The notes under the pieces are model-generated. The model ran no database searches, was not told the DNA's origin, and saw only the letters and a list, made by a program, of their open reading frames with translations. A stretch of 64,000 bases of DNA from contig NZ_QJHK01000014.1 in NCBI RefSeq assembly GCF_003202435.1, forward strand, positions 1 to 64,000. The letters are read 5' to 3'. The first letter of the stretch is position 1, and each line of letters begins with the position of its first letter. Source of the stretch: Flavobacterium cheongpyeongense. GTDB taxonomy: Bacteria > Bacteroidota > Bacteroidia > Flavobacteriales > Flavobacteriaceae. Both the position numbers and the translations under genes were made by a program. Below are positions 1 through 64,000 of the stretch, in pieces.

Positions 1-25
1 TTCTATTATTTTTATATTTGCTTCT

Positions 26-115
26 ACCATTGGGTTTGTTTTTTTGTCAATTACAAAGAACCTAATTTAGGTTCGTAACCCAATGGTTTTTATCTATTTA
101 TGTCTTAACTTAATG
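26..115. repeat. Nested inverted repeats and dispersed repeat unit at left edge
   Basis: An 11-bp inverted repeat (26-36 with 77-87, ACCATTGGGTT and its complement) encloses a perfect 17-bp palindrome (58-74, GAACCTAA-T-TTAGGTTC). Just downstream, 104-115 (CTTAACTTAATG) followed by a CATTGGGATA stretch matches the right end of the element at 10720-10851. I read this as part of a small dispersed flavobacterial repeat whose other end may lie outside the window. No gene is visible in 1-228. Confidence 0.5.
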
Positions 116-194
116 ACATTGGGATAGCAGCCCTGTAGAAATAATTTTTAGCTCAATACAATTAAATCGAATTATTACATTGCTATTTCAAAAT

Positions 195-224
195 AAAGTA
201 TAACTTTGCAATACAAAGTACTTT
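195..224 (+). promoter_or_regulatory. Promoter with overlapping inverted-repeat operator
   Basis: TAACTTTG at 201-208 fits the Bacteroidota -7 consensus TAnnTTTG and lies 21 bases before the start codon at 229. It overlaps the inverted repeat ACTTTG-N5-CAAAGT (203-219), and the palindrome AAAGTACTTT follows at 215-224. Nearly the same block recurs at 1161-1183 before the DUF4173 gene. The likely binder is the winged-helix protein encoded at 848-1138, which would make this operon autoregulated. The binding is inferred. Confidence 0.55.
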
Positions 225-228
225 AATT

Positions 229-843
229 ATGAATCAAAAGCACCAGGAAGATTTAGCACACATTCGTTCTATGATGGAACGCTCTTCAAGATTTATATCC
301 CTAAGCGGACTCTCAGGAGTTTTTGCAGGTTTGTCAGCTTTACTGGGAGGGTTATATGTCTATCAGTTGTTTAAAGCCAACGGGATGGATTATTTAAATG
401 ACGAACACAGATTATATTCGATCAGTCTGGTTTCAGAATTATTTTGGACCGCAATTATAATTTTAATTTGTGCATTCGCATTCGGAGCTTTTTTTACCAT
501 AAGAAAAAGCCGAAAATACAATCTGCCAATCTGGACTTCTGTGACAAAAAAAATGCTGTTCAATCTTGCGGTTCCCCTAACGACCGGAGGGATATTTTGT
601 CTGGCTTTGATTTATCACGGTTATTTTGGTCTCGTAGCTCCATGTACTTTGATTTTTTATGGTCTTGCCGTTATAAATGCCGAGAAGTACACTTTTTCAG
701 ATATAAAATATTTAGGTTTTTGTGAGTTAATTTTAGGATGCATTTCTATTTTTTATATTGGATATGGTTTGATATTTTGGATCATAGGTTTTGGTATTTT
801 GCATATCTTGTACGGACTAATCATGTTCAAAAAATACAAATAA
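229..843 (+). CDS. Six-helix integral membrane protein of unknown function
   Basis: This 204-residue protein has a charged, soluble N-terminus (about residues 1-22) followed by roughly six hydrophobic segments near residues 25-46, 66-90, 112-130, 133-150, 162-180 and 182-200. I see no catalytic motif. It is followed after 4 bases by a small winged-helix regulator, and this two-gene arrangement (membrane protein plus HTH_34-type regulator) is common in flavobacteria. The start at 229 fits the promoter directly upstream. A sensor, transporter or membrane-stress role cannot be decided from the sequence. Confidence 0.8.
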   Translation: MNQKHQEDLAHIRSMMERSSRFISLSGLSGVFAGLSALLGGLYVYQLFKANGMDYLNDEHRLYSISLVSELFWTAIIILICAFAFGAFFTIRKSRKYNLPIWTSVTKKMLFNLAVPLTTGGIFCLALIYHGYFGLVAPCTLIFYGLAVINAEKYTFSDIKYLGFCELILGCISIFYIGYGLIFWIIGFGILHILYGLIMFKKYK

Positions 844-847
844 ACCA

Positions 848-1138
848 ATGGGAATCATTGATAAACTAAATAAAGATTTTGAAAGCCGTGTCAGATTAGG
901 AATCATGTCCGTTCTGATGGTGAATGAATGGGTAGATTTTACCGAAATGAAGACTTTGTTGAATATCACAGACGGTAATTTGGCAAGTCATTCCTCTGCA
1001 CTGGAAAAAGCTGAATATATTGAAGTAAAAAAGGAGTTTGTGGGTAAAAAACCAAAAACATCGTATCAGGTTACACCGCTTGGACGAGCTGCGTTCAAAG
1101 AACATTTGTCGTATCTCGAAAAATTAATGAAATCGTAA
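848..1138 (+). CDS. Small winged-helix transcriptional regulator (HTH_34 type)
   Basis: A 96-residue single-domain DNA-binding protein. The pattern of a recognition helix (about 41-58, TDGNLASHSSALEKAEYI) followed by a beta wing (VKKEFVGKKPKTSYQVT) and the TPLGRAAFKEH end is typical of the MarR/ArsR-like HTH_34 family, which usually represses its own operon. It sits 4 bases after the membrane-protein gene, so the two are surely co-transcribed. The matching inverted repeats at 203-219 and 1162-1178 are its best candidate operators. The ligand or signal is unknown. Confidence 0.88.
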   Translation: MGIIDKLNKDFESRVRLGIMSVLMVNEWVDFTEMKTLLNITDGNLASHSSALEKAEYIEVKKEFVGKKPKTSYQVTPLGRAAFKEHLSYLEKLMKS

Positions 1139-1160
1139 GCACTATATTTTTTTACCTAAA

Positions 1161-1183
1161 AACTTTGAATTACAAAGTACTTT
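1161..1183 (+). promoter_or_regulatory. Second operator-like inverted repeat
   Basis: ACTTTG-AATTA-CAAAGT (1162-1178) followed by the palindrome AAAGTACTTT (1174-1183) matches the block at 203-224 apart from the spacer. It lies about 100 bases before the DUF4173 gene and probably places that gene under the same regulator. Confidence 0.5.
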
Positions 1184-1279
1184 TTAAATATTGAAAGTAT
1201 GAAATTGTCCCGATGTTCATGAAAACAACTGAATAATGGCAATATCATATTTGACCACTAATAAATAAATTCAACAAAT

Positions 1280-2668
1280 ATGAAAAAACTACATTTTATC
1301 TTAGTCAGCAGCTTACTGTTTACGCTGCTTTTTTACAAACAGGAATTAGGGGTGAACCTTGGGCTTTTCGGCTTAGCACTAACTATCTTGATCTGTTATT
1401 TCTTTCAGGATTGGTTCACCGGCAGGTCGCATTTAATTTTGGTAGTTACCTCCATACTCTCCTGTTGTGCTTTTGCCTGGTATGGAGATTTTGCCTCATT
1501 TTGGGCACTGATATTGTCGATTGTTTTTTTACAATTCAAAACACAGGAACCAAAACTCAAACTTTTACAAGTGTTTCCGTTACTGTTTTTAAACGGAATT
1601 GCTTCATTGGGACGTATTCTTATGTTTAGTCAGTACCTTCCGAAAAGAACAGTGAATAACGGTTTTGTCAAAAAAATGATCGCCTATTTTATTATTCCTT
1701 TTCTATTTTTGGGACTATTTTTTATCGTTTATTCTTTCGGAAGTGATCATTTTTCATCTTTGTTTACCGATTATGAGTTAGATCTTGATCTTTGGCAGCT
1801 GCTCGTAATTAGTGGTTTGGGGTTCTATATTTCATTCAGTTTTTGGAATTACTGGATTCCTGAAGTGTGTTATGAAAAAAATGAGCTGTTGGATAATGAT
1901 TTTAAAGAGAACGTTAAGACCCAAAACGAAAGTTCTTTTTCTTTTTTAGACATTGATTTCGAAAGAAAAAGTGGTGAGATTACATTAGTGCTTTTAAACG
2001 TATTGCTTTTGGTTTTTATCGCTACTTATAATTACGAACAGTTTTTTGAAGTTGTCAAAAAAACAAACCTGAGTTCCGATACGCACGAAAGGGTAAATGC
2101 TGTTGTTTTCTCAATCCTCATGGCAGTTGGTATTATCTTGTTTTACTTCAAAGGCGGGTTCAATTTTGACGCAAAAGCTTCCAGTCTTAAAAAACTGTCT
2201 AAAATCTGGATTGTCCTCAATGGGGTTCTGATATTGAGTACAATTATAAAAAATTCAGAATATGTTGCATCTTTCGGATTAACATACAAACGCCTTGGAG
2301 TGTATGCATTTCTGATTTTAGTAACAATTGGTTTGGTTTATGCATTTCTGAAAATTACGAAACAAAAAACAAATGCCTATCTTTTTAATCAGATGATTTG
2401 GTATGCCTACGGAACAGTATTAGTATGCAGTTTTGTCAATTGGGGAAATCTGATAACCAATTATAATATCTCGGTAAAGAAAGGAGTAGAACCAGTTTTT
2501 TTGAGTGATTTGAATTTTAATGATGAAAGCCGCCGTGAATACTTTTTACAAAATAAAATTAAGGAGAGCAAGACTGAGTTAAACAGAGAAAATAATATTT
2601 TAATTTATCAGGAAAAGACTTTTTTATCAAAAGCTTTGTATTATGAGTTTTTGAAAAATAGTAAATAA
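1280..2668 (+). CDS. DUF4173 domain multi-pass membrane protein
   Basis: A 462-residue polytopic membrane protein with about twelve hydrophobic segments. The region about 240-385, with the conserved run around KNSEYVASFGLTYKRLGVYAF, is characteristic of DUF4173 proteins. The C-terminus (about 410-462) is polar and probably cytoplasmic or periplasmic. DUF4173 genes often follow the winged-helix regulator seen here, and the shared operator supports co-regulation. The biochemical role of DUF4173 is not established. A strong terminator follows at 2676. Confidence 0.85.
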   Translation: MKKLHFILVSSLLFTLLFYKQELGVNLGLFGLALTILICYFFQDWFTGRSHLILVVTSILSCCAFAWYGDFASFWALILSIVFLQFKTQEPKLKLLQVFPLLFLNGIASLGRILMFSQYLPKRTVNNGFVKKMIAYFIIPFLFLGLFFIVYSFGSDHFSSLFTDYELDLDLWQLLVISGLGFYISFSFWNYWIPEVCYEKNELLDNDFKENVKTQNESSFSFLDIDFERKSGEITLVLLNVLLLVFIATYNYEQFFEVVKKTNLSSDTHERVNAVVFSILMAVGIILFYFKGGFNFDAKASSLKKLSKIWIVLNGVLILSTIIKNSEYVASFGLTYKRLGVYAFLILVTIGLVYAFLKITKQKTNAYLFNQMIWYAYGTVLVCSFVNWGNLITNYNISVKKGVEPVFLSDLNFNDESRREYFLQNKIKESKTELNRENNILIYQEKTFLSKALYYEFLKNSK

Positions 2669-2675
2669 GCAATGT

Positions 2676-2708
2676 AATCCCATTCAATTTTGAATGGGAT
2701 TTTTTTTG
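2676..2708 (+). terminator. Intrinsic terminator
   Basis: The perfect 11-bp stem AATCCCATTCA/TGAATGGGATT (2676-2686 with 2691-2701) has a 4-base loop and a run of T. It ends the DUF4173 transcript and separates it from the exporter locus. Confidence 0.9.
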
Positions 2709-2744
2709 TAACAGAAATGATTTTTTTTAGAGAACACATAAAAA

Positions 2745-2794
2745 GTTATTAAGAATATCTTTGTTATATTTGGTTTTGAAATATCTGGCACTAC
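2745..2794 (+). promoter_or_regulatory. Upstream block shared by the exporter gene and the 157-residue gene
   Basis: Bases 2746-2776 match 7410-7440 at 28 of 31 positions, including an 18-base identical stretch (CTTTGTTATATTTGGTTT). TATATTTG inside it fits the -7 element TAnnTTTG. The block lies about 94 bases before the exporter start and about 95 bases before the start of the 157-residue gene. I read it as a shared promoter, with the conserved TTATTAAGAA segment as a possible activator site. The LytTR regulator at the end of the locus is the obvious candidate, but its binding here is inferred. Confidence 0.6.
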
Positions 2795-2869
2795 ATTTTT
2801 TGTTACTAATATTAAAAGTAGTTTAGAAACAGAATTATGTTTGTTTATTAGGAAATAGAATGTATAAAT

Positions 2870-5092
2870 ATGAGAAAAAAATTTCCCCACTTTCATCAAT
2901 ATGATTTTATGGATTGTGGTCCAACCAGCCTTAAAATGGTTTGTAAGTTTTATGGCAAAAATGTTGATCTGGCTTATTTAAGGGAAATTTCTTTTATAAA
3001 TGGACAGGGTACTACTTTTGCAGGTTTAGTAGATGCTGCAGAAAAATTGGGGCTCGCTACTATGGGACTGAGTGTAACATTTAATGATCTCGCAGAAGAA
3101 CTGCCTTTACCCTGCATTGTACACTGGCGCCAAAGACATTATGCAGTAGTCTATAAAATTACAGACAATAAAGTTGTAGTAGGTGATCCTGCAAACTTTG
3201 ATTTGATTACCTATTCTAAAAAAGACTTTTTAAAAGGATGGCTTTCTTCTAAAAATATAAATGAAGATTCAGAGGGATTGTTATTGACATTAGAACCAAC
3301 TCCTCTTTTTTATGAGAATGATCATAATAGCGGAATAAAGCCCAATCTTCTTTCTTTTTTAAATAAATATTTCAAACCTCACCGAAAGTATATTGCTCAG
3401 GTTTTATCAGGCTTATTTTTTGGCACAATTTTACAATTAATATTTCCATTTCTAACACAACAAATTGTTGATACTGGTATTAATACCCGAAATATTAATT
3501 TTATTTATTTGATATTAATTGCTCAAATAGTTTTATTTATTTCACAGTCTGCACTCAATATCACGCGTAACTGGATTGTGTTGCACGTAACGAGCCGTAT
3601 GAATTTGCGAATGTTGTCTGATTTTATTATCAAGTTAATGAAACTTCCAATCATATATTTTGACAGCAGGGCAACCGGGGATATTCTTCAAAGGATTAAT
3701 GACAATAACAGAATTCAGACATTTTTATCTACAACAACTCTGGATGTTTTGTTTTCTACATTAACCCTTGTAGTATTTAGCTTTATACTGGCCTATTTTA
3801 ACTTATTCTTATTTATAGTTTTTATCATTGGATCTTCATTTTATATCGCCTGGATATTATTGTTTATGAAGCGAAGGGCAGAGATGGATTTTCGTTATTT
3901 TGACCAAGCTGCCAGTAATCAAAATACAACGATACAACTAATAGACGGAATGCAGGAAATTAAACTTAACGGTTCCGAAAAAAGACGTCGTTGGGATTGG
4001 GAAGCATTACAAACCAGACTTTTTAAGTTAAATATCAAGAATTTGGTTCTGACCCAGACTCAAAATGAAGGAGGCCAGTTTATTGACCAGATAAAAAATA
4101 TCATAATCAGTTTTATTGCCGCTAAAGCTGTAATTGATGGAGAAATGACATTAGGTACCATGCTGTCTGTGCAATATATAATTGGACAAATGAATGTGCC
4201 AATTAATAATTTTTTAGGGTTTATTCGAAATTATCAGGATGCAAAATTAAGCCTGTTGAGACTTTCTGAAATACATAATAAAGCAGATGAAGAGCCTTTA
4301 GAAACAGATTTTATAAATGAATTTGCAGGGGACAAAACCATGAAAATTGAGAATTTGAATTTTCGTTATGGCAGTTCTGCTTCAGAAATGGTTTTAAAAA
4401 ATATCAATATGACACTGCCTGAAGGAAAAGTTACCGCAATAGTAGGATCCAGTGGCAGCGGAAAAACTACTCTTCTCAAACTTTTATTGAAATTTAATGA
4501 GCCAACGAGTGGTTCAATCTATGTTGGGAATACTAATTTAAAGAGTTTCGGATTTAATTTTTGGAGAGCAAATTGTGGAGCAGTAATGCAGGACGGATAT
4601 ATTTTTGCAGATTCAATTTCCAGAAATATAAGCGAATCGGATATTAATGGATTGATTGACAGAAAGAAATTAAGAAAGGCTTCTGAAGTTGCAAATATAG
4701 CTGAGTTTATAGAAGAATTACCCAACGGTTATAAAACCAAAATTGGTTCCAGTGGAATTGGAATCAGTGGTGGACAAAAACAAAGAATATTAATTGCCAG
4801 GGCAGTTTATAAAAATCCCGAATACATTTTCTTTGATGAGGCAACTTCTTCTTTAGATGCCAATAATGAAACTATAATTATGCGAAATCTGGAAGAATTT
4901 TTTAAAAACGGATCAAAGGAGAATAAGACAGTTGTAGTAATTGCACACCGTTTAAGCACTGTAAAAAAAGCAGATCAGATTATAGTGCTTAATAAAGGAG
5001 AAATTGTCGAAAGAGGCAATCATAATGAATTAGTCCAGAAAAAAGGATATTATTTTGGATTAGTAAAAAATCAGCTGGAGTTAGGAGATTAA
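2870..5092 (+). CDS. Peptidase-C39 ABC transporter (double-glycine peptide exporter)
   Basis: A 740-residue PCAT-type exporter that cleaves leader peptides after Gly-Gly and moves the product across the inner membrane. The N-terminal C39 protease domain shows the catalytic Cys16 in DCGPTSLKM, a His in HWRQRHYAVV and an Asp in GDPANFD. A six-helix ABC membrane domain follows (about 165-460). The nucleotide-binding domain has Walker A GSSGSGKTT (about 526-534), signature ISGGQKQR, Walker B FFDEATSS and the H-loop IAHRLST. All catalytic residues are present. The adaptor gene follows 13 bases later and double-glycine substrates follow that. Confidence 0.95.
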   Translation: MRKKFPHFHQYDFMDCGPTSLKMVCKFYGKNVDLAYLREISFINGQGTTFAGLVDAAEKLGLATMGLSVTFNDLAEELPLPCIVHWRQRHYAVVYKITDNKVVVGDPANFDLITYSKKDFLKGWLSSKNINEDSEGLLLTLEPTPLFYENDHNSGIKPNLLSFLNKYFKPHRKYIAQVLSGLFFGTILQLIFPFLTQQIVDTGINTRNINFIYLILIAQIVLFISQSALNITRNWIVLHVTSRMNLRMLSDFIIKLMKLPIIYFDSRATGDILQRINDNNRIQTFLSTTTLDVLFSTLTLVVFSFILAYFNLFLFIVFIIGSSFYIAWILLFMKRRAEMDFRYFDQAASNQNTTIQLIDGMQEIKLNGSEKRRRWDWEALQTRLFKLNIKNLVLTQTQNEGGQFIDQIKNIIISFIAAKAVIDGEMTLGTMLSVQYIIGQMNVPINNFLGFIRNYQDAKLSLLRLSEIHNKADEEPLETDFINEFAGDKTMKIENLNFRYGSSASEMVLKNINMTLPEGKVTAIVGSSGSGKTTLLKLLLKFNEPTSGSIYVGNTNLKSFGFNFWRANCGAVMQDGYIFADSISRNISESDINGLIDRKKLRKASEVANIAEFIEELPNGYKTKIGSSGIGISGGQKQRILIARAVYKNPEYIFFDEATSSLDANNETIIMRNLEEFFKNGSKENKTVVVIAHRLSTVKKADQIIVLNKGEIVERGNHNELVQKKGYYFGLVKNQLELGD

Positions 5093-5105
5093 AATTTAAT
5101 AAGAT

Positions 5106-6395
5106 ATGTCGAAAACGGAGAAAATAGATATCGAAAGTGAAGTTGTCAGAGATTATTTGGAGCAAATACCAAGTGGGTTAGTCCGTTGGGGAAGTTTTGT
5201 AATATGTGCTGTGTTATTGGCATTATTTGTAATGAGCTGTCTTTTGCAATATCCGTCAATAGTACGGGCAGAATTTAAACTTAATGCCCTTATTGTTCCC
5301 AAACCTGTAATTATAAAAATAAATGGAAGAATAGAGAAGATCTTTGTAAAGGAAAATCAGAAAGTAGTAGCCAATCAGGTTTTAGGATACATTGAAAGTA
5401 CAGCCAAATATGAAGAGGTAATGGTACTCGATAATGAACTGAATAAAATGGTGGAATTTATTAAGCTTCATGATTTAGTTGATTTGAATCGAATTCGTTT
5501 GAGAGACTACCAGAATCTGGGCGAAATACAAAGCAGTTATCAAAACTTTCAACAGGTTTATGTGCAGACTTCTGCCTTGTTCAGCGATAAATATTACAAA
5601 CAAATTCAGGGACTTTTAAAGATCGATATAAAAGAACTGGGTGTTTTGTCACAAAATTTAAAAGTTCAGAAACAAATTCTTTATCAGGATTTAAAACTTC
5701 AGGAAAAAGAATATCAAATGAATAAAACATTGCACAAAAGTAGTGTAATAGCAGATGCCGATTTATTTAGGGAAGAAAGTAAAATGCTCTCTAAAAAAGA
5801 ACCAATAAACGAAATAGAAACAGAATTAATAAACAATACCGTTTTAATCAGGACCAAAGAAAAAGAAATATTAGACCTGACCAAACTAGCGACACAGCAA
5901 AAAGAAATTTTTAAGCAATCACTTAATACGTTGCGGAGTGTAATAGCAGGATGGAAGAACCGCTATGTATTGCATGCCCCAAATAATGGGGAAATAAATT
6001 TTACGACTCTCATACAGGAAAAAACAACTTTAAAAGCCAATAGTGAAGTAATGTATGTTTCCAGTCCCGAAAACAAGTACAAAGGAGAAATTAAAATTCC
6101 ACAGGATAATTTTGGAAAAGTGAAGATTGGGCAGACCGTTTTAATTAAGTTTAAAGGCTATCCGTATGAAGAGTACGGTATGGTGGAAGGTAAAATAGAA
6201 ACCATAGCAAAAATTCCTTCAAACGATGAGTCTCATTTTTATGCAGCCATAAATTTGTTAAATAATGGAAAAACGACAAACGGTAAGAGCTTAAGTTTTA
6301 GAAATGGAATGCAGGCTTCTGCTGAGATTATAACAGAGAACATGACGTTAGCCCAAAGAATATTCTATAGTTTTAGAAAAAACCTGATATTTTAA
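5106..6395 (+). CDS. HlyD-family periplasmic adaptor of the peptide exporter
   Basis: A 429-residue membrane-fusion protein. It has one N-terminal transmembrane helix (about 30-50), a split lipoyl-like domain (IKINGRIEKIFVKENQKV and its partner near VLHAPNNGEI), a long coiled coil (about 105-275) and a beta-barrel domain (about 320-400). It would link the C39 ABC transporter to an outer-membrane TolC-type channel, but no such channel gene is in the window. It is co-transcribed with the exporter (13-base gap). Confidence 0.92.
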   Translation: MSKTEKIDIESEVVRDYLEQIPSGLVRWGSFVICAVLLALFVMSCLLQYPSIVRAEFKLNALIVPKPVIIKINGRIEKIFVKENQKVVANQVLGYIESTAKYEEVMVLDNELNKMVEFIKLHDLVDLNRIRLRDYQNLGEIQSSYQNFQQVYVQTSALFSDKYYKQIQGLLKIDIKELGVLSQNLKVQKQILYQDLKLQEKEYQMNKTLHKSSVIADADLFREESKMLSKKEPINEIETELINNTVLIRTKEKEILDLTKLATQQKEIFKQSLNTLRSVIAGWKNRYVLHAPNNGEINFTTLIQEKTTLKANSEVMYVSSPENKYKGEIKIPQDNFGKVKIGQTVLIKFKGYPYEEYGMVEGKIETIAKIPSNDESHFYAAINLLNNGKTTNGKSLSFRNGMQASAEIITENMTLAQRIFYSFRKNLIF

Positions 6396-6604
6396 TTAAA
6401 TAATTTATAGAATGTAATAAAAAAACTACGGTTGTAAATCTTTATTTATTACATTTAACCATTAGGTATCAGAAACCATTTGTCATCCTGAGCGGAGTCG
6501 AAGGCTTTTACTTAAAAAGGTCCTCGGTTAAGTTATATAAAATGCCATATATCTCCAAGTGGCATAAAATAAGCTGGAGTATTAACTTAAAAAAAACAAT
6601 AATT
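6396..6604 (+). promoter_or_regulatory. Leader region of the peptide array, with inverted repeats
   Basis: This region before the first peptide gene has an 11-bp inverted repeat (6410-6420 with 6445-6455), a dispersed repeat (6481-6504) and the inverted repeat ATGCCA/TGGCAT (6542-6547 with 6560-6565, 12-base loop). An open frame from 6542 would add 21 residues to the first peptide, but the other copies start at the equivalent of 6605, so the upstream frame is probably untranslated. The hairpins could allow separate control of peptide and exporter expression. Confidence 0.4.
6481..6504. repeat. Dispersed short repeat (TGTCATCCTGAGCGGAGTCG type)
   Basis: This is one copy of a short non-coding sequence that is scattered in Bacteroidota genomes. 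A diverged second copy (19 of 24 bases) lies at 54652-54675. No function is known to me. Confidence 0.5.
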
Positions 6605-6754
6605 ATGAAAACACTAAAATCGATTACATCAAAAGCGAAAATTCAGGCAAAAACAACTAAAGTTTTCAAACCGCTAACTGCACAACAATTAGAGTCAGTT
6701 ATTGGTGGGCCAGAAACTTCGAGAGGTACGGAAACGACTGTTCAGGATACTTAA
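6605..6754 (+). CDS. Double-glycine peptide precursor, copy 1
   Basis: A 49-residue precursor. The leader is Lys-rich (residues 1-20) and then has the conserved export motif VFKPLTAQQLESVIGG (20-35). The predicted cleavage after Gly34-Gly35 would release the 14-residue core PETSRGTETTVQDT. The LTxxQLxxVxGG pattern is the classic C39 recognition motif, and the exporter is the upstream gene pair. The start at 6605 (ATGAAAACACTAAAATCGATT) is chosen because copy 3 begins identically; an in-frame ATG at 6542 is less likely. The core has no Cys, and I see no modification enzyme nearby. The function is unknown; a signal peptide is inferred from the kinase/regulator pair downstream. Confidence 0.85.
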   Translation: MKTLKSITSKAKIQAKTTKVFKPLTAQQLESVIGGPETSRGTETTVQDT

Positions 6755-6774
6755 TAATTTAAAAACATCAATTT

Positions 6775-6924
6775 ATGAAAGTACTACAATCAATTACAGT
6801 AAAGTCGAAAACTCAGGAAAAAGCACCTAAAGTTTTCAAACCACTAACAGCACAACAATTGGAGTCAGTTATTGGTGGACCAGTAACTTCAAGAGGTACG
6901 GAAACGACTGTTCAGATAGGATAA
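6775..6924 (+). CDS. Double-glycine peptide precursor, copy 2
   Basis: A 49-residue precursor, 170 bases downstream of copy 1. The leader is more diverged (MKVLQSITVKSKTQEKAPK) but keeps VFKPLTAQQLESVIGG. The core is PVTSRGTETTVQIG. Compared with copy 1, the TSRGTETTVQ codons differ only by a synonymous change (TCG to TCA), which points to selection on the peptide. Confidence 0.85.
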   Translation: MKVLQSITVKSKTQEKAPKVFKPLTAQQLESVIGGPVTSRGTETTVQIG

Positions 6925-6943
6925 CTTAATTAAAACATCAATT

Positions 6944-7093
6944 ATGAAAACACTAAAATCGATTACATCAAAAACGAAAACTCAGGCAAAACCAGCTAAA
7001 GTTTTCAAACCCCTAACAGCGCAACAATTAGAATCAGTTATTGGTGGGCCAGAAACTTCGAGAGGTACGGAAACGACTGTTCAGATAGGATAA
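6944..7093 (+). CDS. Double-glycine peptide precursor, copy 3
   Basis: A 49-residue precursor, 169 bases downstream of copy 2, with the leader MKTLKSITSKTKTQAKPAK followed by VFKPLTAQQLESVIGG. Its core is PETSRGTETTVQIG. The non-coding spacer before it (TAACTTAATTAAAACATCA) is repeated before copy 4, so the unit of duplication includes gene and spacer. Confidence 0.85.
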   Translation: MKTLKSITSKTKTQAKPAKVFKPLTAQQLESVIGGPETSRGTETTVQIG

Positions 7094-7112
7094 CTTAATT
7101 AAAACATCACTT

Positions 7113-7262
7113 ATAAAAACACTAAAATCTATTTCATCAAAAAGTAAAATTCAGCAAAAACCAGTTAAAGTTTTCAACCCCCTAACAGCGCAACAATTAG
7201 AGTCAGTTATTGGAGGACTGGAAACTTCAAGAGGAACAGAGACGGTTGTTGCAATAATATAA
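7113..7262 (+). pseudogene. Peptide precursor copy 4, start codon lost (ATG to ATA)
   Basis: This 49-codon unit is in register with copies 1-3 (169 bases after copy 3), but its first codon is ATA at 7113-7115 where the others have ATG. No other in-frame ATG or GTG follows. The rest is intact: FNPLTAQQLESVIGG and the core LETSRGTETVVAII. The end of the core has drifted (TVVAII instead of TTVQxx), in line with relaxed selection. It is either dead or translated poorly from ATA. Confidence 0.75.
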
Positions 7263-7290
7263 TCTTTTAAAGATAGTAAATATGAAAACA

Positions 7291-7327
7291 AAAATCCTAC
7301 TCGATCCAAGAGTAGGATTTTTTTTAT
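7291..7327 (+). terminator. Intrinsic terminator of the peptide array
   Basis: The perfect 11-bp stem AAATCCTACTC/GAGTAGGATTT (7292-7302 with 7310-7320) has a 7-base loop and a T run. It closes the exporter-peptide operon, so the 157-residue gene needs its own promoter, and it has the duplicated block at 7410-7440. Confidence 0.92.
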
Positions 7328-7408
7328 GAAATATTTTTTTTTAAGATTATAAAATTTATTTAACGATAAAATGTTGTGATTTGACGTTTAATATGTGGGC
7401 AAACAAAA

Positions 7409-7440
7409 CTTATTAAGAAATACTTTGTTATATTTGGTTT
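7409..7440 (+). promoter_or_regulatory. Duplicated promoter block before the 157-residue gene
   Basis: This is the second copy of the 31-bp block at 2746-2776 (28/31 identical), containing the -7 match TATATTTG. It lies downstream of the terminator at 7291 and about 95 bases before the start at 7535. A short CCTC/GAGG inverted repeat follows at about 7458-7474 in the presumed 5' untranslated region. Confidence 0.6.
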
Positions 7441-7534
7441 CTGGAAATATACTCATTACCTCAGTTAAAACGAGGCTTAATAGTGAATTTCAAATGTAAA
7501 ATATTAATTAATCTAAACCAAAAAAATTAGTACC

Positions 7535-8008
7535 ATGGAAAAAACTACTCTTCATTCTCCAATTGAAAAAATTTATCCACCTGGAAAAAAAATTGATGAA
7601 ACAGGAAAACTCCTTAAAGTTGGAACTGTAACTTTTCCTAATAACCAAGAGAAGATTCCTTTTTCTCCTGTAGTCCAGGCTTTTAAGTCTAGTGATAATA
7701 AAAATCTTCATATCAATGCAGTTGTTTTTGTCACTTCTTTTGGCCCTGCTAATAACGAGTTAAATTTTGAAATCTATCAAAATCAGTATGTTGATCTAGA
7801 TGGAAAGCTTCAGGTACAATTTTTTATATGTTATGATTTATTAGATGATCCAGGAACTGTATTTGATATTTATGAAATTAGTTTTGATGCTAATAAAAAA
7901 CCATTTGGGAAACATTTATTCACAGATGTTAATACAATTCAAACTTTTCTTTGGGACATAGATCCTGACACTTCGAGAGGAACAGAAACTACTGTACAAC
8001 ATAATTAG
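7535..8008 (+). CDS. 157-residue protein ending in the peptide core motif TSRGTETTVQ
   Basis: I do not recognise the body of this protein (residues 1-145). It is soluble-looking, rich in predicted beta strands, and lacks Cys-rich, signal-peptide or membrane segments. The last 12 residues, TSRGTETTVQHN (146-157), repeat the core of the tandem peptides, and the underlying codons differ from copy 1 only at synonymous positions up to Gln155. It has no LTxxQLxxVxGG leader. It could be a larger exported substrate, an immunity or chaperone-like partner, or a carrier that presents the peptide. It shares its promoter block with the exporter and is followed 24 bases later by the histidine kinase gene. 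Confidence 0.8.
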   Translation: MEKTTLHSPIEKIYPPGKKIDETGKLLKVGTVTFPNNQEKIPFSPVVQAFKSSDNKNLHINAVVFVTSFGPANNELNFEIYQNQYVDLDGKLQVQFFICYDLLDDPGTVFDIYEISFDANKKPFGKHLFTDVNTIQTFLWDIDPDTSRGTETTVQHN

Positions 8009-8032
8009 AATGAAATTTTAATCGAATAGACA

Positions 8033-9766
8033 ATGATTAATTTTTTTTTTATTACTATAATTTTTACATTAAATACATTTTTCCTTTTTTCTCAGGAAAT
8101 ATCAGAAAACGATTTAATGCGATTTGAGATTAAAAAAAAAGTAATAAAATATCATAAGCAAATTAATTTTAATAAAGCTCAGCATTTCTTTTTCAAAAAG
8201 GAATGGGATTCTACTTTAGTTTATTCAATGAAACAACTCAGTAATAGAAATACTCTTGAGTTATCTAATTATTGTCATTATTTTAGAGCAATAAGTTTTT
8301 TTGAAAAAAAAATTATTAAAGAGGCGAAAAAAGAGTTTAATTTGATTTCTTCTAATTTTAAATTTTATTATAAGGTAAATTTCTCATTAGGAGAAATTGC
8401 TTTAGAGCAAAGAGAGTTTGATATAGCATTATCGCATTTTAATGCAATTGAATATCTAAATAAAGATTTTTATGATTTTAAAAAAAGTACAGTATTTCAC
8501 AACTTAGGACTATGTTATTTACACCTTGCAAAATATGATAAATCTGAAGAGTATTTGTTTAAAAGCGCGAAATTGCAAGAAATAGAAAAAGATACGTTAT
8601 TGTTTATAAGTTCTTACATGGATATTGCGAATTTATATTACATTCAGTACAAAGATAATCAGGCAATACCTTATTTTGAGAAAGCGTATAATTTATCAAA
8701 AAAGATAAAATCCTTTGATTTAAAAAGAGCAGCAGCCAAAAATATGGCAGCTGTTGAAGAAAACAGAAAGAATTTTCAAGCTGCACTAATATACAGAAAA
8801 GAATATGAAGCATGGAAAGACTCCTTAAGCGATCAAAATAAAGTCTGGGCAATTGCAGATCTTGAAAAGAAGTTTGCTGTAAAACAAAAGCAAAAAGAAG
8901 TCAATGTTCTCGCAGCAGAGAATAAAGCAAAAATAGCCGAAAGAAATGGGTTTCTCATTTCTTCGGTTTTATTGTTTGTGCTGTTGGGTACCGGAGTTTA
9001 TTTTTACAGACAAAAAATTAAAAACAATAAAATCATCTTGGCGCAGAAAAATGAACTCGATGAACTTAATGCTACCAAAGACAAATTGTTTTCGATCGTC
9101 AGCCATGATTTGCGATCTTCTGTAAATGCCTTAAAAGTTAGTAATGGTATGTTATTAGAGAATCTGGAGAATAAAAATTATGCAGAACTCGATGTTTTGC
9201 TGCATAAAAACAGCTCTATTGCCGGAGGAGCTTATAATTTGCTGGATAACCTGCTTAACTGGGCCTTATTACAAACCCAACAGGCCTATTTTTTTCAGGA
9301 ATCCTTGCATCTGGCTACGATTGTACAGCATGTAGAATACAATTACAAACCCTTGATGTTAAACAAAAACATCGATTTTAAAAACGATGTTGCCACATCA
9401 GATCATGTTTTTGCTGATCTGGATTCGCTCAAGATAATTATTCGGAATTTTTTAGACAACGCGATTAAATTCTCTAAAGAAAACGGAACGATCTCTATTT
9501 ACAGTCGTCCTTCATCAGAGGAGTTTTGCTATTTAGTGATCGAAGATACCGGATTGGGAATGAACGAAGCAACCAGAAAGGAATTATTAAAAGAAACCAT
9601 TTTGCTTTCAAAAAAGCAAAACGATGATATAATAGGAACGGGATTAGGAATGCAGTTATGCAAAAGCCTGATTCGTAAAAATGAAGGAAAACTCGATATA
9701 GAGAGTGAACAACAGGTAGGAACAAAGATCATCATAGCATTGCCAAAGTTTAAAAATAATGGATAA
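8033..9766 (+). CDS. Histidine kinase with periplasmic TPR sensor domain
   Basis: A 577-residue sensor kinase. It has an N-terminal signal sequence (about 1-22, ending near FLFSQ), TPR-like helical repeats (about 40-290, clearest at 150-260), one transmembrane helix (about 305-325), a HisKA domain with phospho-accepting His358 in IVSHDLRSS, and an ATPase domain with N-box NFLDNAIKFS, DTGLGM and GTGLGMQLC. TPR domains often bind peptides, so the sensor may read the exported peptide; this is inferred. The TPR part is markedly richer in AT (several lines near 20% GC) than the kinase part (about 25-43%). Its 3' end overlaps the regulator gene by 8 bases. Confidence 0.93.
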   Translation: MINFFFITIIFTLNTFFLFSQEISENDLMRFEIKKKVIKYHKQINFNKAQHFFFKKEWDSTLVYSMKQLSNRNTLELSNYCHYFRAISFFEKKIIKEAKKEFNLISSNFKFYYKVNFSLGEIALEQREFDIALSHFNAIEYLNKDFYDFKKSTVFHNLGLCYLHLAKYDKSEEYLFKSAKLQEIEKDTLLFISSYMDIANLYYIQYKDNQAIPYFEKAYNLSKKIKSFDLKRAAAKNMAAVEENRKNFQAALIYRKEYEAWKDSLSDQNKVWAIADLEKKFAVKQKQKEVNVLAAENKAKIAERNGFLISSVLLFVLLGTGVYFYRQKIKNNKIILAQKNELDELNATKDKLFSIVSHDLRSSVNALKVSNGMLLENLENKNYAELDVLLHKNSSIAGGAYNLLDNLLNWALLQTQQAYFFQESLHLATIVQHVEYNYKPLMLNKNIDFKNDVATSDHVFADLDSLKIIIRNFLDNAIKFSKENGTISIYSRPSSEEFCYLVIEDTGLGMNEATRKELLKETILLSKKQNDDIIGTGLGMQLCKSLIRKNEGKLDIESEQQVGTKIIIALPKFKNNG

Positions 9767-10505
9767 TATAAATGTACTTATTGTCGAAGACACCCCTGCA
9801 GAAAGCGATGCACTCGTAAAAGTGCTTTCTGAAAATAATTATAATATTGTAGGTGTTGCCCGGACGCATCAGGAAGCACTAACATTGTTTTACCAAAATA
9901 CAATTGACATTGTGATTATCGATGTTTTTCTGGACGGGAAACCGGACGGAATTACCTTTGCAGAAACGATTAACATCGTACCCAATGGATTAAAACCTTT
10001 TGTTTTTTTAACGAGTTCCAAAGACCGCCAGATTTTTGAAAGGGCTAAACTTACAAAACCTTTTAGCTTTTTATTAAAACCTTTTAATGAACTTGAGATT
10101 CTGTACGCACTCGAAATGGCTGTAGAGAAATTTTATGAGCAGACCAATGCATTTCATAGTGAGGATCAAAATACGGTAATAAGCAGCGATTCGCTTTTTA
10201 TTAAAAAAAACAAAGTTTTAAAGAAAGTTCAAATCAAGGATATTCTGTACATAGAAGTTGAAGACCGTTATTGCAATATTGTTACTGACACAGATAAATT
10301 TGTTATTTTGATATCTTTAACCAAAATTATTCAGTTGTTGGATCCTGCTAAGTTTTGTCAGACACACCGCAATTATATCGTTAACCTGAGTAAGATTGAG
10401 CAAATAAATGTAAATGATAATCTTATTGTTTTGAAAGGGAACCACAAAGTAACGCTAAGTGATAAGTACAAAGACTTCGTAAAAAACTTTAGAATATTAA
10501 AATAA
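9759..10505 (+). CDS. LytTR-family response regulator
   Basis: A 248-residue regulator with a receiver domain (about 3-125; phospho-acceptor Asp55 in VIIDVFLDG, with Lys in the FLLKPF segment) and a C-terminal LytTR DNA-binding domain (about 145-248, with VEDRYCNI, CQTHRNYIVNLSKI and VTLSDKYKDF). LytTR regulators such as AgrA and ComE control peptide signalling and bacteriocin genes in Gram-positive bacteria. The overlap with the kinase gene makes the pair certain, and the duplicated promoter blocks are plausible targets. Confidence 0.93.
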   Translation: MDNINVLIVEDTPAESDALVKVLSENNYNIVGVARTHQEALTLFYQNTIDIVIIDVFLDGKPDGITFAETINIVPNGLKPFVFLTSSKDRQIFERAKLTKPFSFLLKPFNELEILYALEMAVEKFYEQTNAFHSEDQNTVISSDSLFIKKNKVLKKVQIKDILYIEVEDRYCNIVTDTDKFVILISLTKIIQLLDPAKFCQTHRNYIVNLSKIEQINVNDNLIVLKGNHKVTLSDKYKDFVKNFRILK

Positions 10506-10896
10506 AATTTACTTCTGTTGTATTTTAAATACATATCTTTTATAAGTATGTGATTATCATTTTTTATATAAAAAGATGCTTTGTAGAAATTCAGTCAAGT
10601 ATCTTTTTTTTGCTCTAATTTAGCTGTGTTAAAAGATGAATTGGTTTTAGTCAATAAATCAACACTGTTGCTTGGCTGAAGTGTTTTATATCTAAAAAAA
10701 TATAACCCTCCTGATAAAACCCAACATCATTAAGTTAAGGATTTCTTACTGGATTTTTATAAATCTAGCTTTCTCATTCTATGATTTATCCAATTTACTT
10801 GCATTTAATCATAGAATGAGAGAAAAACAAAGCTTAACTTAATGGCATGGGATAAAGCGAGAGTCAACTCTAATAATCAAACTCAGGTTATAAGAA
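10506..10896. other. Intergenic region between the peptide locus and rluF
   Basis: There are 391 bases with no open frame worth calling. The left part (10506-10719) is AT-rich without clear signals apart from a weak inverted repeat (ACATATCTTTTATAAGTATGT, about 10531-10551). The right part contains the MITE-like element at 10720-10851. I see no gene for a modifying enzyme or outer-membrane channel. Confidence 0.7.
10720..10851. repeat. MITE-like element with terminal and internal inverted repeats
   Basis: The outer arms CATTAAGTTAAG (10728-10739) and CTTAACTTAATG (10833-10844) are perfect, with imperfect extension to CCCA/TGGG at the ends. The inner arms TCTCATTCTATGATT (10772-10786) and its complement (10807-10821) are also perfect over 15 bp. 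The outer arm also occurs at 104-115. The whole is about 130 bp, non-coding and could fold as a nested hairpin. Confidence 0.6.
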
Positions 10897-11709
10897 TCAA
10901 TAATCGCCTTTTTTCTTGAATCGTGGGTCGTATTTCGAAATGTATTCGGTTCTGCGTTTAGGAGCTTCTGTTTTGGGCAAACTGGCTTCTTCAGTTTTGC
11001 TGGAGGGCTCGATTAACTGATTGAGTTCTTTGATCTCAGCATCGGTTAAATCACGATAACGGCCAACCGGGACATCTAATGAAATATTGATAATCCGGAT
11101 GCGTTTCAAAGCTGTTACTTCGTACCCTAAATATTCAGACATTCTGCGGATCTGACGGTTTAAACCTTGTGTTAAAATAATTTTGAAAGTGTATTTACTG
11201 ATTTGTTCTACTTTACATTTTCGGGTCACGGTATCGAGAATCGGAACGCCATTTCCCATGCGTTGAATAAAACGTTCTGTAATAGGTTTATTTACGGTTA
11301 CAGTATATTCTTTTTCGTGGTTGTTTCTGGCACGTAAAATTTTGTTGACAATGTCGCCGTCATTGGTCATGAAAATTAATCCTTCACTGGCTTTATCCAG
11401 TCTTCCAATCGGGAAAATGCGTTTTGGATAATTGATATAATCAACAATATTGTTTCGAACTTCAAGATTGGTAGTACATTCAATTCCAACAGGTTTGTTG
11501 AAAGCCAGATACACCATTTTTTCGTGTTTTTCCACGATTAATTTTCCGTCTATTCGCACTTCATCAAGGGGTGAAACTTTGGTTCCCATTTCAGGCACGA
11601 CACCGTTTATGGTCACGCGTCCTTCTTCGATGAGTTTATCAGCTTCACGGCGGGAACAATAACCGGTTTCTCCAATGAATTTATTAAGGCGTTTTAGAGT
11701 CTCTTCCAT
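10897..11709 (-). CDS. rluF: 23S rRNA pseudouridine synthase, RluF type
   Basis: A 270-residue enzyme that isomerises a uridine in 23S rRNA. It has an N-terminal S4 RNA-binding domain (about 5-60, with FIGETGYCSRREADKLI) and an RsuA/RluF catalytic domain with the active-site Asp in GRLDKASEGL. The motif RRMSEYLGYEVTALKR is typical of RluF. A basic tail (about 240-270) is probably disordered. The exact modified position cannot be read from the sequence; RluF proteins modify U2604 (E. coli numbering). Confidence 0.9.
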   Translation of the reverse strand: MEETLKRLNKFIGETGYCSRREADKLIEEGRVTINGVVPEMGTKVSPLDEVRIDGKLIVEKHEKMVYLAFNKPVGIECTTNLEVRNNIVDYINYPKRIFPIGRLDKASEGLIFMTNDGDIVNKILRARNNHEKEYTVTVNKPITERFIQRMGNGVPILDTVTRKCKVEQISKYTFKIILTQGLNRQIRRMSEYLGYEVTALKRIRIINISLDVPVGRYRDLTDAEIKELNQLIEPSSKTEEASLPKTEAPKRRTEYISKYDPRFKKKGDY

Positions 11710-11823
11710 AGTGCAAAAGTAGTCATAATTTTAGATTTAAGACTTTAGATTTCAGATTTTAGATTTTTTGAAAAAAAACTCAGAACCTTGGTAACTCAGA
11801 ATCTCACAAACTCACTTTCGAAC

Positions 11824-12678
11824 CTATTTTTTGCTAAATAAAAAATCGATTACTTTCTGGTATAATTCGTCATCGTGCATGCCATGCCCTAAACCATTGG
11901 TTTCGATAAACTGACTGTTTTTCCAATTACGGGCAATTTTTTTGCCTTCTTCAAAAGAAACAACATCATCAGAAGTATCATGTGCCACTAAACCCGGGAT
12001 ATTGAATTCTGAAGCAAATTTTTGCCCTGAAAAATCTTCGAGTTTAAAATTGAAATGGGTTAAAAAACGATTTTCTAAAAGCGAAAACATCCTGGTGTTT
12101 AGACTCAGCATCGAAACATAATTGTCAATCAGAGTCTTTAAATCAGAAGGAGCGCCCAAAATGACCATTTTATTGATACTTGTATTGGGGAACAAATATT
12201 GGTGATAAACACAGGCCGCACCGCCAATAGAATGACCAATAATAATATCAGGCCGATATTTTTCGACTGCTTTATTGATGAATTCTGCATAAAGTGGGAC
12301 ATTAAATTCTTTACCGCTGCTTTGTCCATGCGCAGGGGCGTCGATAGCAATAATCGTACTTCCGGATTTTTGAAGATGTGGTAAGGTCTTTTGCCAGCGT
12401 GAAGCATTGCTTTCCCAGCCATGAACGAGTAAAATTTTGGTTTCATTACCTTTCCAGATATAGGTCTGAAAATGATGCTCATTATGATGGAAGGTTTCGG
12501 TTTCAGTATTTTGTAAAATTTCAGGTAAACTTTCTTTTAGCAGTCTGCCGTCCCGTGGCTGACTGAAAAGTGCATATGAAAGTTCGACGGCTTTTTGCGG
12601 ATGTACATAACTCAGGAAATTAATATATTGTCCAACCGATTTTAATGTAATAAAACGAATTCCTTTTTTAAGTCCCAA
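11824..12678 (-). CDS. Alpha/beta hydrolase
   Basis: A 284-residue serine hydrolase. It shows the oxyanion motif VHGWESNASRW, the nucleophile Ser in GHSIGG, and the catalytic His in GLGHGMHDD near the C-terminus; DTSDDVVSFEEG provides the acid residue. There is no signal peptide, so it is probably cytoplasmic. The substrate is unknown. It stands alone, leftward, between rluF and the coiled-coil protein. Confidence 0.88.
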   Translation of the reverse strand: MGLKKGIRFITLKSVGQYINFLSYVHPQKAVELSYALFSQPRDGRLLKESLPEILQNTETETFHHNEHHFQTYIWKGNETKILLVHGWESNASRWQKTLPHLQKSGSTIIAIDAPAHGQSSGKEFNVPLYAEFINKAVEKYRPDIIIGHSIGGAACVYHQYLFPNTSINKMVILGAPSDLKTLIDNYVSMLSLNTRMFSLLENRFLTHFNFKLEDFSGQKFASEFNIPGLVAHDTSDDVVSFEEGKKIARNWKNSQFIETNGLGHGMHDDELYQKVIDFLFSKK

Positions 12679-12824
12679 AACGTAATTTTTTTAAGGTAAA
12701 GAATGATGGTGAAACCTGTTAAAAAAGGTTTGCCACAGTTTAAGAGGATCAAAGATTTAAAACACTCAAATATTTTGAGATGAAATCCTTGATAAATCTT
12801 TTAAACTACGGCAAAAATAAGGAT

Positions 12825-12853
12825 AAAAAAAAGTCCCGATGTTTATCGGAACC
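12825..12853 (-). terminator. Intrinsic terminator of the nif3/coiled-coil operon
   Basis: On the minus strand the stem GTTCCGAT/ATCGGGAC (arms 12845-12852 and 12833-12840, one mismatch, 4-base loop) is followed by a T run. It lies just after the stop at 12861. Confidence 0.8.
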
Positions 12854-12860
12854 ATTTTAT

Positions 12861-13640
12861 TTAGATTTTAGCGAACAATTGTTCCATTTTTTCTTTCTCT
12901 TCTTCAGCTAGTGCACTGTCAACTAAGATTCTTCCTGAATGTTCATCAGTGATGATTTTTTTTCTGGAAGCAATTTCGACCTGTGTCTGTGGAGGAATTG
13001 TGAAGAATGATCCGGCAGAAGCTCCTCTTTCGATGGATACTACAGCTAAACCATTACGGACACTGCTTCTGATCCTGTTGTAAGCAGCTAATAATCTTTC
13101 TTCGATTTGCTCAGAAAACTCAGCAGATTTCTCTGTCAAGAAAATTTCTTCTTTCTGAGTTTCAGCCATAATGGCGTCCAATTCAGATTTTTTATGCTTC
13201 AGGTGATTGCTTTTAGCTTCTAATTTTTCTTTTAGATTAGAGATAACTTCTTTCTTGTGTTCGATAGAAGCTTTCATTTCTTTGATCTGCTTTTCAGCTA
13301 GTTGAATTTCCAATTCCTGAAATTCTACCTCTTTGGTCAAAGAATTAAATTCTCTGTTATTGCGAACTGATTCTTGTTGTTTTGTGTATTTTTTGATAAC
13401 CTCTTTGTGTTCTTCAATAGCATTTTTCTTAGTTTTAATAAGATCCTCAACTACTTCAAGTTCACTTTTAAGTTTTTCTGAACGAGTGCTTAAACCTGCA
13501 ACTTCATCTTCTAAATCTTCAACCTCTAATGGAAGTTCCCCTCTTACGTTTCTGATTTCGTCAATTCTCGAGTCAATAAGCTGTAAATCGTATATTGCTC
13601 TTAACTTGTCCTCAACACTTAATTCTTTCGTATTCGCCAT
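12861..13640 (-). CDS. Coiled-coil protein of the C4 zinc-ribbon family, zinc ligands lost
   Basis: A 259-residue protein with a long helical hairpin (about 10-185) and a C-terminal segment homologous to the C4-type zinc-ribbon family. In the family the last part carries two CxxC pairs. Here the matching positions read GASAGSF and ITDEHSGRI, and the whole protein has no Cys, so it cannot bind zinc in the usual way. It follows the Nif3-like gene by 3 bases, an arrangement conserved in many bacteria. Its role is unknown; relatives are suggested to bind nucleic acid. Confidence 0.88.
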   Translation of the reverse strand: MANTKELSVEDKLRAIYDLQLIDSRIDEIRNVRGELPLEVEDLEDEVAGLSTRSEKLKSELEVVEDLIKTKKNAIEEHKEVIKKYTKQQESVRNNREFNSLTKEVEFQELEIQLAEKQIKEMKASIEHKKEVISNLKEKLEAKSNHLKHKKSELDAIMAETQKEEIFLTEKSAEFSEQIEERLLAAYNRIRSSVRNGLAVVSIERGASAGSFFTIPPQTQVEIASRKKIITDEHSGRILVDSALAEEEKEKMEQLFAKI

Positions 13641-13643
13641 ATT

Positions 13644-14738
13644 CTATAAGTACTTAACTGGATTTGTATTTTCTTCTGATAAAATGATGGCAAAATTAAG
13701 GATTTTTTTCCTAAGATAATCAACAATATAATTTTTTGTATACCGTTCGCTCTCAAAATGACCAATATCGGCTAAAAGCAAACGATTTTCGGCTTCATAA
13801 AACTGGTGGTATTTTAAATCGGCTGTCAAAAAAGCATCTGCTCCTGCCTGAATAGCATTTTTGATAGCAAAACTTCCTGATCCTCCCAACACGGCAACTT
13901 TCTTTATTTTTTTTCCTGTAAGAGCTGAATGACGTATACCATCGGCAATCATTTTGTCTTTTACGAAATGTAAAAAGTCTTTTTCGCCCATTTCATTTTC
14001 TAGTTCTCCAATCATTCCCAGACCAATATTTTGATGCGAATTTTGTAAATCATAAATTTCATAGGCAACTTCTTCATAAATATGATTCGAGAAAAGGGCT
14101 TTTAAAATTCTCGATTGCAAATGTTTTTCAAAAATAACTTCAATTTTTATCTCGGTTCCGGTATGCAATTTCCCTCTTTCTCCAATTACCGGATTACTGT
14201 CTTCATTTCCCTGAAACGTAAAAAAGCCTTCAGAATTGAAGCTGCAGTTGTCATAATTTCCAATTGTGCCCGCACCGGCTTCAAACATGGCATTTCGAAC
14301 TTTGTCGGAATTATCAGGAGTGGTGTAAGTAACTAATTTTTGAAGGAAATTCTGCTTCGGAATCAAAACTTTTGTATTAGCTAAGCCTAAAGTATCACTA
14401 AAGATTTTGTTTACTCCCCGGGAATGATTGTCCAGTGCAGTGTGAACAGCATAAATAGCAATGTCGTTTTTGATTGCTTTTAAAATGGCACGTTCAACAT
14501 AATTCTTACCGGTTATTTTCTTGATTCCCGAGAATAATATCGGATGAAAACAAACAACCAGATTGCAGTTTTTGGCAATGGCTTCTTCGATTACAGTTTC
14601 TAAAGCATCGTGGCAAACCAAAACACCGGTGTTTTCTGCGTCTGAATTTCCGACTAAAAGCCCCACATTGTCAAAATCTTCGGCGTAAGACAAGGGAGCC
14701 ATTTCTTCAAGAACTTCTATTATATTTTTGATTTTCAT
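13644..14738 (-). CDS. Nif3-like dinuclear metal centre protein
   Basis: A 364-residue member of the Nif3/YbgI family (DUF34), the long form with a PII/CutA-like insert in the middle (about 130-235). Metal-binding signatures are visible: CFHPILFSGIKK near residue 63, and DIGHFESE near residue 326. The family forms hexameric rings with two metals per subunit and has been linked to GTP cyclohydrolase-like activity, but the physiological role is unsettled. It forms an operon with the coiled-coil gene. Confidence 0.92.
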   Translation of the reverse strand: MKIKNIIEVLEEMAPLSYAEDFDNVGLLVGNSDAENTGVLVCHDALETVIEEAIAKNCNLVVCFHPILFSGIKKITGKNYVERAILKAIKNDIAIYAVHTALDNHSRGVNKIFSDTLGLANTKVLIPKQNFLQKLVTYTTPDNSDKVRNAMFEAGAGTIGNYDNCSFNSEGFFTFQGNEDSNPVIGERGKLHTGTEIKIEVIFEKHLQSRILKALFSNHIYEEVAYEIYDLQNSHQNIGLGMIGELENEMGEKDFLHFVKDKMIADGIRHSALTGKKIKKVAVLGGSGSFAIKNAIQAGADAFLTADLKYHQFYEAENRLLLADIGHFESERYTKNYIVDYLRKKILNFAIILSEENTNPVKYL

Positions 14739-14826
14739 TTTTTATTTTTGTTTCAGGTTTTAGATTTCCTGTGTTGTATACTTGAATCCTGAAACAAATT
14801 AACGAAAAAAATTATACTTTCGTAAA

Positions 14827-15849
14827 ATGAATGTACTTCGAAAAATACTCTTTCCATTTGCCATTTTATACGGATTCATTACTACAATTCGGAATTTTCT
14901 TTTTGATAAAGGAATTCTGAAATCTACTTCATTTGATATTCCTGTAATAGCAGTTGGAAATCTTAGTGTAGGCGGAACGGGCAAAACTCCTCAGATTGAA
15001 TATCTCATCCGGTTATTATCTGACAAATATAAGATTGCAACTTTAAGCCGTGGTTACAAGCGCAAATCCGAAGGTTTTGTTCTGGCGGATTCAACCTCAA
15101 ATGCCGAAATTTTAGGAGATGAACCTTTTCAGTTTTATCAAAAATTTCCCAATATTCAGGTCGCAGTTGATGCCAATCGAACGAATGGGATTATTCAGCT
15201 ACTTTCGCAAACAACAAAGCCGGAAATTATTTTATTAGATGATGCTTATCAACATCGGAAAGTTAAAGCAGGTTTTTATATTTTACTGACTGCATTCGAT
15301 GATTTGTATTCAGATGATTTTATGCTTCCAACAGGAAATTTGCGGGAGAGCAGGAGCGGAGCTAAAAGAGCCAATATTGTTGTAGTTACAAAATGTCCAA
15401 AGAACCTGTCTGATGAAAAACAGCAAGGAATTCGTTTGAAATTAAAATTAAAATATGGGCAACAGATTTTTTTTACTTTTATAGATTATGAAGATACAGT
15501 TTACGGGAGCCAAGATGAAAGAGTCGAGGTCAAAGATGTTAAATCAGAAGCGAAATTACTTTTGGCCGGGATTGCAAAACCGAAACCTTTTTTTGATTTT
15601 CTAAAGAATGAAAAGGATGAATGTTTGACTTTTCCTGATCACCATCATTTTTCTGAAAATGATTTAAATGAAATTCAAAGGAAAGCTCAAAATAAAAAAA
15701 TCATTACAACTGAAAAAGATTACGTTCGTTTAAAAGATGCCGGAGTGATTTCGAAGTTGTATTATTTGCCCATAAAAAGTACTTTTATTAATTATCAGCA
15801 AAATTTTGATACTACTGTTCTGGAGTATGTAAAAAGGCAATTTGTTTAA
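14827..15849 (+). CDS. lpxK: Tetraacyldisaccharide 4'-kinase
   Basis: A 340-residue inner-membrane kinase that phosphorylates the 4' position of the lipid A precursor. It shows an N-terminal membrane-associated helix (about 5-25), a P-loop GNLSVGGTGKTP (about 43-54) and the DDAYQHR motif (usually DDGFQHR). The length is normal for the family. It is transcribed divergently from the Nif3 gene, with 88 bases between the starts. Confidence 0.95.
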   Translation: MNVLRKILFPFAILYGFITTIRNFLFDKGILKSTSFDIPVIAVGNLSVGGTGKTPQIEYLIRLLSDKYKIATLSRGYKRKSEGFVLADSTSNAEILGDEPFQFYQKFPNIQVAVDANRTNGIIQLLSQTTKPEIILLDDAYQHRKVKAGFYILLTAFDDLYSDDFMLPTGNLRESRSGAKRANIVVVTKCPKNLSDEKQQGIRLKLKLKYGQQIFFTFIDYEDTVYGSQDERVEVKDVKSEAKLLLAGIAKPKPFFDFLKNEKDECLTFPDHHHFSENDLNEIQRKAQNKKIITTEKDYVRLKDAGVISKLYYLPIKSTFINYQQNFDTTVLEYVKRQFV

Positions 15850-16122
15850 TCGAAAAACCTGGCAATAGTGTCGAAAAATAACTCAGGAATAAAAGGTTTT
15901 GTACTGACTCATTCATTCTAAAAGATAAAAACTGATCCCGGTTTTCGTAAAACGAAATAGCTGTAAGGGCAATGATTGGTGTTGTGTTGCTGTTGTGCCG
16001 TGCCTATTCGTTATTGTATAAAAGGTTATTGGCATCTCGTTTGGTTTGTAGATGCAAAAGTGTTTGGGAAAATCTTATAAAAACAAAAGGTTTTATGCTG
16101 CAATACTCTTTTTAACGGAACC
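15850..16122. other. Intergenic region between lpxK and gap
   Basis: This 273-base region lies between convergent genes. I find no convincing terminator hairpin with a T run, no RNA gene and no open frame of note. Confidence 0.6.
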
Positions 16123-17121
16123 TTATGTTTTTTTTATCAGCAATATTAAATCGATTAGTCTTGATGAATAGCCTATTTCATTATCGTACCAGCCAACCAC
16201 TTTTACCATTTTATCAATGACAGAAGTTAGTAGTGAATCGAATAAACAGGAATGTGTATTGCCTATTACGTCTACTGATACGATTGGGTCTTCTGTGTAA
16301 TCTAATATGTTTTTTAAATATGTTTTTGATGCATTCTCAAAAGCATTATTAATTTCTTCAATAGTCACGGCTCGTTTTACATTGAACGTAATATCTGTTA
16401 AAGACCCGTCAGGAACCGGGACACGAATACCACAGCCACCAATTTTTTGATGTAGGTTAGGGAATATTTTTGTAAGTGCTTTAGCTGCTCCTGTTGTTGT
16501 CGGAACAATGGACTGGCTGGCTCCCCTCGCTCTTCTTAAATCTTTATGAGGCTGATCGTGTAAACTCTGGTCAGTTGTATAAGAATGAATTGTTGTAATA
16601 TAAGCCTGTTCGATACCACACAATTCATCAATTATTTTTATCATTGGAGCTGCATTGTTTGTCGTGCAGCTTGCATTCGAAACAATTTTTTCGTTCCCGT
16701 CTAAGATCCCTTCATTTACTCCTAAAACAACAGTTTTTATGGTGTCTACTTCAGACGGAGCTGAAAGTATTACTCTTTTTGCTCCGGCTTCAATATGTTT
16801 ATTTAATTCTTCATGGGTTTTATATTTTCCGGTAGATTCAATTACAAAATCAATATTGTGGTTTTTCCAGTCTAAATTCGAAATCTCTTTTTCGTGAAAA
16901 AATAAATACTGTTTTTTATCCACGATTATACTTTTTTCATCATGAGAAACGACAAAAGGCAGAACCCCATGTATGCTGTCGTATTTTATTAAATGCGACA
17001 TTGTTTTGTTATCTGCAATATCATTAATTGCAACGACTTCAATTTCAGGGTGGTTTATAAGTAATCGAAATAAATTTCTTCCAATTCTTCCAAAACCATT
17101 TATAGCAATTCTAGTTTTCAA
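16123..17121 (-). CDS. gap: Glyceraldehyde-3-phosphate dehydrogenase, type I
   Basis: A 332-residue enzyme of glycolysis/gluconeogenesis that converts glyceraldehyde 3-phosphate to 1,3-bisphosphoglycerate. It shows the NAD-binding start INGFGRIGRN, the catalytic Cys in SNASCTTNNAAP, the His in TIHSYTTDQ, and the C-terminal GWYDNEIGYS. It is full length and monocistronic. Flavobacteria often have more than one gap gene, so this need not be the main glycolytic copy. Confidence 0.95.
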   Translation of the reverse strand: MKTRIAINGFGRIGRNLFRLLINHPEIEVVAINDIADNKTMSHLIKYDSIHGVLPFVVSHDEKSIIVDKKQYLFFHEKEISNLDWKNHNIDFVIESTGKYKTHEELNKHIEAGAKRVILSAPSEVDTIKTVVLGVNEGILDGNEKIVSNASCTTNNAAPMIKIIDELCGIEQAYITTIHSYTTDQSLHDQPHKDLRRARGASQSIVPTTTGAAKALTKIFPNLHQKIGGCGIRVPVPDGSLTDITFNVKRAVTIEEINNAFENASKTYLKNILDYTEDPIVSVDVIGNTHSCLFDSLLTSVIDKMVKVVGWYDNEIGYSSRLIDLILLIKKT

Positions 17122-17182
17122 TTTTTAATCTGTTACTTCGTTTGATCGGTTAAACAAATTAAATATTAACCGAATAAGCTTT

Positions 17183-18049
17183 TTATAATATATGTTTTTG
17201 TGCTTTGTAAGATGAACGAACCAGAGGTCCGCTTTCTACATGACGAAATCCAAGTTCAAGGCCAAATTTTTCATATCTGGCAAATTGCTCAGGAGTAATA
17301 AACTCTTTTACGGGTAAATGTTTTTTACTTGGCTGTAAATATTGACCGATAGTTACTACATCAACATTTGCATTGCGTAAATCAGTCATGGTTTGAAAAA
17401 CTTCTTCTTCTGTTTCACCAAGTCCTAACATGATTCCGGATTTGGTTCTGTTGATTCCCTTTTCTTTTAAGTAACGTAGGACCTCTAAGCTGCGGTCATA
17501 TTTTGCCTGAATACGGACTTCCCGGGTCAGTCTGCGAACTGTTTCCATGTTGTGGGAAACAACTTCCGGATTCGCTTCTACAATTCGGTCCAGATTTCTT
17601 TCGATTCCCTGAAAATCAGGAATTAGGGTTTCGAGAGTTGTGTTAGGGTTCATTCTGCGGATTGCTTTTACAGTTTCTATCCAGATAATAGAACCTCCGT
17701 CTTTCAAATCATCTCTGTCAACACTGGTAATTACGGCATGCTTGATGTTCATTATTTTGATAGATCGGGCCACTTTTTCAGGTTCGTCCCAGTCTACAGT
17801 TTCGGGTCTTCCGGTTTTTACACCGCAAAAGCCACAAGAACGGGTGCATACATTTCCTAAAATCATAAAAGTTGCTGTGCCTTCTCCCCAGCATTCTCCC
17901 ATGTTTGGGCAACTTCCTGAGGTGCAGATAGTGTTTAGGCTATATTTGTCTACCAAACCACGAAGTTCAGTATATTTTTGACCAATTGGAAGCTTCACTT
18001 TTAACCATTTAGGCTTTCCGGCTGGTATATTTTCTATTGCGGTTTCCAT
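17183..18049 (-). CDS. lipA: Lipoyl synthase
   Basis: A 288-residue radical-SAM enzyme that inserts two sulphurs into octanoyl groups on lipoyl domains. The auxiliary cluster ligands are seen in [12 protein letters not shown], the radical-SAM cluster in CTRSCGFC, and the conserved C-terminal Ser in RSSYKAQ. The length is normal. Neighbouring gap is on the same strand but 61 bases away. Confidence 0.96.
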
Positions 18050-18260
18050 ACATTAAAATTGAATTACAAATATACGTAAAGTTGTAGAAGTTAAGATACT
18101 GTCTAATTATTATCTTATCGATTTTATTGGTTAATTATCTGTAATTTGTTAATTTTATACGATAAATTAACTACTAATTTTAATAATGTATTGATTTAGT
18201 GGTTCTTTTAACTGTTAAAAGAAAAAAAATATAAAACAGTTTATATTTTTTAGTTCTAAG

Positions 18261-18268
18261 TATATTTG
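18261..18268 (+). promoter_or_regulatory. -7 promoter element (TATATTTG) of the M48 protease gene
   Basis: It is an exact match to TAnnTTTG, 28 bases before the start codon at 18296. A clear -33 element is not obvious. Confidence 0.55.
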
Positions 18269-18295
18269 TGCTGTTAATTTAAATCTAAAATAAGA

Positions 18296-19156
18296 ATGAA
18301 AAATAAATTTATAGTTTTAGGAATTTTGTTTGCTTCTTTTGGGGTGTGTCAAATGAATGCACAAATTAATTTAGGAGAAAAGGCAATTGGGGCACTTCAA
18401 AAAGGAGTAACCAGTTTTACTTTGACGAATGCTGATGCTGCAAAATTATCTAAAGAAGCGGTTGATAAAATGGATGCTGAGCACGAAGTGGCTGGTCCAA
18501 ATGATGGGTATACTTTACGATTAAACAGGCTTTTTGGGAAACATACTGCTGGTGAAGGTTATACCCTAAATTATAAAGTTTATAAATTAAAAGAGGTTAA
18601 TGCGTTTGCTACTGCTGATGGAAGTGTGAGAGTATATTCAGGTTTAATGGATATTATGGATGATAACGAATTATTGGCGGTAATTGGTCACGAAATTGGC
18701 CATGTTGCCAATAATGACTCGAGGGATGCCATGCGGGCTGCTTATCAAAAAGAAGCCCTGATAGATGGGGTTTCATCTCAGTCTGCTACTGTTTCAACTG
18801 TCACAGACAGTCAGTTAGGAAAAATAGGAAGTGCTATGATTGATAGTAAGCATAGTCGTAAACAAGAAGCCGAAGCTGATTTGTTCTCTTATGATTTTAT
18901 GAAAAAAAACGGTTATAATGTGAATGCTGAAGAATCTGCATTCAGGATTTTGGCCAAAATGAGTGAAGGTACTGAGGCATCATTCTTAGATAAGATGATG
19001 AGTTCGCATCCGGATTCAAAACAAAGAGCAGAAGATGCTAAAAAAAGAGCTGAGAAAGATGGGGTTTATAAAGCTTATGTACAGCAAAAAATTGTAAATA
19101 CAGTACCGGCTGCAAAAGCAAAGACGAAAAAAAAGACTACGACAAAAAAGAAATAA
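18296..19156 (+). CDS. Secreted M48-family metallopeptidase
   Basis: A 286-residue zinc protease. It has an N-terminal signal peptide (about 1-22, ending NAQ), the zinc motif HEIGH at 132-136 and the third ligand Glu in KQEAEAD. It resembles the periplasmic BepA/LoiP group that acts in outer-membrane quality control, but without TPR repeats. The last 15 residues are almost all Lys and Thr, an unusual basic tail. It has its own promoter and terminator. Confidence 0.92.
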   Translation: MKNKFIVLGILFASFGVCQMNAQINLGEKAIGALQKGVTSFTLTNADAAKLSKEAVDKMDAEHEVAGPNDGYTLRLNRLFGKHTAGEGYTLNYKVYKLKEVNAFATADGSVRVYSGLMDIMDDNELLAVIGHEIGHVANNDSRDAMRAAYQKEALIDGVSSQSATVSTVTDSQLGKIGSAMIDSKHSRKQEAEADLFSYDFMKKNGYNVNAEESAFRILAKMSEGTEASFLDKMMSSHPDSKQRAEDAKKRAEKDGVYKAYVQQKIVNTVPAAKAKTKKKTTTKKK

Positions 19157-19178
19157 GAGTCTCGAAATAAGTAACAGG

Positions 19179-19211
19179 TCCGATAAATCTTCTGAGATTT
19201 ATCGGGCTTTT
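19179..19211 (+). terminator. Intrinsic terminator after the M48 gene
   Basis: The stem CCGATAAATCT/AGATTTATCGG (19180-19190 with 19195-19205) has a TCTG loop and is followed by CTTTTTC. It may also serve the convergent gene that ends at 19215. Confidence 0.85.
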
Positions 19212-19214
19212 TCT

Positions 19215-19595
19215 TTAGCCTAAAACGTGATGTGCCAACACTTTTTGAACTTCATATACATTTACCGATTTGTTAAATTGTTTTACAATGCTCGGTTGCA
19301 GTTCACTTGAAACCCAGATTTTTAATTCGGCATCAAGTTCAAAAGTCCCGGCAGTTTCAACACTAAATCGGGTAATGCTTTTGTATGAAATTGATTTGTA
19401 TTCCGTTTTACTGCCTGTTATACCTTGTACGTCAACTAAAATTAATCTTTTATTGGTGAATATAAAAGTGTCCCTGATTAATTTAAAGCCCATTTCGATT
19501 TCTTCATGGTCAGTTAAAAGTTGCCCGTATTTTTTAAGTAAATCATCCTGGCTTACTGAACCTGCGTTTCCAAGGATAGCTGAAAATATTCCCAT
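19215..19595 (-). CDS. Bacterial PH-domain protein
   Basis: A 126-residue cytoplasmic protein of the bacterial pleckstrin-homology type (YvbH/bPH_1-like). The run DTFIFTNKRLILVDVQGITGSKTEY followed by an SISYKSITRFSVET strand pair is the family hallmark. There is no membrane segment. The ligand and role are unknown. It appears monocistronic. Confidence 0.85.
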   Translation of the reverse strand: MGIFSAILGNAGSVSQDDLLKKYGQLLTDHEEIEMGFKLIRDTFIFTNKRLILVDVQGITGSKTEYKSISYKSITRFSVETAGTFELDAELKIWVSSELQPSIVKQFNKSVNVYEVQKVLAHHVLG

Positions 19596-19737
19596 TTTTT
19601 TTAGTTTTTAAAATTAATACATAGTGTTTTAAACAGTTGTAAAAGTAATTAAAATATACATAACATATTTTCAGTCATTGAGCTATTAAGTCAATTGGGT
19701 ATTTTGACTACAGATGATTTTAAAGCAAATAAGGCAT

Positions 19738-19768
19738 AAAAAAAGCAGAACTTAAATTCTGCTTTTTT
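19738..19768 (-). terminator. Intrinsic terminator of the tonB-like gene
   Basis: The arms AAAAAAGCAGAA (19739-19750) and TTCTGCTTTTTT (19757-19768) form a hairpin with T runs on both strands, just after the stop codon at 19775 on the minus strand. Confidence 0.85.
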
Positions 19769-19774
19769 GTATTA

Positions 19775-20617
19775 TTATTCCATTTCTGTTTTTATCGTTA
19801 TCGGAAGATTGTATGCTGTTCGCACTGGTTTTCCTTCCAGTATTCCTGGAGTCCATTTTGTTTTTAATGATTTCAGAACACGTATAGCTTCTTTGCCTAA
19901 TCCATAACCGGGATCGTTTTTTACTGTAATATCAGTCATTGAGCCGTCTTTTTCAATTACAAAAGAAACATATACTCTCAATGTTTTTTCAGCATCCAGT
20001 TCAGGTCTGTTAAAATTATTTCCAACGTAAGTGTAAAATTTACTCATTCCGCCTGGGAATTCAGGCATTTTGTCTAAAACAGCTGTGCTGACTACGGTAT
20101 TTCCATTATCTGTTGTCCCTGGTTGGGTTCCTGCTCCGTTTCCATTTCCTGAAACGGGCATTGCATTAATGGCCGTACCTGTTCCTGTAGATGTGTGGTC
20201 TACAACTGGAACATTTTCTATGTTTGGGGCAATATTTTCTACAGCATCCTGAGTAGTTGAAACAACAGGATTTATTAATTGACTTGCATCAGTTACCTCT
20301 TTCATAGCTTGTTGTTCCTGTACTGGTGGTGCTATTGGTTCGTCTGTTTTTGGCTGCACAATTGTTGGGTCCATATTTACCGGAATTAATGGGTCATCAA
20401 AAATTCTAGGTGGTGCGATTACTGGATCGCCAGACCTGAATTTGTTGATTACAACAGAGGTAGTTCCTATTGTAGCAATCACTAGCAGTGCCGTAAAAAG
20501 TGCGGTAACTGTTGTTTTGGTATTCTCCTGACGTAATTGGTACGCGCCGTACTCTTTGTTTTTGTTTTCGAAAACAAGATCAGTCCATTTGGTTTCGTAA
20601 AGGCTTAATTTAGACAT
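19775..20617 (-). CDS. TonB-type energy transducer
   Basis: A 280-residue protein. It has a short cytoplasmic start (MSKLSLYETKWTDLVFENKN), one transmembrane helix (about 37-56), a Pro-rich periplasmic linker and a C-terminal TonB domain (about 195-280, PEFPGGMSKFYTYV to YNLPITIKTE). It would couple proton-motive force to outer-membrane receptors. An in-frame ATG at 20695 would add 26 residues, but MSKLSLYETKW is the typical start in flavobacterial relatives, so I chose 20617. No exbB or exbD is near. Confidence 0.9.
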   Translation of the reverse strand: MSKLSLYETKWTDLVFENKNKEYGAYQLRQENTKTTVTALFTALLVIATIGTTSVVINKFRSGDPVIAPPRIFDDPLIPVNMDPTIVQPKTDEPIAPPVQEQQAMKEVTDASQLINPVVSTTQDAVENIAPNIENVPVVDHTSTGTGTAINAMPVSGNGNGAGTQPGTTDNGNTVVSTAVLDKMPEFPGGMSKFYTYVGNNFNRPELDAEKTLRVYVSFVIEKDGSMTDITVKNDPGYGLGKEAIRVLKSLKTKWTPGILEGKPVRTAYNLPITIKTEME

Positions 20618-20774
20618 AGTAATTAGATTTAAAAGGTTAAGTAACATTAAATCATAAGCATAACAGGTTTTTAGTTTGACTAATAACGAAAACAAAGAAC
20701 GTTTGGTATGTGAAATGTTTGGTTTTTTAAGAATAAAACTATTGATGTCCTATTCTTTTATTAAAGATAGTAAA

Positions 20775-21326
20775 TTATCGATTACGTTCGATAATTTCTG
20801 CTAATAATTTTTTAGCACGAAGGAGTTTTACTTTTACATTGCTTAAAGGCTCATTGATTTTGAGTGCAATTTCCTGATACGTCATTTCCTGAAAATAACG
20901 CAACTGAATCACTTCCTGATAGTGAGGTTTTAATTCTTTGATGCATAAAAGCAAACGGGATAAATTTTGTTCTTTAATCAGTGCATCTTCTGCAGAGGGA
21001 GTCGGATCGGCAATGTTGTATGCCTGCTGATCCTCATTGTCAGTGATCTCTATAAAAAGATTGGATTTCTTTTTACGGAGTAAATCAATGTAAACGTTTT
21101 TTGCAATGCTGATTAGCCAGGTGTTGAATTGAAATTCAGGGTTATAAGTTGCTATTTTATCGAAAGCTTTTGAGAAAGTTTCAATAGTAATGTCCTCTGC
21201 TACAGTTTCATTTTCTGTACGTTTTAGCATGAATCCGTACACTTTGTTCCAGTAAAAATCTAATAAAAAAGTGAAGGCGATTTGATCGCCTTTTTTTGCT
21301 TTTTCTATTTTAGAATTTATTTCCAA
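20775..21326 (-). CDS. ECF-type RNA polymerase sigma factor
   Basis: A 183-residue sigma-70 family factor with region 2 (about 20-90, with AEDITIETFSKAFDKI and FNTWLISIAKNVYIDLLRKK) and region 4 (about 120-175, with LRYFQEMTYQEIALKI and NVKVKLLRAKK). No anti-sigma gene is adjacent. Its 5' end overlaps the 3' end of the glycosyltransferase gene by 10 bases, so the two are co-transcribed. Confidence 0.93.
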   Translation of the reverse strand: MEINSKIEKAKKGDQIAFTFLLDFYWNKVYGFMLKRTENETVAEDITIETFSKAFDKIATYNPEFQFNTWLISIAKNVYIDLLRKKKSNLFIEITDNEDQQAYNIADPTPSAEDALIKEQNLSRLLLCIKELKPHYQEVIQLRYFQEMTYQEIALKINEPLSNVKVKLLRAKKLLAEIIERNR

Positions 21327-22423
21327 TTTGCTGGTTTTGAAAAAATATTAGTTATAAAGATATTGATTTGCGTGAATATAAGTATAATTTCTATAACAGG
21401 AAACCAAACTTTCAAATCATTTTCTTTTAATTTTCCGGCAGAAAATCCAATTACAATCCATGCTATCGTATATCGGGTTGCCAATAATGCCAATACAGTA
21501 ATCCATTGATATTGAAAAGTCAGTAATAGAATAACTAATAAAAAGAATAATAATTGTGAGCTATAAAAAAGACCTAATTGAATTTTATCAAAAAACTTAT
21601 AGTAATTTGCCGTAGCGACGTGCCTTCTTTTTTGGGTAAACCATTCTTTATATGTTTCTTTTGGTTTTGAATAAGTGAAACTTTCAGGCATGTATGCAAC
21701 TGTAGTGTTTGTTTTGTTTGCCGCCTGGTTTACAAATAAATCATCGTCACCAGAACGGATCTGGATATGCTCAATAAAGCCATTTACATTAAAAAACTCT
21801 TCTTTTTTGTAGGCTAAATTTCTTCCTACTCCCATGTATGGAAGTCCTATTTTTGCCCATGAAAAATATTGCATTGCTGTAAGAACCGTTTCAAAACGAA
21901 TAATTTTATTCAGTAAGGAACGTTCTGTTTTTTCATAACCTCCGTATCCTAAAACGATAGTTTTATTCATTGTAAATTGAGAAGTCATGGCAGTAATCCA
22001 TTCTGTTGAAGCAGGATGACAATCAGCATCGGTAAATAACAAATATTCTTTTGTAGAAGCTTTTATACCTAATGTTAAGGCATATTTTTTATTCCCCCAA
22101 AAAGCTTCGTTGTTTTTTACTTTAACTAGTCGAATGTTTGAATATTTTTCTTCAAATTGTTCAAAAACTTCTAAGGTTTCATCATTTGATGCATCATCAA
22201 TTAAAACAATTTCAAAATCAGGATAATTCTGTTCTGCCAGTAATGGAATATACTTTTTTACATTTTCTTCTTCGTTTTTTGCGCAGACAATTACTGAAAC
22301 CGGAAGTTTTTTTTGCGTAATAGTTTGGGGTTTACCGAAGGCGAACTTTCCAAAAATCCCTAAGTAGTAAAATATTTGTATAAATACAACAGCAATAAAG
22401 AAGTAAAGTGAAAATATAAGCAT
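21317..22423 (-). CDS. Membrane-bound family 2 glycosyltransferase
   Basis: A 368-residue inverting glycosyltransferase. It has an N-terminal membrane helix (about 2-22), a GT-A domain with VIVCAKNEEENV, LIDDASNDETLE and the metal-binding LFTDADCHPAS, an SGDDDLFVNQ motif, QKRRH acceptor-site motif, and C-terminal membrane helices (about 285-360). The layout resembles polysaccharide or glycolipid synthases. The substrate is unknown. Confidence 0.9.
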   Translation of the reverse strand: MLIFSLYFFIAVVFIQIFYYLGIFGKFAFGKPQTITQKKLPVSVIVCAKNEEENVKKYIPLLAEQNYPDFEIVLIDDASNDETLEVFEQFEEKYSNIRLVKVKNNEAFWGNKKYALTLGIKASTKEYLLFTDADCHPASTEWITAMTSQFTMNKTIVLGYGGYEKTERSLLNKIIRFETVLTAMQYFSWAKIGLPYMGVGRNLAYKKEEFFNVNGFIEHIQIRSGDDDLFVNQAANKTNTTVAYMPESFTYSKPKETYKEWFTQKRRHVATANYYKFFDKIQLGLFYSSQLLFFLLVILLLTFQYQWITVLALLATRYTIAWIVIGFSAGKLKENDLKVWFPVIEIILIFTQINIFITNIFSKPANWK

Positions 22424-22506
22424 TTGATTTTATGGTCTTTTAATTTCTGAATCTTGCGAGCGCAAATGTACTTATGAATTCGTAATTTTCAATGGTTAAA
22501 ACCGAT

Positions 22507-23121
22507 TTACTTTCGGCATTTTGACATTTCTTTCGCAACGGCAATAGCCTGAGGGTTTTCGGTTTTCTCTAATTCCGAAATTATGTTTTTATAATTATGA
22601 TCATCACGGTTTTGTGACAGTTTTTTTGTGGCCTCAATTTCATCTATTTCAATCTCAAAACCAAAAATTCCTCTTGCTTCGCGCATCGTTTTTGCAGATA
22701 AGTTTTCTATGCGAACAGGGTTTTCTGAATTTGCTTCATATTTATCAACTAATTTTTTAAGCTGTTCTATTGAAGTTGCTTCATCTACAATTTTAATTCT
22801 TCCGTAAACATGCACAGCTATATAATTCCAGGTTGGTACATTTTCATGATCGTACCAGGAAGACGAGATATAGGAATGTGGACCGGTAAACACAACCAAA
22901 ACCTGATCGTTTTCTGCAAATCCCTGTGCCTGCGGATTTAGTTTTGAAAGATGTCCCTGCAGAATTTCTTTTCCGACAGCGTTTACCTCAAGTTCTATCG
23001 GAATATGGGTTGCGCATAATCTCCCATTTGTCTGATTAATCAAAATTCCAAAACTGTTTTCTTTTAAAAAAGTTCTGATTTCTTCCTTATTTTCGTTTTT
23101 GTATAAATCTGGTGTGTACAT
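22507..23121 (-). CDS. FMN-binding PaiB-family protein
   Basis: A 204-residue protein of the FMN_bind_2 (PaiB) family. Family-typical features are the start MYTPDLYKNEN, THIPIEL, the FTGPHSYISSSWY segment and the NYIAVHVYGR strand. PaiB proteins have been described as negative regulators of sporulation and degradative enzymes in Bacillus, but most members are probably flavin-binding enzymes. It follows a GNAT acetyltransferase gene on the same strand (13 bases), as paiA precedes paiB in Bacillus. Confidence 0.9.
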   Translation of the reverse strand: MYTPDLYKNENKEEIRTFLKENSFGILINQTNGRLCATHIPIELEVNAVGKEILQGHLSKLNPQAQGFAENDQVLVVFTGPHSYISSSWYDHENVPTWNYIAVHVYGRIKIVDEATSIEQLKKLVDKYEANSENPVRIENLSAKTMREARGIFGFEIEIDEIEATKKLSQNRDDHNYKNIISELEKTENPQAIAVAKEMSKCRK

Positions 23122-23134
23122 TTGTTTGATTTTT

Positions 23135-23593
23135 TTATATCAAAGATTTTCCAAAACAAACCGCTTCAGATCGATTTACATATTTTCCGTAATTTGGAAT
23201 TACTTTATATCCTTGTTTTTGATAAAATTGCACAGCTTCATTGTTTTTTAAACGTGTCTCTAAAACTAAATTTCTAAAACCAATATCTTTAGCTTTTTCT
23301 TCGAGATAACTCAAAATAGTCTGCCCGATTTTCCTTCGCGGAAATTTTGCATACATTCGTTTTATTTCTGCCGTATTTTCATTAATTGCTCTAAAGGCTC
23401 CGCAGCCTACAATTTCATTATTTAAAGAAGCAACAACAAATAGAAATTTTGGATTGTTGTTTTGCCAGTCTGTGAAAGAGTTTTTCCCGTCGCTCCCAAA
23501 ACGTTTAAATAAATCTGCTGATAATTCTTCTGTAATGCCAAGAGCCTTTTTGTCGTTTGGATCAACTGGAAGTATAGAAAGAATATTGGTCAT
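23135..23593 (-). CDS. GNAT-family N-acetyltransferase
   Basis: A 152-residue acetyl-CoA-dependent acetyltransferase. The acetyl-CoA binding motif A is seen in IKRMYAKFPRRKIGQTILSYLE, and the C-terminal motif B in NNEAVQFYQKQGYKVI. The acceptor is unknown. It is 13 bases upstream of the PaiB-like gene and probably co-transcribed with it. Confidence 0.88.
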   Translation of the reverse strand: MTNILSILPVDPNDKKALGITEELSADLFKRFGSDGKNSFTDWQNNNPKFLFVVASLNNEIVGCGAFRAINENTAEIKRMYAKFPRRKIGQTILSYLEEKAKDIGFRNLVLETRLKNNEAVQFYQKQGYKVIPNYGKYVNRSEAVCFGKSLI

Positions 23594-23636
23594 GTTTAAA
23601 TTCGTTATTTTTAAGAATGAGTTTTGCAGGAAAAAG

Positions 23637-24650
23637 TTAGATCACATTCACTTCAGCTTCAATATGAATACCAAAAGTTTCAAAAACCGTTTTTTGAACC
23701 TGTTTTGAAACTGCCAAAATTTCCTGTCCGGTCGCATTTCCATAATTTACTAAAACCAAAGCCTGATTTTTGTGAACCCCGGCATCGCCAAAACGTTTTC
23801 CTTTAAAACCGGCTTGTTCAATCAGCCATCCGGCCGGAACTTTTACTTCTGTTTCTGAAACTTCATAAAATTTCATTTCCGGGAATTTTTTGTGGATTTT
23901 CTCGAAATCAGATTTTAATAAAATTGGGTTTTTAAAGAAACTTCCGCTATTTCCTAATTCTTTCGGATCCGGTAATTTGCTTTGTCTGATAGTGATTACG
24001 GCGTTGCTGACGTCTTTTAAAGTTGGTTGGGTAATGTTGTTTTTTGACAATTCAGCCAAAATATCACCATAAGATGTATTGATTTTATGATTGTGTTTTG
24101 TTAATTTATAAACAACCGAAGTAATAATATATTGATCCTTTACTTCATGTTTAAAGATGCTTTCGCGATATCCAAAATTACATTCAGCGTTTGTGAAAGT
24201 TTTCATTTCCTGAGATTCAATGTTGATAGCTTCACAAGAAACAAATGTATCTTTAATTTCGGTTCCGTAAGCACCAATATTCTGAACCGGAGTGGTACCC
24301 ACGTTTCCCGGAATCAGGGACATGTTTTCTAATCCACCAAAATTATTGTCAATTGTATACAGTACGAAATCGTGCCATACTTCACCTGCCTGACTTTCTA
24401 TCCATACAAAATCATTATCTTCTTTAATTATTTCTTTGCCTTTTAAATCGATATGAATGACTAAAGCATCAATATCTTTAGTTAAAAGCATATTGCTGCC
24501 GCCTCCTAAAATGAATTTTTTTTCGTTTTTGTTTGCTGACAAAACCCTTTTCAATTCCTCAACAGAATGAACTGCAATAAATTGTCTGGCTTTGGCTTCA
24601 ATGCCAAAAGTATTATAGTTTTTTAAAGAAAAATTGGATTGGATTTCCAT
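23637..24650 (-). CDS. murB: UDP-N-acetylmuramate dehydrogenase
   Basis: A 337-residue FAD enzyme that reduces UDP-GlcNAc enolpyruvate to UDP-MurNAc in peptidoglycan synthesis. It has the FAD-binding run KFILGGGSNMLL and IPGNVGTTPVQNIGAYG, the catalytic Ser in NSGSFFKNPI, and the end HIEAEVNVI. It is a type I (long) MurB. Confidence 0.96.
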   Translation of the reverse strand: MEIQSNFSLKNYNTFGIEAKARQFIAVHSVEELKRVLSANKNEKKFILGGGSNMLLTKDIDALVIHIDLKGKEIIKEDNDFVWIESQAGEVWHDFVLYTIDNNFGGLENMSLIPGNVGTTPVQNIGAYGTEIKDTFVSCEAINIESQEMKTFTNAECNFGYRESIFKHEVKDQYIITSVVYKLTKHNHKINTSYGDILAELSKNNITQPTLKDVSNAVITIRQSKLPDPKELGNSGSFFKNPILLKSDFEKIHKKFPEMKFYEVSETEVKVPAGWLIEQAGFKGKRFGDAGVHKNQALVLVNYGNATGQEILAVSKQVQKTVFETFGIHIEAEVNVI

Positions 24651-24781
24651 GTTTAAAAAGGCTTTTGATATGAGTCCAAAAGTATGAATTATAATTTTTT
24701 ATTTCATCGGCAAATATGCAAAGTTTGCACAAAGTTCGATAAGCTTTGCGATCATAGTATAAATTTTAGCGAATCTTGCGG

Positions 24782-25843
24782 TTAAATGTCTCTGATACTC
24801 AGTAAATCATGATATTTATCCGCAATTACCTTCATATTAATATCATAATTAGCATTTTCCTCAACAAATTTTCTGTTTTGAAGAATAGCCTGATTTCGGG
24901 ATTCAGCATTTTCAAAAGACCAGATTAGTTCTTCTGCCAGCATTTTGATATTATCAATTTCAATTAATTCTCCGTTTTTACGATGTGTGATCCAGCTTTG
25001 ATTCCCGGGAATATCTGAAACAACGGGGTAACAATTGCAAGCCATCGCTTCAAATAAAGAAGCAGAAACGCCTTCGGTAATCGGCATGCTGATGTAGATA
25101 TTTGATTGCTGTAATAGTTTAGGAAGTTCTGTATTTGGAATACGTCCTGTAAAAATCACTTTATTCTCAATCTGGAGTGCTGTGGCTAAATCTTTTAAGT
25201 GTTGTAATCTTGTTCCGTCACCAACAATAGTCAGAGAAAAATCAATCCCTTTTTGGTTCAAAATTCCAAAAGCTTTTAAAATCGAATCATGTCGGTATTC
25301 AGGCTGAAGTGAGCGTGTAACAATGGCTTCAATTTTACCCGAATTATTTGTCGAAGGAGTAAAAAGCGATAAGTCAATTCCCTTTGGTAAAACCATAACT
25401 TTGTTCATGTCAACGCCAATTTCTCTCATCGAAATTGTCATGACCGGTCCCCATGCATGAATTAAATCCGCTTTTTTGAAAGCATATTTTTGAATGATTT
25501 TCTTAAAGGGATATAAAACAGAACCTTCCGGCCATAAATCTGTTCTTCCTTGTTGGGCAATGGCAATAGTTTCAGATCCGGATAAAGCGGCAAGAAAACC
25601 ATAACTGGTCGTTCTTTCAGCAATTACCATGTCCGGTTTTTCTTGCCTGATGATTTTACGGATAGTAATAGGAGAGAAGAGATACTCTGCTATGCGTTTG
25701 AAACGATTCAGTTTAGAATTGTTAGGCGTTTTAAGTTCCCACGTGATAATTTCAAAATCACCAAATTCTTTCAGACCTTTCATCCACGTAATTGCATCAG
25801 CGCGATACGATTCTCCAAGAAAAAGTATTTTTCTTTTTTTCAT
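24782..25843 (-). CDS. Family 4 glycosyltransferase
   Basis: A 353-residue retaining GT-B glycosyltransferase. The C-terminal donor domain shows the family run SMPITEGVSASLFEAMACNCYPVVSD (about 263-288) with the EX7E-like motif, preceded by a KGIDLSLF loop. There is no signal peptide, so it acts on the cytoplasmic face, probably in surface polysaccharide or lipopolysaccharide assembly. It is monocistronic. Confidence 0.9.
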   Translation of the reverse strand: MKKRKILFLGESYRADAITWMKGLKEFGDFEIITWELKTPNNSKLNRFKRIAEYLFSPITIRKIIRQEKPDMVIAERTTSYGFLAALSGSETIAIAQQGRTDLWPEGSVLYPFKKIIQKYAFKKADLIHAWGPVMTISMREIGVDMNKVMVLPKGIDLSLFTPSTNNSGKIEAIVTRSLQPEYRHDSILKAFGILNQKGIDFSLTIVGDGTRLQHLKDLATALQIENKVIFTGRIPNTELPKLLQQSNIYISMPITEGVSASLFEAMACNCYPVVSDIPGNQSWITHRKNGELIEIDNIKMLAEELIWSFENAESRNQAILQNRKFVEENANYDINMKVIADKYHDLLSIRDI

Positions 25844-25989
25844 TCTATATATTAAAAATTTGTCACGAATTTCACCAATTTAAGCGAATTAATTTGATTA
25901 AATCTGAGGATTTTTTTGCTACAGATTAATAAAGAGTAAAAGAATTTTACTGTATAGAAATAATCTGCGAGAATCTGTGAAAAACCAAA

Positions 25990-26667
25990 TTAAAATTCGT
26001 CAGTGTCTAATGCACGGTTAATGAATTCGTTTAATGGTTTTAAAGCGATTAACTTTTTACTCATTTTAGAAACGAAGTCATTTTGTGTAACCTCAGAAAT
26101 GTCAAACTTTTGAGATGTCGTAAAACTTTTCAGCTTTAAAAAGGCAATTGCCGGATGGTCTTTTTCGTAACCTTTGGGCATGCTTTTAAGCGAATTGTTT
26201 TCGTTTACGTCAAAATTGCCGAATTCTTTTTTGAAGTTTTTTTCGGCTAAAATGGCTTCTAAGTCTTCATGAAAAAAGGCGATTTCTTTGCGTACTTTTT
26301 TTAACTGATCCGCATCAGGCGAATAAAATCCGCCGGCAATAAAACTGGCGTCTTTTTCAATATGTACATAATACCCGGAACGATTTGCCCCTTTTGCACC
26401 AGACGATAGCCAGACACCCAAATGTGCTTTATAAGGCGATTTGTCTTTAGAAAAACGAATATCACGATTGATCCTGAATGTACAATCTTTAATTTCCAAT
26501 AGTTCCAAAGAAGGATCCAGCGGTTTCATAGCATCCAGAAAATCACTTACCAGTTGGTGGTAATCTTTCTTGAAGATTTCGTAGCGTTTTTTATTATCCT
26601 GAAACCAGTCACGGTTGTTGTTCTTTTTTAAATCGTCTAAAAATTGCAATGATTCTTTTGTTAGCAT
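25990..26667 (-). CDS. DUF2461 family protein
   Basis: A 225-residue protein of the DUF2461 (TIGR02453) family, recognised by FLDDLKKNNNRDWFQDNKKRYE at the start and by INRDIRFSKDKSPYKAHLGVWLS. Fungal and bacterial members are common but have no proven function. It is downstream of recF on the same strand (51 bases). Confidence 0.93.
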   Translation of the reverse strand: MLTKESLQFLDDLKKNNNRDWFQDNKKRYEIFKKDYHQLVSDFLDAMKPLDPSLELLEIKDCTFRINRDIRFSKDKSPYKAHLGVWLSSGAKGANRSGYYVHIEKDASFIAGGFYSPDADQLKKVRKEIAFFHEDLEAILAEKNFKKEFGNFDVNENNSLKSMPKGYEKDHPAIAFLKLKSFTTSQKFDISEVTQNDFVSKMSKKLIALKPLNEFINRALDTDEF

Positions 26668-26718
26668 GATCGGTTTTTTATTGCAGTTGTTTCTTTAACT
26701 TTTAAATTCTTTATAAAA

Positions 26719-27798
26719 TTACAAATTAAATATTTTATAACTCTGATGTGTCGATTTGACAATTTTTTCGGTACGTTCCGGATGTGTATCTGAAATAAAA
26801 AGCTGACCAAAAGTTTCGCTGTTAACCATTTCGATAATTTTAGCAACACGGCTTTCATCTAATTTATCAAAAATATCATCAAAAAGCAGCAATGGTTTTA
26901 CACCGCTTTGTTTTTTTAGAAATTCGAATTGAGCCAGTTTTAAAGCAATCAAAAATGATTTTTGCTGGCCTTGTGATCCGAATTTTTTTATCGGGTGCTG
27001 ATCGATTTCAAACGATAAATCATCTTTGTGGATGCCGACACTTGTGTAGTGCAGCGCACGATCCTTATTGATGTTTTCCTGTAAAAGAATCAAGAGATCT
27101 TTATCAAACAAATGACTTTCATAAACCAATTGAACTGATTCTTCGGAGCCTGTTATTGCTTGATGGTGTGTATTAAATATAGGTATAAATTGTTCCAGAA
27201 AATCTTTTCGTTTTTCAAAAATCGATTGTCCAAAACTATTCAGTTGTTCATTATATATAGATAAGGTGTCATTGTCAAAAACATGATTCAGTGCAAAATA
27301 TTTCAGTAAAGCATTACGCTGCACAATTATTTTCTGATACTGAATAAGCTGATGCAGATAATTAGAATCTAATTGCGAAATAACGCTGTCCATGAATTTA
27401 CGGCGGGTTTCGCTTCCTTCGACAATCAGGTCCCTGTCGGCTGGTGAAATAATAACCAGCGGAATAAATCCGATATGATCAGAGAATTTATCGTAAGCCT
27501 TTCCGTTTCTTTTCAAAACCTTCTTTTGTCCTTTTTTTAAACTGCATACAATTTGTTCTGTTCTTTCATTTTTTTCAAGTTCGGCATCAATGACAAAAAA
27601 CTCTTCTCCGTGTTTGATATTCTGAATCGCCAATGGATTAAAATAGCTTTTTCCGTAAGCCAAATGGTAAATGGCATCCAGTACATTGGTTTTTCCAATT
27701 CCGTTTTTGCCTACAAAACAATTAATCTTGATGTCGAAATCAAAACTGGCTTCGGAGAAATTTTTATAATTGAATAAAGAAATTTTGTTTAAATGCAT
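26719..27798 (-). CDS. recF: DNA replication/repair protein RecF
   Basis: A 359-residue SMC-like ATPase that loads RecA at gaps with RecO and RecR. It has Walker [14 protein letters not shown] near residue 30, signature [18 protein letters not shown] near 270 and Walker [14 protein letters not shown] near 305. It is full length. As in most Bacteroidota it is away from dnaA and dnaN. Confidence 0.96.
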
Positions 27799-27983
27799 TT
27801 TTAAGGAAATGTAAAATAAATTTTAGTGTTTTGGAACAGCAAAAATTTGAGGGTGCAAATTATCGAAAATTATCGATATAAAAGGCTTTTGAAGCTTTTC
27901 TGAATGATTTATTTTGCTACTGAATCGAAAGGAGTTACGATTGTTCAAATTATTTTTTTTTAAATAGTGATAAAATTGATTTT

Positions 27984-28017
27984 TTTGATGTCAATTTCAA
28001 TAAAAATTTTATTTTTG
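27984..28017 (+). promoter_or_regulatory. Promoter of the TPR membrane protein gene
   Basis: TTTG at 27984-27987 and TATTTTTG at 28010-28017 are spaced by 22 bases and fit the Bacteroidota TTG/TAnnTTTG promoter, 22 bases before the start codon. Confidence 0.55.
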
Positions 28018-28039
28018 CCGTTCACTAAATTATTTTTAA

Positions 28040-28819
28040 ATGGCAACTTACAATAAAAGAGGATATAAGACACCAAAAGAGAAAGAGGTAAAAGAAGTTA
28101 ATGAAGAACAAGAGGTAATTATTGACGAAAAAGACAGTACAACTGCCGGTGTTTTCTCGAAATTAGACGAAACTGCTTCAAGAACTGAAGACTGGGTGGC
28201 TAAAAATCAAAAAATAATTATTGGTTTAGTGGCTGGGATTGCGGTATTAACTATTGGATATTTGGCTTACCAAAAATTTATTGAAGCTCCTAAACAAGAT
28301 GAGGCTGCAAATGAAATGTTTGTTGCACAGCAAAATTTCCAAAAAGCAACTGATGGCGTAGCAAGTGATTCATTATACAAATTGGCGTTAAATGGTTCTG
28401 AAGGTAAATTCGGATTCGTAAAAATCGCTGACGAATATTCTGGGACTGATGCAGGAAACTTAGCAAATTACTATGCAGGTATGGCTTATTTGAATACAGG
28501 GAAATTTGATGAGGCTATTAAATATTTAGGCGAGTTTAAATCCGAAGATATGATTTTAAGTGCTTTGGCAAAAGGCGCTATTGGAGATGCTTATTCTCAA
28601 AAAAATAATCAAAAAGAAGCTTTAGACTATTATGTAAAGGCTGCTGAATCTAACAAAAACGATTTTACAACACCTCGTTTCTTATTAAAAGCAGGAAAAA
28701 CAGCTTTGGCTTTGGGTCAAAAAGAAGATGCTTTGAAGTATTTTACAGATATAAAAGAAAACTTCGATGCAACTCCGGAAGCTGCTTCTGTTGATGTATT
28801 GATTGGATTAGCGCAATAA
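28040..28819 (+). CDS. Single-pass membrane protein with periplasmic TPR repeats (YfgM-like)
   Basis: A 259-residue protein. It has a charged cytoplasmic N-terminus rich in Lys and Glu (1-55), one transmembrane helix (about 58-78) and TPR-type helical repeats after it (about 140-250, for example GNLANYYAGMAYLNTGKFDEAIKYL). The plan matches YfgM/ancillary SecYEG translocon proteins, but no bamB homologue follows. It precedes ribH by 82 bases. Confidence 0.85.
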   Translation: MATYNKRGYKTPKEKEVKEVNEEQEVIIDEKDSTTAGVFSKLDETASRTEDWVAKNQKIIIGLVAGIAVLTIGYLAYQKFIEAPKQDEAANEMFVAQQNFQKATDGVASDSLYKLALNGSEGKFGFVKIADEYSGTDAGNLANYYAGMAYLNTGKFDEAIKYLGEFKSEDMILSALAKGAIGDAYSQKNNQKEALDYYVKAAESNKNDFTTPRFLLKAGKTALALGQKEDALKYFTDIKENFDATPEAASVDVLIGLAQ

Positions 28820-28901
28820 TTTTATTTTTAGAGTTCAGATTAGTTTTTAGATTTGTATTTTTACCATCTAAATTAAAAATCTAAAATCTTAAATATAAAA
28901 G

Positions 28902-29474
28902 ATGGCAACCGAAAATAAAAATTTATCAGAATACGATAAAAACACAATCCCAAATGCGAAAGATTTTCGATTTGGGATTGTTGTTTCTGAGTGGAACGAC
29001 ACTATTACAGAAGGACTTTATAATGGTGCTTTTGAAGCATTGACAGATTGTGAAGTTCCTGCACAACAAATTGTCCGCTGGAATGTTCCGGGTAGTTTTG
29101 AGCTGATTTATGGTGCAAAGAAAATGCTGCAAACACAAAATGTTGATGCAGTTATTGTAATTGGATGTGTGATTCAGGGGCAAACAAAACATTTTGATTT
29201 TGTATGCGAAGGCGTTACACAGGGAATCAAAGATCTGAATGTTCAGACCGATATTCCGGTTATATTTTGTGTTTTGACAGATAATACGATACAGCAGTCG
29301 ATTGACAGGAGTGGAGGGGTTCACGGTAATAAAGGAACTGAGGCTGCAATAGCGGCAATAAAAATGGCCTATATTCGCCAGCAGGCTTCAATAACCCATA
29401 CTTTTAATCAACCTTTATTGGCTTCAGGAGCGATTCAGATTGAAGAGATACCTGTAAAAATAGAGAATGAATAA
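28902..29474 (+). CDS. ribH: 6,7-dimethyl-8-ribityllumazine synthase
   Basis: A 190-residue enzyme of riboflavin synthesis that joins the ribitylamino-uracil to the four-carbon phosphate. Family motifs are RWNVPGSFELIYGAKKM, GCVIQGQTKHFDFV with the catalytic His, and GGVHGNKGTEAA for phosphate binding. It has a longer N-terminus and C-terminus than usual (about 155 residues), which is common in flavobacteria. A terminator follows. Confidence 0.95.
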   Translation: MATENKNLSEYDKNTIPNAKDFRFGIVVSEWNDTITEGLYNGAFEALTDCEVPAQQIVRWNVPGSFELIYGAKKMLQTQNVDAVIVIGCVIQGQTKHFDFVCEGVTQGIKDLNVQTDIPVIFCVLTDNTIQQSIDRSGGVHGNKGTEAAIAAIKMAYIRQQASITHTFNQPLLASGAIQIEEIPVKIENE

Positions 29475-29498
29475 AACAACAATTGTTTTGAAATATTT

Positions 29499-29538
29499 AA
29501 AGCCTATACTGTAAAATAGTATAGGTTTTTTGTTTTTT
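29499..29538 (+). terminator. Intrinsic terminator after ribH
   Basis: The stem AAGCCTATACT/AGTATAGGTTT (29500-29510 with 29518-29528) has a 7-base loop and a T-rich tail. Confidence 0.85.
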
Positions 29539-29576
29539 TATGACTCATGAAATTCTAAAAGCCCATAGAAATTCAT

Positions 29577-29584
29577 TAAATTTG
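29577..29584 (+). promoter_or_regulatory. -7 promoter element (TAAATTTG) of mutL
   Basis: An exact TAnnTTTG match 52 bases before the mutL start, downstream of the ribH terminator. Confidence 0.5.
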
Positions 29585-29636
29585 TACACTTTGGTTTGAA
29601 AAATTTAAACCTTAACCTTTAAATAGTTTTTTCTTA

Positions 29637-31541
29637 ATGTCGAGTATTATTCAATTACTTCCAGATCATGTTGCCAATCAGATTGCTGCCGGTGAGGTGG
29701 TTCAAAGACCTGCTTCAGTCGTAAAAGAGTTGCTTGAAAATGCTGTTGATGCTGGGGCAACCGACATTAAATTGATTATTAAAGATGCCGGAAAGTCATT
29801 GGTTCAGGTTATTGATAATGGTAAAGGAATGAGTGTTACAGATGCCCGTTTGTGCTTTGAACGTCATGCAACCTCAAAAATTCGTCAGGCCGAAGATTTA
29901 TTTTCATTATGTACTAAAGGTTTCCGTGGAGAAGCTTTAGCTTCGATCGCAGCAATTGCACATATGGAAATGAAGACCAGGCAAGACCAGGAAGAACTGG
30001 GTACACATATTATTATTGAAGGAAGTAAGTTTATTTCGCAGGAAGTAGCGGTTTTACCAAAAGGGACTTCTTTTGCGGTTAAAAATTTATTTTTTAATAT
30101 TCCTGCCAGACGTAATTTCCTGAAATCAGATACGGTAGAATTTCGTCACGTAATGGATGAATTTCAGCGTGTAGCATTGGCACATCCCAATATTCATTTT
30201 GTTTTTTATCACAATGGAAGCGAAATGTACAATTTGCCAGCAGCAGGTTATCGTCAGCGAATAGTGGGTATCATGTCTGGAAAAACCAATGAAAAATTGG
30301 TTCCGGTAAATGAAGATACCGAAATTATAAACGTTCAGGGGTTTGTCTGCAAGCCTGAATTCGCAAAGAAAAGCAGGGGTGAACAGTTCTTTTTTGTAAA
30401 CGATCGTTTTATAAAAAGCGGTTATCTGCATCATGCAGTTATGGCAGCTTACGAGGGACTTTTAAAAGAGGGCGCGCAGCCGAGTTATTTTTTGTACTTA
30501 CAAGTGCCGCCAAACACAATCGATATCAACATCCATCCCACAAAAACCGAAATAAAATTTGATGATGAGCAGGCTTTATATGCTATTTTAAGAGCTGCTA
30601 TAAAACACAGTTTGGGGCAGTTTAATGTAGCACCTGTCCTGGATTTTGATCGCGATGCCAATTTGGATACGCCTTATCATTATAAAGATTTAGCAGCCGA
30701 AACACCAACTATTCAGGTAGATGGAACTTTTAATCCGTTTACCGATGATAAAACAAATCAGCATTATTCAAAAGTAACTTCCGGATCTGGGTCAGGTTCC
30801 GGTTTTAGTTCAGGATCGAATTCATATTCCGGATATTCTAAAAGAGTAGAGCCCTCAGCAAGCTGGGAGAGTTTATATGTTGGTTTAGAAACAGAAAGCA
30901 TCGAGAGTTCGCCTTTTAGTTTTGAAAATGAAGAAGTGACATCTTCCTTGTTTAACGATGATGAAGTCGAACAGGTGAGTCAAAAAACATATCAGATACA
31001 CAAAAAATACATCGTTTCACCAATAAAATCAGGAATGGTGATTGTGGATCAGCAACGGGCTCATCAGCGTATTTTATACGAACAGTTTTTACTAAATATG
31101 ACAGTAAATCAGGCGGCAAGCCAGCAATTGTTATTCCCGTTGAACTTGTTTTATTCTTCAGATGAAATGACCTTAATCGAAGAGCTAAAAGCCTCACTTG
31201 AAACAACAGGTTTTGTTTTTGAAGATGCGCAGACAGATCATATTGTTATTTCCGGAATACCGGTTAATATTACCGAAAGCGAAGTTTCTATAGTAATTGA
31301 ACAATTATTAAGTGATCTGCAAGACGGAATTCCGGCCAGTAGTTACAGTCAAAATGATACCATTGCCAAATCGATGGCCAAAAGTTTAGCGGTTAAAACC
31401 GGATCGTATTTAACCGAAAAAGAGCAGGACAATCTGGTAAACGGATTGTTTGCCTGTAAAGATCCAAATATTTCACCTTTTCAAAAACCTACTTTCATCA
31501 CTATGCGGGTGGAAGATATAGATAAAAAGTTTGCTTTATGA
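29637..31541 (+). CDS. mutL: DNA mismatch repair protein MutL
   Basis: A 634-residue GHKL ATPase that couples MutS to downstream repair. The N-terminal ATPase shows ENAVDAGA, DNGKGM and TKGFRGEALASIAAI. The Ser/Gly-rich linker (about 380-405) joins a C-terminal dimerisation domain (about 440-634). The C-terminal endonuclease motif DQHA(X)2E(X)4E is only partly kept as DQQRAHQRILYEQ. It overlaps the next gene by 4 bases (ATGA). Confidence 0.96.
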   Translation: MSSIIQLLPDHVANQIAAGEVVQRPASVVKELLENAVDAGATDIKLIIKDAGKSLVQVIDNGKGMSVTDARLCFERHATSKIRQAEDLFSLCTKGFRGEALASIAAIAHMEMKTRQDQEELGTHIIIEGSKFISQEVAVLPKGTSFAVKNLFFNIPARRNFLKSDTVEFRHVMDEFQRVALAHPNIHFVFYHNGSEMYNLPAAGYRQRIVGIMSGKTNEKLVPVNEDTEIINVQGFVCKPEFAKKSRGEQFFFVNDRFIKSGYLHHAVMAAYEGLLKEGAQPSYFLYLQVPPNTIDINIHPTKTEIKFDDEQALYAILRAAIKHSLGQFNVAPVLDFDRDANLDTPYHYKDLAAETPTIQVDGTFNPFTDDKTNQHYSKVTSGSGSGSGFSSGSNSYSGYSKRVEPSASWESLYVGLETESIESSPFSFENEEVTSSLFNDDEVEQVSQKTYQIHKKYIVSPIKSGMVIVDQQRAHQRILYEQFLLNMTVNQAASQQLLFPLNLFYSSDEMTLIEELKASLETTGFVFEDAQTDHIVISGIPVNITESEVSIVIEQLLSDLQDGIPASSYSQNDTIAKSMAKSLAVKTGSYLTEKEQDNLVNGLFACKDPNISPFQKPTFITMRVEDIDKKFAL

Positions 31542-32290
31542 TGAATATGACTCCAGTTGTCAAACAACTGATTATTATTAATGTTATCTTTTTTATAGGT
31601 TCCCAGCTTGTACCTATTTCATATGAATATTTAGCTATGTTCTTTCCTGAAAGCCCTAATTTTATGCTATGGCAGCCTGTTACACATATGTTTATGCATG
31701 GAGATATATTGCACATTATATCTAATATGTTTGTACTCATTTCTTTTGGTTCTACATTAGAGATGGCTTTCGGACCTAAAAAAATCTTGTTTTTTTATAT
31801 TTCCTGTGGATTAGGTGCAGTTTTATTTGATACTGCAATAAAATATTATATGTTTCAGGATGGATTGAATTCTTTAATAACAGCAGGATTTTCAAAATCA
31901 AATGTATTGAATCTTTTAAGTGAAGGGAAGATAGATGAAAGATGGCAGGATATATTAACGGCTACGGAATATAGAAATTTTACGGGATCTTATTTTGGTG
32001 CTTCTCTGGGGGCTTCAGGGGCAACATATGGTTTGATGATTGCATTCGCTTTTATGTTTCCAAATGTAGAATTAGGTTTGATCTTTATTCCAATTCCAAT
32101 TAAGGCCAAATATTTTGTTTTAGGTATTTTAACGATTGATTTAGTTTTAGGATTGAAAAACAATTCTTTATTTGGAGGCGGTAGTGGTCACTTAATTGGA
32201 CATTTTGCACATCTTGGTGGAGCGTTGACAGGCTATTTAATGATGTTATACTGGAAAAAAAATCAGTTTAATAATAATCGTTGGAATTAA
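31538..32290 (+). CDS. Rhomboid-family intramembrane serine protease 1
   Basis: A 250-residue membrane protease with about six helices. It has the catalytic Ser in GASGATYG (about 165) and the catalytic His in GHFAHLGGALTGY near residue 227. HMFMHGDILHIISNM is the family's L1/second-helix motif. Translation is coupled to mutL by a 4-base overlap. The substrate is unknown; a second rhomboid follows. Confidence 0.92.
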   Translation: MMNMTPVVKQLIIINVIFFIGSQLVPISYEYLAMFFPESPNFMLWQPVTHMFMHGDILHIISNMFVLISFGSTLEMAFGPKKILFFYISCGLGAVLFDTAIKYYMFQDGLNSLITAGFSKSNVLNLLSEGKIDERWQDILTATEYRNFTGSYFGASLGASGATYGLMIAFAFMFPNVELGLIFIPIPIKAKYFVLGILTIDLVLGLKNNSLFGGGSGHLIGHFAHLGGALTGYLMMLYWKKNQFNNNRWN

Positions 32291-32335
32291 TTTTTAACTT
32301 TAGATAATTAATAATAAAAACAAAAAGAAGCTTTT

Positions 32336-33199
32336 ATGAATATTCTTGATGATTTGAAATTGCAGTATAAAATAGGAGGTGTTTCTCTACGTTTAATTTA
32401 TTGGAATATTGCTTGTTTCTTGATTTCATTAGTGTTTTTTTATCAATATTCTGGCGGAGGATTTGATTATCCAAACTGGTTGGAATTATCATCTGATCAG
32501 AATGTTTTTCTATTTAAGCCCTGGACATTTCTAACCTATGCTTTTTTTCACTCTACCTTTTTGCATTTATTGTTTAATATGATGGTTTTAAACTTTGCAA
32601 GCCAGTTGTTTTTGACTTTTTTTACTCAAAAACAGTATTTAGGAGTGTATGTTTTAGGTGCTGTTTTTTCTGGAATTGCTTTTGCATTAAGTTTTTATTT
32701 TCTAAATATTTCAGCTTCTATTGTAGGAGCTTCTGCTGCAATTATGGCAATTTTAGTTGCTGCAACAACATACCAGCCATTGATGAATGTTCGTTTACTA
32801 TTGATTGGGAATGTGAAATTGTGGCATATTACAGGTGTAATCCTTATCCTGGATTTGATGCAATTACGCTTAGATAATACAGGCGGTCATATTTCACATT
32901 TGGCAGGTGCTTTTTTTGGATTTATTTATATTAAATTACTTCAAAACGGAACAGATTTAAGCATCATAGTTTCTAAAATATTAGATTTTTTCGCCAATTT
33001 ATTTAAAAAATCACCTTCAACCCCATTTAAAAAAGTTCATAAAAATTATAAAAAACCTACAGAAAAAGCGACATCAAAAATTGTTACGAAAGACAAAACG
33101 CAACAACAAATTGATGAAATTTTAGATAAAATTAGTCAGTCTGGTTATGATTGTCTGACAAAAGAAGAAAAAGAGTTTCTATTTAAAGCTGGAAAATAA
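32336..33199 (+). CDS. Rhomboid-family intramembrane serine protease 2
   Basis: A 287-residue paralogue with six membrane helices, the catalytic Ser in VGASAAIM, the His in GGHISHLAGAFFG, and a YAFFHSTFLHLLFNMM motif. The C-terminus (about 215-287) is a soluble, Lys-rich tail absent from the first copy. It follows 45 bases after rhomboid 1. Confidence 0.92.
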   Translation: MNILDDLKLQYKIGGVSLRLIYWNIACFLISLVFFYQYSGGGFDYPNWLELSSDQNVFLFKPWTFLTYAFFHSTFLHLLFNMMVLNFASQLFLTFFTQKQYLGVYVLGAVFSGIAFALSFYFLNISASIVGASAAIMAILVAATTYQPLMNVRLLLIGNVKLWHITGVILILDLMQLRLDNTGGHISHLAGAFFGFIYIKLLQNGTDLSIIVSKILDFFANLFKKSPSTPFKKVHKNYKKPTEKATSKIVTKDKTQQQIDEILDKISQSGYDCLTKEEKEFLFKAGK

Positions 33200-33216
33200 T
33201 CTTTTAGCATAATAAT

Positions 33217-34263
33217 ATGAAAAACCTTTCGTGGTTTAATAAAATAATGTTCTTTTTGAATATAGTGCTGACTGTCCTTACATTTAGTGTCTATGTTTTG
33301 CCATTTCTTGCACCCAAGAGCTTTCCTCTTTTATCGGTGCTTACGCTATTTATGCCGGCTTTTTTTGTTGCAAACGGATTGTTCTTTATGTATTGGGCAA
33401 TTCAGTTTAAAAAACGTCTTATTTTATCTGGTTTGGTCTTACTGATGGGAATTACATTTATTAATAAGTTCTACAAATTTTCAGGTAAAGAATATATTAG
33501 GGACGAAAAAGATTTCTCAGTAATGAGTTATAATGTGCGTCTTTTTAATGTTTTTAAATGGCTGGACCGTGATGATATTCCATCTAATATAAAAGCTTTC
33601 ATTGATGAAAGAGACCCTGATATTTTATGTGTTCAGGAATATTCAAATTCAGCACATCTGGATTTAAAAGTATATCCACACCGTTATATTTTTATTGACG
33701 GAAATCAAATTAAAACAGGACAGGCTATTTTTTCAAAATTTCCAATTATAAATGAGGGGAATATTATTTTTCCGAAATCAGATAATAATGTTATTTATGC
33801 GGATATAAAAAGAGGAAAGGATGTTATTCGTGTCTATAATATGCACCTGCAGTCTATTAAAATATCACCGGATGTTGATAAGATTTCAAATGATATCGAT
33901 AATGTAAACCAACGCAAATCACAACAAATTTATGCCAGGATTAGTAAAGGATTCAGACAGCAGCAAGAGCAGGCAGAAATTTTTAAAGAGAATATTAAAG
34001 AATGTAAAAATCCAATTATCATTTGTGGAGATATGAATAATAGCCCTTTTTCGTATGTTTACAGAAATATAAAAGGAAAATTAAAAGATACTTTTGAGGA
34101 AGCCGGAGAAGGTTTTGGTGCTACCTATAAATTTCGCTATTATCCTGCCAGAATTGATTATATTTTTACCGATCCTAAAATTAAGGTAAAGCAATTTGAA
34201 AGTTTTTCTGATTTTGAAAACTCAGATCATTTTCCAATCATGACAAGAATTTCAATGGAATGA
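33217..34263 (+). CDS. Endonuclease/exonuclease/phosphatase-family membrane protein
   Basis: A 348-residue protein. It has three N-terminal membrane helices (about 8-85) and an EEP hydrolase domain (about 100-345) with VMSYNVRLFN, the catalytic Glu in LCVQEYSN, GDMNNSP and the C-terminal DHFPI. The fold includes nucleases and phosphodiesterases of lipids; the membrane anchor favours an envelope substrate. It is in an operon with the rhomboids (17-base gap). Confidence 0.9.
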   Translation: MKNLSWFNKIMFFLNIVLTVLTFSVYVLPFLAPKSFPLLSVLTLFMPAFFVANGLFFMYWAIQFKKRLILSGLVLLMGITFINKFYKFSGKEYIRDEKDFSVMSYNVRLFNVFKWLDRDDIPSNIKAFIDERDPDILCVQEYSNSAHLDLKVYPHRYIFIDGNQIKTGQAIFSKFPIINEGNIIFPKSDNNVIYADIKRGKDVIRVYNMHLQSIKISPDVDKISNDIDNVNQRKSQQIYARISKGFRQQQEQAEIFKENIKECKNPIIICGDMNNSPFSYVYRNIKGKLKDTFEEAGEGFGATYKFRYYPARIDYIFTDPKIKVKQFESFSDFENSDHFPIMTRISME

Positions 34264-34295
34264 ATTATATAAAATCACATCTGAATAAAAAGATG

Positions 34296-34910
34296 TTAGA
34301 CTATTTTTTGAGTCTTTAAATAATCCATTGCAAATTTACCTTCATTAAAAAGTAAATCCAATACACTTAAATTATTGATGAAGCCATGTTTGTCGCCAAA
34401 AACCTGAGGATATTTTTCGAATGAATTGGTGTCTTTCTTTCCATTTGCCAAATATCTGAAATCAAAAACGTTTTCAGCTTCATGAAAATATTCAGAAGTA
34501 ATATTGAATTCTAATTTCATACGAAGACATTTGGTAACGGTTTCTAAAACTTCCATATTGAGATCCATTAAATAAATATGCTTTTTTTCGAATATAGGAA
34601 GAATGTCATCTTCGAAAAATTCAAAGAATGGAGAACTTCTGTAAGCTGCTTCTAAAGACTTGAAATGTTGCTTTTGCCAGTCGAATTCATTCTCAATTAA
34701 AACGTCTTTTGTTTTTTGGTGTGCTGTTTTAGAGTGTTTTACCGGAATATTTAAAAGTTGAATTCCGTTTGGACTGTAGATATAGGTACGGTTTCTATTA
34801 GTCTGTTTCTGAAAATTATCTTCCATTTCAAAAGTGATATTTTCAGATTGAGCCATAACTGCAAAATGGCTTATTGACGGAAAATAAGTAGGAAGTAATA
34901 AGGAATTCAT
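34296..34910 (-). CDS. WbqC-family protein
   Basis: A 204-residue protein of the WbqC family, with the typical start LLPTYFPSISHFAVMAQ and the TYIYSPNGIQLLNIPVKH segment. WbqC proteins are linked to O-antigen and sugar synthesis loci, but the reaction is not known. It lies downstream of lepB with a 13-bp inverted repeat between them. Confidence 0.92.
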   Translation of the reverse strand: MNSLLLPTYFPSISHFAVMAQSENITFEMEDNFQKQTNRNRTYIYSPNGIQLLNIPVKHSKTAHQKTKDVLIENEFDWQKQHFKSLEAAYRSSPFFEFFEDDILPIFEKKHIYLMDLNMEVLETVTKCLRMKLEFNITSEYFHEAENVFDFRYLANGKKDTNSFEKYPQVFGDKHGFINNLSVLDLLFNEGKFAMDYLKTQKIV

Positions 34911-34937
34911 GTTTTTGTTTTTTGTTTAAAATTGTTT

Positions 34938-34982
34938 CAGGTTTCAAGTTTTAGGTTTGACGAACTTGAAACTTGAAACCTG
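34938..34982. repeat. Perfect inverted repeat between lepB and the WbqC gene
   Basis: The arms CAGGTTTCAAGTT (34938-34950) and its complement (34970-34982) pair over 13 bp with a 19-base loop. There is no T run on either side, so it may be a structured spacer rather than a terminator. Confidence 0.55.
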
Positions 34983-35032
34983 ACTCAAGAGCTTGCTCGA
35001 ACAGGCGAAGCAAACAAAAATAACTTATTTAA

Positions 35033-36595
35033 TTATGCTTTGTTTTCTTTTCTTTTTTTCCAAAAATATTCTCCAATAAAGAATGCTGCTAAAGCAATCA
35101 GGAAGTATTTGAAATAGGATTGTGGCTGTCCTTCGCCATCTACAGTAGTAAAAACTCTGTCCCAACGAATTTTATTGATCCCTTTTCCATTGGTGTCCCA
35201 GCTCATCCAGATAAAAACAGGTTTGCCAACAATGTGATTTTCGGGAACATATCCCCAATAACGACTGTCTTCAGAGTTATGGCGGTTGTCGCCCATCATC
35301 CAATAATAGTTTTGTTTAAAAGTATAAGTGGTTGCAGGTTTTCCGTTTATTAAAAATTTTGAACCATCAAGTTGCAATGTGTTTCCTTCGTAAGTAGTGA
35401 TGATGTCTTTGTAAAAAGGTAAAGATTCGTTTGTAAGCGAAACTGTTTTTCCTGCCTCAGGAATATAAATCGGGCCAAAATTATCCTGATTCCATTTGTT
35501 GATATGCGGGAAAATTGCATTTTCATTTCCTTTAGCGATTTGTCTTTTTACATTAGTTACTCCCGGAGTGTTTTTTAAACGTTCAGCACTTGCCTCTGTT
35601 AAAGCTGCAAAATACAAAGTGTCCCTTTTGGCATCATCTTTAAAGCCCATAACATCAACAAGATTCACGTTCAGTTCTTTTAGTAGAGGTTCGAAATCGA
35701 TTGGCGTTTTACCATCTAATGCTACTGCATAAGAATATTGTGGTTTTGCTCTTTCAGGAAGGATTAGTTTTTTATTGTTGATATAAACAAAACCGTCTTT
35801 TATAGACAAACTATCTCCTGGAACACCCACGCAGCGTTTTACATAATTAGATTTCTTGTCGATTGGTTTTATAACGCCAGGTCTTCCTTTTGGTTCAAAG
35901 AAATAATGTACGGTATCAACCGGCCAGTTAAAAACAACAATGTCGTTTCGTTTTATTTTTTCTAAAGCAGGCAATCTTAAATAGGGTAATTGTGGCCAGC
36001 TCAAATATGATTTTTTCTTAGTTAATGGAATAGAATCATGTACCATTGGCAGTGCGACTGTGGTCATAGGAACTCTTGGTCCATAGTTTACTTTGCTTAC
36101 AAATAAAAAGTCTCCGATTAGCAGGGATTTCTCTAATGATGAAGTTGGAATTGTAAAGGGCTGTACAACATAGGTGTGTACAAGTGTTGCTACAATTATA
36201 GCAAAGAGCAATGAGCTTACGGTGTCTGCGGTTCTGTTTTCAGGAGTTAATTTTCTGTCAGCATTATGTTCTAATTTTTGAGTATAGTTGACATAATAAA
36301 TGTAAAACCCTAAAGTAAAAATCCCTAAAACAGTATCTAAAGTTGATTTTTTTCCAAACGTTCTTAAGGTTTCAACCCAAATAACAGGAAACATAATCAG
36401 ATTGATAATCGGTATGAAAAGTAATACTGTCCACCAGGTTGGACGACCAATAATTTTCATCAGAACAATCGAATTATAAAGAGGAATTGCAGCTTCCCAC
36501 GATTTTCTGCCTGCAGCCTCATATAGTTTCCAGGTTCCCAAAAAATGGATTACTTGTACGGCTAAGAAAAAAACAAACCAAAGATAAAGTGTCAT
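35033..36595 (-). CDS. lepB: Signal peptidase I
   Basis: A 520-residue enzyme that removes signal peptides on the periplasmic side of the inner membrane. After an extra N-terminal part with several membrane helices (about 1-125, DUF5684-like), it has the catalytic Ser in TIPTSSLEKSLL (about 152) and Lys in NYVKRCVGVPGDSL, then box E in GDNRHNSEDSRYWG (about 440). A long insert (about 250-425) separates the boxes, and a C-terminal membrane helix ends the protein. The size is usual for Flavobacteriaceae. Confidence 0.94.
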   Translation of the reverse strand: MTLYLWFVFFLAVQVIHFLGTWKLYEAAGRKSWEAAIPLYNSIVLMKIIGRPTWWTVLLFIPIINLIMFPVIWVETLRTFGKKSTLDTVLGIFTLGFYIYYVNYTQKLEHNADRKLTPENRTADTVSSLLFAIIVATLVHTYVVQPFTIPTSSLEKSLLIGDFLFVSKVNYGPRVPMTTVALPMVHDSIPLTKKKSYLSWPQLPYLRLPALEKIKRNDIVVFNWPVDTVHYFFEPKGRPGVIKPIDKKSNYVKRCVGVPGDSLSIKDGFVYINNKKLILPERAKPQYSYAVALDGKTPIDFEPLLKELNVNLVDVMGFKDDAKRDTLYFAALTEASAERLKNTPGVTNVKRQIAKGNENAIFPHINKWNQDNFGPIYIPEAGKTVSLTNESLPFYKDIITTYEGNTLQLDGSKFLINGKPATTYTFKQNYYWMMGDNRHNSEDSRYWGYVPENHIVGKPVFIWMSWDTNGKGINKIRWDRVFTTVDGEGQPQSYFKYFLIALAAFFIGEYFWKKRKENKA

Positions 36596-36641
36596 AATTT
36601 TATATTTTAGTTCTGAAATTTCAGAATATTACTTTTTTTAA

Positions 36642-37349
36642 TTATTTGGATTCCAGATTCAAAACGTCTTTCATGGTATAGATTCCTTTTTTGCCGGCTA
36701 ACCATTCGGCAGCAATAACAGCTCCTAAAGCAAAACCTTCACGATTATGTGCGGTGTGTTTTAATTCGATGCTGTCAACTGTCGAATCATACGTTACAGT
36801 ATGGGTTCCGGGAACATCACCGATTCTTTTGGATTTGATATGAATTTCTTTTGGCTGTGGATCTTCCATTGTCCATTTTGCGTAAGTACTGTTTTCAATT
36901 ACTCCTTTTGCTAAAGAAATTGCTGTTCCGCTTGGGGCATCTAATTTTTGAGTATGGTGAATTTCTTCCATTGATACTTTATAAGAATCAAACTGAGCCA
37001 TGATTTTGGCCAAATATTCATTCAGTTCAAAGAAAATATTGACACCCAGACTAAAGTTTGAACTTGAGATAAAACCACCTTGTTTTTCATTGCAAAGAGC
37101 TTCCATTTCGTCATAATGTTCCAGCCATCCTGTTGTTCCTGATACTACCGGAACATTGGCATGAAAGCAACTTGAAATATTAGATACAGCTGCAGTAGGG
37201 ACACTGAAATCTATAGCCACATCGGCTGTTGAAAGTCCGTCATAAGTATTGAATTCATCTTTTTTCAAGACAATTTCGTGGCCTCTTTCCAGAGCAATTC
37301 TTTCGATTACCTGACCCATTTTTCCGTATCCTAAAAGTGCAATTTTCAT
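36642..37349 (-). CDS. dapB: 4-hydroxy-tetrahydrodipicolinate reductase
   Basis: A 235-residue NAD(P)H-dependent enzyme of lysine and diaminopimelate synthesis. It has the nucleotide-binding start ALLGYGKMGQ, the loop VSGTTGWLEH, and the catalytic motif EEIHHTQKLDAPSGTA with His and Lys. It is slightly shorter than the E. coli enzyme (273), as in other Bacteroidota. It precedes lepB by 46 bases and follows the DUF5683 gene by 44. Confidence 0.95.
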   Translation of the reverse strand: MKIALLGYGKMGQVIERIALERGHEIVLKKDEFNTYDGLSTADVAIDFSVPTAAVSNISSCFHANVPVVSGTTGWLEHYDEMEALCNEKQGGFISSSNFSLGVNIFFELNEYLAKIMAQFDSYKVSMEEIHHTQKLDAPSGTAISLAKGVIENSTYAKWTMEDPQPKEIHIKSKRIGDVPGTHTVTYDSTVDSIELKHTAHNREGFALGAVIAAEWLAGKKGIYTMKDVLNLESK

Positions 37350-37393
37350 TTTTTTTGTATATTTTTTTAATTTAAATAGAAATAAAAAGCTAT

Positions 37394-37960
37394 TTAAAAG
37401 TTGTAATTAAAAGTTAGTCCGACATTTGGTTTAAAAGTTACATCAGAAGGGTAAATTTCCGGACGAAGCGATAATCTTTCATTGACGTTAAATTGAATCA
37501 GAGCAGCATCAACATTGGCATCAATAATGTTTAAGATATAGAATCCAACAACAAATAAAGCAGATAAATCACGATTACGCTGATAAAATTTTTGGCCGGC
37601 AATAAGCCTGTCGTCGCTCAGAAAATCGAAATCGCCACTTTCCGGGCTATAACCTTCAAGTCTTCGTTTGTATTCGTCACGATATTGATGGTATTTTTTA
37701 TTATTGTCTAGGTAAAAATACATGCTGGTACCGATAGCGCCATACACCAAAGGGATTTTCCAGTATTTTTTATTGTATGCTTGTCCTAAACCGGGTAAAA
37801 TGGCAGAATAAAAGGCAGCCTTTGCTGGTGTAAGCGGATCTATTTCCTGCAACTTAGTAGTGTCTTTAGTGACTAAAACCGTTTCTTCTTTTGCCTGAGC
37901 AAAAAGAGAGACGGTTCCTAAGAGAAAGAACAATAGACTTATGGGGATAATTTTATTCAC
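37394..37960 (-). CDS. DUF5683 membrane protein, GTG start
   Basis: A 188-residue protein with an N-terminal signal sequence (about 1-22, LFAQ), the family motif KAAFYSAILPGLGQAYNKKYWKIPLVYG and two later hydrophobic segments (about 60-85, 130-148). The start codon is GTG (37958-37960), overlapping the parB stop by one base, so the genes are translationally coupled. The function is unknown. The operon parA-parB-DUF5683-dapB-lepB is conserved in Flavobacteriaceae as far as I know. Confidence 0.9.
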   Translation of the reverse strand: MNKIIPISLLFFLLGTVSLFAQAKEETVLVTKDTTKLQEIDPLTPAKAAFYSAILPGLGQAYNKKYWKIPLVYGAIGTSMYFYLDNNKKYHQYRDEYKRRLEGYSPESGDFDFLSDDRLIAGQKFYQRNRDLSALFVVGFYILNIIDANVDAALIQFNVNERLSLRPEIYPSDVTFKPNVGLTFNYNF

Positions 37961-38862
37961 TATCCGTTTATTAATTTTATAATTCTGTTAAAGTCGGCTT
38001 CTGAATTAAACGGAATGGTAATTTTTCCTTTTCCGTTGCCTGTCACCTTTACATCAACTTTCGCTCCAAAATAATCATTAAAAGTGTTTTTTTGGGTTTC
38101 TTCAACTACAAATGAAGAAGCTGCTTTAGGTTTTCCTTCGGCTTTTGGTTTTAGGCTTTCATGATAGTTTTTTACCAAAGTTTCTGTTTCGCGAACCGAT
38201 AAGTTTTGACTTACTATTTTTTGGTAAATATCAGTCTGGATATCTAAATCTTCGATATTGATAATTGCTCTTCCGTGACCCATACTAATAAAACCGTCAC
38301 GAATACCGGTTTGGATAATCGGATCTAATTTTAAAAGGCGTAAGTAGTTGGCAATAGTAGAACGTTTTTTTCCTACACGTTCGCTCATTTGCTCCTGAGT
38401 TAACTGAATTTCATCAATCAGACGCTGGTAAGAAAGAGCGATTTCAATAGGATCTAAATCATGCCGTTGAATATTTTCAACCAAAGCCATTACTAATGAT
38501 TCGTTATCATTAGCAATACGGATGTAAGCAGGCACATGTGTTAAGCCAACCAAGGTGGAAGCACGTAAACGACGCTCTCCTGAAATTAACTGGTATTTAT
38601 TGAAGTCTAATTTCCGAACAGTAATAGGTTGAATCACACCAAGTTCTTTAATAGAAGTGGCTAATTCACGTAATGATTCTTCGTTGAAATTGCTTCTTGG
38701 CTGAAAAGGATTTATTTCGATAGCACTTATTTCAAGCTCAATGATGTTTCCAACAACTTTGTCAGCATTTTTATCTTCTACTGATGTAATATCATTTTCC
38801 GGATCTTTTAATAATGCTGATAATCCTCTTCCTAAGGCTTGTTTTTTAATTGCTTTTGTCAT
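37960..38862 (-). CDS. parB: Chromosome partitioning protein ParB
   Basis: A 300-residue CTP-dependent DNA clamp that loads on parS sites. It shows the N-terminal ParB box (EINPFQPRSNFNEESLRELA and GERRLRAS), the helix-turn-helix with SERVGKKRSTIANYLRLLKL, and a C-terminal dimerisation domain. It follows parA by 5 bases. I did not find the parS consensus GTTTCACGTGAAAC in the window. Confidence 0.95.
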   Translation of the reverse strand: MTKAIKKQALGRGLSALLKDPENDITSVEDKNADKVVGNIIELEISAIEINPFQPRSNFNEESLRELATSIKELGVIQPITVRKLDFNKYQLISGERRLRASTLVGLTHVPAYIRIANDNESLVMALVENIQRHDLDPIEIALSYQRLIDEIQLTQEQMSERVGKKRSTIANYLRLLKLDPIIQTGIRDGFISMGHGRAIINIEDLDIQTDIYQKIVSQNLSVRETETLVKNYHESLKPKAEGKPKAASSFVVEETQKNTFNDYFGAKVDVKVTGNGKGKITIPFNSEADFNRIIKLING

Positions 38863-38867
38863 AAAAA

Positions 38868-39635
38868 CTATTTGCTGTTTTTCTTTATAATTTCCTGAGC
38901 CAGATTAATGTAATTTACAGCTCCTTTGCTGGTAGCGTCATAATTTATGATGCTTTCTCCAAAACTTGGTGCTTCACTTAATTTTACATTTCGCTGGATA
39001 ACGGTTTCGAATACCATGTCGTTAAAATGTTTTTGAACCTCTTCAACAACCTGATTTGATAAACGTAATCTCGAGTCGTACATGGTTAGTAATAGACCTT
39101 CAATGTCCAAATCGGGATTGTGGATTTTTTGAATACTTTTTATGGTATTCAAAAGTTTTCCTAATCCTTCGAGTGCAAAATATTCGCACTGGATTGGAAT
39201 AACCACAGAATCTGCAGCCGTCAAAGCATTTAAAGTTAACAACCCAAGAGATGGCGCACAATCGATAATGATAAAATCATATTCTTCTTTTGCTTCTTCT
39301 AATGCTTTTTTAAGCATATACTCCCGGTTTTCTTTGTCAACCAATTCAATCTCGATTGCAACAAGGTCGATGTGAGCAGGTATCACGTCAACATTTGGAG
39401 CTGTACATTTTAAAATGGCTTCTTTTGGTGTTACAGTATGTTCCAGAATTTGATAAGTTCCAATTTCTACTGATTCTACATCAATTCCAAGGCCAGATGT
39501 AGCATTGGCTTGAGGATCAGCGTCGATCAATAATACTTTTTTCTCTAAAACACCTAATGAGGCAGCAAGATTTACCGATGTAGTAGTCTTTCCAACGCCT
39601 CCTTTTTGATTAGCAATAGCAATGATTTTGCCCAT
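38868..39635 (-). CDS. parA: Chromosome partitioning ATPase ParA
   Basis: A 255-residue deviant-Walker ATPase (Soj type). It has KGGVGKTTTSVNLAASLG (Walker A'), DADPQANATSGLG, and IIDCAPSLGLLTLNAL (Walker B). It has no N-terminal DNA-binding domain, so it is the chromosomal type. It starts the par operon. Confidence 0.96.
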   Translation of the reverse strand: MGKIIAIANQKGGVGKTTTSVNLAASLGVLEKKVLLIDADPQANATSGLGIDVESVEIGTYQILEHTVTPKEAILKCTAPNVDVIPAHIDLVAIEIELVDKENREYMLKKALEEAKEEYDFIIIDCAPSLGLLTLNALTAADSVVIPIQCEYFALEGLGKLLNTIKSIQKIHNPDLDIEGLLLTMYDSRLRLSNQVVEEVQKHFNDMVFETVIQRNVKLSEAPSFGESIINYDATSKGAVNYINLAQEIIKKNSK

Positions 39636-39935
39636 TTATTTTCTAAATTTTGAACCGTAAAAATACAATTATTTATGGTTTTTGAAAATCTATTTTGTTA
39701 ACATTTGCGAAATGTCCTGCAGCCTTTGTTTTGTGCGTGTTTTAAAACCATTTATACAAAATTAACTAGAGTAGATTCTTTCATTTTAATTGTTTTTTTT
39801 CATAAAACAGCGTTTGGATTTTAAATTTGTTCAGCAATCTTAAATAATTTGGTTATTCTTTTTTCTATTAATTTTTTCTTATTTTATAAATTGTTTTGGA
39901 TAACCCAAAAATAGTTCTATATTTGCACCCGCTTA
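39636..39935. other. Intergenic region between parA and tRNA-Pro
   Basis: This 300-base AT-rich stretch holds the promoters of both neighbours. A TTTG at 39895-39898 and TATATTTG at 39918-39925 lie 10 bases before the tRNA. I see no other gene. Confidence 0.6.
39895..39925 (+). promoter_or_regulatory. Promoter of tRNA-Pro
   Basis: TTTG (39895-39898) and TATATTTG (39918-39925) with a 19-base spacer fit the Bacteroidota -33/-7 consensus closely, and the tRNA begins 11 bases after the -7 element. Confidence 0.75.
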
Positions 39936-40010
39936 CGGGGTGTAGCGTAGCCCGGTTATCGCGCCTGCTTTGGGAGCAGGAGGCCGCAGGTTCGAATCCT
40001 GCCACCCCGA
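39936..40010 (+). tRNA. tRNA-Pro (anticodon TGG)
   Basis: The 75-base cloverleaf has the acceptor stem CGGGGTG/CACCCCG (39936-39942 with 40003-40009), discriminator A, anticodon loop TTTGGGA giving anticodon TGG, and the T-loop GGTTCGAATCC. CCA is not encoded. It marks the left border of the accessory oxidoreductase block. Confidence 0.97.
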
Positions 40011-40034
40011 CTAAAGAGCCTTTCAAAGGCAGTC

Positions 40035-40072
40035 AAAACCCCTTAAATCATATGATTTAAGGGGTTTTTCTT
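40035..40072 (+). terminator. Intrinsic terminator after tRNA-Pro
   Basis: The 16-bp stem AAAACCCCTTAAATCA/TGATTTAAGGGGTTTT (40035-40050 with 40053-40068) is followed by T-rich sequence. Confidence 0.9.
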
Positions 40073-40481
40073 TTTATTTTCAACTCCAAGATATTCAAGT
40101 TATGTGGGATCATTCGCAAAAGTTAGGCCTTCAGTAACAATAATTTAGGGATTAGAATTAATTCCAAATTATAAGGATCTATTAAATAAAAAAGTATTGA
40201 TCAACTCATTTTTAAATTGCAGGGTATAATTTCGTGTGTTTTTTCTTTTAATTACTACAGAAAGATCAAAGGATTCAAAGATTCCATGATTAAATCATAC
40301 AGAAGTTACAATTCTTCAGTATATAGAAACCTGGCTTACGCTATACCATAAAGATAATATCAATGACTAAAAGCAGGTGTCAACTCCAAAAATGAAATCA
40401 AGAATAAAAACCATAATGCAGCATTCACGTTAAATTAGTGCGTTTTTTCAAAATGATACTGGAGTTTATAAAACCACATTA
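40073..40481. other. Gene-free region at the left border of the accessory block
   Basis: This 409-base stretch has no open frame of note on either strand, no RNA gene I recognise and no strong hairpin. Together with the adjacent tRNA and the regulator cluster it may be the scar of earlier insertion or deletion events. I looked for a repeat of the tRNA 3' end here and near 49400 and found none. Confidence 0.5.
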
Positions 40482-41063
40482 TTATTGACTACAAATTATT
40501 TTAGCGGCAGACTTGGCTAATTTAATTGGTAACGAATTTTTTGTCCCTTTGCTTCGCAGAATTGCCCCTTCAAATAACATCATAATCTGAATAGCCAGCG
40601 ATTCACTTTCTTTAATTTTTGCCTCAGATAGATACTTTTCAATGAGCCCCTTTAAGGCATTTGTGTGGACATCACAAGCTGCTTCTATTTCTACTGCCTT
40701 GTGCGCATATTCTGTTTTTGCATTCATTGCAAAGCAGCCATAAAGATTGCCGGCATCTACCAGCTTTGCAAGAAAGTCAAAAATGAGTAAAGCCTTATCA
40801 ACTGGTTGGTCTAATGTAGATTTTTCTATATAATCTGCTATTGCTCTATACATGATTTCGTGGTAATAATTAACGGCAGCAATAATGAGTCCCTCTTTTG
40901 ATGTGAAGTGTTTGTAAAGTGTTCGTTTGGATATACCAGTACTATCAACGATGGCATCTACACCGGTGGCGTGAAAACCGTTCTTGTAGAAAATGTCATA
41001 AGCGCTTTTAATCATTTCGTCCCTTTTCTGGGATTTTGAAACTTGATTTATTTTTTTTTCCAT
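40482..41063 (-). CDS. TetR/AcrR-family transcriptional repressor
   Basis: A 193-residue repressor with an N-terminal HTH (about 10-57, with YKNGFHATGVDAIVDSTGISKRTLYKHFTSKEGLI) and a ligand-binding C-terminal domain of the TetR_C type with GCFAMNAKTEYA. The intergenic region to the divergent SDR gene holds two GTAAAC-N6-GTTTAC operators that overlap the -7 elements on both strands. It probably controls itself and the SDR/MDR genes. The ligand is unknown. Confidence 0.92.
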   Translation of the reverse strand: MEKKINQVSKSQKRDEMIKSAYDIFYKNGFHATGVDAIVDSTGISKRTLYKHFTSKEGLIIAAVNYYHEIMYRAIADYIEKSTLDQPVDKALLIFDFLAKLVDAGNLYGCFAMNAKTEYAHKAVEIEAACDVHTNALKGLIEKYLSEAKIKESESLAIQIMMLFEGAILRSKGTKNSLPIKLAKSAAKIICSQ

Positions 41064-41077
41064 AAATAAAATATTCT

Positions 41078-41133
41078 ATTGCAAATGTAAACCAAACTGT
41101 TTACATTTGCAATAAGTAAACTGATCTGTTTAC
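41078..41133. promoter_or_regulatory. Double TetR-type operator in a divergent promoter
   Basis: The first operator is a 15-bp perfect inverted repeat (41078-41092 with 41099-41113) whose core GTAAAC-N6-GTTTAC spans 41087-41104. The second has the same core at 41116-41133; their centres are 29 bases apart. TACATTTG, a -7 match, lies in the first operator on the plus strand (41102-41109) and, by symmetry, on the minus strand (41082-41089). A third arm at 41139-41144 (GTAAAC) could pair with the second. Confidence 0.75.
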
Positions 41134-41186
41134 ATTTTGTAAACCTGAATCTAAGAATAGAGATATATAATTTAAAAATTTTCAAA

Positions 41187-41987
41187 ATGAAAGAAAACAA
41201 TAAAATGGGGACTGCGGTAGTAACAGGTGCATCATCAGGTTTAGGTGCGGTATTTGCCGAAAGGCTGGCAAAACGTGGTTATGATTTAAAATTAGTAGCG
41301 CGTCGTAAGGATAGATTGGATTCACTTGCTGAAAAACTGGAAAGTAATTATGGAATTAAGGTAACTAACTTAGTTGCAGATTTAGGCCTGGATACAGATT
41401 TAGAAAAAGTGGCTGAAGACTTAAGAAATGACAAGAGCATAACATTGCTTATTAACAACGCAGGTACTTCTACACTTACCTCGGTTACTAAGACTAGCGT
41501 GTTGAAACAAAAGGAGATGGTAAATGTAAATATAACTGCATTAATGTTGTTATCGAATGCTATTCTACCGCAGTTTTTAGAGAAAAACGAAGGAACTTTA
41601 ATTAATATAGCTTCAGTACTTGGATTTTATTCCTTGCCGATAAGTGCTGTTTATAGTGGCACAAAAGGTTTTGTAGTTCAGTATACCAAAGGGTTGCAGG
41701 AAGAAGTAAAAGGAACAAATATTCATGTTCAGTTGGTAAATCCTGCAACTACTGCAACCGAAATATGGGAGGTTGGCGGCATCCCGCTATCTGCATTGGA
41801 ACAGTCAACGATTATGAAAACTGAAGATTGTGTTGATGCCATTCTTGCTGGACTAGATAAAGGTGAATTAATCACACATCCGTCTGTAAACGATCAAAAC
41901 CTAATTGATGCTTATGAAGATGCCCGCCTAAAATTAATGCAAGGTTCACAAACGAGCCAGCCTGCGGAACGATACACCAAAAATTAG
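41187..41987 (+). CDS. Short-chain dehydrogenase/reductase
   Basis: A 266-residue SDR enzyme. It has the NAD(P)-binding TGASSGLGAVFAERL (17-31) followed by ARRKDRL, which favours NADP, the NNAGT motif, and the catalytic Ser (INIASVLG), Tyr and Lys in YSGTKGF. The substrate is unknown. It is the first gene under the double TetR operator and is followed by an MDR reductase. Confidence 0.92.
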   Translation: MKENNKMGTAVVTGASSGLGAVFAERLAKRGYDLKLVARRKDRLDSLAEKLESNYGIKVTNLVADLGLDTDLEKVAEDLRNDKSITLLINNAGTSTLTSVTKTSVLKQKEMVNVNITALMLLSNAILPQFLEKNEGTLINIASVLGFYSLPISAVYSGTKGFVVQYTKGLQEEVKGTNIHVQLVNPATTATEIWEVGGIPLSALEQSTIMKTEDCVDAILAGLDKGELITHPSVNDQNLIDAYEDARLKLMQGSQTSQPAERYTKN

Positions 41988-42047
41988 GAATTTAGACCTT
42001 TGCTTATTGGGGCTAAAAAAATATTCTTAAACAAATTTTAAATAAAA

Positions 42048-42995
42048 ATGAAAACAATAATTTTAAACGAAGCAGGCAGTATTGATAATCTACAATATAT
42101 AGAAACCTCAAAGCCAACAATTAAAAGTGACGAAGTATTAGTAAAAACAATTTCATTAAGTGTCAACCCTGTTGACTATAAAGTAAGATCAAACGATGGA
42201 GCGCTGAATTGGATTCTTGGTGCAGACAGACCTGCAATTATTGGTTGGGATTTGTCAGGAACGGTAGAAGAAGTAGGAGCTGATGTAACTGGTTTTAAAA
42301 TTGGTGATGACGTTTTCGGAATGGCAAATTTCCCAGGAAAAGGGAATGCTTATGCCGAATTTGTTGCTGTTCCATCAGCACATTTAACTTTAAAACCTGC
42401 AACTATTTCTCATCAGGAAGCGGCTTCGGCTACACTTGCTGCACTTACGGCCTGGCAGGCTTTAGTAGAAAAGGGCAATGTAAAAAAAGGAGACAAAGTC
42501 TTAATTCATGCAGCATCGGGTGGTGTTGGACACTATGCCACACAAATTGCGAAACATTTTGGGGCTTATGTGATAGGAATATCATCGGCGAAAAACAAAG
42601 AATTTATTTTACAAAATGGAGCAGATCAACATATAGATTATACAACAGAAAATTTTCAAGAAACAGTTTCAGATGTTGATTTTGTGTTAGATACTCTTGG
42701 AGGCGATACGATTTTAAAATCTTTAGATGTTATAAAACAAGGCGGAACAATTGTTTCAATTGCATCTAGCAATCTTTCTGCGGAAGAACTTGAAAAAGCA
42801 AAATCAAAAGAGGTGGATTTATCATTCTTGCTTGTACAGTCATCGGGTGAAAACATGCTGCAGCTTGCACAGCTATTAGAAAAAGGTATCATTAAATCTC
42901 ACGTTTCTAAAATATTTACTTTTGACCAAATGCGAGAGGCACATTTGTATTTAGAAAAAGGCAGAACTGTTGGTAAAATTGTAGTCAATCTTTAA
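42048..42995 (+). CDS. Medium-chain reductase, quinone-oxidoreductase type
   Basis: A 315-residue MDR enzyme of the zinc-independent quinone oxidoreductase group. It has the GroES-like half (about 1-125), the signature ATLAALTAWQALVEKG, and the NADPH-binding GVGHYATQIAKHFGAYV. It lacks the zinc-ligand pattern. It follows the SDR gene by 60 bases and is likely part of the same TetR-controlled unit. Confidence 0.9.
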   Translation: MKTIILNEAGSIDNLQYIETSKPTIKSDEVLVKTISLSVNPVDYKVRSNDGALNWILGADRPAIIGWDLSGTVEEVGADVTGFKIGDDVFGMANFPGKGNAYAEFVAVPSAHLTLKPATISHQEAASATLAALTAWQALVEKGNVKKGDKVLIHAASGGVGHYATQIAKHFGAYVIGISSAKNKEFILQNGADQHIDYTTENFQETVSDVDFVLDTLGGDTILKSLDVIKQGGTIVSIASSNLSAEELEKAKSKEVDLSFLLVQSSGENMLQLAQLLEKGIIKSHVSKIFTFDQMREAHLYLEKGRTVGKIVVNL

Positions 42996-43109
42996 GAGCA
43001 GCTACAAAATAAATAATTATAATATTTTTTCGCATATATCTTTACAATGGTTTTTAATACAAATAATAGAAACCAAAATGGATATATGCGAAATTTTTAA
43101 AATTAAAAA

Positions 43110-43494
43110 ATGAAACAGCTGATCAATATTTTAGTAGTACTGGCAATTCTTCCTTTATTGGTTTTAGGTACAGTAAATGTATTTGCTCCCTCAAATACTT
43201 TTGAACTGTACGGCATTAAGCCATTAGGCATAATGACTTACAGTACCTTTAGAGGAGCCATTGGCGGTATGCTCATCGGAGGCGGGTTGATAATGCTTAT
43301 TGGGGCTAATCACCAAAAATAAAACCTGGTATCAAGCATCCTTGTTATTAATAAGCGTAATATTGATCTGCAGAATTATCAGTGTAATATTTGACGGTTA
43401 CACAAATGATTTATTGCCGGCAGGCATAACCGAACTTTACATTATCATAGTAATGTATTTTGCATCAAAACAACTAGATCATCCTAAAAATTAA
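43110..43494 (+). pseudogene. Frameshifted small membrane protein, paralogue of 47609-47992
   Basis: Two overlapping frames (43110-43322 and 43300-43494) together encode the equivalent of the intact 127-residue membrane protein at 47609-47992. The frame switches at the GGGG run at 43302-43305: removing one G joins LIMLIG to LITKNKTWYQ and gives exactly 127 residues. Conserved parts include VFAP(A/S)NTFE and TYSTFRG. Either the gene is dead, or there is a homopolymer sequencing error or slippage. Confidence 0.8.
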
Positions 43495-43646
43495 GCTCAA
43501 TGAGATTGATCTGTTATAATAAAAGCTGTCAAAAAGAGGTATTGCATAAAACTTAAGTCGTTATTACAAAAATGATAACCATAATTAAGAGCAATATAGA
43601 ATTATATAAGAATGCAGAGGTAGTAATTTCAATGGTGCTCAAAGAA

Positions 43647-43682
43647 AAAGAGCATGCAAAATATTGCACGCTCTTTCATTTA
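43647..43682. terminator. Bidirectional intrinsic terminator
   Basis: The stem AAAGAGCATGCAA/TTGCACGCTCTTT (43647-43659 with 43664-43676, one mismatch) separates the rightward group from the leftward group that ends at 43792. A 63-codon open frame over this hairpin (43572-43763) is probably not a gene. Confidence 0.75.
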
Positions 43683-43791
43683 TACACTATATATTTTACT
43701 CTGCCAAAAATCCAGTTTAAAAAACAATATTTGACTGCTGTATGCAGCAAACTTAACTATTAAAGTTTACCGCAGCTTAGCACTTATCAAA

Positions 43792-44796
43792 CTACTTTAT
43801 CTTAACAACAACTTTTCCTTTTGACCTTCCAGTTTCAACGTAAGACAATGCTTCATTAGTTTGCTCAAAGGGAAACACTTTATCAATAACAGGCTTAATG
43901 ATTCCTGCTTCGATAAGCTTTGTGATTTCTCCTAATTGATTGCCTTCCGCTCTCATAAATAAGAATTTAAAAGACACATTTAATTTCTTTGCTTTTTTCC
44001 TGGCACTGGAACTTAACAATTTTGTTACTAACTTTAAATACCAAGGCAAACCGATTTCTTTTGCAAACTCTGGTGTTGGTGGTCCTACTAACGAAATTAA
44101 TTGACCACCTTTTTTTAAGATACCTAATGATTGTTCTAACACTATCTTTTCCCGGTTACTGTGCAATACTACATCATAGTCTTTGAGTAGATTAGAAAAT
44201 TCTTGTGTTTTATAATCAATCACCAAATCAGCACCAAGGCTTTTTACCAAATCAATATTTTTTGTACTTGTAGTTGTTGCAACATAAGCCCCCAAATGTT
44301 TCGCCAATTGAATGGCAAATGTACCAACACCACCCGAACCAGCTTGTATAAAAACTTTCTGCCCTTTTTTTACATTCGCAATTTCAACTAATGCCTGCCA
44401 GGCAGTTAAACCAACTAATGGAATAGAACCAGCCTCTTCCATTGATAGATTTTTTGGTTTCAAAGCTAAATCGCTTACATTGACAGCAATGTATTGCGCA
44501 AAAGTGCCTATTCTGTAATCGCCTACTCTTGAATAGACTTCATCACCAATTTTAAATTTCTTTACACCCGAGCCTACTTTAACCACAGTCCCAGCCATAT
44601 CATGCCCATTTATGATTGGGGTTTTATAAGGCAAAAAGATTTTAAACTCTCCATGTTTTATCATTGAATCCAGGAGATTAACACCTGCTGCGTGAATTTG
44701 AACCAGAACTTCATTTTCTTTTGCAATTGGTTCTGCTACTTGGGTAAGTTTTAATTTTTCTTTCTTACTGTATTTTTCTACTATAAATGCTTTCAT
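43792..44796 (-). CDS. NADP-dependent medium-chain reductase (quinone-oxidoreductase type)
   Basis: A 334-residue MDR enzyme, related to the gene at 42048 but clearly diverged. It has GHDMAGTVVKVGSGV, GLTAWQALVEIANVKKG and the nucleotide-binding SGGVGTFAIQLAKHLGAYV. The C-terminal Q/E-rich insert before residue 270 is longer than in the first copy. It is the last gene of a leftward cluster with two hydrolases and a flavodoxin-fold reductase. Confidence 0.9.
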   Translation of the reverse strand: MKAFIVEKYSKKEKLKLTQVAEPIAKENEVLVQIHAAGVNLLDSMIKHGEFKIFLPYKTPIINGHDMAGTVVKVGSGVKKFKIGDEVYSRVGDYRIGTFAQYIAVNVSDLALKPKNLSMEEAGSIPLVGLTAWQALVEIANVKKGQKVFIQAGSGGVGTFAIQLAKHLGAYVATTTSTKNIDLVKSLGADLVIDYKTQEFSNLLKDYDVVLHSNREKIVLEQSLGILKKGGQLISLVGPPTPEFAKEIGLPWYLKLVTKLLSSSARKKAKKLNVSFKFLFMRAEGNQLGEITKLIEAGIIKPVIDKVFPFEQTNEALSYVETGRSKGKVVVKIK

Positions 44797-44812
44797 TATT
44801 ATAATTTGATTT

Positions 44813-45769
44813 TTATTTAGTCAAAAATGGTATTGCTTTTTTAAGAAATTCTTCTTGGTATTGAAAAATACCGCCATGCCCTGAATTTGGATAAATTACA
44901 ATTTCAGAATTAGGAAAACGATTTGCCAAATCATACGAATTAGGCGTTGGCACCATTCTGTCATTATCACCATTGACTACCAATACAGGATGTTTGAAAA
45001 CACTCAAATCTGCAGGCTTGTCATTTCCCCACATTTTAATGGCTTTAAGTTGTTTACTTAACACACTTAATTTTACTTTCTCATCACGTTTTTCAGTTCT
45101 TTCTTTTAGACGTTTTAGAAAATCGCGCGCCGCTTCTTTACCTATTTTGTTTTGAGTAAAAAATAAATAAAATTTAGGATCTCTGAATGTTAACAGGCCT
45201 TTTAAAATATCCTTGTACGTTAAACCAGCCACATCACTAATCCCCTTGCCTCCTCTGGGACCTGTGCCTGCAAGAATAATTTTACGAGCCAAAGCCGGTT
45301 CTTGCAAAAGTAATTCCTGGGTAATAAAACCACCCATAGAAAATGCCACAATATCCACTTGTCTGTATCCCAAAGCATGAATAAAGCCAATGGCATCTTT
45401 TGCCATATTAGCAATACTTGTTCCTTGTTCTCCTGTTGTTGCACCAACACCGCGATAATCAAAAGAAATAATATGGCGCTCTGTCGCAATGGCATCCATA
45501 ATTCTAGGGTCGCAATTGTCAAGGTTTGCTGTTAAGTGATTAAAATATATAACAGGAATATCTCCTTCCTTACCATAAGACCGATAAGCAAATTTTATTC
45601 CGTTAGCTTCAATAAACCGGGTGGGTACCGTAGCATAAGTGTAGTTTACACTTTGTGAATCTGATGCAGTCATAATTTCATAATTGTTTGATTGTGAAAT
45701 ATTTGCTTGTGAAAATAGATTACTAATATAACCTATTAACATAAAAAATACAATTAAATACTTTTTCAT
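44813..45769 (-). CDS. Exported alpha/beta hydrolase
   Basis: A 318-residue hydrolase with an N-terminal signal peptide (about 1-21, MKKYLIVFF to NLFSQ). It has the nucleophile Ser in VAFSMGGF, an oxyanion region near IYFNHLTANLDN, an Asp in VNGDNDRMVP and the His in NSGHGGIF. An in-frame ATG at 45847 lies inside the upstream gene and would hide the signal peptide, so I chose 45769, which leaves a 1-base gap to the stop of the upstream hydrolase gene. Confidence 0.88.
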   Translation of the reverse strand: MKKYLIVFFMLIGYISNLFSQANISQSNNYEIMTASDSQSVNYTYATVPTRFIEANGIKFAYRSYGKEGDIPVIYFNHLTANLDNCDPRIMDAIATERHIISFDYRGVGATTGEQGTSIANMAKDAIGFIHALGYRQVDIVAFSMGGFITQELLLQEPALARKIILAGTGPRGGKGISDVAGLTYKDILKGLLTFRDPKFYLFFTQNKIGKEAARDFLKRLKERTEKRDEKVKLSVLSKQLKAIKMWGNDKPADLSVFKHPVLVVNGDNDRMVPTPNSYDLANRFPNSEIVIYPNSGHGGIFQYQEEFLKKAIPFLTK

Positions 45770-45770
45770 T

Positions 45771-46619
45771 TTAATCAGTAATTGTATTGTTAATGAAAGT
45801 ATTAATATAGTCAGTAGCCAATTCCGGGTATTGGTAATGCGGGGCATGACCGGCAGCGTTAAAAATAATGTGCTGCAGCGTTGGTGCTTTTTTCAATAAT
45901 GGAAACCAGTTTTCTACTGCAAACGAAATGTCATTGTCGCCTGAAATTGCCAATACAGGGGTCTTCAGTGTTTGATAGCCTTCCCTAAAATTATCTTTAT
46001 CTTCTGCCAATTGCGTTGTAGCTGCAAAATAGCGTTGGAGTGTTTCAGGCTTAGCCGGTACCTTTGATTCGTCATATCTTTGAGCAATACGTTGTAAAGA
46101 TGCTATTCCGGCTGCACTGCTTTTTTCTGATGTTGGCTCGAAAAACAAGGTAATAATATCTTCGGGAGTATAGGTAGGCTGCAATGCTTTTTCTAAAAAT
46201 AATGGCGAAAGAGGGGCGTCGTTTTTTCCCATTGGATTGCTGCCAATTACAATAGTACCTAAAACTCTTTCTGGATAAAGGAAAGTAGCGTATTGAGCTA
46301 TCAAACCACCATAGGACCAGCCTCCAACAAAATAGTTATCGAAATTTAGGTAGTTTGCTATTTTTGTTACCTGAGATGCAACTTCGTGCAAATCAATTGG
46401 CAGTTCCCCTTCCGAATAGCCAATACCCGAATAGTCAAAAGTAACTACGGTATTATTTTTGGCTAATAAATCAAGAAAAAGGGGATCCCAGGTATCAAGA
46501 GTCCCTCTAAAACGATTGGCTAAAATTAGTGGTGTCCCATTACCAATTTTACGATAAGCAATTTGTTTTTGGTCAATATTCGCATATTGTGTTCCTGTAG
46601 TTAATGCGTTGTTTGTCAT
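45771..46619 (-). CDS. Alpha/beta hydrolase
   Basis: A 282-residue cytoplasmic hydrolase with the nucleophile Ser in GGWSYGGL, VVTFDYSGIGYSEG before it, the acid residue in SGDNDISF and the His in NAAGHAPHYQYP. It resembles haloperoxidase-like and ester hydrolases. It is in one operon with the exported hydrolase (1-base gap) and the flavodoxin-fold reductase (5-base gap). Confidence 0.9.
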   Translation of the reverse strand: MTNNALTTGTQYANIDQKQIAYRKIGNGTPLILANRFRGTLDTWDPLFLDLLAKNNTVVTFDYSGIGYSEGELPIDLHEVASQVTKIANYLNFDNYFVGGWSYGGLIAQYATFLYPERVLGTIVIGSNPMGKNDAPLSPLFLEKALQPTYTPEDIITLFFEPTSEKSSAAGIASLQRIAQRYDESKVPAKPETLQRYFAATTQLAEDKDNFREGYQTLKTPVLAISGDNDISFAVENWFPLLKKAPTLQHIIFNAAGHAPHYQYPELATDYINTFINNTITD

Positions 46620-46624
46620 TTTAT

Positions 46625-47185
46625 TTATTTTATGGTTTTTAAATACCCTTTTCTCATTTCGTCCGTACCTTCTTTAACATCTGCAAAAATGGTTGTCTGT
46701 GTTTTTAAGCCGCAAAATTCAAAAATACCCTCCTGAATAATTCGCAATTGCGATTTGTTCATTCCAGTTGCCTCATAGACTGCCGCTGGCGTATTGGTAC
46801 TGATATATACTTGCGCAGTTTTATTTACCAGTAAGCCCACGGGACCGTTTTCTGTAAAATTGAATGCGTAGCCATGCAGGAAAACTCTATCTATAAAACC
46901 TTTCAGGATAGCTGGCATCTGTGCCCACCACATAGGATAAACAATGGTTAAATGGTCGGCCCATGTAATCAATTCTTGATATTTTTTAGTGTCTTCAGGA
47001 ATTATACCGCCCATCAGCAGATGCTCAACATCGGGCATATCTAGAATAGGGTTGAATTTTTCGGCATACAAATCAATAATTTTGACTTCTTCGCCTCTGG
47101 CAATCGCCTTTTTTTCTACTTCATCTACAATTGCTTTTGTAAAGCTGGCTGGATTCAAATGTGTGTAAATAATAAGATTTTTCAT
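46625..47185 (-). CDS. Flavodoxin-fold NAD(P)H:quinone oxidoreductase
   Basis: A 186-residue FMN/FAD-dependent reductase of the NQO1/KefF family. The signatures are THLNPASFTKAIVDE for flavin binding and IVYPMWWAQMPAILKGFIDRVFLHGYAF. It probably reduces quinones or other electrophiles. It starts the leftward hydrolase/reductase operon. Confidence 0.92.
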   Translation of the reverse strand: MKNLIIYTHLNPASFTKAIVDEVEKKAIARGEEVKIIDLYAEKFNPILDMPDVEHLLMGGIIPEDTKKYQELITWADHLTIVYPMWWAQMPAILKGFIDRVFLHGYAFNFTENGPVGLLVNKTAQVYISTNTPAAVYEATGMNKSQLRIIQEGIFEFCGLKTQTTIFADVKEGTDEMRKGYLKTIK

Positions 47186-47240
47186 TTTTTATTTATTTTA
47201 ATGGTTATTTGTTTTATTAATTTATTCTTAATGGTAATTT

Positions 47241-47555
47241 TCAATTAGAAATAGGTATCCTTTTCCCGATATGCATCCAAATAATATTTTCGAGTTCGGT
47301 TTTATGGTTTTCTTTTAAAATTTGTTCTGGATAAAATATGGGTTCATCGCTAAGGTCAAAAGTGCCATAGTGCATAGGAATCCATTTTTTTAATTTGAGG
47401 TCTTTAAATGCTTTTACAGCATCATCGGGTCAGTATGTAGGTTTATATCATCACCAAATCAATTGGTATATAAACCCCTTTTTAGTTAAAGGGTTGCCAT
47501 ACCAATCGGGTTTAGTAAAAGCTAAATTTTTATTGTGTTTTTTTAATAACATCAT
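47241..47555 (-). pseudogene. Remnant of a metallo-beta-lactamase-fold hydrolase, core deleted
   Basis: Minus-strand translation gives an N-terminal piece (start at 47555, with KPDWYGNPLTKKGFIYQLIW then a stop) and, after a one-base frame change near 47430, a C-terminal piece with DDAVKAFKDLKLKKW, IPMHYGTFDLSDEP and a stop at 47241. The ends resemble UlaG/NAPE-PLD-like MBL-fold proteins. The middle, which should carry the HxHxDH zinc site, is missing, so the gene is an internally deleted relic. It lies where a gene of the oxidoreductase block once stood. Confidence 0.65.
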
Positions 47556-47608
47556 GGTAAACTTTAAGATAAATTTGAATTTTGCAAATCTGTAATTGCA
47601 CTAATAAT

Positions 47609-47992
47609 TTATTTTTCGGTTGTCTTTAAATGCTTTACTGCAAAGAATAAGGCTATTACATTGAAGATTTCAGTAAGCAGCAACGGTATCAATTCGTTTA
47701 TCCAGCCATCCAAAATTATACTGACAATTCTGGAGGAGAGAATTACTGAAATGATTAATAAGGCAGCTTGGAACCAAGTTTTGTTTGTAGTAATTAAGCC
47801 CAAAATCATAATTAATGCAATACTGACAAGCGTACCGCCAACATCACCTCTAAATGTACTGTAAGTCAATATTCCTGTTGGATTAATACCAAATTTTTCA
47901 AAAGTATTTGCAGGTGCAAATACGCTTGTGGCCCCCATTACAAGCAGCGGAATAAGCCCAATTATGACGAAAAATTTTATCGCTTTTTTCAT
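47609..47992 (-). CDS. Four-helix membrane protein (intact paralogue of the frameshifted gene)
   Basis: A 127-residue protein with four membrane helices. The conserved parts are VFAPANTFEKFGINPTGILTYSTFRGDVGG and TTNKTWFQAALLI. It resembles DUF4345-type membrane proteins. Its paralogue at 43110-43494 has a frameshift. The function is unknown; both copies sit next to SDR genes with their own regulators, which suggests duplication of a regulator-SDR-membrane protein module. Confidence 0.82.
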   Translation of the reverse strand: MKKAIKFFVIIGLIPLLVMGATSVFAPANTFEKFGINPTGILTYSTFRGDVGGTLVSIALIMILGLITTNKTWFQAALLIISVILSSRIVSIILDGWINELIPLLLTEIFNVIALFFAVKHLKTTEK

Positions 47993-48062
47993 TTTTTTTC
48001 AGTGAAATAATAATTATTACCTTGTTTATCTTATGTAATTACTGTTTTTATTGCAATTACAT

Positions 48063-48863
48063 TTATGCGTTATTCAATTGTTTCAAAACTGTCTTTTCTA
48101 ACATGCCATAAGCAAAGAGTTGTAAAGTAACTAACACAGACAAACCTTTGCCTACCAGATTTCTAAATTTAGGTTTATCTGTTTCAACTACTTTTAGCAC
48201 TTTGTCAGCAACCAGTTTAGCGTCTTCACCTTGTTGTACAATAAAATCTGCGTATCTTTCCGTTTTTGCTCTTAAAGAATTGTAATCTTCAATTTTGTTT
48301 ATGGAAGTAGATGCATTTTCCATAATATTTGTTTTGAAAGAACCCGGTTCAATCATAGCCACACTAATATTAAACTCGGTTAATTCATAACGCAGGGATT
48401 TGTAATAGCCCTCCAAAGCATGTTTGGATGCCGCATAATATGAGGTACTTGGAAATGCCACAAGCCCAACGATAGAACCAACGGTAATGATTTTGCCTGA
48501 TTTTTGTTTTCTAAAATGAGGCAAAACGGCATTGGTAACTTTTATAGTTCCCCAAAAATTAGTTTCAAATTGCTTTCTGCCTAACTCAATCGGAATCTCT
48601 TCAGCAAGACCATTTACCAAAAATCCAGCATTATTGATCAGAATATCCAGCTGACCTATTTCATTAAAAATTCTTTCTGGTAAAGTGTTTATTGATTGGT
48701 CTGAATCAAGGTCTAATCCGATTACTTTGAATGGTACTGTTGACTGAATTTTTTCGGGATTTCGACTTGTCCCAATTACGTTGTAACCTTTTCTGTGAAG
48801 CTCTTTTGCGATAAGTAAACCAAAGCCGGAAGAAGCTCCTGTTATTAAAATATTCTTACTCAT
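48063..48863 (-). CDS. Short-chain dehydrogenase/reductase
   Basis: A 266-residue SDR with TGASSGFGLLIAKEL, a TSRNPEK cofactor-specificity loop favouring NADP, NNAGFLVNG, and the catalytic SIVG-Ser, Tyr and Lys in YYAASKHALEG. It is more like the 17-beta-hydroxysteroid/retinol-type SDRs than the one at 41187. It is divergent from the HxlR regulator gene, which probably controls it. Confidence 0.92.
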   Translation of the reverse strand: MSKNILITGASSGFGLLIAKELHRKGYNVIGTSRNPEKIQSTVPFKVIGLDLDSDQSINTLPERIFNEIGQLDILINNAGFLVNGLAEEIPIELGRKQFETNFWGTIKVTNAVLPHFRKQKSGKIITVGSIVGLVAFPSTSYYAASKHALEGYYKSLRYELTEFNISVAMIEPGSFKTNIMENASTSINKIEDYNSLRAKTERYADFIVQQGEDAKLVADKVLKVVETDKPKFRNLVGKGLSVLVTLQLFAYGMLEKTVLKQLNNA

Positions 48864-48889
48864 TTTTATTTGTTTTAAAATTTATATTG

Positions 48890-48922
48890 TAATTTTGCTT
48901 GCATATTGCAAGTGCAAATATA
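48890..48922. promoter_or_regulatory. Divergent promoter region with inverted repeat (HxlR/SDR)
   Basis: CTTGCA-TAT-TGCAAG (48898-48912) lies between TATATTTG on the minus strand (48915-48922, toward the SDR gene) and TAATTTTG on the plus strand (48890-48897, toward the HxlR gene). Both elements fit TAnnTTTG. The repeat is a good candidate operator for the HxlR protein. Confidence 0.6.
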
Positions 48923-48975
48923 TAAACAACTTTCAAAACGCAAGTTAAATTTTTAAAATATTTTTAATTTATTTT

Positions 48976-49386
48976 ATGGAAACAAGTAAAAAAAGGTCTG
49001 AATGTCCATTGAGCTGCTCATTGGATGTGTTTGGAGACAAATGGTCTTTGCTCATTATCAGGGATCTGATATTTTATAAAAAAGGCACCTACAATGACTT
49101 TTTAAAATCGGAAGAAGGTATTGCCACCAATATTTTAGCATCAAGGTTAAAGGCATTAGAAGAAAACGGCATTATTGAGAAATCAGCACATCCCGAGAGC
49201 AAGGCAAAAATTTTGTACAGATTGAGTAAAAAAGGAATCGATTTATTACCTATAATCGTGGAAATTTACATTTGGTCGGACAAGTATTTTTCAATGCCAT
49301 TAGAGATAAAGCAGATCATTAAAGAGGCCAAAAAAGACAAAGATAAATTTGTCAAACAGATAACAAAAGAGCTGAAATCACAATAA
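48976..49386 (+). CDS. HxlR-family winged-helix transcriptional regulator
   Basis: A 136-residue regulator of the HxlR/MarR-like type. It shows CPLSCSLDVFGDKWSLLIIRDLIFYKKGTYNDF, the recognition helix with ATNILASRLKALEENGIIEK, and the wing YRLSKKGIDLLP. Cys9 and Cys13 lie at the start, where many HxlR proteins have a redox-sensitive or electrophile-sensing Cys. It likely controls the divergent SDR gene. Confidence 0.92.
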   Translation: METSKKRSECPLSCSLDVFGDKWSLLIIRDLIFYKKGTYNDFLKSEEGIATNILASRLKALEENGIIEKSAHPESKAKILYRLSKKGIDLLPIIVEIYIWSDKYFSMPLEIKQIIKEAKKDKDKFVKQITKELKSQ

Positions 49387-49612
49387 TTAGGGTAAAATCA
49401 TCAATCAAAAGACAGTAGAAATAAAAACTTAAGGCAGACAAACACATCCAAAAACGATGCATTTAGTTTTAACAGACTCCATCGAGAAAAAGTGCTTGAG
49501 TTAATGGATTCGCTATTCTTATTTTGGAATAATAAAAACTGATTAATCGAATTCTGTTTTCCAATAATAATGACTTACTTTTGCATCATCAATAATACAA
49601 CTATATATTTTT
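49387..49612. other. Intergenic region at the right border of the accessory block
   Basis: There is no gene in these 226 bases. TACTTTTG at 49576-49583 is a -7 match 30 bases before the trxB start. Confidence 0.55.
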
Positions 49613-50560
49613 ATGTCAGATACAATCGAAAAAATTAAATGTCTTATTATAGGTTCTGGTCCTGCAGGTTATACTGCGGCAATTTATGCCGCCAGAGCAA
49701 ACATGAATCCTGTTTTATATCAGGGAATGCAGCCTGGGGGTCAGTTAACAACGACTAATGAAGTAGAAAATTTTCCGGGTTATGTTGATGGGGTGACGGG
49801 GCCTGAAATGATGATTCAATTACAGGAACAATCAAAGCGTTTTGGAGCTGATATCCGTGACGGCTGGGCTACAAAAGTTGATTTTTCAGGAGATATTCAT
49901 AAAGTCTGGATTAACGATAAGATAGAACTGCATTGTGAAACGGTTATTATTTCTACAGGTGCCTCAGCTAAATATTTAGGATTACCATCTGAACAGCATT
50001 ATCTTCAAATGGGTGGTGGAGTTTCTGCCTGTGCGGTTTGCGATGGGTTTTTCTACCGGAATCAGGAAGTAGTAATTGTTGGTGCAGGGGATTCGGCTTG
50101 TGAAGAGGCACATTACTTATCAAAACTTTGTAAGAAAGTAACCATGTTGGTAAGAAGCGAAAAATTCAGAGCTTCAAAAATCATGGAAGAACGCGTTCGT
50201 AAAACTGAAAATATTGAGATTTTACTAAATCACGACACTGTTGAAGTTTTGGGGGATGGAAATGTAGTGCATGCTATTAAAGCTTTAAACAAAACAACTA
50301 CAGAAGTTATTGAAATTCCTGCAACAGGATTTTTCGTAGCAATAGGTCACAAACCCAATACAGATATTTTTAAAGATTATATAACTCTTGATGAAACAGG
50401 ATATATTGTTAATACTCCTGGGACATCAAAAACAAATGTAGATGGGGTTTTTGTAGCGGGAGATGCAGCAGACCATGTGTATCGTCAGGCTATTACAGCA
50501 GCTGGTACAGGTTGTATGGCGGCGCTTGATGCAGAACGTTATTTGGCTGCTAACGAATAA
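49613..50560 (+). CDS. trxB: Thioredoxin-disulfide reductase
   Basis: A 315-residue FAD/NADPH enzyme that keeps thioredoxin reduced. It has the FAD motif GSGPAGYTAAIYAARA, the redox-active CAVC in SACAVCDG, the NADPH motif GAGDSACEEAHYLS and the C-terminal GVFVAGDAADHVYRQ. It is full length. Terminator at 50636. Confidence 0.96.
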   Translation: MSDTIEKIKCLIIGSGPAGYTAAIYAARANMNPVLYQGMQPGGQLTTTNEVENFPGYVDGVTGPEMMIQLQEQSKRFGADIRDGWATKVDFSGDIHKVWINDKIELHCETVIISTGASAKYLGLPSEQHYLQMGGGVSACAVCDGFFYRNQEVVIVGAGDSACEEAHYLSKLCKKVTMLVRSEKFRASKIMEERVRKTENIEILLNHDTVEVLGDGNVVHAIKALNKTTTEVIEIPATGFFVAIGHKPNTDIFKDYITLDETGYIVNTPGTSKTNVDGVFVAGDAADHVYRQAITAAGTGCMAALDAERYLAANE

Positions 50561-50635
50561 AGATTTAGTTTCAGGTTTTCTTTGTTTGAAGTTTCAAGTT
50601 GTTGGAATGTAAATCTTAGAAGTCTATAAAATAAA

Positions 50636-50668
50636 AAAATCCATTCGTACTTTCGAATGGGTTTTTTT
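50636..50668 (+). terminator. Intrinsic terminator after trxB
   Basis: The stem AATCCATTCG/CGAATGGGTT (50638-50647 with 50654-50663) is followed by seven T. It also lies just beyond the convergent GIN-domain gene and may serve both. Confidence 0.85.
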
Positions 50669-50694
50669 ATTTGTAGAAACCAGAACCAGAAACT

Positions 50695-51528
50695 TTACTT
50701 AATCTTCTTAATCAGTCTGGCTTCTTCGCTAAAACGGCTAAGTTCAATTTTTGGTTTTCCCAATAAAAAAACTTCAGCTTTGTCACCAATCGCAAGTGAA
50801 ATAGATGTTTCAGCCAATATAGTTCCTGTTGAATTGTTTTCAGCTGTAAAATTAGCTTCTTTAACCGTAAATTTTGTTCCCGTAAAAGTCGAATTGTTAT
50901 CGATCCGGATACTGCCTTTTTCAGCAACACCTTCAATGGTTGCAGTTGCTTTTTGGTATAAATCACATTTGAATTTAATTGCAGATACTAAAGATTTTAT
51001 AGATGAATTTTTACTTAATTGTAAAGTGGCTTCTTCAGATTTTAAATTGATTTCCGATTTTGATTTATCATCTGCCACTAAACTGAATTTTTTTGCATTC
51101 ACATTTAGGAGTAATTTGGAATAATCAAAACTGTTAAATGTAATATCATCCAATTGCAGTTCCTGAATAGCATAGACCACAGACTCATTTTTAGAAATTA
51201 CCTTTGTTAATGATTTTGTGTAGGTTATACGTACAGCTAGTTTTTTGAAAATTGAAGATTCTTTAGAGGTGTACAAACGAAGCGTTTTTTCTCGTAAATC
51301 CATTCCGATAATGTCGTGTAAATTATCATCAGCCTCGATTTTTATCTCGTTTTTTTCACCTCGTTCCAAATAAACTTCAATATTATCATCTACTTCCAAG
51401 GCATCAAAATCACCAACTTCTTTTATGGATGTTGTTACGATTTTAGAGCCTTTAATTTTTTCTTTCTTTTGAGCAAAAGTTAGTGTTGTAACTAATAATA
51501 ATAAGAATAGGATTTTATTTTTTTTCAT
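50695..51528 (-). CDS. Exported GIN-domain (DUF2807) protein
   Basis: A 277-residue protein with a signal peptide (about 1-19, TLTFAQ) followed by the putative auto-transporter adhesin head GIN domain (about 30-270), made of repeated short beta strands. The start FDALEVDDNIEVYLERGEKNEIKIEADDNL is a family hallmark. The role of GIN proteins is unknown. It is the last gene of the PadR-PspC-GIN-GIN operon, 87 bases after the previous one. Confidence 0.9.
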   Translation of the reverse strand: MKKNKILFLLLLVTTLTFAQKKEKIKGSKIVTTSIKEVGDFDALEVDDNIEVYLERGEKNEIKIEADDNLHDIIGMDLREKTLRLYTSKESSIFKKLAVRITYTKSLTKVISKNESVVYAIQELQLDDITFNSFDYSKLLLNVNAKKFSLVADDKSKSEINLKSEEATLQLSKNSSIKSLVSAIKFKCDLYQKATATIEGVAEKGSIRIDNNSTFTGTKFTVKEANFTAENNSTGTILAETSISLAIGDKAEVFLLGKPKIELSRFSEEARLIKKIK

Positions 51529-51615
51529 TAATTCTAGATTTTGATTTTCACAAATATAAAAAAATCATCCACTTTTGATGAATGATTTCTTTTATATTTA
51601 ACACTTCGATATATG

Positions 51616-52347
51616 TTATCCCTGACTGATGCTTCCTCCTGAATTTTCAGATTTTTCGATTGTTTTTGGAGATGAGTCATAATTAATGCTTGCTCCGCTG
51701 GCCGCATCTGCTTTCAATCGCAGAATAGGGTGTACATTTACACTTGCTCCGCTTGCAGCTTCTGCTTCAACTTCATTTGCCAGTAATTCCTCTGCATTAA
51801 TACTGGAACCGCTTGCAGCTGATGTTTTAATTTTTAATGCCTTGCCTTTTATATTTATGGTACTTCCGCTTCCTGAATCACAAGTGATATTGTCAGATTC
51901 TATATTAACATCTATTGTTGATGCACTTGATGCTTCCAGATTTATATTTTGTCCTGTAATTACATTTTTGCCGTATACAGATGACGCACTCGAAGCTTCT
52001 AATTTGTCAATAACGGGCATTTTTACAGTAACCTTTTTAGTAACATTGTTAAATGAACTGAATTTGCACGAAATGATCAGAGTTCCATTTTCAACTTTTG
52101 TTGTAATTTCTTTTTGGATATTATCGTCTGCTTCAACAATAATTTCAGTAGAATCAGATTGTTCAATCACTAGGTCAATGGCGTTGCTTACAGATACATT
52201 TTTAAAATCACCCTCAACAATTCTTTTTTCGGTTGTAACATTTCCACTGCCTTCTATAGCGTTTATATTAAAGTTACATGAGGCAAATAATAATGCGGTA
52301 ATGGTCGCAATAATGAATTTTGTAATATGAATGATTATTTTTATCAT
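51616..52347 (-). CDS. GIN-domain (DUF2807) lipoprotein
   Basis: A 243-residue lipoprotein. The lipobox LFAS-Cys24 follows a hydrophobic signal. The GIN domain (about 40-235) forms short repeats with many Ser-Ser/Ala-Ser steps (SASSVYG, ASSASTID, AASGSSIN, AASGASVN), which suggest a regular beta-solenoid. It follows the PspC gene by 3 bases. Confidence 0.9.
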   Translation of the reverse strand: MIKIIIHITKFIIATITALLFASCNFNINAIEGSGNVTTEKRIVEGDFKNVSVSNAIDLVIEQSDSTEIIVEADDNIQKEITTKVENGTLIISCKFSSFNNVTKKVTVKMPVIDKLEASSASSVYGKNVITGQNINLEASSASTIDVNIESDNITCDSGSGSTINIKGKALKIKTSAASGSSINAEELLANEVEAEAASGASVNVHPILRLKADAASGASINYDSSPKTIEKSENSGGSISQG

Positions 52348-52350
52348 GAC

Positions 52351-54078
52351 TTAGTTTATTTTAATTATGACTCCGTTTTTATCAGTGGTTAGCTTTCCGT
52401 TTGTTTTTTTTCCGTTTAATACTTCTTTTCCGTTTATTTTTACCGAAACTTCATTTATGGTATCAGTATCGTTTTCATAATCAGTATCGTTTTCATAATC
52501 GTTGTCATCTTCATCGGAAGGACAATTCAGGCATTTTATTTTAGAACCTTCTACTTTGTAATTATAATTGCCGCTAAAGTGTAAGTTGAAAAAATCATCT
52601 TCAGAGTCGTCATAGTCCTGTATTGATCCATCCGGTTTAAATAATTGTCCTTCTGGCAGGTATAAATAAACATCAACTTCCTGACCTCTGAATTTATTTT
52701 TAACATCTGTAAGAAAATAATTATCCAAAATTAAGTAATTTCCTTTAATCTTAATGTTATAATTGATTTTTTCTGCTCTTTTTTTTGCATTTGTAAACGA
52801 ATTGCCTCTGGCGCTCTTTTCTATTTGCAGATAAGGAGCCGCTTCGTCTGTGTGCAGCACATGTAAGCGAACATCATTTGAATAAATTAACGCATTATTC
52901 GCAGAGTCCTGTACAAACTCAAAGTCTCTGTGGTGATGATCCAGGTCTTTTGCATAATAATCATTATATCTGAATTTTACATAAAGAGTGTCTTTTGGAG
53001 TAATATTGATTACCTTTTTCTCTACCGTTTTATTATCATACGATATTTCAGTTGCTTGTTTGATTCCAATGCTAATTGCAATAGCAATAGCAATGATCCA
53101 AATCGCCAACAAAGTATATTTGGCTATGTTTCCTATTGTTTTGGTGTTTGGTGCTAATAATTTGAACCCCAAAAGCGTCATAAAGAAAAACGGAATTCCG
53201 ACAGCAAAAAACATCAATAACCCAAAAGACCAGATTGGATATTCAGTAAAGTTCCCGGCCTCAACGAAGTTTTGCCATGGGAAATCAATAAAAACATTTG
53301 TGCCTAATGTAAATACACCAATTAACAGCATAATTAGAATAGAAATCCCGGCCATTATTAAAATCACTCCTAAAAACTTAGCAAAGATTTTAAAAACCGT
53401 CATGATAAAGTCTCCAAATGAACTACTTATTCTCTCAGCTCCCGACTTTACCTGGTTTCCCATTTTGTCATAATCAGCATTTTTAAATTTATCTGATAAA
53501 GAATCAATTTCTTCTCGAACTTTTTTTTCGATGTTCGAAATCGTAACCGGCTCACCCGTCATTTCGAGTTTCTCTGAGGTTGTTATGGCCTCAGGAGTTA
53601 CGATCCATAATACAAAATAGGCCAGGATTCCGGTTCCAAAACCTGCAAAAACAAATATTAAAAACACAATTTTAATCCAGACAGCTTCAATTCCGAAATA
53701 ATGTCCTAAACCGGTAGCAACTCCACCAATCATCCCTTTTTCTTTATCGCGGTATAATTTTTTGCTTCTGCTGTTGCGATTATTGTTAAATGATTGATTT
53801 GATTTTTGTTCGTCTTCAATAATGTAGTCTTCCGGCTGTCCCATTACCGCAATCACTTCGTCAACATCTTTCAGTCCCACAACATGTTTTTCGCTTTTTT
53901 GTTTTTCTGTTAATAATTCAGAAACACGCATTTCAATATCTTTAATAATTTCATCTTGTCCTGATGAGTTGTTTAACGATCTTTTTATTGCGTCAAAATA
54001 GCGTGTTAATTTTAAGTATGCATCTTCATCGATGTGAAAAAACATTCCGCCTAAGTTAATATTTACTGTTTTGTTCAT
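52351..54078 (-). CDS. PspC-domain membrane protein
   Basis: A 575-residue protein. The cytoplasmic N-terminus (about 1-105) starts MNKTVNINLGGMFFHIDE and ends in a polar segment. The PspC domain with KKLYRDKEKGMIGGVATGLGHYFGI (about 106-170) is followed by further membrane helices (about 230-360). A periplasmic C-terminal part (about 365-575) contains a repeated acidic stretch DDNDYENDTDYENDTD near residue 535. PspC proteins sense envelope stress; this long form is typical of Flavobacteriaceae. PadR starts the operon 3 bases upstream. Confidence 0.92.
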   Translation of the reverse strand: MNKTVNINLGGMFFHIDEDAYLKLTRYFDAIKRSLNNSSGQDEIIKDIEMRVSELLTEKQKSEKHVVGLKDVDEVIAVMGQPEDYIIEDEQKSNQSFNNNRNSRSKKLYRDKEKGMIGGVATGLGHYFGIEAVWIKIVFLIFVFAGFGTGILAYFVLWIVTPEAITTSEKLEMTGEPVTISNIEKKVREEIDSLSDKFKNADYDKMGNQVKSGAERISSSFGDFIMTVFKIFAKFLGVILIMAGISILIMLLIGVFTLGTNVFIDFPWQNFVEAGNFTEYPIWSFGLLMFFAVGIPFFFMTLLGFKLLAPNTKTIGNIAKYTLLAIWIIAIAIAISIGIKQATEISYDNKTVEKKVINITPKDTLYVKFRYNDYYAKDLDHHHRDFEFVQDSANNALIYSNDVRLHVLHTDEAAPYLQIEKSARGNSFTNAKKRAEKINYNIKIKGNYLILDNYFLTDVKNKFRGQEVDVYLYLPEGQLFKPDGSIQDYDDSEDDFFNLHFSGNYNYKVEGSKIKCLNCPSDEDDNDYENDTDYENDTDTINEVSVKINGKEVLNGKKTNGKLTTDKNGVIIKIN

Positions 54079-54080
54079 GA

Positions 54081-54413
54081 TTATTGATTTTGATTGGTGA
54101 TTAGTTTTACAGCATCTGATAATTCTGTCCAGGTACCGTTTAATTCGTTTAAAAATGTTTGCCCTATTTCGGTTAATCCATAATATTTTCTTGGTGGGCC
54201 TGAGGTCGATTCTTCCCAGCGATAATTAAGCAAACCGTCATTTTTCAGTCGGGTTAACAGCGGATAAACAGTTCCCTCAACAACTAATAATTTTGCGTTT
54301 TTCAAAGTGTCTAATATTTCAGAGGTGTAGGCATCTTTTTCTTTTAATACAGATAAGATGCAAAACTCAAGAACACCTTTGCGCATCTGTGCTTTTGTGT
54401 TTTCAATGTTCAT
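54081..54413 (-). CDS. PadR-family transcriptional regulator
   Basis: A 110-residue regulator. The winged helix is seen in MRKGVLEFCILSVLKEKDAYTSEILDTLK, GTVYPLLTRLKNDGLL and GPPRKYYGLTEIG. It begins the PspC-GIN-GIN operon and is likely its autorepressor. Its upstream region carries an 11-bp tandem repeat and a structured RNA, so control may involve more than PadR. Confidence 0.93.
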   Translation of the reverse strand: MNIENTKAQMRKGVLEFCILSVLKEKDAYTSEILDTLKNAKLLVVEGTVYPLLTRLKNDGLLNYRWEESTSGPPRKYYGLTEIGQTFLNELNGTWTELSDAVKLITNQNQ

Positions 54414-54454
54414 AATTTCATGTTGTTTTTTTTAGATTGAACAATTCGTTTTTT

Positions 54455-54534
54455 GATTGATGATGATTGATTGATGATTGATTGATGATTGATTGATGAT
54501 TGATTGATGATTGATTGATGATTGATTGATGATT
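54455..54534. repeat. 11-bp tandem repeat in front of padR
   Basis: Six perfect copies of GATTGATTGAT (54465-54530) are preceded by a 10-base variant (54455-54464) and followed by a partial copy. The array lies 42-121 bases upstream of the padR start, between it and the structured RNA. Such short tandem arrays change copy number by slippage and can alter promoter spacing. The unit length of 11 bases is close to one helical turn. Confidence 0.92.
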
Positions 54535-54538
54535 TTTT

Positions 54539-54623
54539 AAGGAGCAGTTTCCTGCTATCCGCTTTATCTTTTATGGCGAACCCCGCCACAAAAGGATGCC
54601 GCTTCTATCAGGGCTAGGACTCC
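54539..54623 (-). ncRNA. Structured RNA element, resembles the Flavo-1 motif
   Basis: On the minus strand the sequence reads AGTCCTAGCCCTGATAGAAG, a GCGGC segment, and a long stem built from ATCcTTTTgTGGCG and CGCCAtAAAAGAT around a GGGTT loop, then GGATAGCAG-GAAA-CTGCT with a GNRA tetraloop. The layout and wording match what I remember of the Flavo-1 RNA motif (Rfam), a flavobacterial element of unknown function. It lies downstream of the DUF4870 gene and upstream of padR. A covariance search would decide. Confidence 0.6.
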
Positions 54624-54651
54624 GGTATTCATAATAACTTTTAATCTTTTA

Positions 54652-54677
54652 TGTCACACTGAACGAAGTCGAAGTGC
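54652..54677. repeat. Dispersed short repeat (second copy)
   Basis: TGTCACACTGAACGAAGTCG and the next bases match 6481-6504 at 19 of 24 positions. The copy abuts the stop codon of the DUF4870 gene. Confidence 0.5.
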
Positions 54678-55156
54678 TACTTGATAAAAGGAATGGTTAG
54701 CGGATATTTGTAAAATTCACCGTTTGAGGCTTTTATCGTAGCATAAATGATAAGAAAGAATTCAACAAATTTTAAAACCCCAAAAAGGAATACGGCAGTT
54801 GCTCCAATGCTTAAGAGGCCTATGTTGCCTTCAAAATTAAAATTCCTGATTACAAAATGTTCGTTGTGAAAAAATGCTTCCAACGGAATATTTTGCAGGA
54901 CAACAGTAATGAAAATCGGTATTGCGATCAAGGCCAAAATTAAGGTATAAAGCAATAAACTCAATTGAAAATTCAAAGCCTGCTTTCCGTGATAGTTTGC
55001 AAATTCTGACTTGTCTTTGTAACCCGACCAGATAATAATTGGAAATATATAGTTCCCAAACGGAATAATGTACTGGCTTAATGTGCTTAAATGTGTGAAT
55101 GCCGCAGTATTCTTTTCTGAAGTGTTTTCCATGATGAGTGGTGTTGATGTTTCCAT
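54677..55156 (-). CDS. DUF4870 membrane protein
   Basis: A 159-residue protein with about three membrane helices. The family signature is HLSTLSQYIIPFGNYIFPIIIWSGYKDKSEFANYHGKQALNFQLS. Members are often called Tic20-like or DUF4870 and have no proven function. The start at 55156 is likely, though the second Met, 7 residues in (MENTSEKN), is also possible. It precedes the PadR operon on the same strand. Confidence 0.88.
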   Translation of the reverse strand: METSTPLIMENTSEKNTAAFTHLSTLSQYIIPFGNYIFPIIIWSGYKDKSEFANYHGKQALNFQLSLLLYTLILALIAIPIFITVVLQNIPLEAFFHNEHFVIRNFNFEGNIGLLSIGATAVFLFGVLKFVEFFLIIYATIKASNGEFYKYPLTIPFIK

Positions 55157-55386
55157 GATTAAAAGTATATAGTAATTTCTTATGCAAATATATGGTTAAA
55201 AAACAGTATCTTGTTTTACATAGTACCAAATATTAACACAAAATTAACAAAATTAAAACTGAAAATTATTGATTAGATTGTTGAATAATAGCTCAGTAAC
55301 CCAGATTTACTGGTGTTGTAAGCATTAGTAAATAATTTATTGTGCGCGCATAGTTTTTTTGTATTTTTACGTAAAAAATAAAATTT

Positions 55387-55839
55387 ATGGCACTTTCGGT
55401 ATCAAAATTCAACAAGTTCGTTTTTTTTAAACTGCCATCAGCATTCATTTGCGGTGTCAGGGTAAAAACGATAGACGAGACAAGCTGCACTGTTACAGTG
55501 AAGCACAGATGGATTAATCAGAATCCGTTTAACTCTATGTATTTTGCGGTTCAGGCTATGGCAGCCGAATTAACAACAGGAGCATTGGTGATTTCGCAGA
55601 TTCAACAAAGCGGTAGAAAAATATCAATGCTGGTAGCCAATAACAAAGGAAACTTTACCAAAAAAGCCACAGGAAGAATTACGTTCGTCTGCAACGACGG
55701 ACATTTAATCGCTGAAGCTATTCAACAAACTATCGCAACAGGCGAGGGACAGACTTTCTGGATGAAATCTATAGGAACAAACGAAGAAGGAGTTCAGGTT
55801 TCTGAAATGGATTTTGAATGGAGTGTACGTTTGAAATAG
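55387..55839 (+). CDS. DUF4442 hotdog-fold protein
   Basis: A 150-residue protein of the DUF4442 family, which has the hotdog fold of thioesterases. Typical runs are SFRKFNKFV-like FNKFVFFKLPSAFICGVRV at the start, NPFNSMYFAVQAMAAELTTGAL and KKATGRITFVCNDG. Acyl-CoA thioesterase-like activity is possible but not shown. It stands alone, with a bidirectional terminator after it. Confidence 0.9.
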   Translation: MALSVSKFNKFVFFKLPSAFICGVRVKTIDETSCTVTVKHRWINQNPFNSMYFAVQAMAAELTTGALVISQIQQSGRKISMLVANNKGNFTKKATGRITFVCNDGHLIAEAIQQTIATGEGQTFWMKSIGTNEEGVQVSEMDFEWSVRLK

Positions 55840-55864
55840 TTTTTAATTCAATTCCGGATTATAC

Positions 55865-55894
55865 AAAAAAAGACCCCGATTGAGGTCTTTTTAA
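55865..55894. terminator. Bidirectional intrinsic terminator
   Basis: The stem AAAAAGACC/GGTCTTTTT (55867-55875 with 55884-55892) has T runs on both sides. It ends the DUF4442 gene and the leftward copper cluster. Confidence 0.85.
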
Positions 55895-55902
55895 AATTTT
55901 GC

Positions 55903-56058
55903 TTATTTCTTTTTACAGCAAGACTTTTTCTCATCTGCTGATTTTTTACAGCACGATTCTTTTTTTGCTTTTTCTTTTGCAGCTGCAGGTTTAGTTTCCT
56001 GGGCCTGAAGACTAATTGTAAATAATGCGATTGTTAAAACGGTAAATAACTTTTTCAT
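55903..56058 (-). CDS. 51-residue exported double-CC metal-binding peptide
   Basis: This small gene reads MKKLFTVLTIALFTISLQAQ (signal peptide), then a Lys/Ala/Glu-rich linker, then two CCKK motifs (ESCCKKSADEKKSCCKKK, the end). Paired Cys after a signal peptide suggests metal, probably copper, binding outside the cytoplasm. It lies 133 bases downstream of the multicopper oxidase gene on the same strand and ends at a terminator. No enzyme motif is present. Confidence 0.82.
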   Translation of the reverse strand: MKKLFTVLTIALFTISLQAQETKPAAAKEKAKKESCCKKSADEKKSCCKKK

Positions 56059-56191
56059 TTTTATTAAGGTTTAATTGTTTTTTGTTAATTCATGTTTGTT
56101 CAAAGATAATAAGATTTAATTTTGATTATTTTTAAAAGTTGTTAATGTTTTATAATAATATGTCATTGAAAAGGAAATGAGAAACTAAAAT

Positions 56192-58432
56192 CTAATAATT
56201 CAAATTTACCCCAAACCCAATTCCCATATCACTATCATAGTGCGTCGTGATTCCGAAGTTTCTGGCCACAATATATTTCAAACCTCCCATATATTCTTTA
56301 TCCGTATTCCACATCAGGCTCATTCGTAAACGTCTCGCAAGCGGAATATCTTTTCGTTCAAATTGCAAACGAACATTTCCATCCGTATACACTTCAACTT
56401 GTGCTTTTACCAGCATTGGCAACGTATATTCAAGACCGGCACTAAAAACCGAACGATTGTCTTTGGTATTACTTTGTCCAAAAAGATTTTCTTCATGCTC
56501 GTCCATTCCCATTTTTCGGTAACGCCAGTCAAAACCGATAAAAGGCATTAACCATTGATTTTTTCCTATATATCTTCCAATATGTGTTTCGGTTTCGTAG
56601 CCGTGATGATCGTTATAACCCAATCTCCATTCTGTGCCAATGCTCCAGCGCGTGTTGCTGAACATCGTTTCGCCGTCATTTCCGTTTGTGGCAAAATCAT
56701 TTTCACCCATAAAATGAAACATTCTGTCATCCATTTTGAGCATTTTATAAGCCATTTCCGAATGATTAATTGATGGATTTGGTGCCGAATTTTCATAACT
56801 AAAAACTCTTCCCATTCCCGCCATCATGTGATATAAAATATGACAGTGAAAAAACCAGTCGCCATCTGCATTTGCCTGAAATTCAATTGTATCGGTTTCC
56901 ATTGGCATAATATCAATTACATTTTTTAGTGGAGCATAATCCTCTTGTTCGTTCAGAACTCTGAAATCATGTCCGTGCAGGTGCATCGGGTGGCGCATCA
57001 TAGATCCGTTGTATAATACTATCCGAACGTTTTCTCCTTTTTTAATTAAGATTTTATCCGTTTCAGAAACTACTTTATTGTCGAGACTCCAAATATAGCG
57101 GTTCATGTTTCCTGACAATTCAAAACGAAGTTCTTTGACAGGCGCATCTTTTGGAAGATTGGTTTTGAAAGGAGATTTCAGCATTCCATAATTTAAGGTA
57201 ACAATTTCCGGAGTTTCGGTACTGTCATTTTCCATTTTAATTCCTTCCAGATTATCATTCGAATGATTTGGTGCTGGTTTTGTGTTTTCATCTTCGCCTG
57301 AAATTTCAGGATACATTACCGTATTCATATCCATTTTATTCAAAGACATATTCATGCCCATATCGTTCATTTTGCCATTCATTTTCATCATATTGTTCAT
57401 CATTTTCATTCCTTCAAAATATTTTAATTTCGAAAGATGTGCAACTGGCTGCTTAACGCCATCACCTAAAAATAAAGAAGCTGAACCAGTTCTGTCTTCT
57501 GCAGTAGCCAGAAAAGCAAAAGATTTATTGTCTTCGGGAATCGTAATTACAGCATCATACGTTTCAGAAACTGCAATAATCAAACGGTCAACTTCTACAG
57601 GTTCTACATCGTTCCCGTCACTGGCTACAACAGTAATTTTTCCTCCGCCATAAGTCAGCCAGAAATAACTTGAAGCACCTCCATTGGCAATTCGTAATCG
57701 AACTTTCGAACCCGGTTTAAAATCAGAAAGTTGCTGCTCATTTTTACCATTAATTAGAAACTTTTCATAATAAACATCGCTGACATCCATCGCATTCATT
57801 CGTTTCCATTCATTGGTCACTTTAGTCGAAAAATGTTTTTGTTTTATGGCTTCGGCATAACTTTGAGTGGTTCCTTTTTTGATAGCAAACCAATCATTAG
57901 CATTATGAAGCATTCGCTGAATATTCTCTGGTTTTATATCAGTCCATTCGCTCAGAATAATCGGAATAGCAGGCAAATCGTCAATTCCTTTTCGAATAGT
58001 CGGATCACCACTTTTTTTATTGATGATAAAAAGTCCGTATAAACCAATTTGTTCCTGCAAACCCGAATGGCTGTGATACCAATAGGTTCCGTTCTGAATA
58101 ATCGGAAATGAATATTTATGAGTTGTTCCGGGTTCAATTGGCATTTGCGTCAGATAAGGAACACCATCTTCTTTATTTGGAAGAAATAATCCGTGCCAAT
58201 GCATCGAAGTTGTCTCTTTTTTTAATTCGTTGTGTACATAAATTTCTGCAACATCGCCTTCAGTAAAAGTTAAAGTTGGCATCGGAATTTGTCCGTTAAC
58301 CGAAATCGCACGTTTTTCTTTCCCCGAAAAATAGACAATCGTATCCCGAACGTGCAAATCGTAACGCACTATTTTTTGCGCTTTTAGCTGAAAAGCAATA
58401 AAAGAGAAAAGAAGAAGATGTTTGACTTTCAT
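56192..58432 (-). CDS. Multicopper oxidase with Met-rich insert and beta-barrel-like C-terminus
   Basis: A 746-residue copper-resistance oxidase. It has a signal peptide (about 1-18), cupredoxin domains with HWHGLFLP and WYHSHSGLQ near the start, and the type 1/trinuclear motifs HPMHLHGHDF and HCHILYHMMAGMG (about 490-570). The insert about 342-372 is very Met-rich (MKMMNNMMKMNGKMNDMGMN) and probably binds Cu(I). The C-terminal part (about 595-746) has alternating strands and ends in a Tyr (GFGVNLNY); it looks like the CopB outer-membrane barrel, so this may be a CopA-CopB fusion. It follows the P-type ATPase by 6 bases. Confidence 0.92.
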   Translation of the reverse strand: MKVKHLLLFSFIAFQLKAQKIVRYDLHVRDTIVYFSGKEKRAISVNGQIPMPTLTFTEGDVAEIYVHNELKKETTSMHWHGLFLPNKEDGVPYLTQMPIEPGTTHKYSFPIIQNGTYWYHSHSGLQEQIGLYGLFIINKKSGDPTIRKGIDDLPAIPIILSEWTDIKPENIQRMLHNANDWFAIKKGTTQSYAEAIKQKHFSTKVTNEWKRMNAMDVSDVYYEKFLINGKNEQQLSDFKPGSKVRLRIANGGASSYFWLTYGGGKITVVASDGNDVEPVEVDRLIIAVSETYDAVITIPEDNKSFAFLATAEDRTGSASLFLGDGVKQPVAHLSKLKYFEGMKMMNNMMKMNGKMNDMGMNMSLNKMDMNTVMYPEISGEDENTKPAPNHSNDNLEGIKMENDSTETPEIVTLNYGMLKSPFKTNLPKDAPVKELRFELSGNMNRYIWSLDNKVVSETDKILIKKGENVRIVLYNGSMMRHPMHLHGHDFRVLNEQEDYAPLKNVIDIMPMETDTIEFQANADGDWFFHCHILYHMMAGMGRVFSYENSAPNPSINHSEMAYKMLKMDDRMFHFMGENDFATNGNDGETMFSNTRWSIGTEWRLGYNDHHGYETETHIGRYIGKNQWLMPFIGFDWRYRKMGMDEHEENLFGQSNTKDNRSVFSAGLEYTLPMLVKAQVEVYTDGNVRLQFERKDIPLARRLRMSLMWNTDKEYMGGLKYIVARNFGITTHYDSDMGIGFGVNLNY

Positions 58433-58438
58433 GATAAC

Positions 58439-60961
58439 TTATAATTTTAGATTTCGAAGTCTCAACGCATTTAAAATAACCGAAACAGAACTCAAACTCA
58501 TCGCCACAGCTGCTAACATCGGCGAAAGCAGAATTCCGAAAAACGGATATAAAATTCCTGCTGCAATTGGAACTCCTAAAGTATTATAAATAAAGGCAAA
58601 GAATAAATTTTGTTTGATGTTAGACATTACAGCATGGCTAAGGCTTTTCGCTTTTACAATTCCGTTTAAATCGCCTTTTACTAAAGTAATTTTAGCACTT
58701 TCAATCGCAACATCAGTTCCGGTTCCCATCGCAATTCCGATATTGGATTGCGCTAAAGCAGGTGCATCGTTGATTCCGTCACCTGCCATGGCAACAATTT
58801 TACCTTCGGCTTGCAATCGCTGAATTTCTTTTAGTTTATCTTCGGGAAGACAATCTGCTTTAAACGAACTTAAATGCAAATGATCGGCAACGGCTTTGGC
58901 AGTATTGCTGTTATCGCCCGTCATCATAATTACCTCAACACCCTGATCGATTAAATCTTTGATTGCTTTTACGCTGTTTTCTTTTATGGCATCTGTAATA
59001 GTTACATACCCCAAAACAATTTTATCTACAGAAATATAAGAAACCGTTTTACCCAGATTTTGCTCGGCAATAATCTTGTTTTCAATATCCTCAGTGATCG
59101 AAGCGCCAACCTGATTCATTAGTTTTTTATTTCCTAAAGCCACTTTTGAGTTGTTGACAGTTCCTATAACTCCTTTTCCTGCAATAGCTTCAAAGTCCGC
59201 AACTTCGAGTGTCGTTTGATTTTTAGCTTTAGCAAAATTAACTACTGCTTGTGCCAAAGGATGTTCGCTGTGTTGGTTTAGTGAAGCAATATTTTGCAAT
59301 AAAACATTTTCATCATTATTAACAGCATAGATTTTTTCTACAGATGGTTTTCCTTCGGTAAGTGTTCCTGTTTTATCAGTAATAAAAACATCAATTTTAT
59401 TCATGTTCTCGAGTGCTTCGGCATTTTTTATCAGGATACCGAATTGTGCTCCTTTGCCCACACCAACCATTACTGACATTGGAGTTGCTAATCCTAAAGC
59501 ACACGGACAGGCAATAATTAAAACGGCAATAGCATTAATTAATCCGTAAACATAGGCGGGTTCCGGACCAAATTTTGCCCAGGCAAAAAAGGTAATAATT
59601 GATATGATAACAACCGTTGGGACAAAATATTTTGCCACTCGATCTGCTAATTTCTGAATTGGAGCTCTGGAACGGCTTGCATCATTGACCATTTGTATAA
59701 TTTGCGAAAGCAAGGTTTCTGAGCCTACTTTTTCAGCAATCATTACAAATGATTTTGTTCCGTTTATCGTTCCCGCAATAACATTATCTCCCGTTTTTTT
59801 ATCAACCGGAATGGGTTCTCCGGTAATCATTGCTTCATCAATACTACTTTCTCCAGTAGTAATTTTTCCGTCAACAGGGATTTTTTCTCCTGGTTTTACA
59901 CGTAATAAATCACCTTTTTTAATATTATGGATTGAAATTACTTTATCATTTCCGTTTTCGACCAAAGTGGCTTCGGTTGGAGCTAATTTTAATAATTCTT
60001 TTATGGCTCCATTAGTTTGCCCGTGTGCTTTAGCTTCCAATAGTTGTCCTAATAAAACTAAGGTTATAATGACTGTTGCAGCTTCAAAATACAGCTGAAT
60101 GGTTCCGTGATGTGATTTAAATTCGGCTGGGAAAATACCTGGAAAGAACATTCCGGCAATACTAAAGAGAAAAGCAACGCTGGTTCCAAGTCCGATTAAT
60201 GTAAACATATTCAAATTCCAGGTTGCAATCGATTTGAAAGCGCGTACAAAAAATATCCATCCGGCATAAAATAAAACTGGAATTGAAAACAGAAACTGAA
60301 CCCAATTCCATTTTTGAACAGATATTATAGTGTAAAGAGGATTATTCGGAATCATTTCTGACATCGAAATAATAAAGATTGGAAGGGTAAATAATGTGGC
60401 AATCTTCATTTTCTTTAGTAAATCAATGTAGGTTTTGTTTTCTTCAGATTCAGAAGCTTTCATCGGAACCAAATCCATTCCACAAATTGGACAATCTCCG
60501 GGTTCGTTCGAAACGATTTCAGGATGCATTGGACAAGTAAATTGTGTATTGCTTATGGCAACCTGGGGGACTAAATCCATTCCGCAAACTGGGCAATCTC
60601 CAGGTTTATCATAAGTTTTATCGCCTTCGCAATGCATTGGGCAATAAAAAACACCTGTTGTATTATGTGGTAAAGCAGTTGTTTTTTTAGGACTGTGTTC
60701 CGAATGTTCTTTTTTGGATGAACAGCAAGAGTTGACTGCTCCTGAGTTTTCAGCAGTTTTCATCTCAATCGAATAGTTTCCCGCAGCAGATAAAATTTCC
60801 TGAAATTTCCCGGTTGCAATATGTTTCTCCATTGTGATTGTTGCAGTCGGTGGATCTAAAGTTACTTCTGCCCGAATGCCTTCGATTGTATTTAAAGTTT
60901 TTTCGACTTTGATTCGACATCCGTTGCAGGACATTCCTGAAATTATATATTGATGAGTCAT
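58439..60961 (-). CDS. Copper-transporting P1B-type ATPase
   Basis: An 840-residue Cu(I) exporter. It has an HMA domain with C12xxC15 (GMSCNGC), two metal-binding FYCPMH/TCPMHPE...GDCPxCGMDLVP units (about 103-160), then the ATPase core with the ion site CPC ([12 protein letters not shown]), phosphorylated Asp in DKTGT and the hinge GDGINDAP. An upstream ATG at 60985 would add 8 residues; [12 protein letters not shown] is the family-like start. It is in an operon with the multicopper oxidase. Confidence 0.94.
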
Positions 60962-61118
60962 TGTATTGGTTTTTAAGTAGTACAATGCAAATTTCCGAAG
61001 TAATCTTCACTTCTGGTTGTATAATTTTGAGAATGATTTGTAAGATTTACTAAGATTGGGTTTTTTAACCACAAATTACACAAAGTTTTTTTTGATATGC
61101 TAGATTGGTAAAAGCGTA

Positions 61119-61155
61119 AGGTTCGCAAAGTTTTTTTACAAAACTTTGCGAACCT
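61119..61155. repeat. Perfect 15-bp hairpin between the AraC and ATPase genes
   Basis: The arms AGGTTCGCAAAGTTT (61119-61133) and its complement (61141-61155) enclose a 7-base loop. It lies 37 bases after the AraC stop on the minus strand. The T run is weak, so it could be a partial terminator or attenuator before the ATPase gene, or a dispersed repeat. Confidence 0.65.
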
Positions 61156-61191
61156 ATTGTAATTCTTAGTATGCTTTACAGTTAAAAAAAA

Positions 61192-61752
61192 CTACAAATC
61201 CTCGATCTGAATGCGTTTTTTATCTTTAGATTGTTTGAAAGAAGTAGGAGTACATCCGGTAATTTTTTTAAACTGATTACTCAAATGTGCTACATTGCTG
61301 TAATTTAGAATATCGGCAATTTCACTTAATGAAAGCTCGTTATAAATCAATAACTCTTTTACTTTTTCAATTTTCTGACTGATGAAATATTTTTCAATCG
61401 TCGTGTTTTCAATTTCAGAAAATAAATTACTCAATAAATTATAATCCTGATTAAGATTTTCCGCCAGATAATCAGATAAATTGGTTTTTAGTTCATTGTT
61501 TCTATGATGAACCAATTCTATGATGAGGTTTTTGATTCTCTCGACAGTTTTTGTTTTTTTATCGTCAATTAAATCAAAACCTAAAACCTGCAAATTTTGC
61601 AAGAGCATCTCTTTTTGGTTATCGCTGATTTCTTCCTTTAATTCCACTTCACCTAATTCAACAGCAATAGTATGAAGTCCGAGTTTTTCCAACTCAGACT
61701 TCACCATCATTATACATCTGCTGCACACCATATTTTTGATGTAAAGCTTCAT
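61192..61752 (-). CDS. AraC-type regulator with N-terminal metal-binding HMA domain
   Basis: A 186-residue protein. Residues 1-70 look like a heavy-metal-associated domain with C10-SR-C13 (NMVCSRCIMMVK), and residues about 90-186 form the AraC DNA-binding domain (SLSEIADILNYSNVAHLSNQFKKITGCTPTSFKQ). This combination puts a metal sensor and DNA-binding domain in one chain, and it lies inside the copper cluster, so metal-dependent control of the ATPase and oxidase genes is likely. The gene follows the DUF3347 gene by 3 bases. Confidence 0.9.
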   Translation of the reverse strand: MKLYIKNMVCSRCIMMVKSELEKLGLHTIAVELGEVELKEEISDNQKEMLLQNLQVLGFDLIDDKKTKTVERIKNLIIELVHHRNNELKTNLSDYLAENLNQDYNLLSNLFSEIENTTIEKYFISQKIEKVKELLIYNELSLSEIADILNYSNVAHLSNQFKKITGCTPTSFKQSKDKKRIQIEDL

Positions 61753-61755
61753 CTT

Positions 61756-62286
61756 TTATTTGATCGTTTCTACCACATTACCACAAGACAGCATCGAAGA
61801 ACCGTAGTACGGATTTTGAACTGCTTTTTCTTTACTTAACCAGTCAGCATCTGCCATTGGACAATATTGTTTGTAAACAGGCTGTTCCGGTTTTGAAATT
61901 TTTATTAAATCGTAAGTACTTTTAGATAAAGATTTGAAAGTTTCGCGTTGCTTCTTAAGATCTGTAGTTCCTGAAATACTTTTGGCATCGGCAGTTAATT
62001 TTTTGACTACTTTCATCCAGGCTACATGTTCGGTACTATTTAGTTTATCCATTTTTACTGCTTCAATTGCAGTCAGTAAGTCTTTAGTTTTTGCCGAAGT
62101 CAATTTGCTGTCACTTTTAATAAGCGCGTCTTTTATAGCAAAATAATTATCAAAAACAGGTTGCAGCTGACTTGAGCTTATGATGTCTTCTGAAATGAGC
62201 AGAGATTTTATTTCGTTTGCCGAAATGGTGTTTAGAGATAATAGTATTGTGAATGCTGTCAAGACAGCTGTGATTGCATTTTTCAT
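61756..62286 (-). CDS. Exported DUF3347 protein
   Basis: A 176-residue periplasmic protein with a signal peptide (about 1-23, TISANE) and a DUF3347 domain (about 40-176). The C-terminus has the conserved YKQYCPMADADWLSKEKAVQNPYYGSSMLSCG, whose Cys and Met residues suggest copper or another metal as ligand. DUF3347 proteins are often linked to CusB-like metal efflux. It is 3 bases upstream of the AraC/HMA gene. Confidence 0.9.
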   Translation of the reverse strand: MKNAITAVLTAFTILLSLNTISANEIKSLLISEDIISSSQLQPVFDNYFAIKDALIKSDSKLTSAKTKDLLTAIEAVKMDKLNSTEHVAWMKVVKKLTADAKSISGTTDLKKQRETFKSLSKSTYDLIKISKPEQPVYKQYCPMADADWLSKEKAVQNPYYGSSMLSCGNVVETIK

Positions 62287-62414
62287 TTTCGTATGTTTTT
62301 TAATTCTTTAATTTTATTGTTTTAGTTTCGCAAAGAGGCGAAAGTGCAAAGTTGTTTTCTTTTGTGTGAGAATATTTTTTGCAAAAAGCACATTTATGGC
62401 TGTCACAAATACCA

Positions 62415-62771
62415 TTATTTTATTTTTGGGCGAAGCCAGATAAAAGCAAAACCATCAGAGACGTTAGTTTCATTATAATAGGAAACATTGTTTTTTAAGG
62501 AGAAATTAAATGCATCATTCTTTAAATCAAAAGTATTTGAATTTAAAATACTGAATTGCAAAGTTGAGTTATGGCAGCCTGAATTACAGCATTTTCCGCT
62601 GGAGTTGTGTTTTCCTTTTTTTGAATCCTTTACGCAGCATTTTTTGGAGCAGCTACTTTTTTCATTAGAAAGAATATTCTTTGAATAGCTATTGCTGCAA
62701 GCATGATTAACACTTGGAATCAAAAAGAAACCAAGAATCAGAATCAATACTATGCAAGCTTTTTTTGTCAA
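62415..62771 (-). CDS. Cys-rich exported protein at the head of the copper cluster
   Basis: A 118-residue protein of unknown family. A signal or anchor segment (about 1-23) is followed by a Cys/Lys-rich part (about 24-72, with CSKKCCVKDS and GKCCNSGC) and a Ser/Asn-rich C-terminus. The motif spacing resembles metal-binding peptides. It is separated from the DUF3347 gene by 128 bases and probably belongs to the metal-response group. Confidence 0.75.
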   Translation of the reverse strand: MTKKACIVLILILGFFLIPSVNHACSNSYSKNILSNEKSSCSKKCCVKDSKKGKHNSSGKCCNSGCHNSTLQFSILNSNTFDLKNDAFNFSLKNNVSYYNETNVSDGFAFIWLRPKIK

Positions 62772-63369
62772 GGATACTGTTTTTAGAAATACAAATCTAA
62801 CTAAAAATATCGGGGTAAATTAGTTTTTAAGATTTCGATAACTACAGTTCTTTAAATGGGTTGGTTTTATGTTTATATGCTTTTTAAAGTAATTTGATGA
62901 ATGAATTTCGTCAGCAAAGCAAATTTGTGTGTAATTTTAATTAGGTTACAGGTCATTTATGAAATCGTTTTTTCGTTTAGTGTCGTTGATGTAATCGATT
63001 GAATTTTTTGCAATAATTTTATTCTATTAAAAACATAAAAGAGTATTTCTTAGTTTTTGAAGAAATAAATTGAATATATGGTATTTTAAAAGAGATTATT
63101 TTTTTATATGTAATTTTTTTTAAGATTATTTTGTGAAATTTAATTTTTTATATAGATTTTTTTTTTATGTTTGTGTAATCGATTACACGTTGCTTTTTTA
63201 ATTTTTAAAAATATCCATTTTCCTTTTGTTTTCAGGGGTTACGGAAATAAAATCAAAATTGGAGTTTAACTAAAAATTATATTTTTAGAATATTTTAAGT
63301 AGTAAAGTGTGATTTTAAAAACCATAAATAAACTTTATAAACAATTAATCACAAACTAAACAGTAAACT
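62772..63369. other. AT-rich intergenic region between the copper cluster and the SusC-like gene
   Basis: This 598-base stretch has no convincing gene. It contains a perfect 16-bp palindrome (63173-63188) and a related half-site (62990-63003), both with the AATCGATT core. The stretch 63016-63170 is almost pure A and T. The promoter of the SusC-like gene must be within it, but I cannot fix its -7 element. Confidence 0.65.
63173..63188. promoter_or_regulatory. LacI-type operator palindrome before the SusC-like gene
   Basis: GTGTAATC-GATTACAC is a perfect 16-bp palindrome with the central CG of LacI/GalR operators, 182 bases before the SusC start. TGTAATCGATTGAA at 62990-63003 repeats its core. 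No LacI gene is in the window, so the regulator would be further right or elsewhere. Confidence 0.6.
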
Positions 63370-64000
63370 ATGAATTTTAAAGAGTTATTTAATAAAAGGA
63401 CAAATTGTTATCTGGCAATTGTTTTCTTATTGTGTTTGCTAACCAGTAATAAGGTTAGTGCACAGGATTTAACAATTGAAGGTGTTGTAAAAGATGCTTC
63501 AGGTCTGACCTTGCCAGGTGTAAACGTTTTAGAAAAAGGCACAAAAAATGGGGTTTCTACAGATTTTGATGGAAAATACAAATTGAAACTTTCAAGTTCA
63601 AAGGCAAGTGTTGAGTTTTCGTTTATAGGTTTTACGACTCAGACTGTTGCTGTAGCGGGAAAAAAAACGATTAATATTGTTTTGGCAGAAGAAGCAAATG
63701 CTTTAAATGAGGTTGTTGTTGTTGGATATGGAACTGTAAAGAAATCAGATTTAACCGGAGCCGTGTCAACAATTTCAGGTAATGATTTGAAAAAAGTTCC
63801 TGTAGCCAATGTTGCTGAAGCTTTAACAGGTAGAATTGCCGGTGTACAAGTAATGTCAGCAGAAGGATCTCCTGATGCCGATATACAAATTAGAGTTCGT
63901 GGAGGAGGTTCTCTTACTCAGAGTAATCAACCATTAATTATAGTAGATGGATTTCCTGTGAATAGTATGAATGATATTTCTTCATCTGATATTGAGTCGA
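63370..64000 (+). CDS. SusC/RagA-type TonB-linked outer-membrane protein, N-terminal part
   Basis: The first 210 codons of a gene that continues past the window. It has a signal peptide (about 1-32, VSAQ), a CarboxypepD_reg-like domain (about 35-115, with GVVKDASGLTLPGVNVLEKGT), the TonB-box-like EVVVVGYGTVKKSDLTGAV and the start of the plug domain (VANVAEALTGRIAGVQVMSAEGSPDADIQIRVRG). SusC proteins import glycans or peptides with a SusD lipoprotein, so susD and polysaccharide enzymes are expected to the right. Confidence 0.95.
   Translation, partial: MNFKELFNKRTNCYLAIVFLLCLLTSNKVSAQDLTIEGVVKDASGLTLPGVNVLEKGTKNGVSTDFDGKYKLKLSSSKASVEFSFIGFTTQTVAVAGKKTINIVLAEEANALNEVVVVGYGTVKKSDLTGAVSTISGNDLKKVPVANVAEALTGRIAGVQVMSAEGSPDADIQIRVRGGGSLTQSNQPLIIVDGFPVNSMNDISSSDIES

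Follow-up and report, generated by a model that had tools for sequence, protein, structure and literature searches.

A conserved tail protein, TPR histidine kinase and LytTR regulator unit in Flavobacterium points to a peptide-signalling system in Gram-negative bacteria

Judged from comparison across the genus, the conserved unit at this locus of Flavobacterium cheongpyeongense is a set of three genes. The first encodes a small protein with a characteristic C-terminal tail (the tail protein), the second a histidine kinase whose TPR sensor is predicted to be periplasmic, and the third a LytTR response regulator; the small protein and the sensor are neighbours in Flavobacterium and in related bacteria. 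We consider it likely that the TPR kinase has the SRGT tail as its cognate ligand and that the GG-leader peptides encoded at the same locus are the same signal in secreted form. These features point to a peptide-signalling system of a kind not yet described in Gram-negative bacteria. Gram-positive bacteria are the textbook home of peptide pheromone circuits, and the literature that we searched contained no description of such a circuit with these parts in Bacteroidota.

In the proposed mechanism, the upstream gene would supply the ligand: the small protein's tail, P-x-[T/small]-S-R-G-T-x-T, would bind the TPR sensor of the adjacent kinase, and the ligand-bound histidine kinase would phosphorylate the LytTR regulator, which may in turn control the promoter block described below. 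In the present genome, a presumably late-acquired C39/HlyD exporter would cut the motif from three GG-leader peptides and export it, its operon being placed under a putative copy of the tail gene's own promoter. Gene order, linkage, motif specificity, the common promoter block and the co-variation of residues are seen in the sequences themselves; binding, phosphorylation, export, control of the promoter and the peptide's return to the periplasm are inferred from them.

Parts of the locus and the duplicated promoter block

The window, which is the whole stretch of 64,000 nucleotides analysed, carries the exporter, adaptor, GG peptides, tail protein, TPR kinase and LytTR regulator in this order, all on the + strand.

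2746..2772, + strand: promoter block copy 1, 5' of the exporter operon; the genome has two matches at <=3 mismatches, of which this is one
2870..5092, + strand: C39 peptidase ABC exporter, 740 aa; Pfam Peptidase_C39 (107.7 bits), ABC_membrane and ABC_tran
5106..6395, + strand: HlyD-type periplasmic adaptor, 429 aa; HlyD_3 (45.5 bits)
6605..6754, + strand: GG-leader peptide 1, predicted core PETSRGTETTVQDT; TIGR01847 (17.2 bits)
6775..6924, + strand: GG-leader peptide 2, predicted core PVTSRGTETTVQIG; TIGR01847 (16.1 bits)
6944..7093, + strand: GG-leader peptide 3, predicted core PETSRGTETTVQIG; TIGR01847 (17.2 bits)
7113..7262, + strand: degenerate fourth peptide copy, core LETSRGTETVVAII; ATA replaces ATG, 79% identity, no internal stop
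7290..7322, no strand assigned: terminator-like hairpin with a 13-pair stem, listed on the - strand by the scan; between the two gene groups
7410..7436, + strand: promoter block copy 2, 5' of the tail gene; conserved at the orthologous site
7535..8008, + strand: leaderless tail protein of 157 aa with a predicted beta sandwich, ending in DTSRGTETTVQHN
8033..9766, + strand: histidine kinase; signal sequence, TPR sensor (predicted periplasmic) at about 25-265, TM at about 306-325
9759..10505, + strand: LytTR response regulator, 248 aa; LytTR (70.5 bits) and Response_reg (53.7 bits)

These positions, together with the Pfam and TIGR01847 matches, agree with the parts list of the preliminary description (exporter, adaptor, GG peptides, tail protein and TPR kinase/LytTR pair on one strand). 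Pfam was run on ten ORFs of the locus, the ORFs viewed being those of positions 1-14000, and no AgrB-type processing protease was found among the matches of the ten proteins. The earlier remark that no RiPP enzyme is nearby can be set against this coverage only. TIGR01847 is the NCBIfam model 'bacteriocin_sig', and all three peptides exceed its cut-off of 15.7 bits. The core had been called invariant; it is common to the GG peptides and the tail protein, but it is nearly rather than strictly invariant among the three peptides. The hairpin separates the exporter-peptide genes from the tail-kinase-regulator genes, and its T run on the + strand, as read from the sequence, overlaps the end of the stem. 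The kinase and regulator ORFs overlap by 8 nt.

The block TTATTAAGAAWWNNTTTRYTATATTTG, searched with up to 3 mismatches, has exactly two matches in the whole genome, the two copies listed above, and the same pattern read backwards has one. The window holds two such blocks against none in 100 shuffles, so that the duplicated promoter block noticed earlier is well founded. The two copies are identical at 28 of 36 bases (best shuffle 22), and a similar block precedes the tail gene in 16 of 46 other upstream regions.

The tail and its candidate receptor

The tail protein ends in the motif P-x-x-S-R-G-T-x-T. It matches no Pfam family at E<=1 and carries neither a GG leader nor a hydrophobic N-terminus. 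The DNA pattern coding for PxxSRGTxT occurs six times in the 5.2-Mb genome, in the three GG peptides and in three tail proteins, and the control pattern read backwards occurs once; the sharing of this core between GG peptides and tail proteins exceeds chance. The second protein that had been seen to end in the same core is this tail protein (7535-8008), which is the kinase's conserved partner. Over 700 pairs from 117 modules, mean identity was 0.31 for the tail-protein body, 0.76 for the 12-residue tail, 0.53 for the sensor and 0.62 for the kinase core; the tail is retained while the body diverges. No known fold was clearly matched by the tail protein: its model gave no Foldseek match at E<=0.001, and the best structural neighbours, NigD-like proteins of Bacteroides (4pqx_C, Z 5.8, rmsd 4.2, 106 residues), are weak matches that at Z<8 may reflect a mere common beta arrangement.

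The kinase family is present in 81 of the 299 genomes of the genus. Among 87 testable kinase genes, 80 had an SRGT-tailed gene directly upstream, four had a degenerate tail and three had none; the seven without a proper tail scored 449-887 bits, the best score in the table being 1016. Counted by regular expression, 13 of 130 distinct kinase ORFs lacked a tail, nine of them truncated by the end of a short locus. In locus L122 the tail lies within a 339-aa ORF, above the length limit of that count, in L186 the tail ORF is truncated by the locus start, L181 carries SRGV instead of SRGT, and in L095 the kinase is split and the ORF is its second half. The three kinase genes without a recognisable tail gene count against the preferred reading.

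A signal sequence and one hydrophobic segment at about 306-325 flank the TPR sensor, both being assigned from hydropathy only (weakest values among the kinases 0.82 at the N-terminus and -0.50 in the TM region). In a structure search with the kinase, the matches listed covered the kinase core and gave no information on the sensor, and a PDB sequence search with the sensor returned generic TPR proteins.

Co-variation was analysed in 137 modules, six of 143 having been removed with kinase ORFs of <=540 aa. A small residue (A/G/S/N) at tail position -1 went with Thr200 of the kinase in 25/25 modules and any other residue in 1/112, both the -1/200 pair and the residue class (the latter from the contingency table) having been chosen after inspection of the data. 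On well-supported branches, 12/12 independent pairs agreed (sign test p 0.0005); in a few of 200 pairings, 11 agreed and one did not differ. With columns partitioned as favourably as possible, one mismatch is left for residue 200 and 16 for the next of 507 columns (residue 204, in the same helix). The rule was kept in 11 of 13 left-out modules, the breaks being Ser or Gly with Asn200. The window kinase has Asn at residue 200, which co-varies with tail residue -1. Residue 200 is position 9 of a TPR repeat, a concave ligand position (PMC1261162). With kinase distance controlled for, tail distance tracked sensor distance (partial r 0.48); with sensor distance controlled for, it did not track kinase distance (partial r -0.29). 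Co-variation was enriched at TPR ligand positions for tail -1 (p 0.016; 0.039 minus residue 200) and tail +6 (p 0.002; 0.004 minus residue 200), and no enrichment at these positions was found for tail -2, +4 and +7. The membrane sensor appears to have co-evolved to recognise the SRGT ending. The earlier proposal of signalling, in which the periplasmic TPR domain would receive the TSRGT core, gained support from the linkage of tail and kinase (80/87) and from co-variation with a ligand-facing TPR residue.

The family brings together a candidate ligand and receptor, a residue predicted to set specificity, a promoter block unique to the genome and variants that occur naturally, and it can therefore be tested with a synthetic 12-residue peptide. 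It also raises the question of a periplasmic domain that would sense a protein without a secretion signal. A leaderless tail protein facing a predicted periplasmic sensor counts against the preferred reading; release by lysing kin or another exporter are candidate routes to the periplasm. More broadly, we tentatively propose, as plausible though slightly short of even, a family of private channels in Flavobacteriaceae, in which the C-terminal tail of a leaderless cytoplasmic protein would be the signal and would be read outside the inner membrane by a periplasmic TPR kinase, the one-residue code (-1/200) would help to separate channels, even paralogous ones within one genome, and some lineages would have combined the tail with GG leaders and an exporter.

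The exporter and the GG peptides

Orthologues of the exporter were found only in genomes G103 and G757 (81% and 94% identity) among 48 genomes, the next best having 60%. Of the 48 genomes that bear the module, three were thus found to have a C39 exporter of the window type, and all three also have the tail in GG-leader form; GG versions were found in 5/299 genomes of the genus, a count in which the short query may miss diverged peptides, against 81/299 for the kinase. The exporter was rejected on these counts as the core of the system. The locus had been read as a signalling locus centred on the exporter and GG peptides, of which the signalling part stands and the centre does not. The exporter had also been tied to the kinase/regulator pair, with separate occurrence named as the outcome that would speak against signalling; the two are separable, yet the signalling reading stands, since it is the kinase that the TSRGT motif accompanies. 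On this distribution, the exporter is a late add-on that would deliver the same ligand. As the same motif would be exported under a copy of the tail-gene promoter, the GG peptides probably represent the tail signal in amplified and secreted form. C39/HlyD exporters normally send peptides outside. The exported 14-residue peptide must recross the outer membrane, which counts against the preferred reading; under that reading it would return to the periplasm.

GG-leader copies of the tail lie inside the module in six genomes (the window genome, G757, G103, G121, G052 and G278). In G121, G052 and G278 they have no adjacent exporter, and in G278 no related exporter was found at E<=1e-100, which weighs against the preferred reading. 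We read 32 distinct ATG-started GG peptides; in 20 of these the conserved Pro follows the GG immediately, and the predicted cores have 12-18 residues without Cys. The number of tails (of 117) that fitted the GG cores better than the local tail was 8 in the window, 2 in G757, 102 in G103, 1 in G121, 31 in G052 and 1 in G278; the high numbers in G103 and G052 also weigh against the preferred reading. The own tail is beaten by few in the window, G757, G121 and G278, so that the match of core to local tail holds in 4/6. Copying of tail-gene DNA into the GG peptides was considered and rejected: identity lay above the codon-usage expectation for all peptides in G121 only (6/6, P<=0.02) and for single peptides in G103, G052 and G278, with P 0.17-0.43 in the window.

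Alternative readings and related systems

The preferred reading may be narrowed by fixing the release route. Lysis of sister cells would free the cytoplasmic tail protein, the survivors' TPR kinase would detect the tail and induce defensive proteins, and the GG peptides would be a later, active version of this alarm. We regard this as possible, though somewhat less than probable. It is consistent with the lack of a hydrophobic N-terminus in the tail proteins (median 12-residue hydropathy 0.72 vs 2.50 in the kinases), and with recurrent directly downstream genes that are also leaderless (MVL lectin, GH18, GH64, PixA and CBAH). A hydrophobic N-terminus was found in 14% of 125 downstream genes vs 24% of 888 locus-end controls, which are a rough control set. 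However, no downstream family occurs in more than 12/99 modules, and one recurrent downstream family of 9 mostly has a hydrophobic N-terminus; the downstream genes are a weak candidate for a regulon.

Since the tail protein is leaderless and encoded beside the pair, it could instead bind on the cytoplasmic side, as an intracellular partner or inhibitor of the kinase/regulator pair. This is unlikely, as the tail co-varies with the TPR sensor and not with the kinase core, the signal sequence and TM segment place the TPR domain outside the inner membrane (by hydropathy only), and GG leaders on the same motif suggest action outside the cytoplasm. It is similarly doubtful that the GG array is a decoy library which jams or manipulates the receptors of neighbours. 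The array of G103, with 18 varied copies that differ at +4 (E, K, R, T, V) and match their own tail protein poorly, would suit such a role, but position -1 is T, L, I or V in all 32 distinct GG cores and never A/G/S/N, as expected for their own Asn/Gly200 receptors, and the cores of the window, G757, G121 and G278 fit the local tail well.

A toxin reading, with bacteriocin-like GG peptides under the control of the kinase/regulator pair, seems very improbable. The GG leaders, the C39 exporter and the TIGR01847 matches would fit a toxin, and other C39 exporters in these genomes adjoin Cys-rich, bacteriocin-like GG peptides; on the other hand, the short Cys-free cores repeat the resident tail motif, and a non-systematic look at the locus revealed no immunity gene. 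The idea of a tag for sorting or secretion can scarcely be credited in this genome, because the coding pattern of the SRGT tail (exact pattern only) occurs nowhere outside the GG peptides and tail proteins and the tail co-varies with a sensor residue, although its C-terminal position and strong conservation would suit a tag.

In Gram-positive bacteria, ComCDE and the class II bacteriocin three-component systems have a GG-leader peptide, C39 exporter, kinase and LytTR regulator in one locus, and the window locus likewise has these parts. The ComCDE-type receptor kinase is polytopic (HPK10-type), whereas in the window kinase a signal sequence and one TM segment enclose a single TPR sensor; moreover, the conserved ligand carrier here would be a leaderless protein and the exporter optional. 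The closest NCBIfam family to the window kinase is NF053520 (FimS, of FimS/FimR in Porphyromonas gingivalis), at 141.3 bits far below the cut-off of 600, with the best stretch at residues 243-571. FimS is not known to have a tail protein beside it.

RNPP receptors (Rap, PlcR, PrgX) bind a short linear peptide on the concave side of the TPR domain, their specificity can depend on one receptor residue, and the Phr peptides QRGMI and ERGMT carry R-G (PMC3601957). A peptide on the concave TPR face is predicted for the window kinase too, the R-G being a resemblance only. RNPP receptors are cytoplasmic and themselves the effectors, whereas the window receptor would be the periplasmic part of a membrane histidine kinase. 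Bacteroidetocins are GG-leader peptides of Bacteroidota with peptidase-containing exporters; they are 35-50 aa long, have at least two Cys and kill (PMC6671954), and the predicted cores of the window type differ in their length of 12-18 aa, their lack of Cys and their match to the tail of a resident protein.

The locus and the three-gene module

The layout proposed for this locus in the preliminary description was confirmed; all of its genes lie on the forward strand:

2746-2772, promoter block, copy before the exporter gene
2870-5092, forward strand, C39-ABC exporter
5106-6395, forward strand, HlyD adaptor
6605-7093, forward strand, three intact GG-leader peptides
7113-7262, forward strand, fourth, degenerate GG-peptide copy
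7290-7322, hairpin, separating the GG peptides from the tail gene
7410-7436, promoter block, copy before the tail gene
7535-8008, forward strand, tail protein of 157 aa
8033-9766, forward strand, TPR histidine kinase
9759-10505, forward strand, LytTR regulator, overlapping the kinase gene

The C-terminal motif of the GG peptides, PxxSRGTxT, also ends the 157-aa protein, for which a Pfam search gave no family. The DNA pattern coding for this motif had six matches in the genome, three in the intact GG peptides and three in tail proteins. The promoter block was likewise confirmed as duplicated, and it was found nowhere else in the 5.2-Mb genome at up to 3 mismatches. The block before the exporter is similar to the tail-gene promoter of relatives: of 46 other regions upstream of tail genes, 16 held it at 24 or more matching positions out of 36, a score that none of 30 shuffles per region reached, and the other 30 lacked it at this threshold. 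This similarity suggests that both operons are under common control in this clade. An 18-base sequence flanks the locus at 104-121 and 10833-10850, each copy with one mismatch to CTTAACTTAATGGCATTG and with none found in shuffles; it is possibly a small repeat element. Directly upstream of the GG peptides, TCATCCTGAGCGGAGTCGAAGGC (6483-6505) occurs as one copy in the window, and we take it to be a repeat common in this group.

The tail protein had matches in 88 genomes of the genus, the weakest being at chance level. In the loci read, the order was tail gene, kinase and LytTR regulator. Exporter and GG peptides were absent from most of these loci. In one clade, the module occupies a constant site, flanked by a DUF4153 gene and a second gene that is presumably rluB-like. 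Scanning named genomes turned up 72 loci, which belong to Flavobacterium, Flavivirga, Tenacibaculum, Aquimarina, Hyunsoonleella, Algibacter, Bizionia, Kordia, Aureisphaera, Mariniflexile, some unnamed Flavobacteriaceae and an entry titled '[Flexibacter] sp. ATCC 35208'. All three genes were present in 68 of the 72, including L181, with the tail SRGV, and L186, counted via an adjacent second module. Four were incomplete: L163, L178 and L206 stop before the full set, and at L201 the ORF script found no tail ORF. Family-wide, the tail profile matched 20 of 299 genomes and 17 of 236 genera (E<=0.01). The kinase was present in 15 of 395 genomes of a phylum-wide sample, and these came from two genera, both of this family. 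Within this sampling, the counts together indicate that the module belongs mainly to the Flavobacteriaceae.

Conservation of the tail and its linkage to the kinase

Numbering the tail around SRGT (-1 just before it), Pro at -3 and S-R-G-T were present in 117/117 modules, Asp -4 in 115, Thr +5 in 116 and Val +7 in 104. The S-R-G-T invariance is partly built in, since the search expression demanded S, R/K, G and T/S; Pro, Asp, Thr +5 and Val were unconstrained. Mean identity was 0.31 for the bodies versus 0.76 for the tails. Within the tail lay 8 of the 10 invariant columns of an alignment of 31 sequences and 6 of the 26 of another with 16 sequences from one clade. Structure prediction (mean pLDDT 81, with lower values near the tail) gave a beta sandwich whose last strand is the tail. 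A Gly-rich stretch, similar to the GG junction of the peptides, precedes the tail at six loci of one clade (L324, L333, L334, L336, L033, L034).

Use of the kinase as query avoided the bias of the tail-based search. The kinase family was discrete in ten genomes, with 17 genes of at least 471 bits versus at most 174 bits for other kinases, and an SRGT tail gene lay upstream of 17/17. The same was found at 19/19 kinase loci of the phylum sample, some genomes of which recur among the 299 genomes of the genus. Those 299 gave 90 rows, comprising 85 near-full-length genes, two split genes of two rows apiece (G105:C9 and G269) and a contig-edge fragment (G046) that was left out. In the upstream regions, read for all 87 resulting genes, 80 had an SRGT tail, four had a degenerate one (STGT, SKRT, SRAT, SKGT) and three had none (G160, G233:C16, G235). 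With 449-887 bits, the kinases of these seven exceptions were among the lower-scoring entries. At L095 and L356, a kinase gene broken into two ORFs adjoins an intact tail gene.

The tail as a candidate ligand of the TPR sensor

The kinase has a hydrophobic N-terminal segment, followed by a helical-repeat domain at ~25-265 (pLDDT mainly 76-96) and by a second hydrophobic segment at ~306-325. Given these two hydrophobic segments, the TPR domain should be periplasmic. We propose that the SRGT tail would bind the periplasmic TPR groove, and that the tail-bound sensor would act through the kinase on the LytTR regulator.

Across 137 modules, tail distance tracked sensor distance given kinase distance (partial r 0.48); against kinase distance given sensor distance, partial r was -0.29. 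When tail -1 was A/G/S/N, the kinase had Thr200 in 25/25 modules, versus 1/112 for any other -1 residue, this pair and residue class having been picked post hoc. With residues 176-244 left out of the tree, 12 independent pairs could be formed on branches with good support (17 when all branches were used). Of the 12, 12 agreed (sign test p 0.0005), one of them not differing in a few of 200 pairings. In the reverse direction, 12 of 13 agreed and one did not differ. As a control, the best possible partition over 507 columns gave 1 mismatch for residue 200, followed by 204 (16) and 548 (17). Residues 200 and 204 are positions 9 and 13 of the TPR repeat at ~192-225, whose signature residues A199, Y202, A211 and F215 are present. 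PMC1261162 places positions 2, 5, 9, 12, 13, 33 and 34 on the concave face of the TPR. Among 13 left-out modules (from other genera, or with cut or split kinases), 11 obeyed the rule; the breaks were Ser and Gly, each with Asn200. Two modules of the window's own genome are of T/N type (tail -1/residue 200) and one is of G/T type, which would help separate them. The two modules outside the window are:

L069 (G000:C87:15000-34000), 6978-10048, tail IGSRGTVTTVQ, then a GH64-like gene
L070 (G000:C86:240000-258000), 6277-9328, tail ETSRGTVTTVQ, then CBAH genes

The tail protein is leaderless, and so are some genes downstream of the regulators (MVL lectin, GH18, GH64, PixA, CBAH). These downstream genes make it worth considering a kin-lysis alarm, in which the tail protein of lysed kin would be the signal. 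Recurrent among them are an MVL lectin with GH18, DUF2589 genes and PixA, a possible regulon. Examples are:

L075, 12300-13840, leaderless downstream genes
L083, 11772-14053, leaderless downstream genes
L290, 8952-9413, leaderless downstream gene

As for recognition of the tail by the TPR sensor, our literature search, with few subscription papers and no preprints, found no description of such a system, nor the string TSRGTET. PMC10352776 suggests signalling near some Bacteroidales precursor peptides and does not mention LytTR. GG export, TPR peptide binding and LytTR control are known kinds of parts; what appears new is to find them together with a receptor code and a tail protein that lacks a leader.

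GG peptides and exporter

GG-leader versions occur inside the module in six genomes: the window's own, G757, G103, G121, G052 and G278. The window-peptide query found them in 5/299 genomes of the genus; of three further genomes hit, one gave a tail protein and two gave weak matches that were unrelated. In the window and in G757 (split over two contig ends), the peptide genes stand between the exporter and the tail gene; in the other four they stand between kinase and regulator, so these additions look independent. In the 48 module-bearing genomes searched, an exporter at least 81% identical to the window's was found only in the window's genome, G757 and G103; other C39 exporters were at most 60% identical, and several of those with visible neighbours adjoin Cys-rich GG peptides. 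The GG cores fit the local tail well in 4 of the 6 genomes. All 32 distinct cores had T, I, L or V at -1, and the kinases of these six genomes had Asn or Gly at 200. The G103 locus (L031, 9704-12992) holds 18 GG-peptide copies between exporter and regulator, of which 16 were listed as ATG-started ORFs and one has an in-frame stop. The residues around SRGT vary in this array, which may serve as a diversified library of ligands or decoys.
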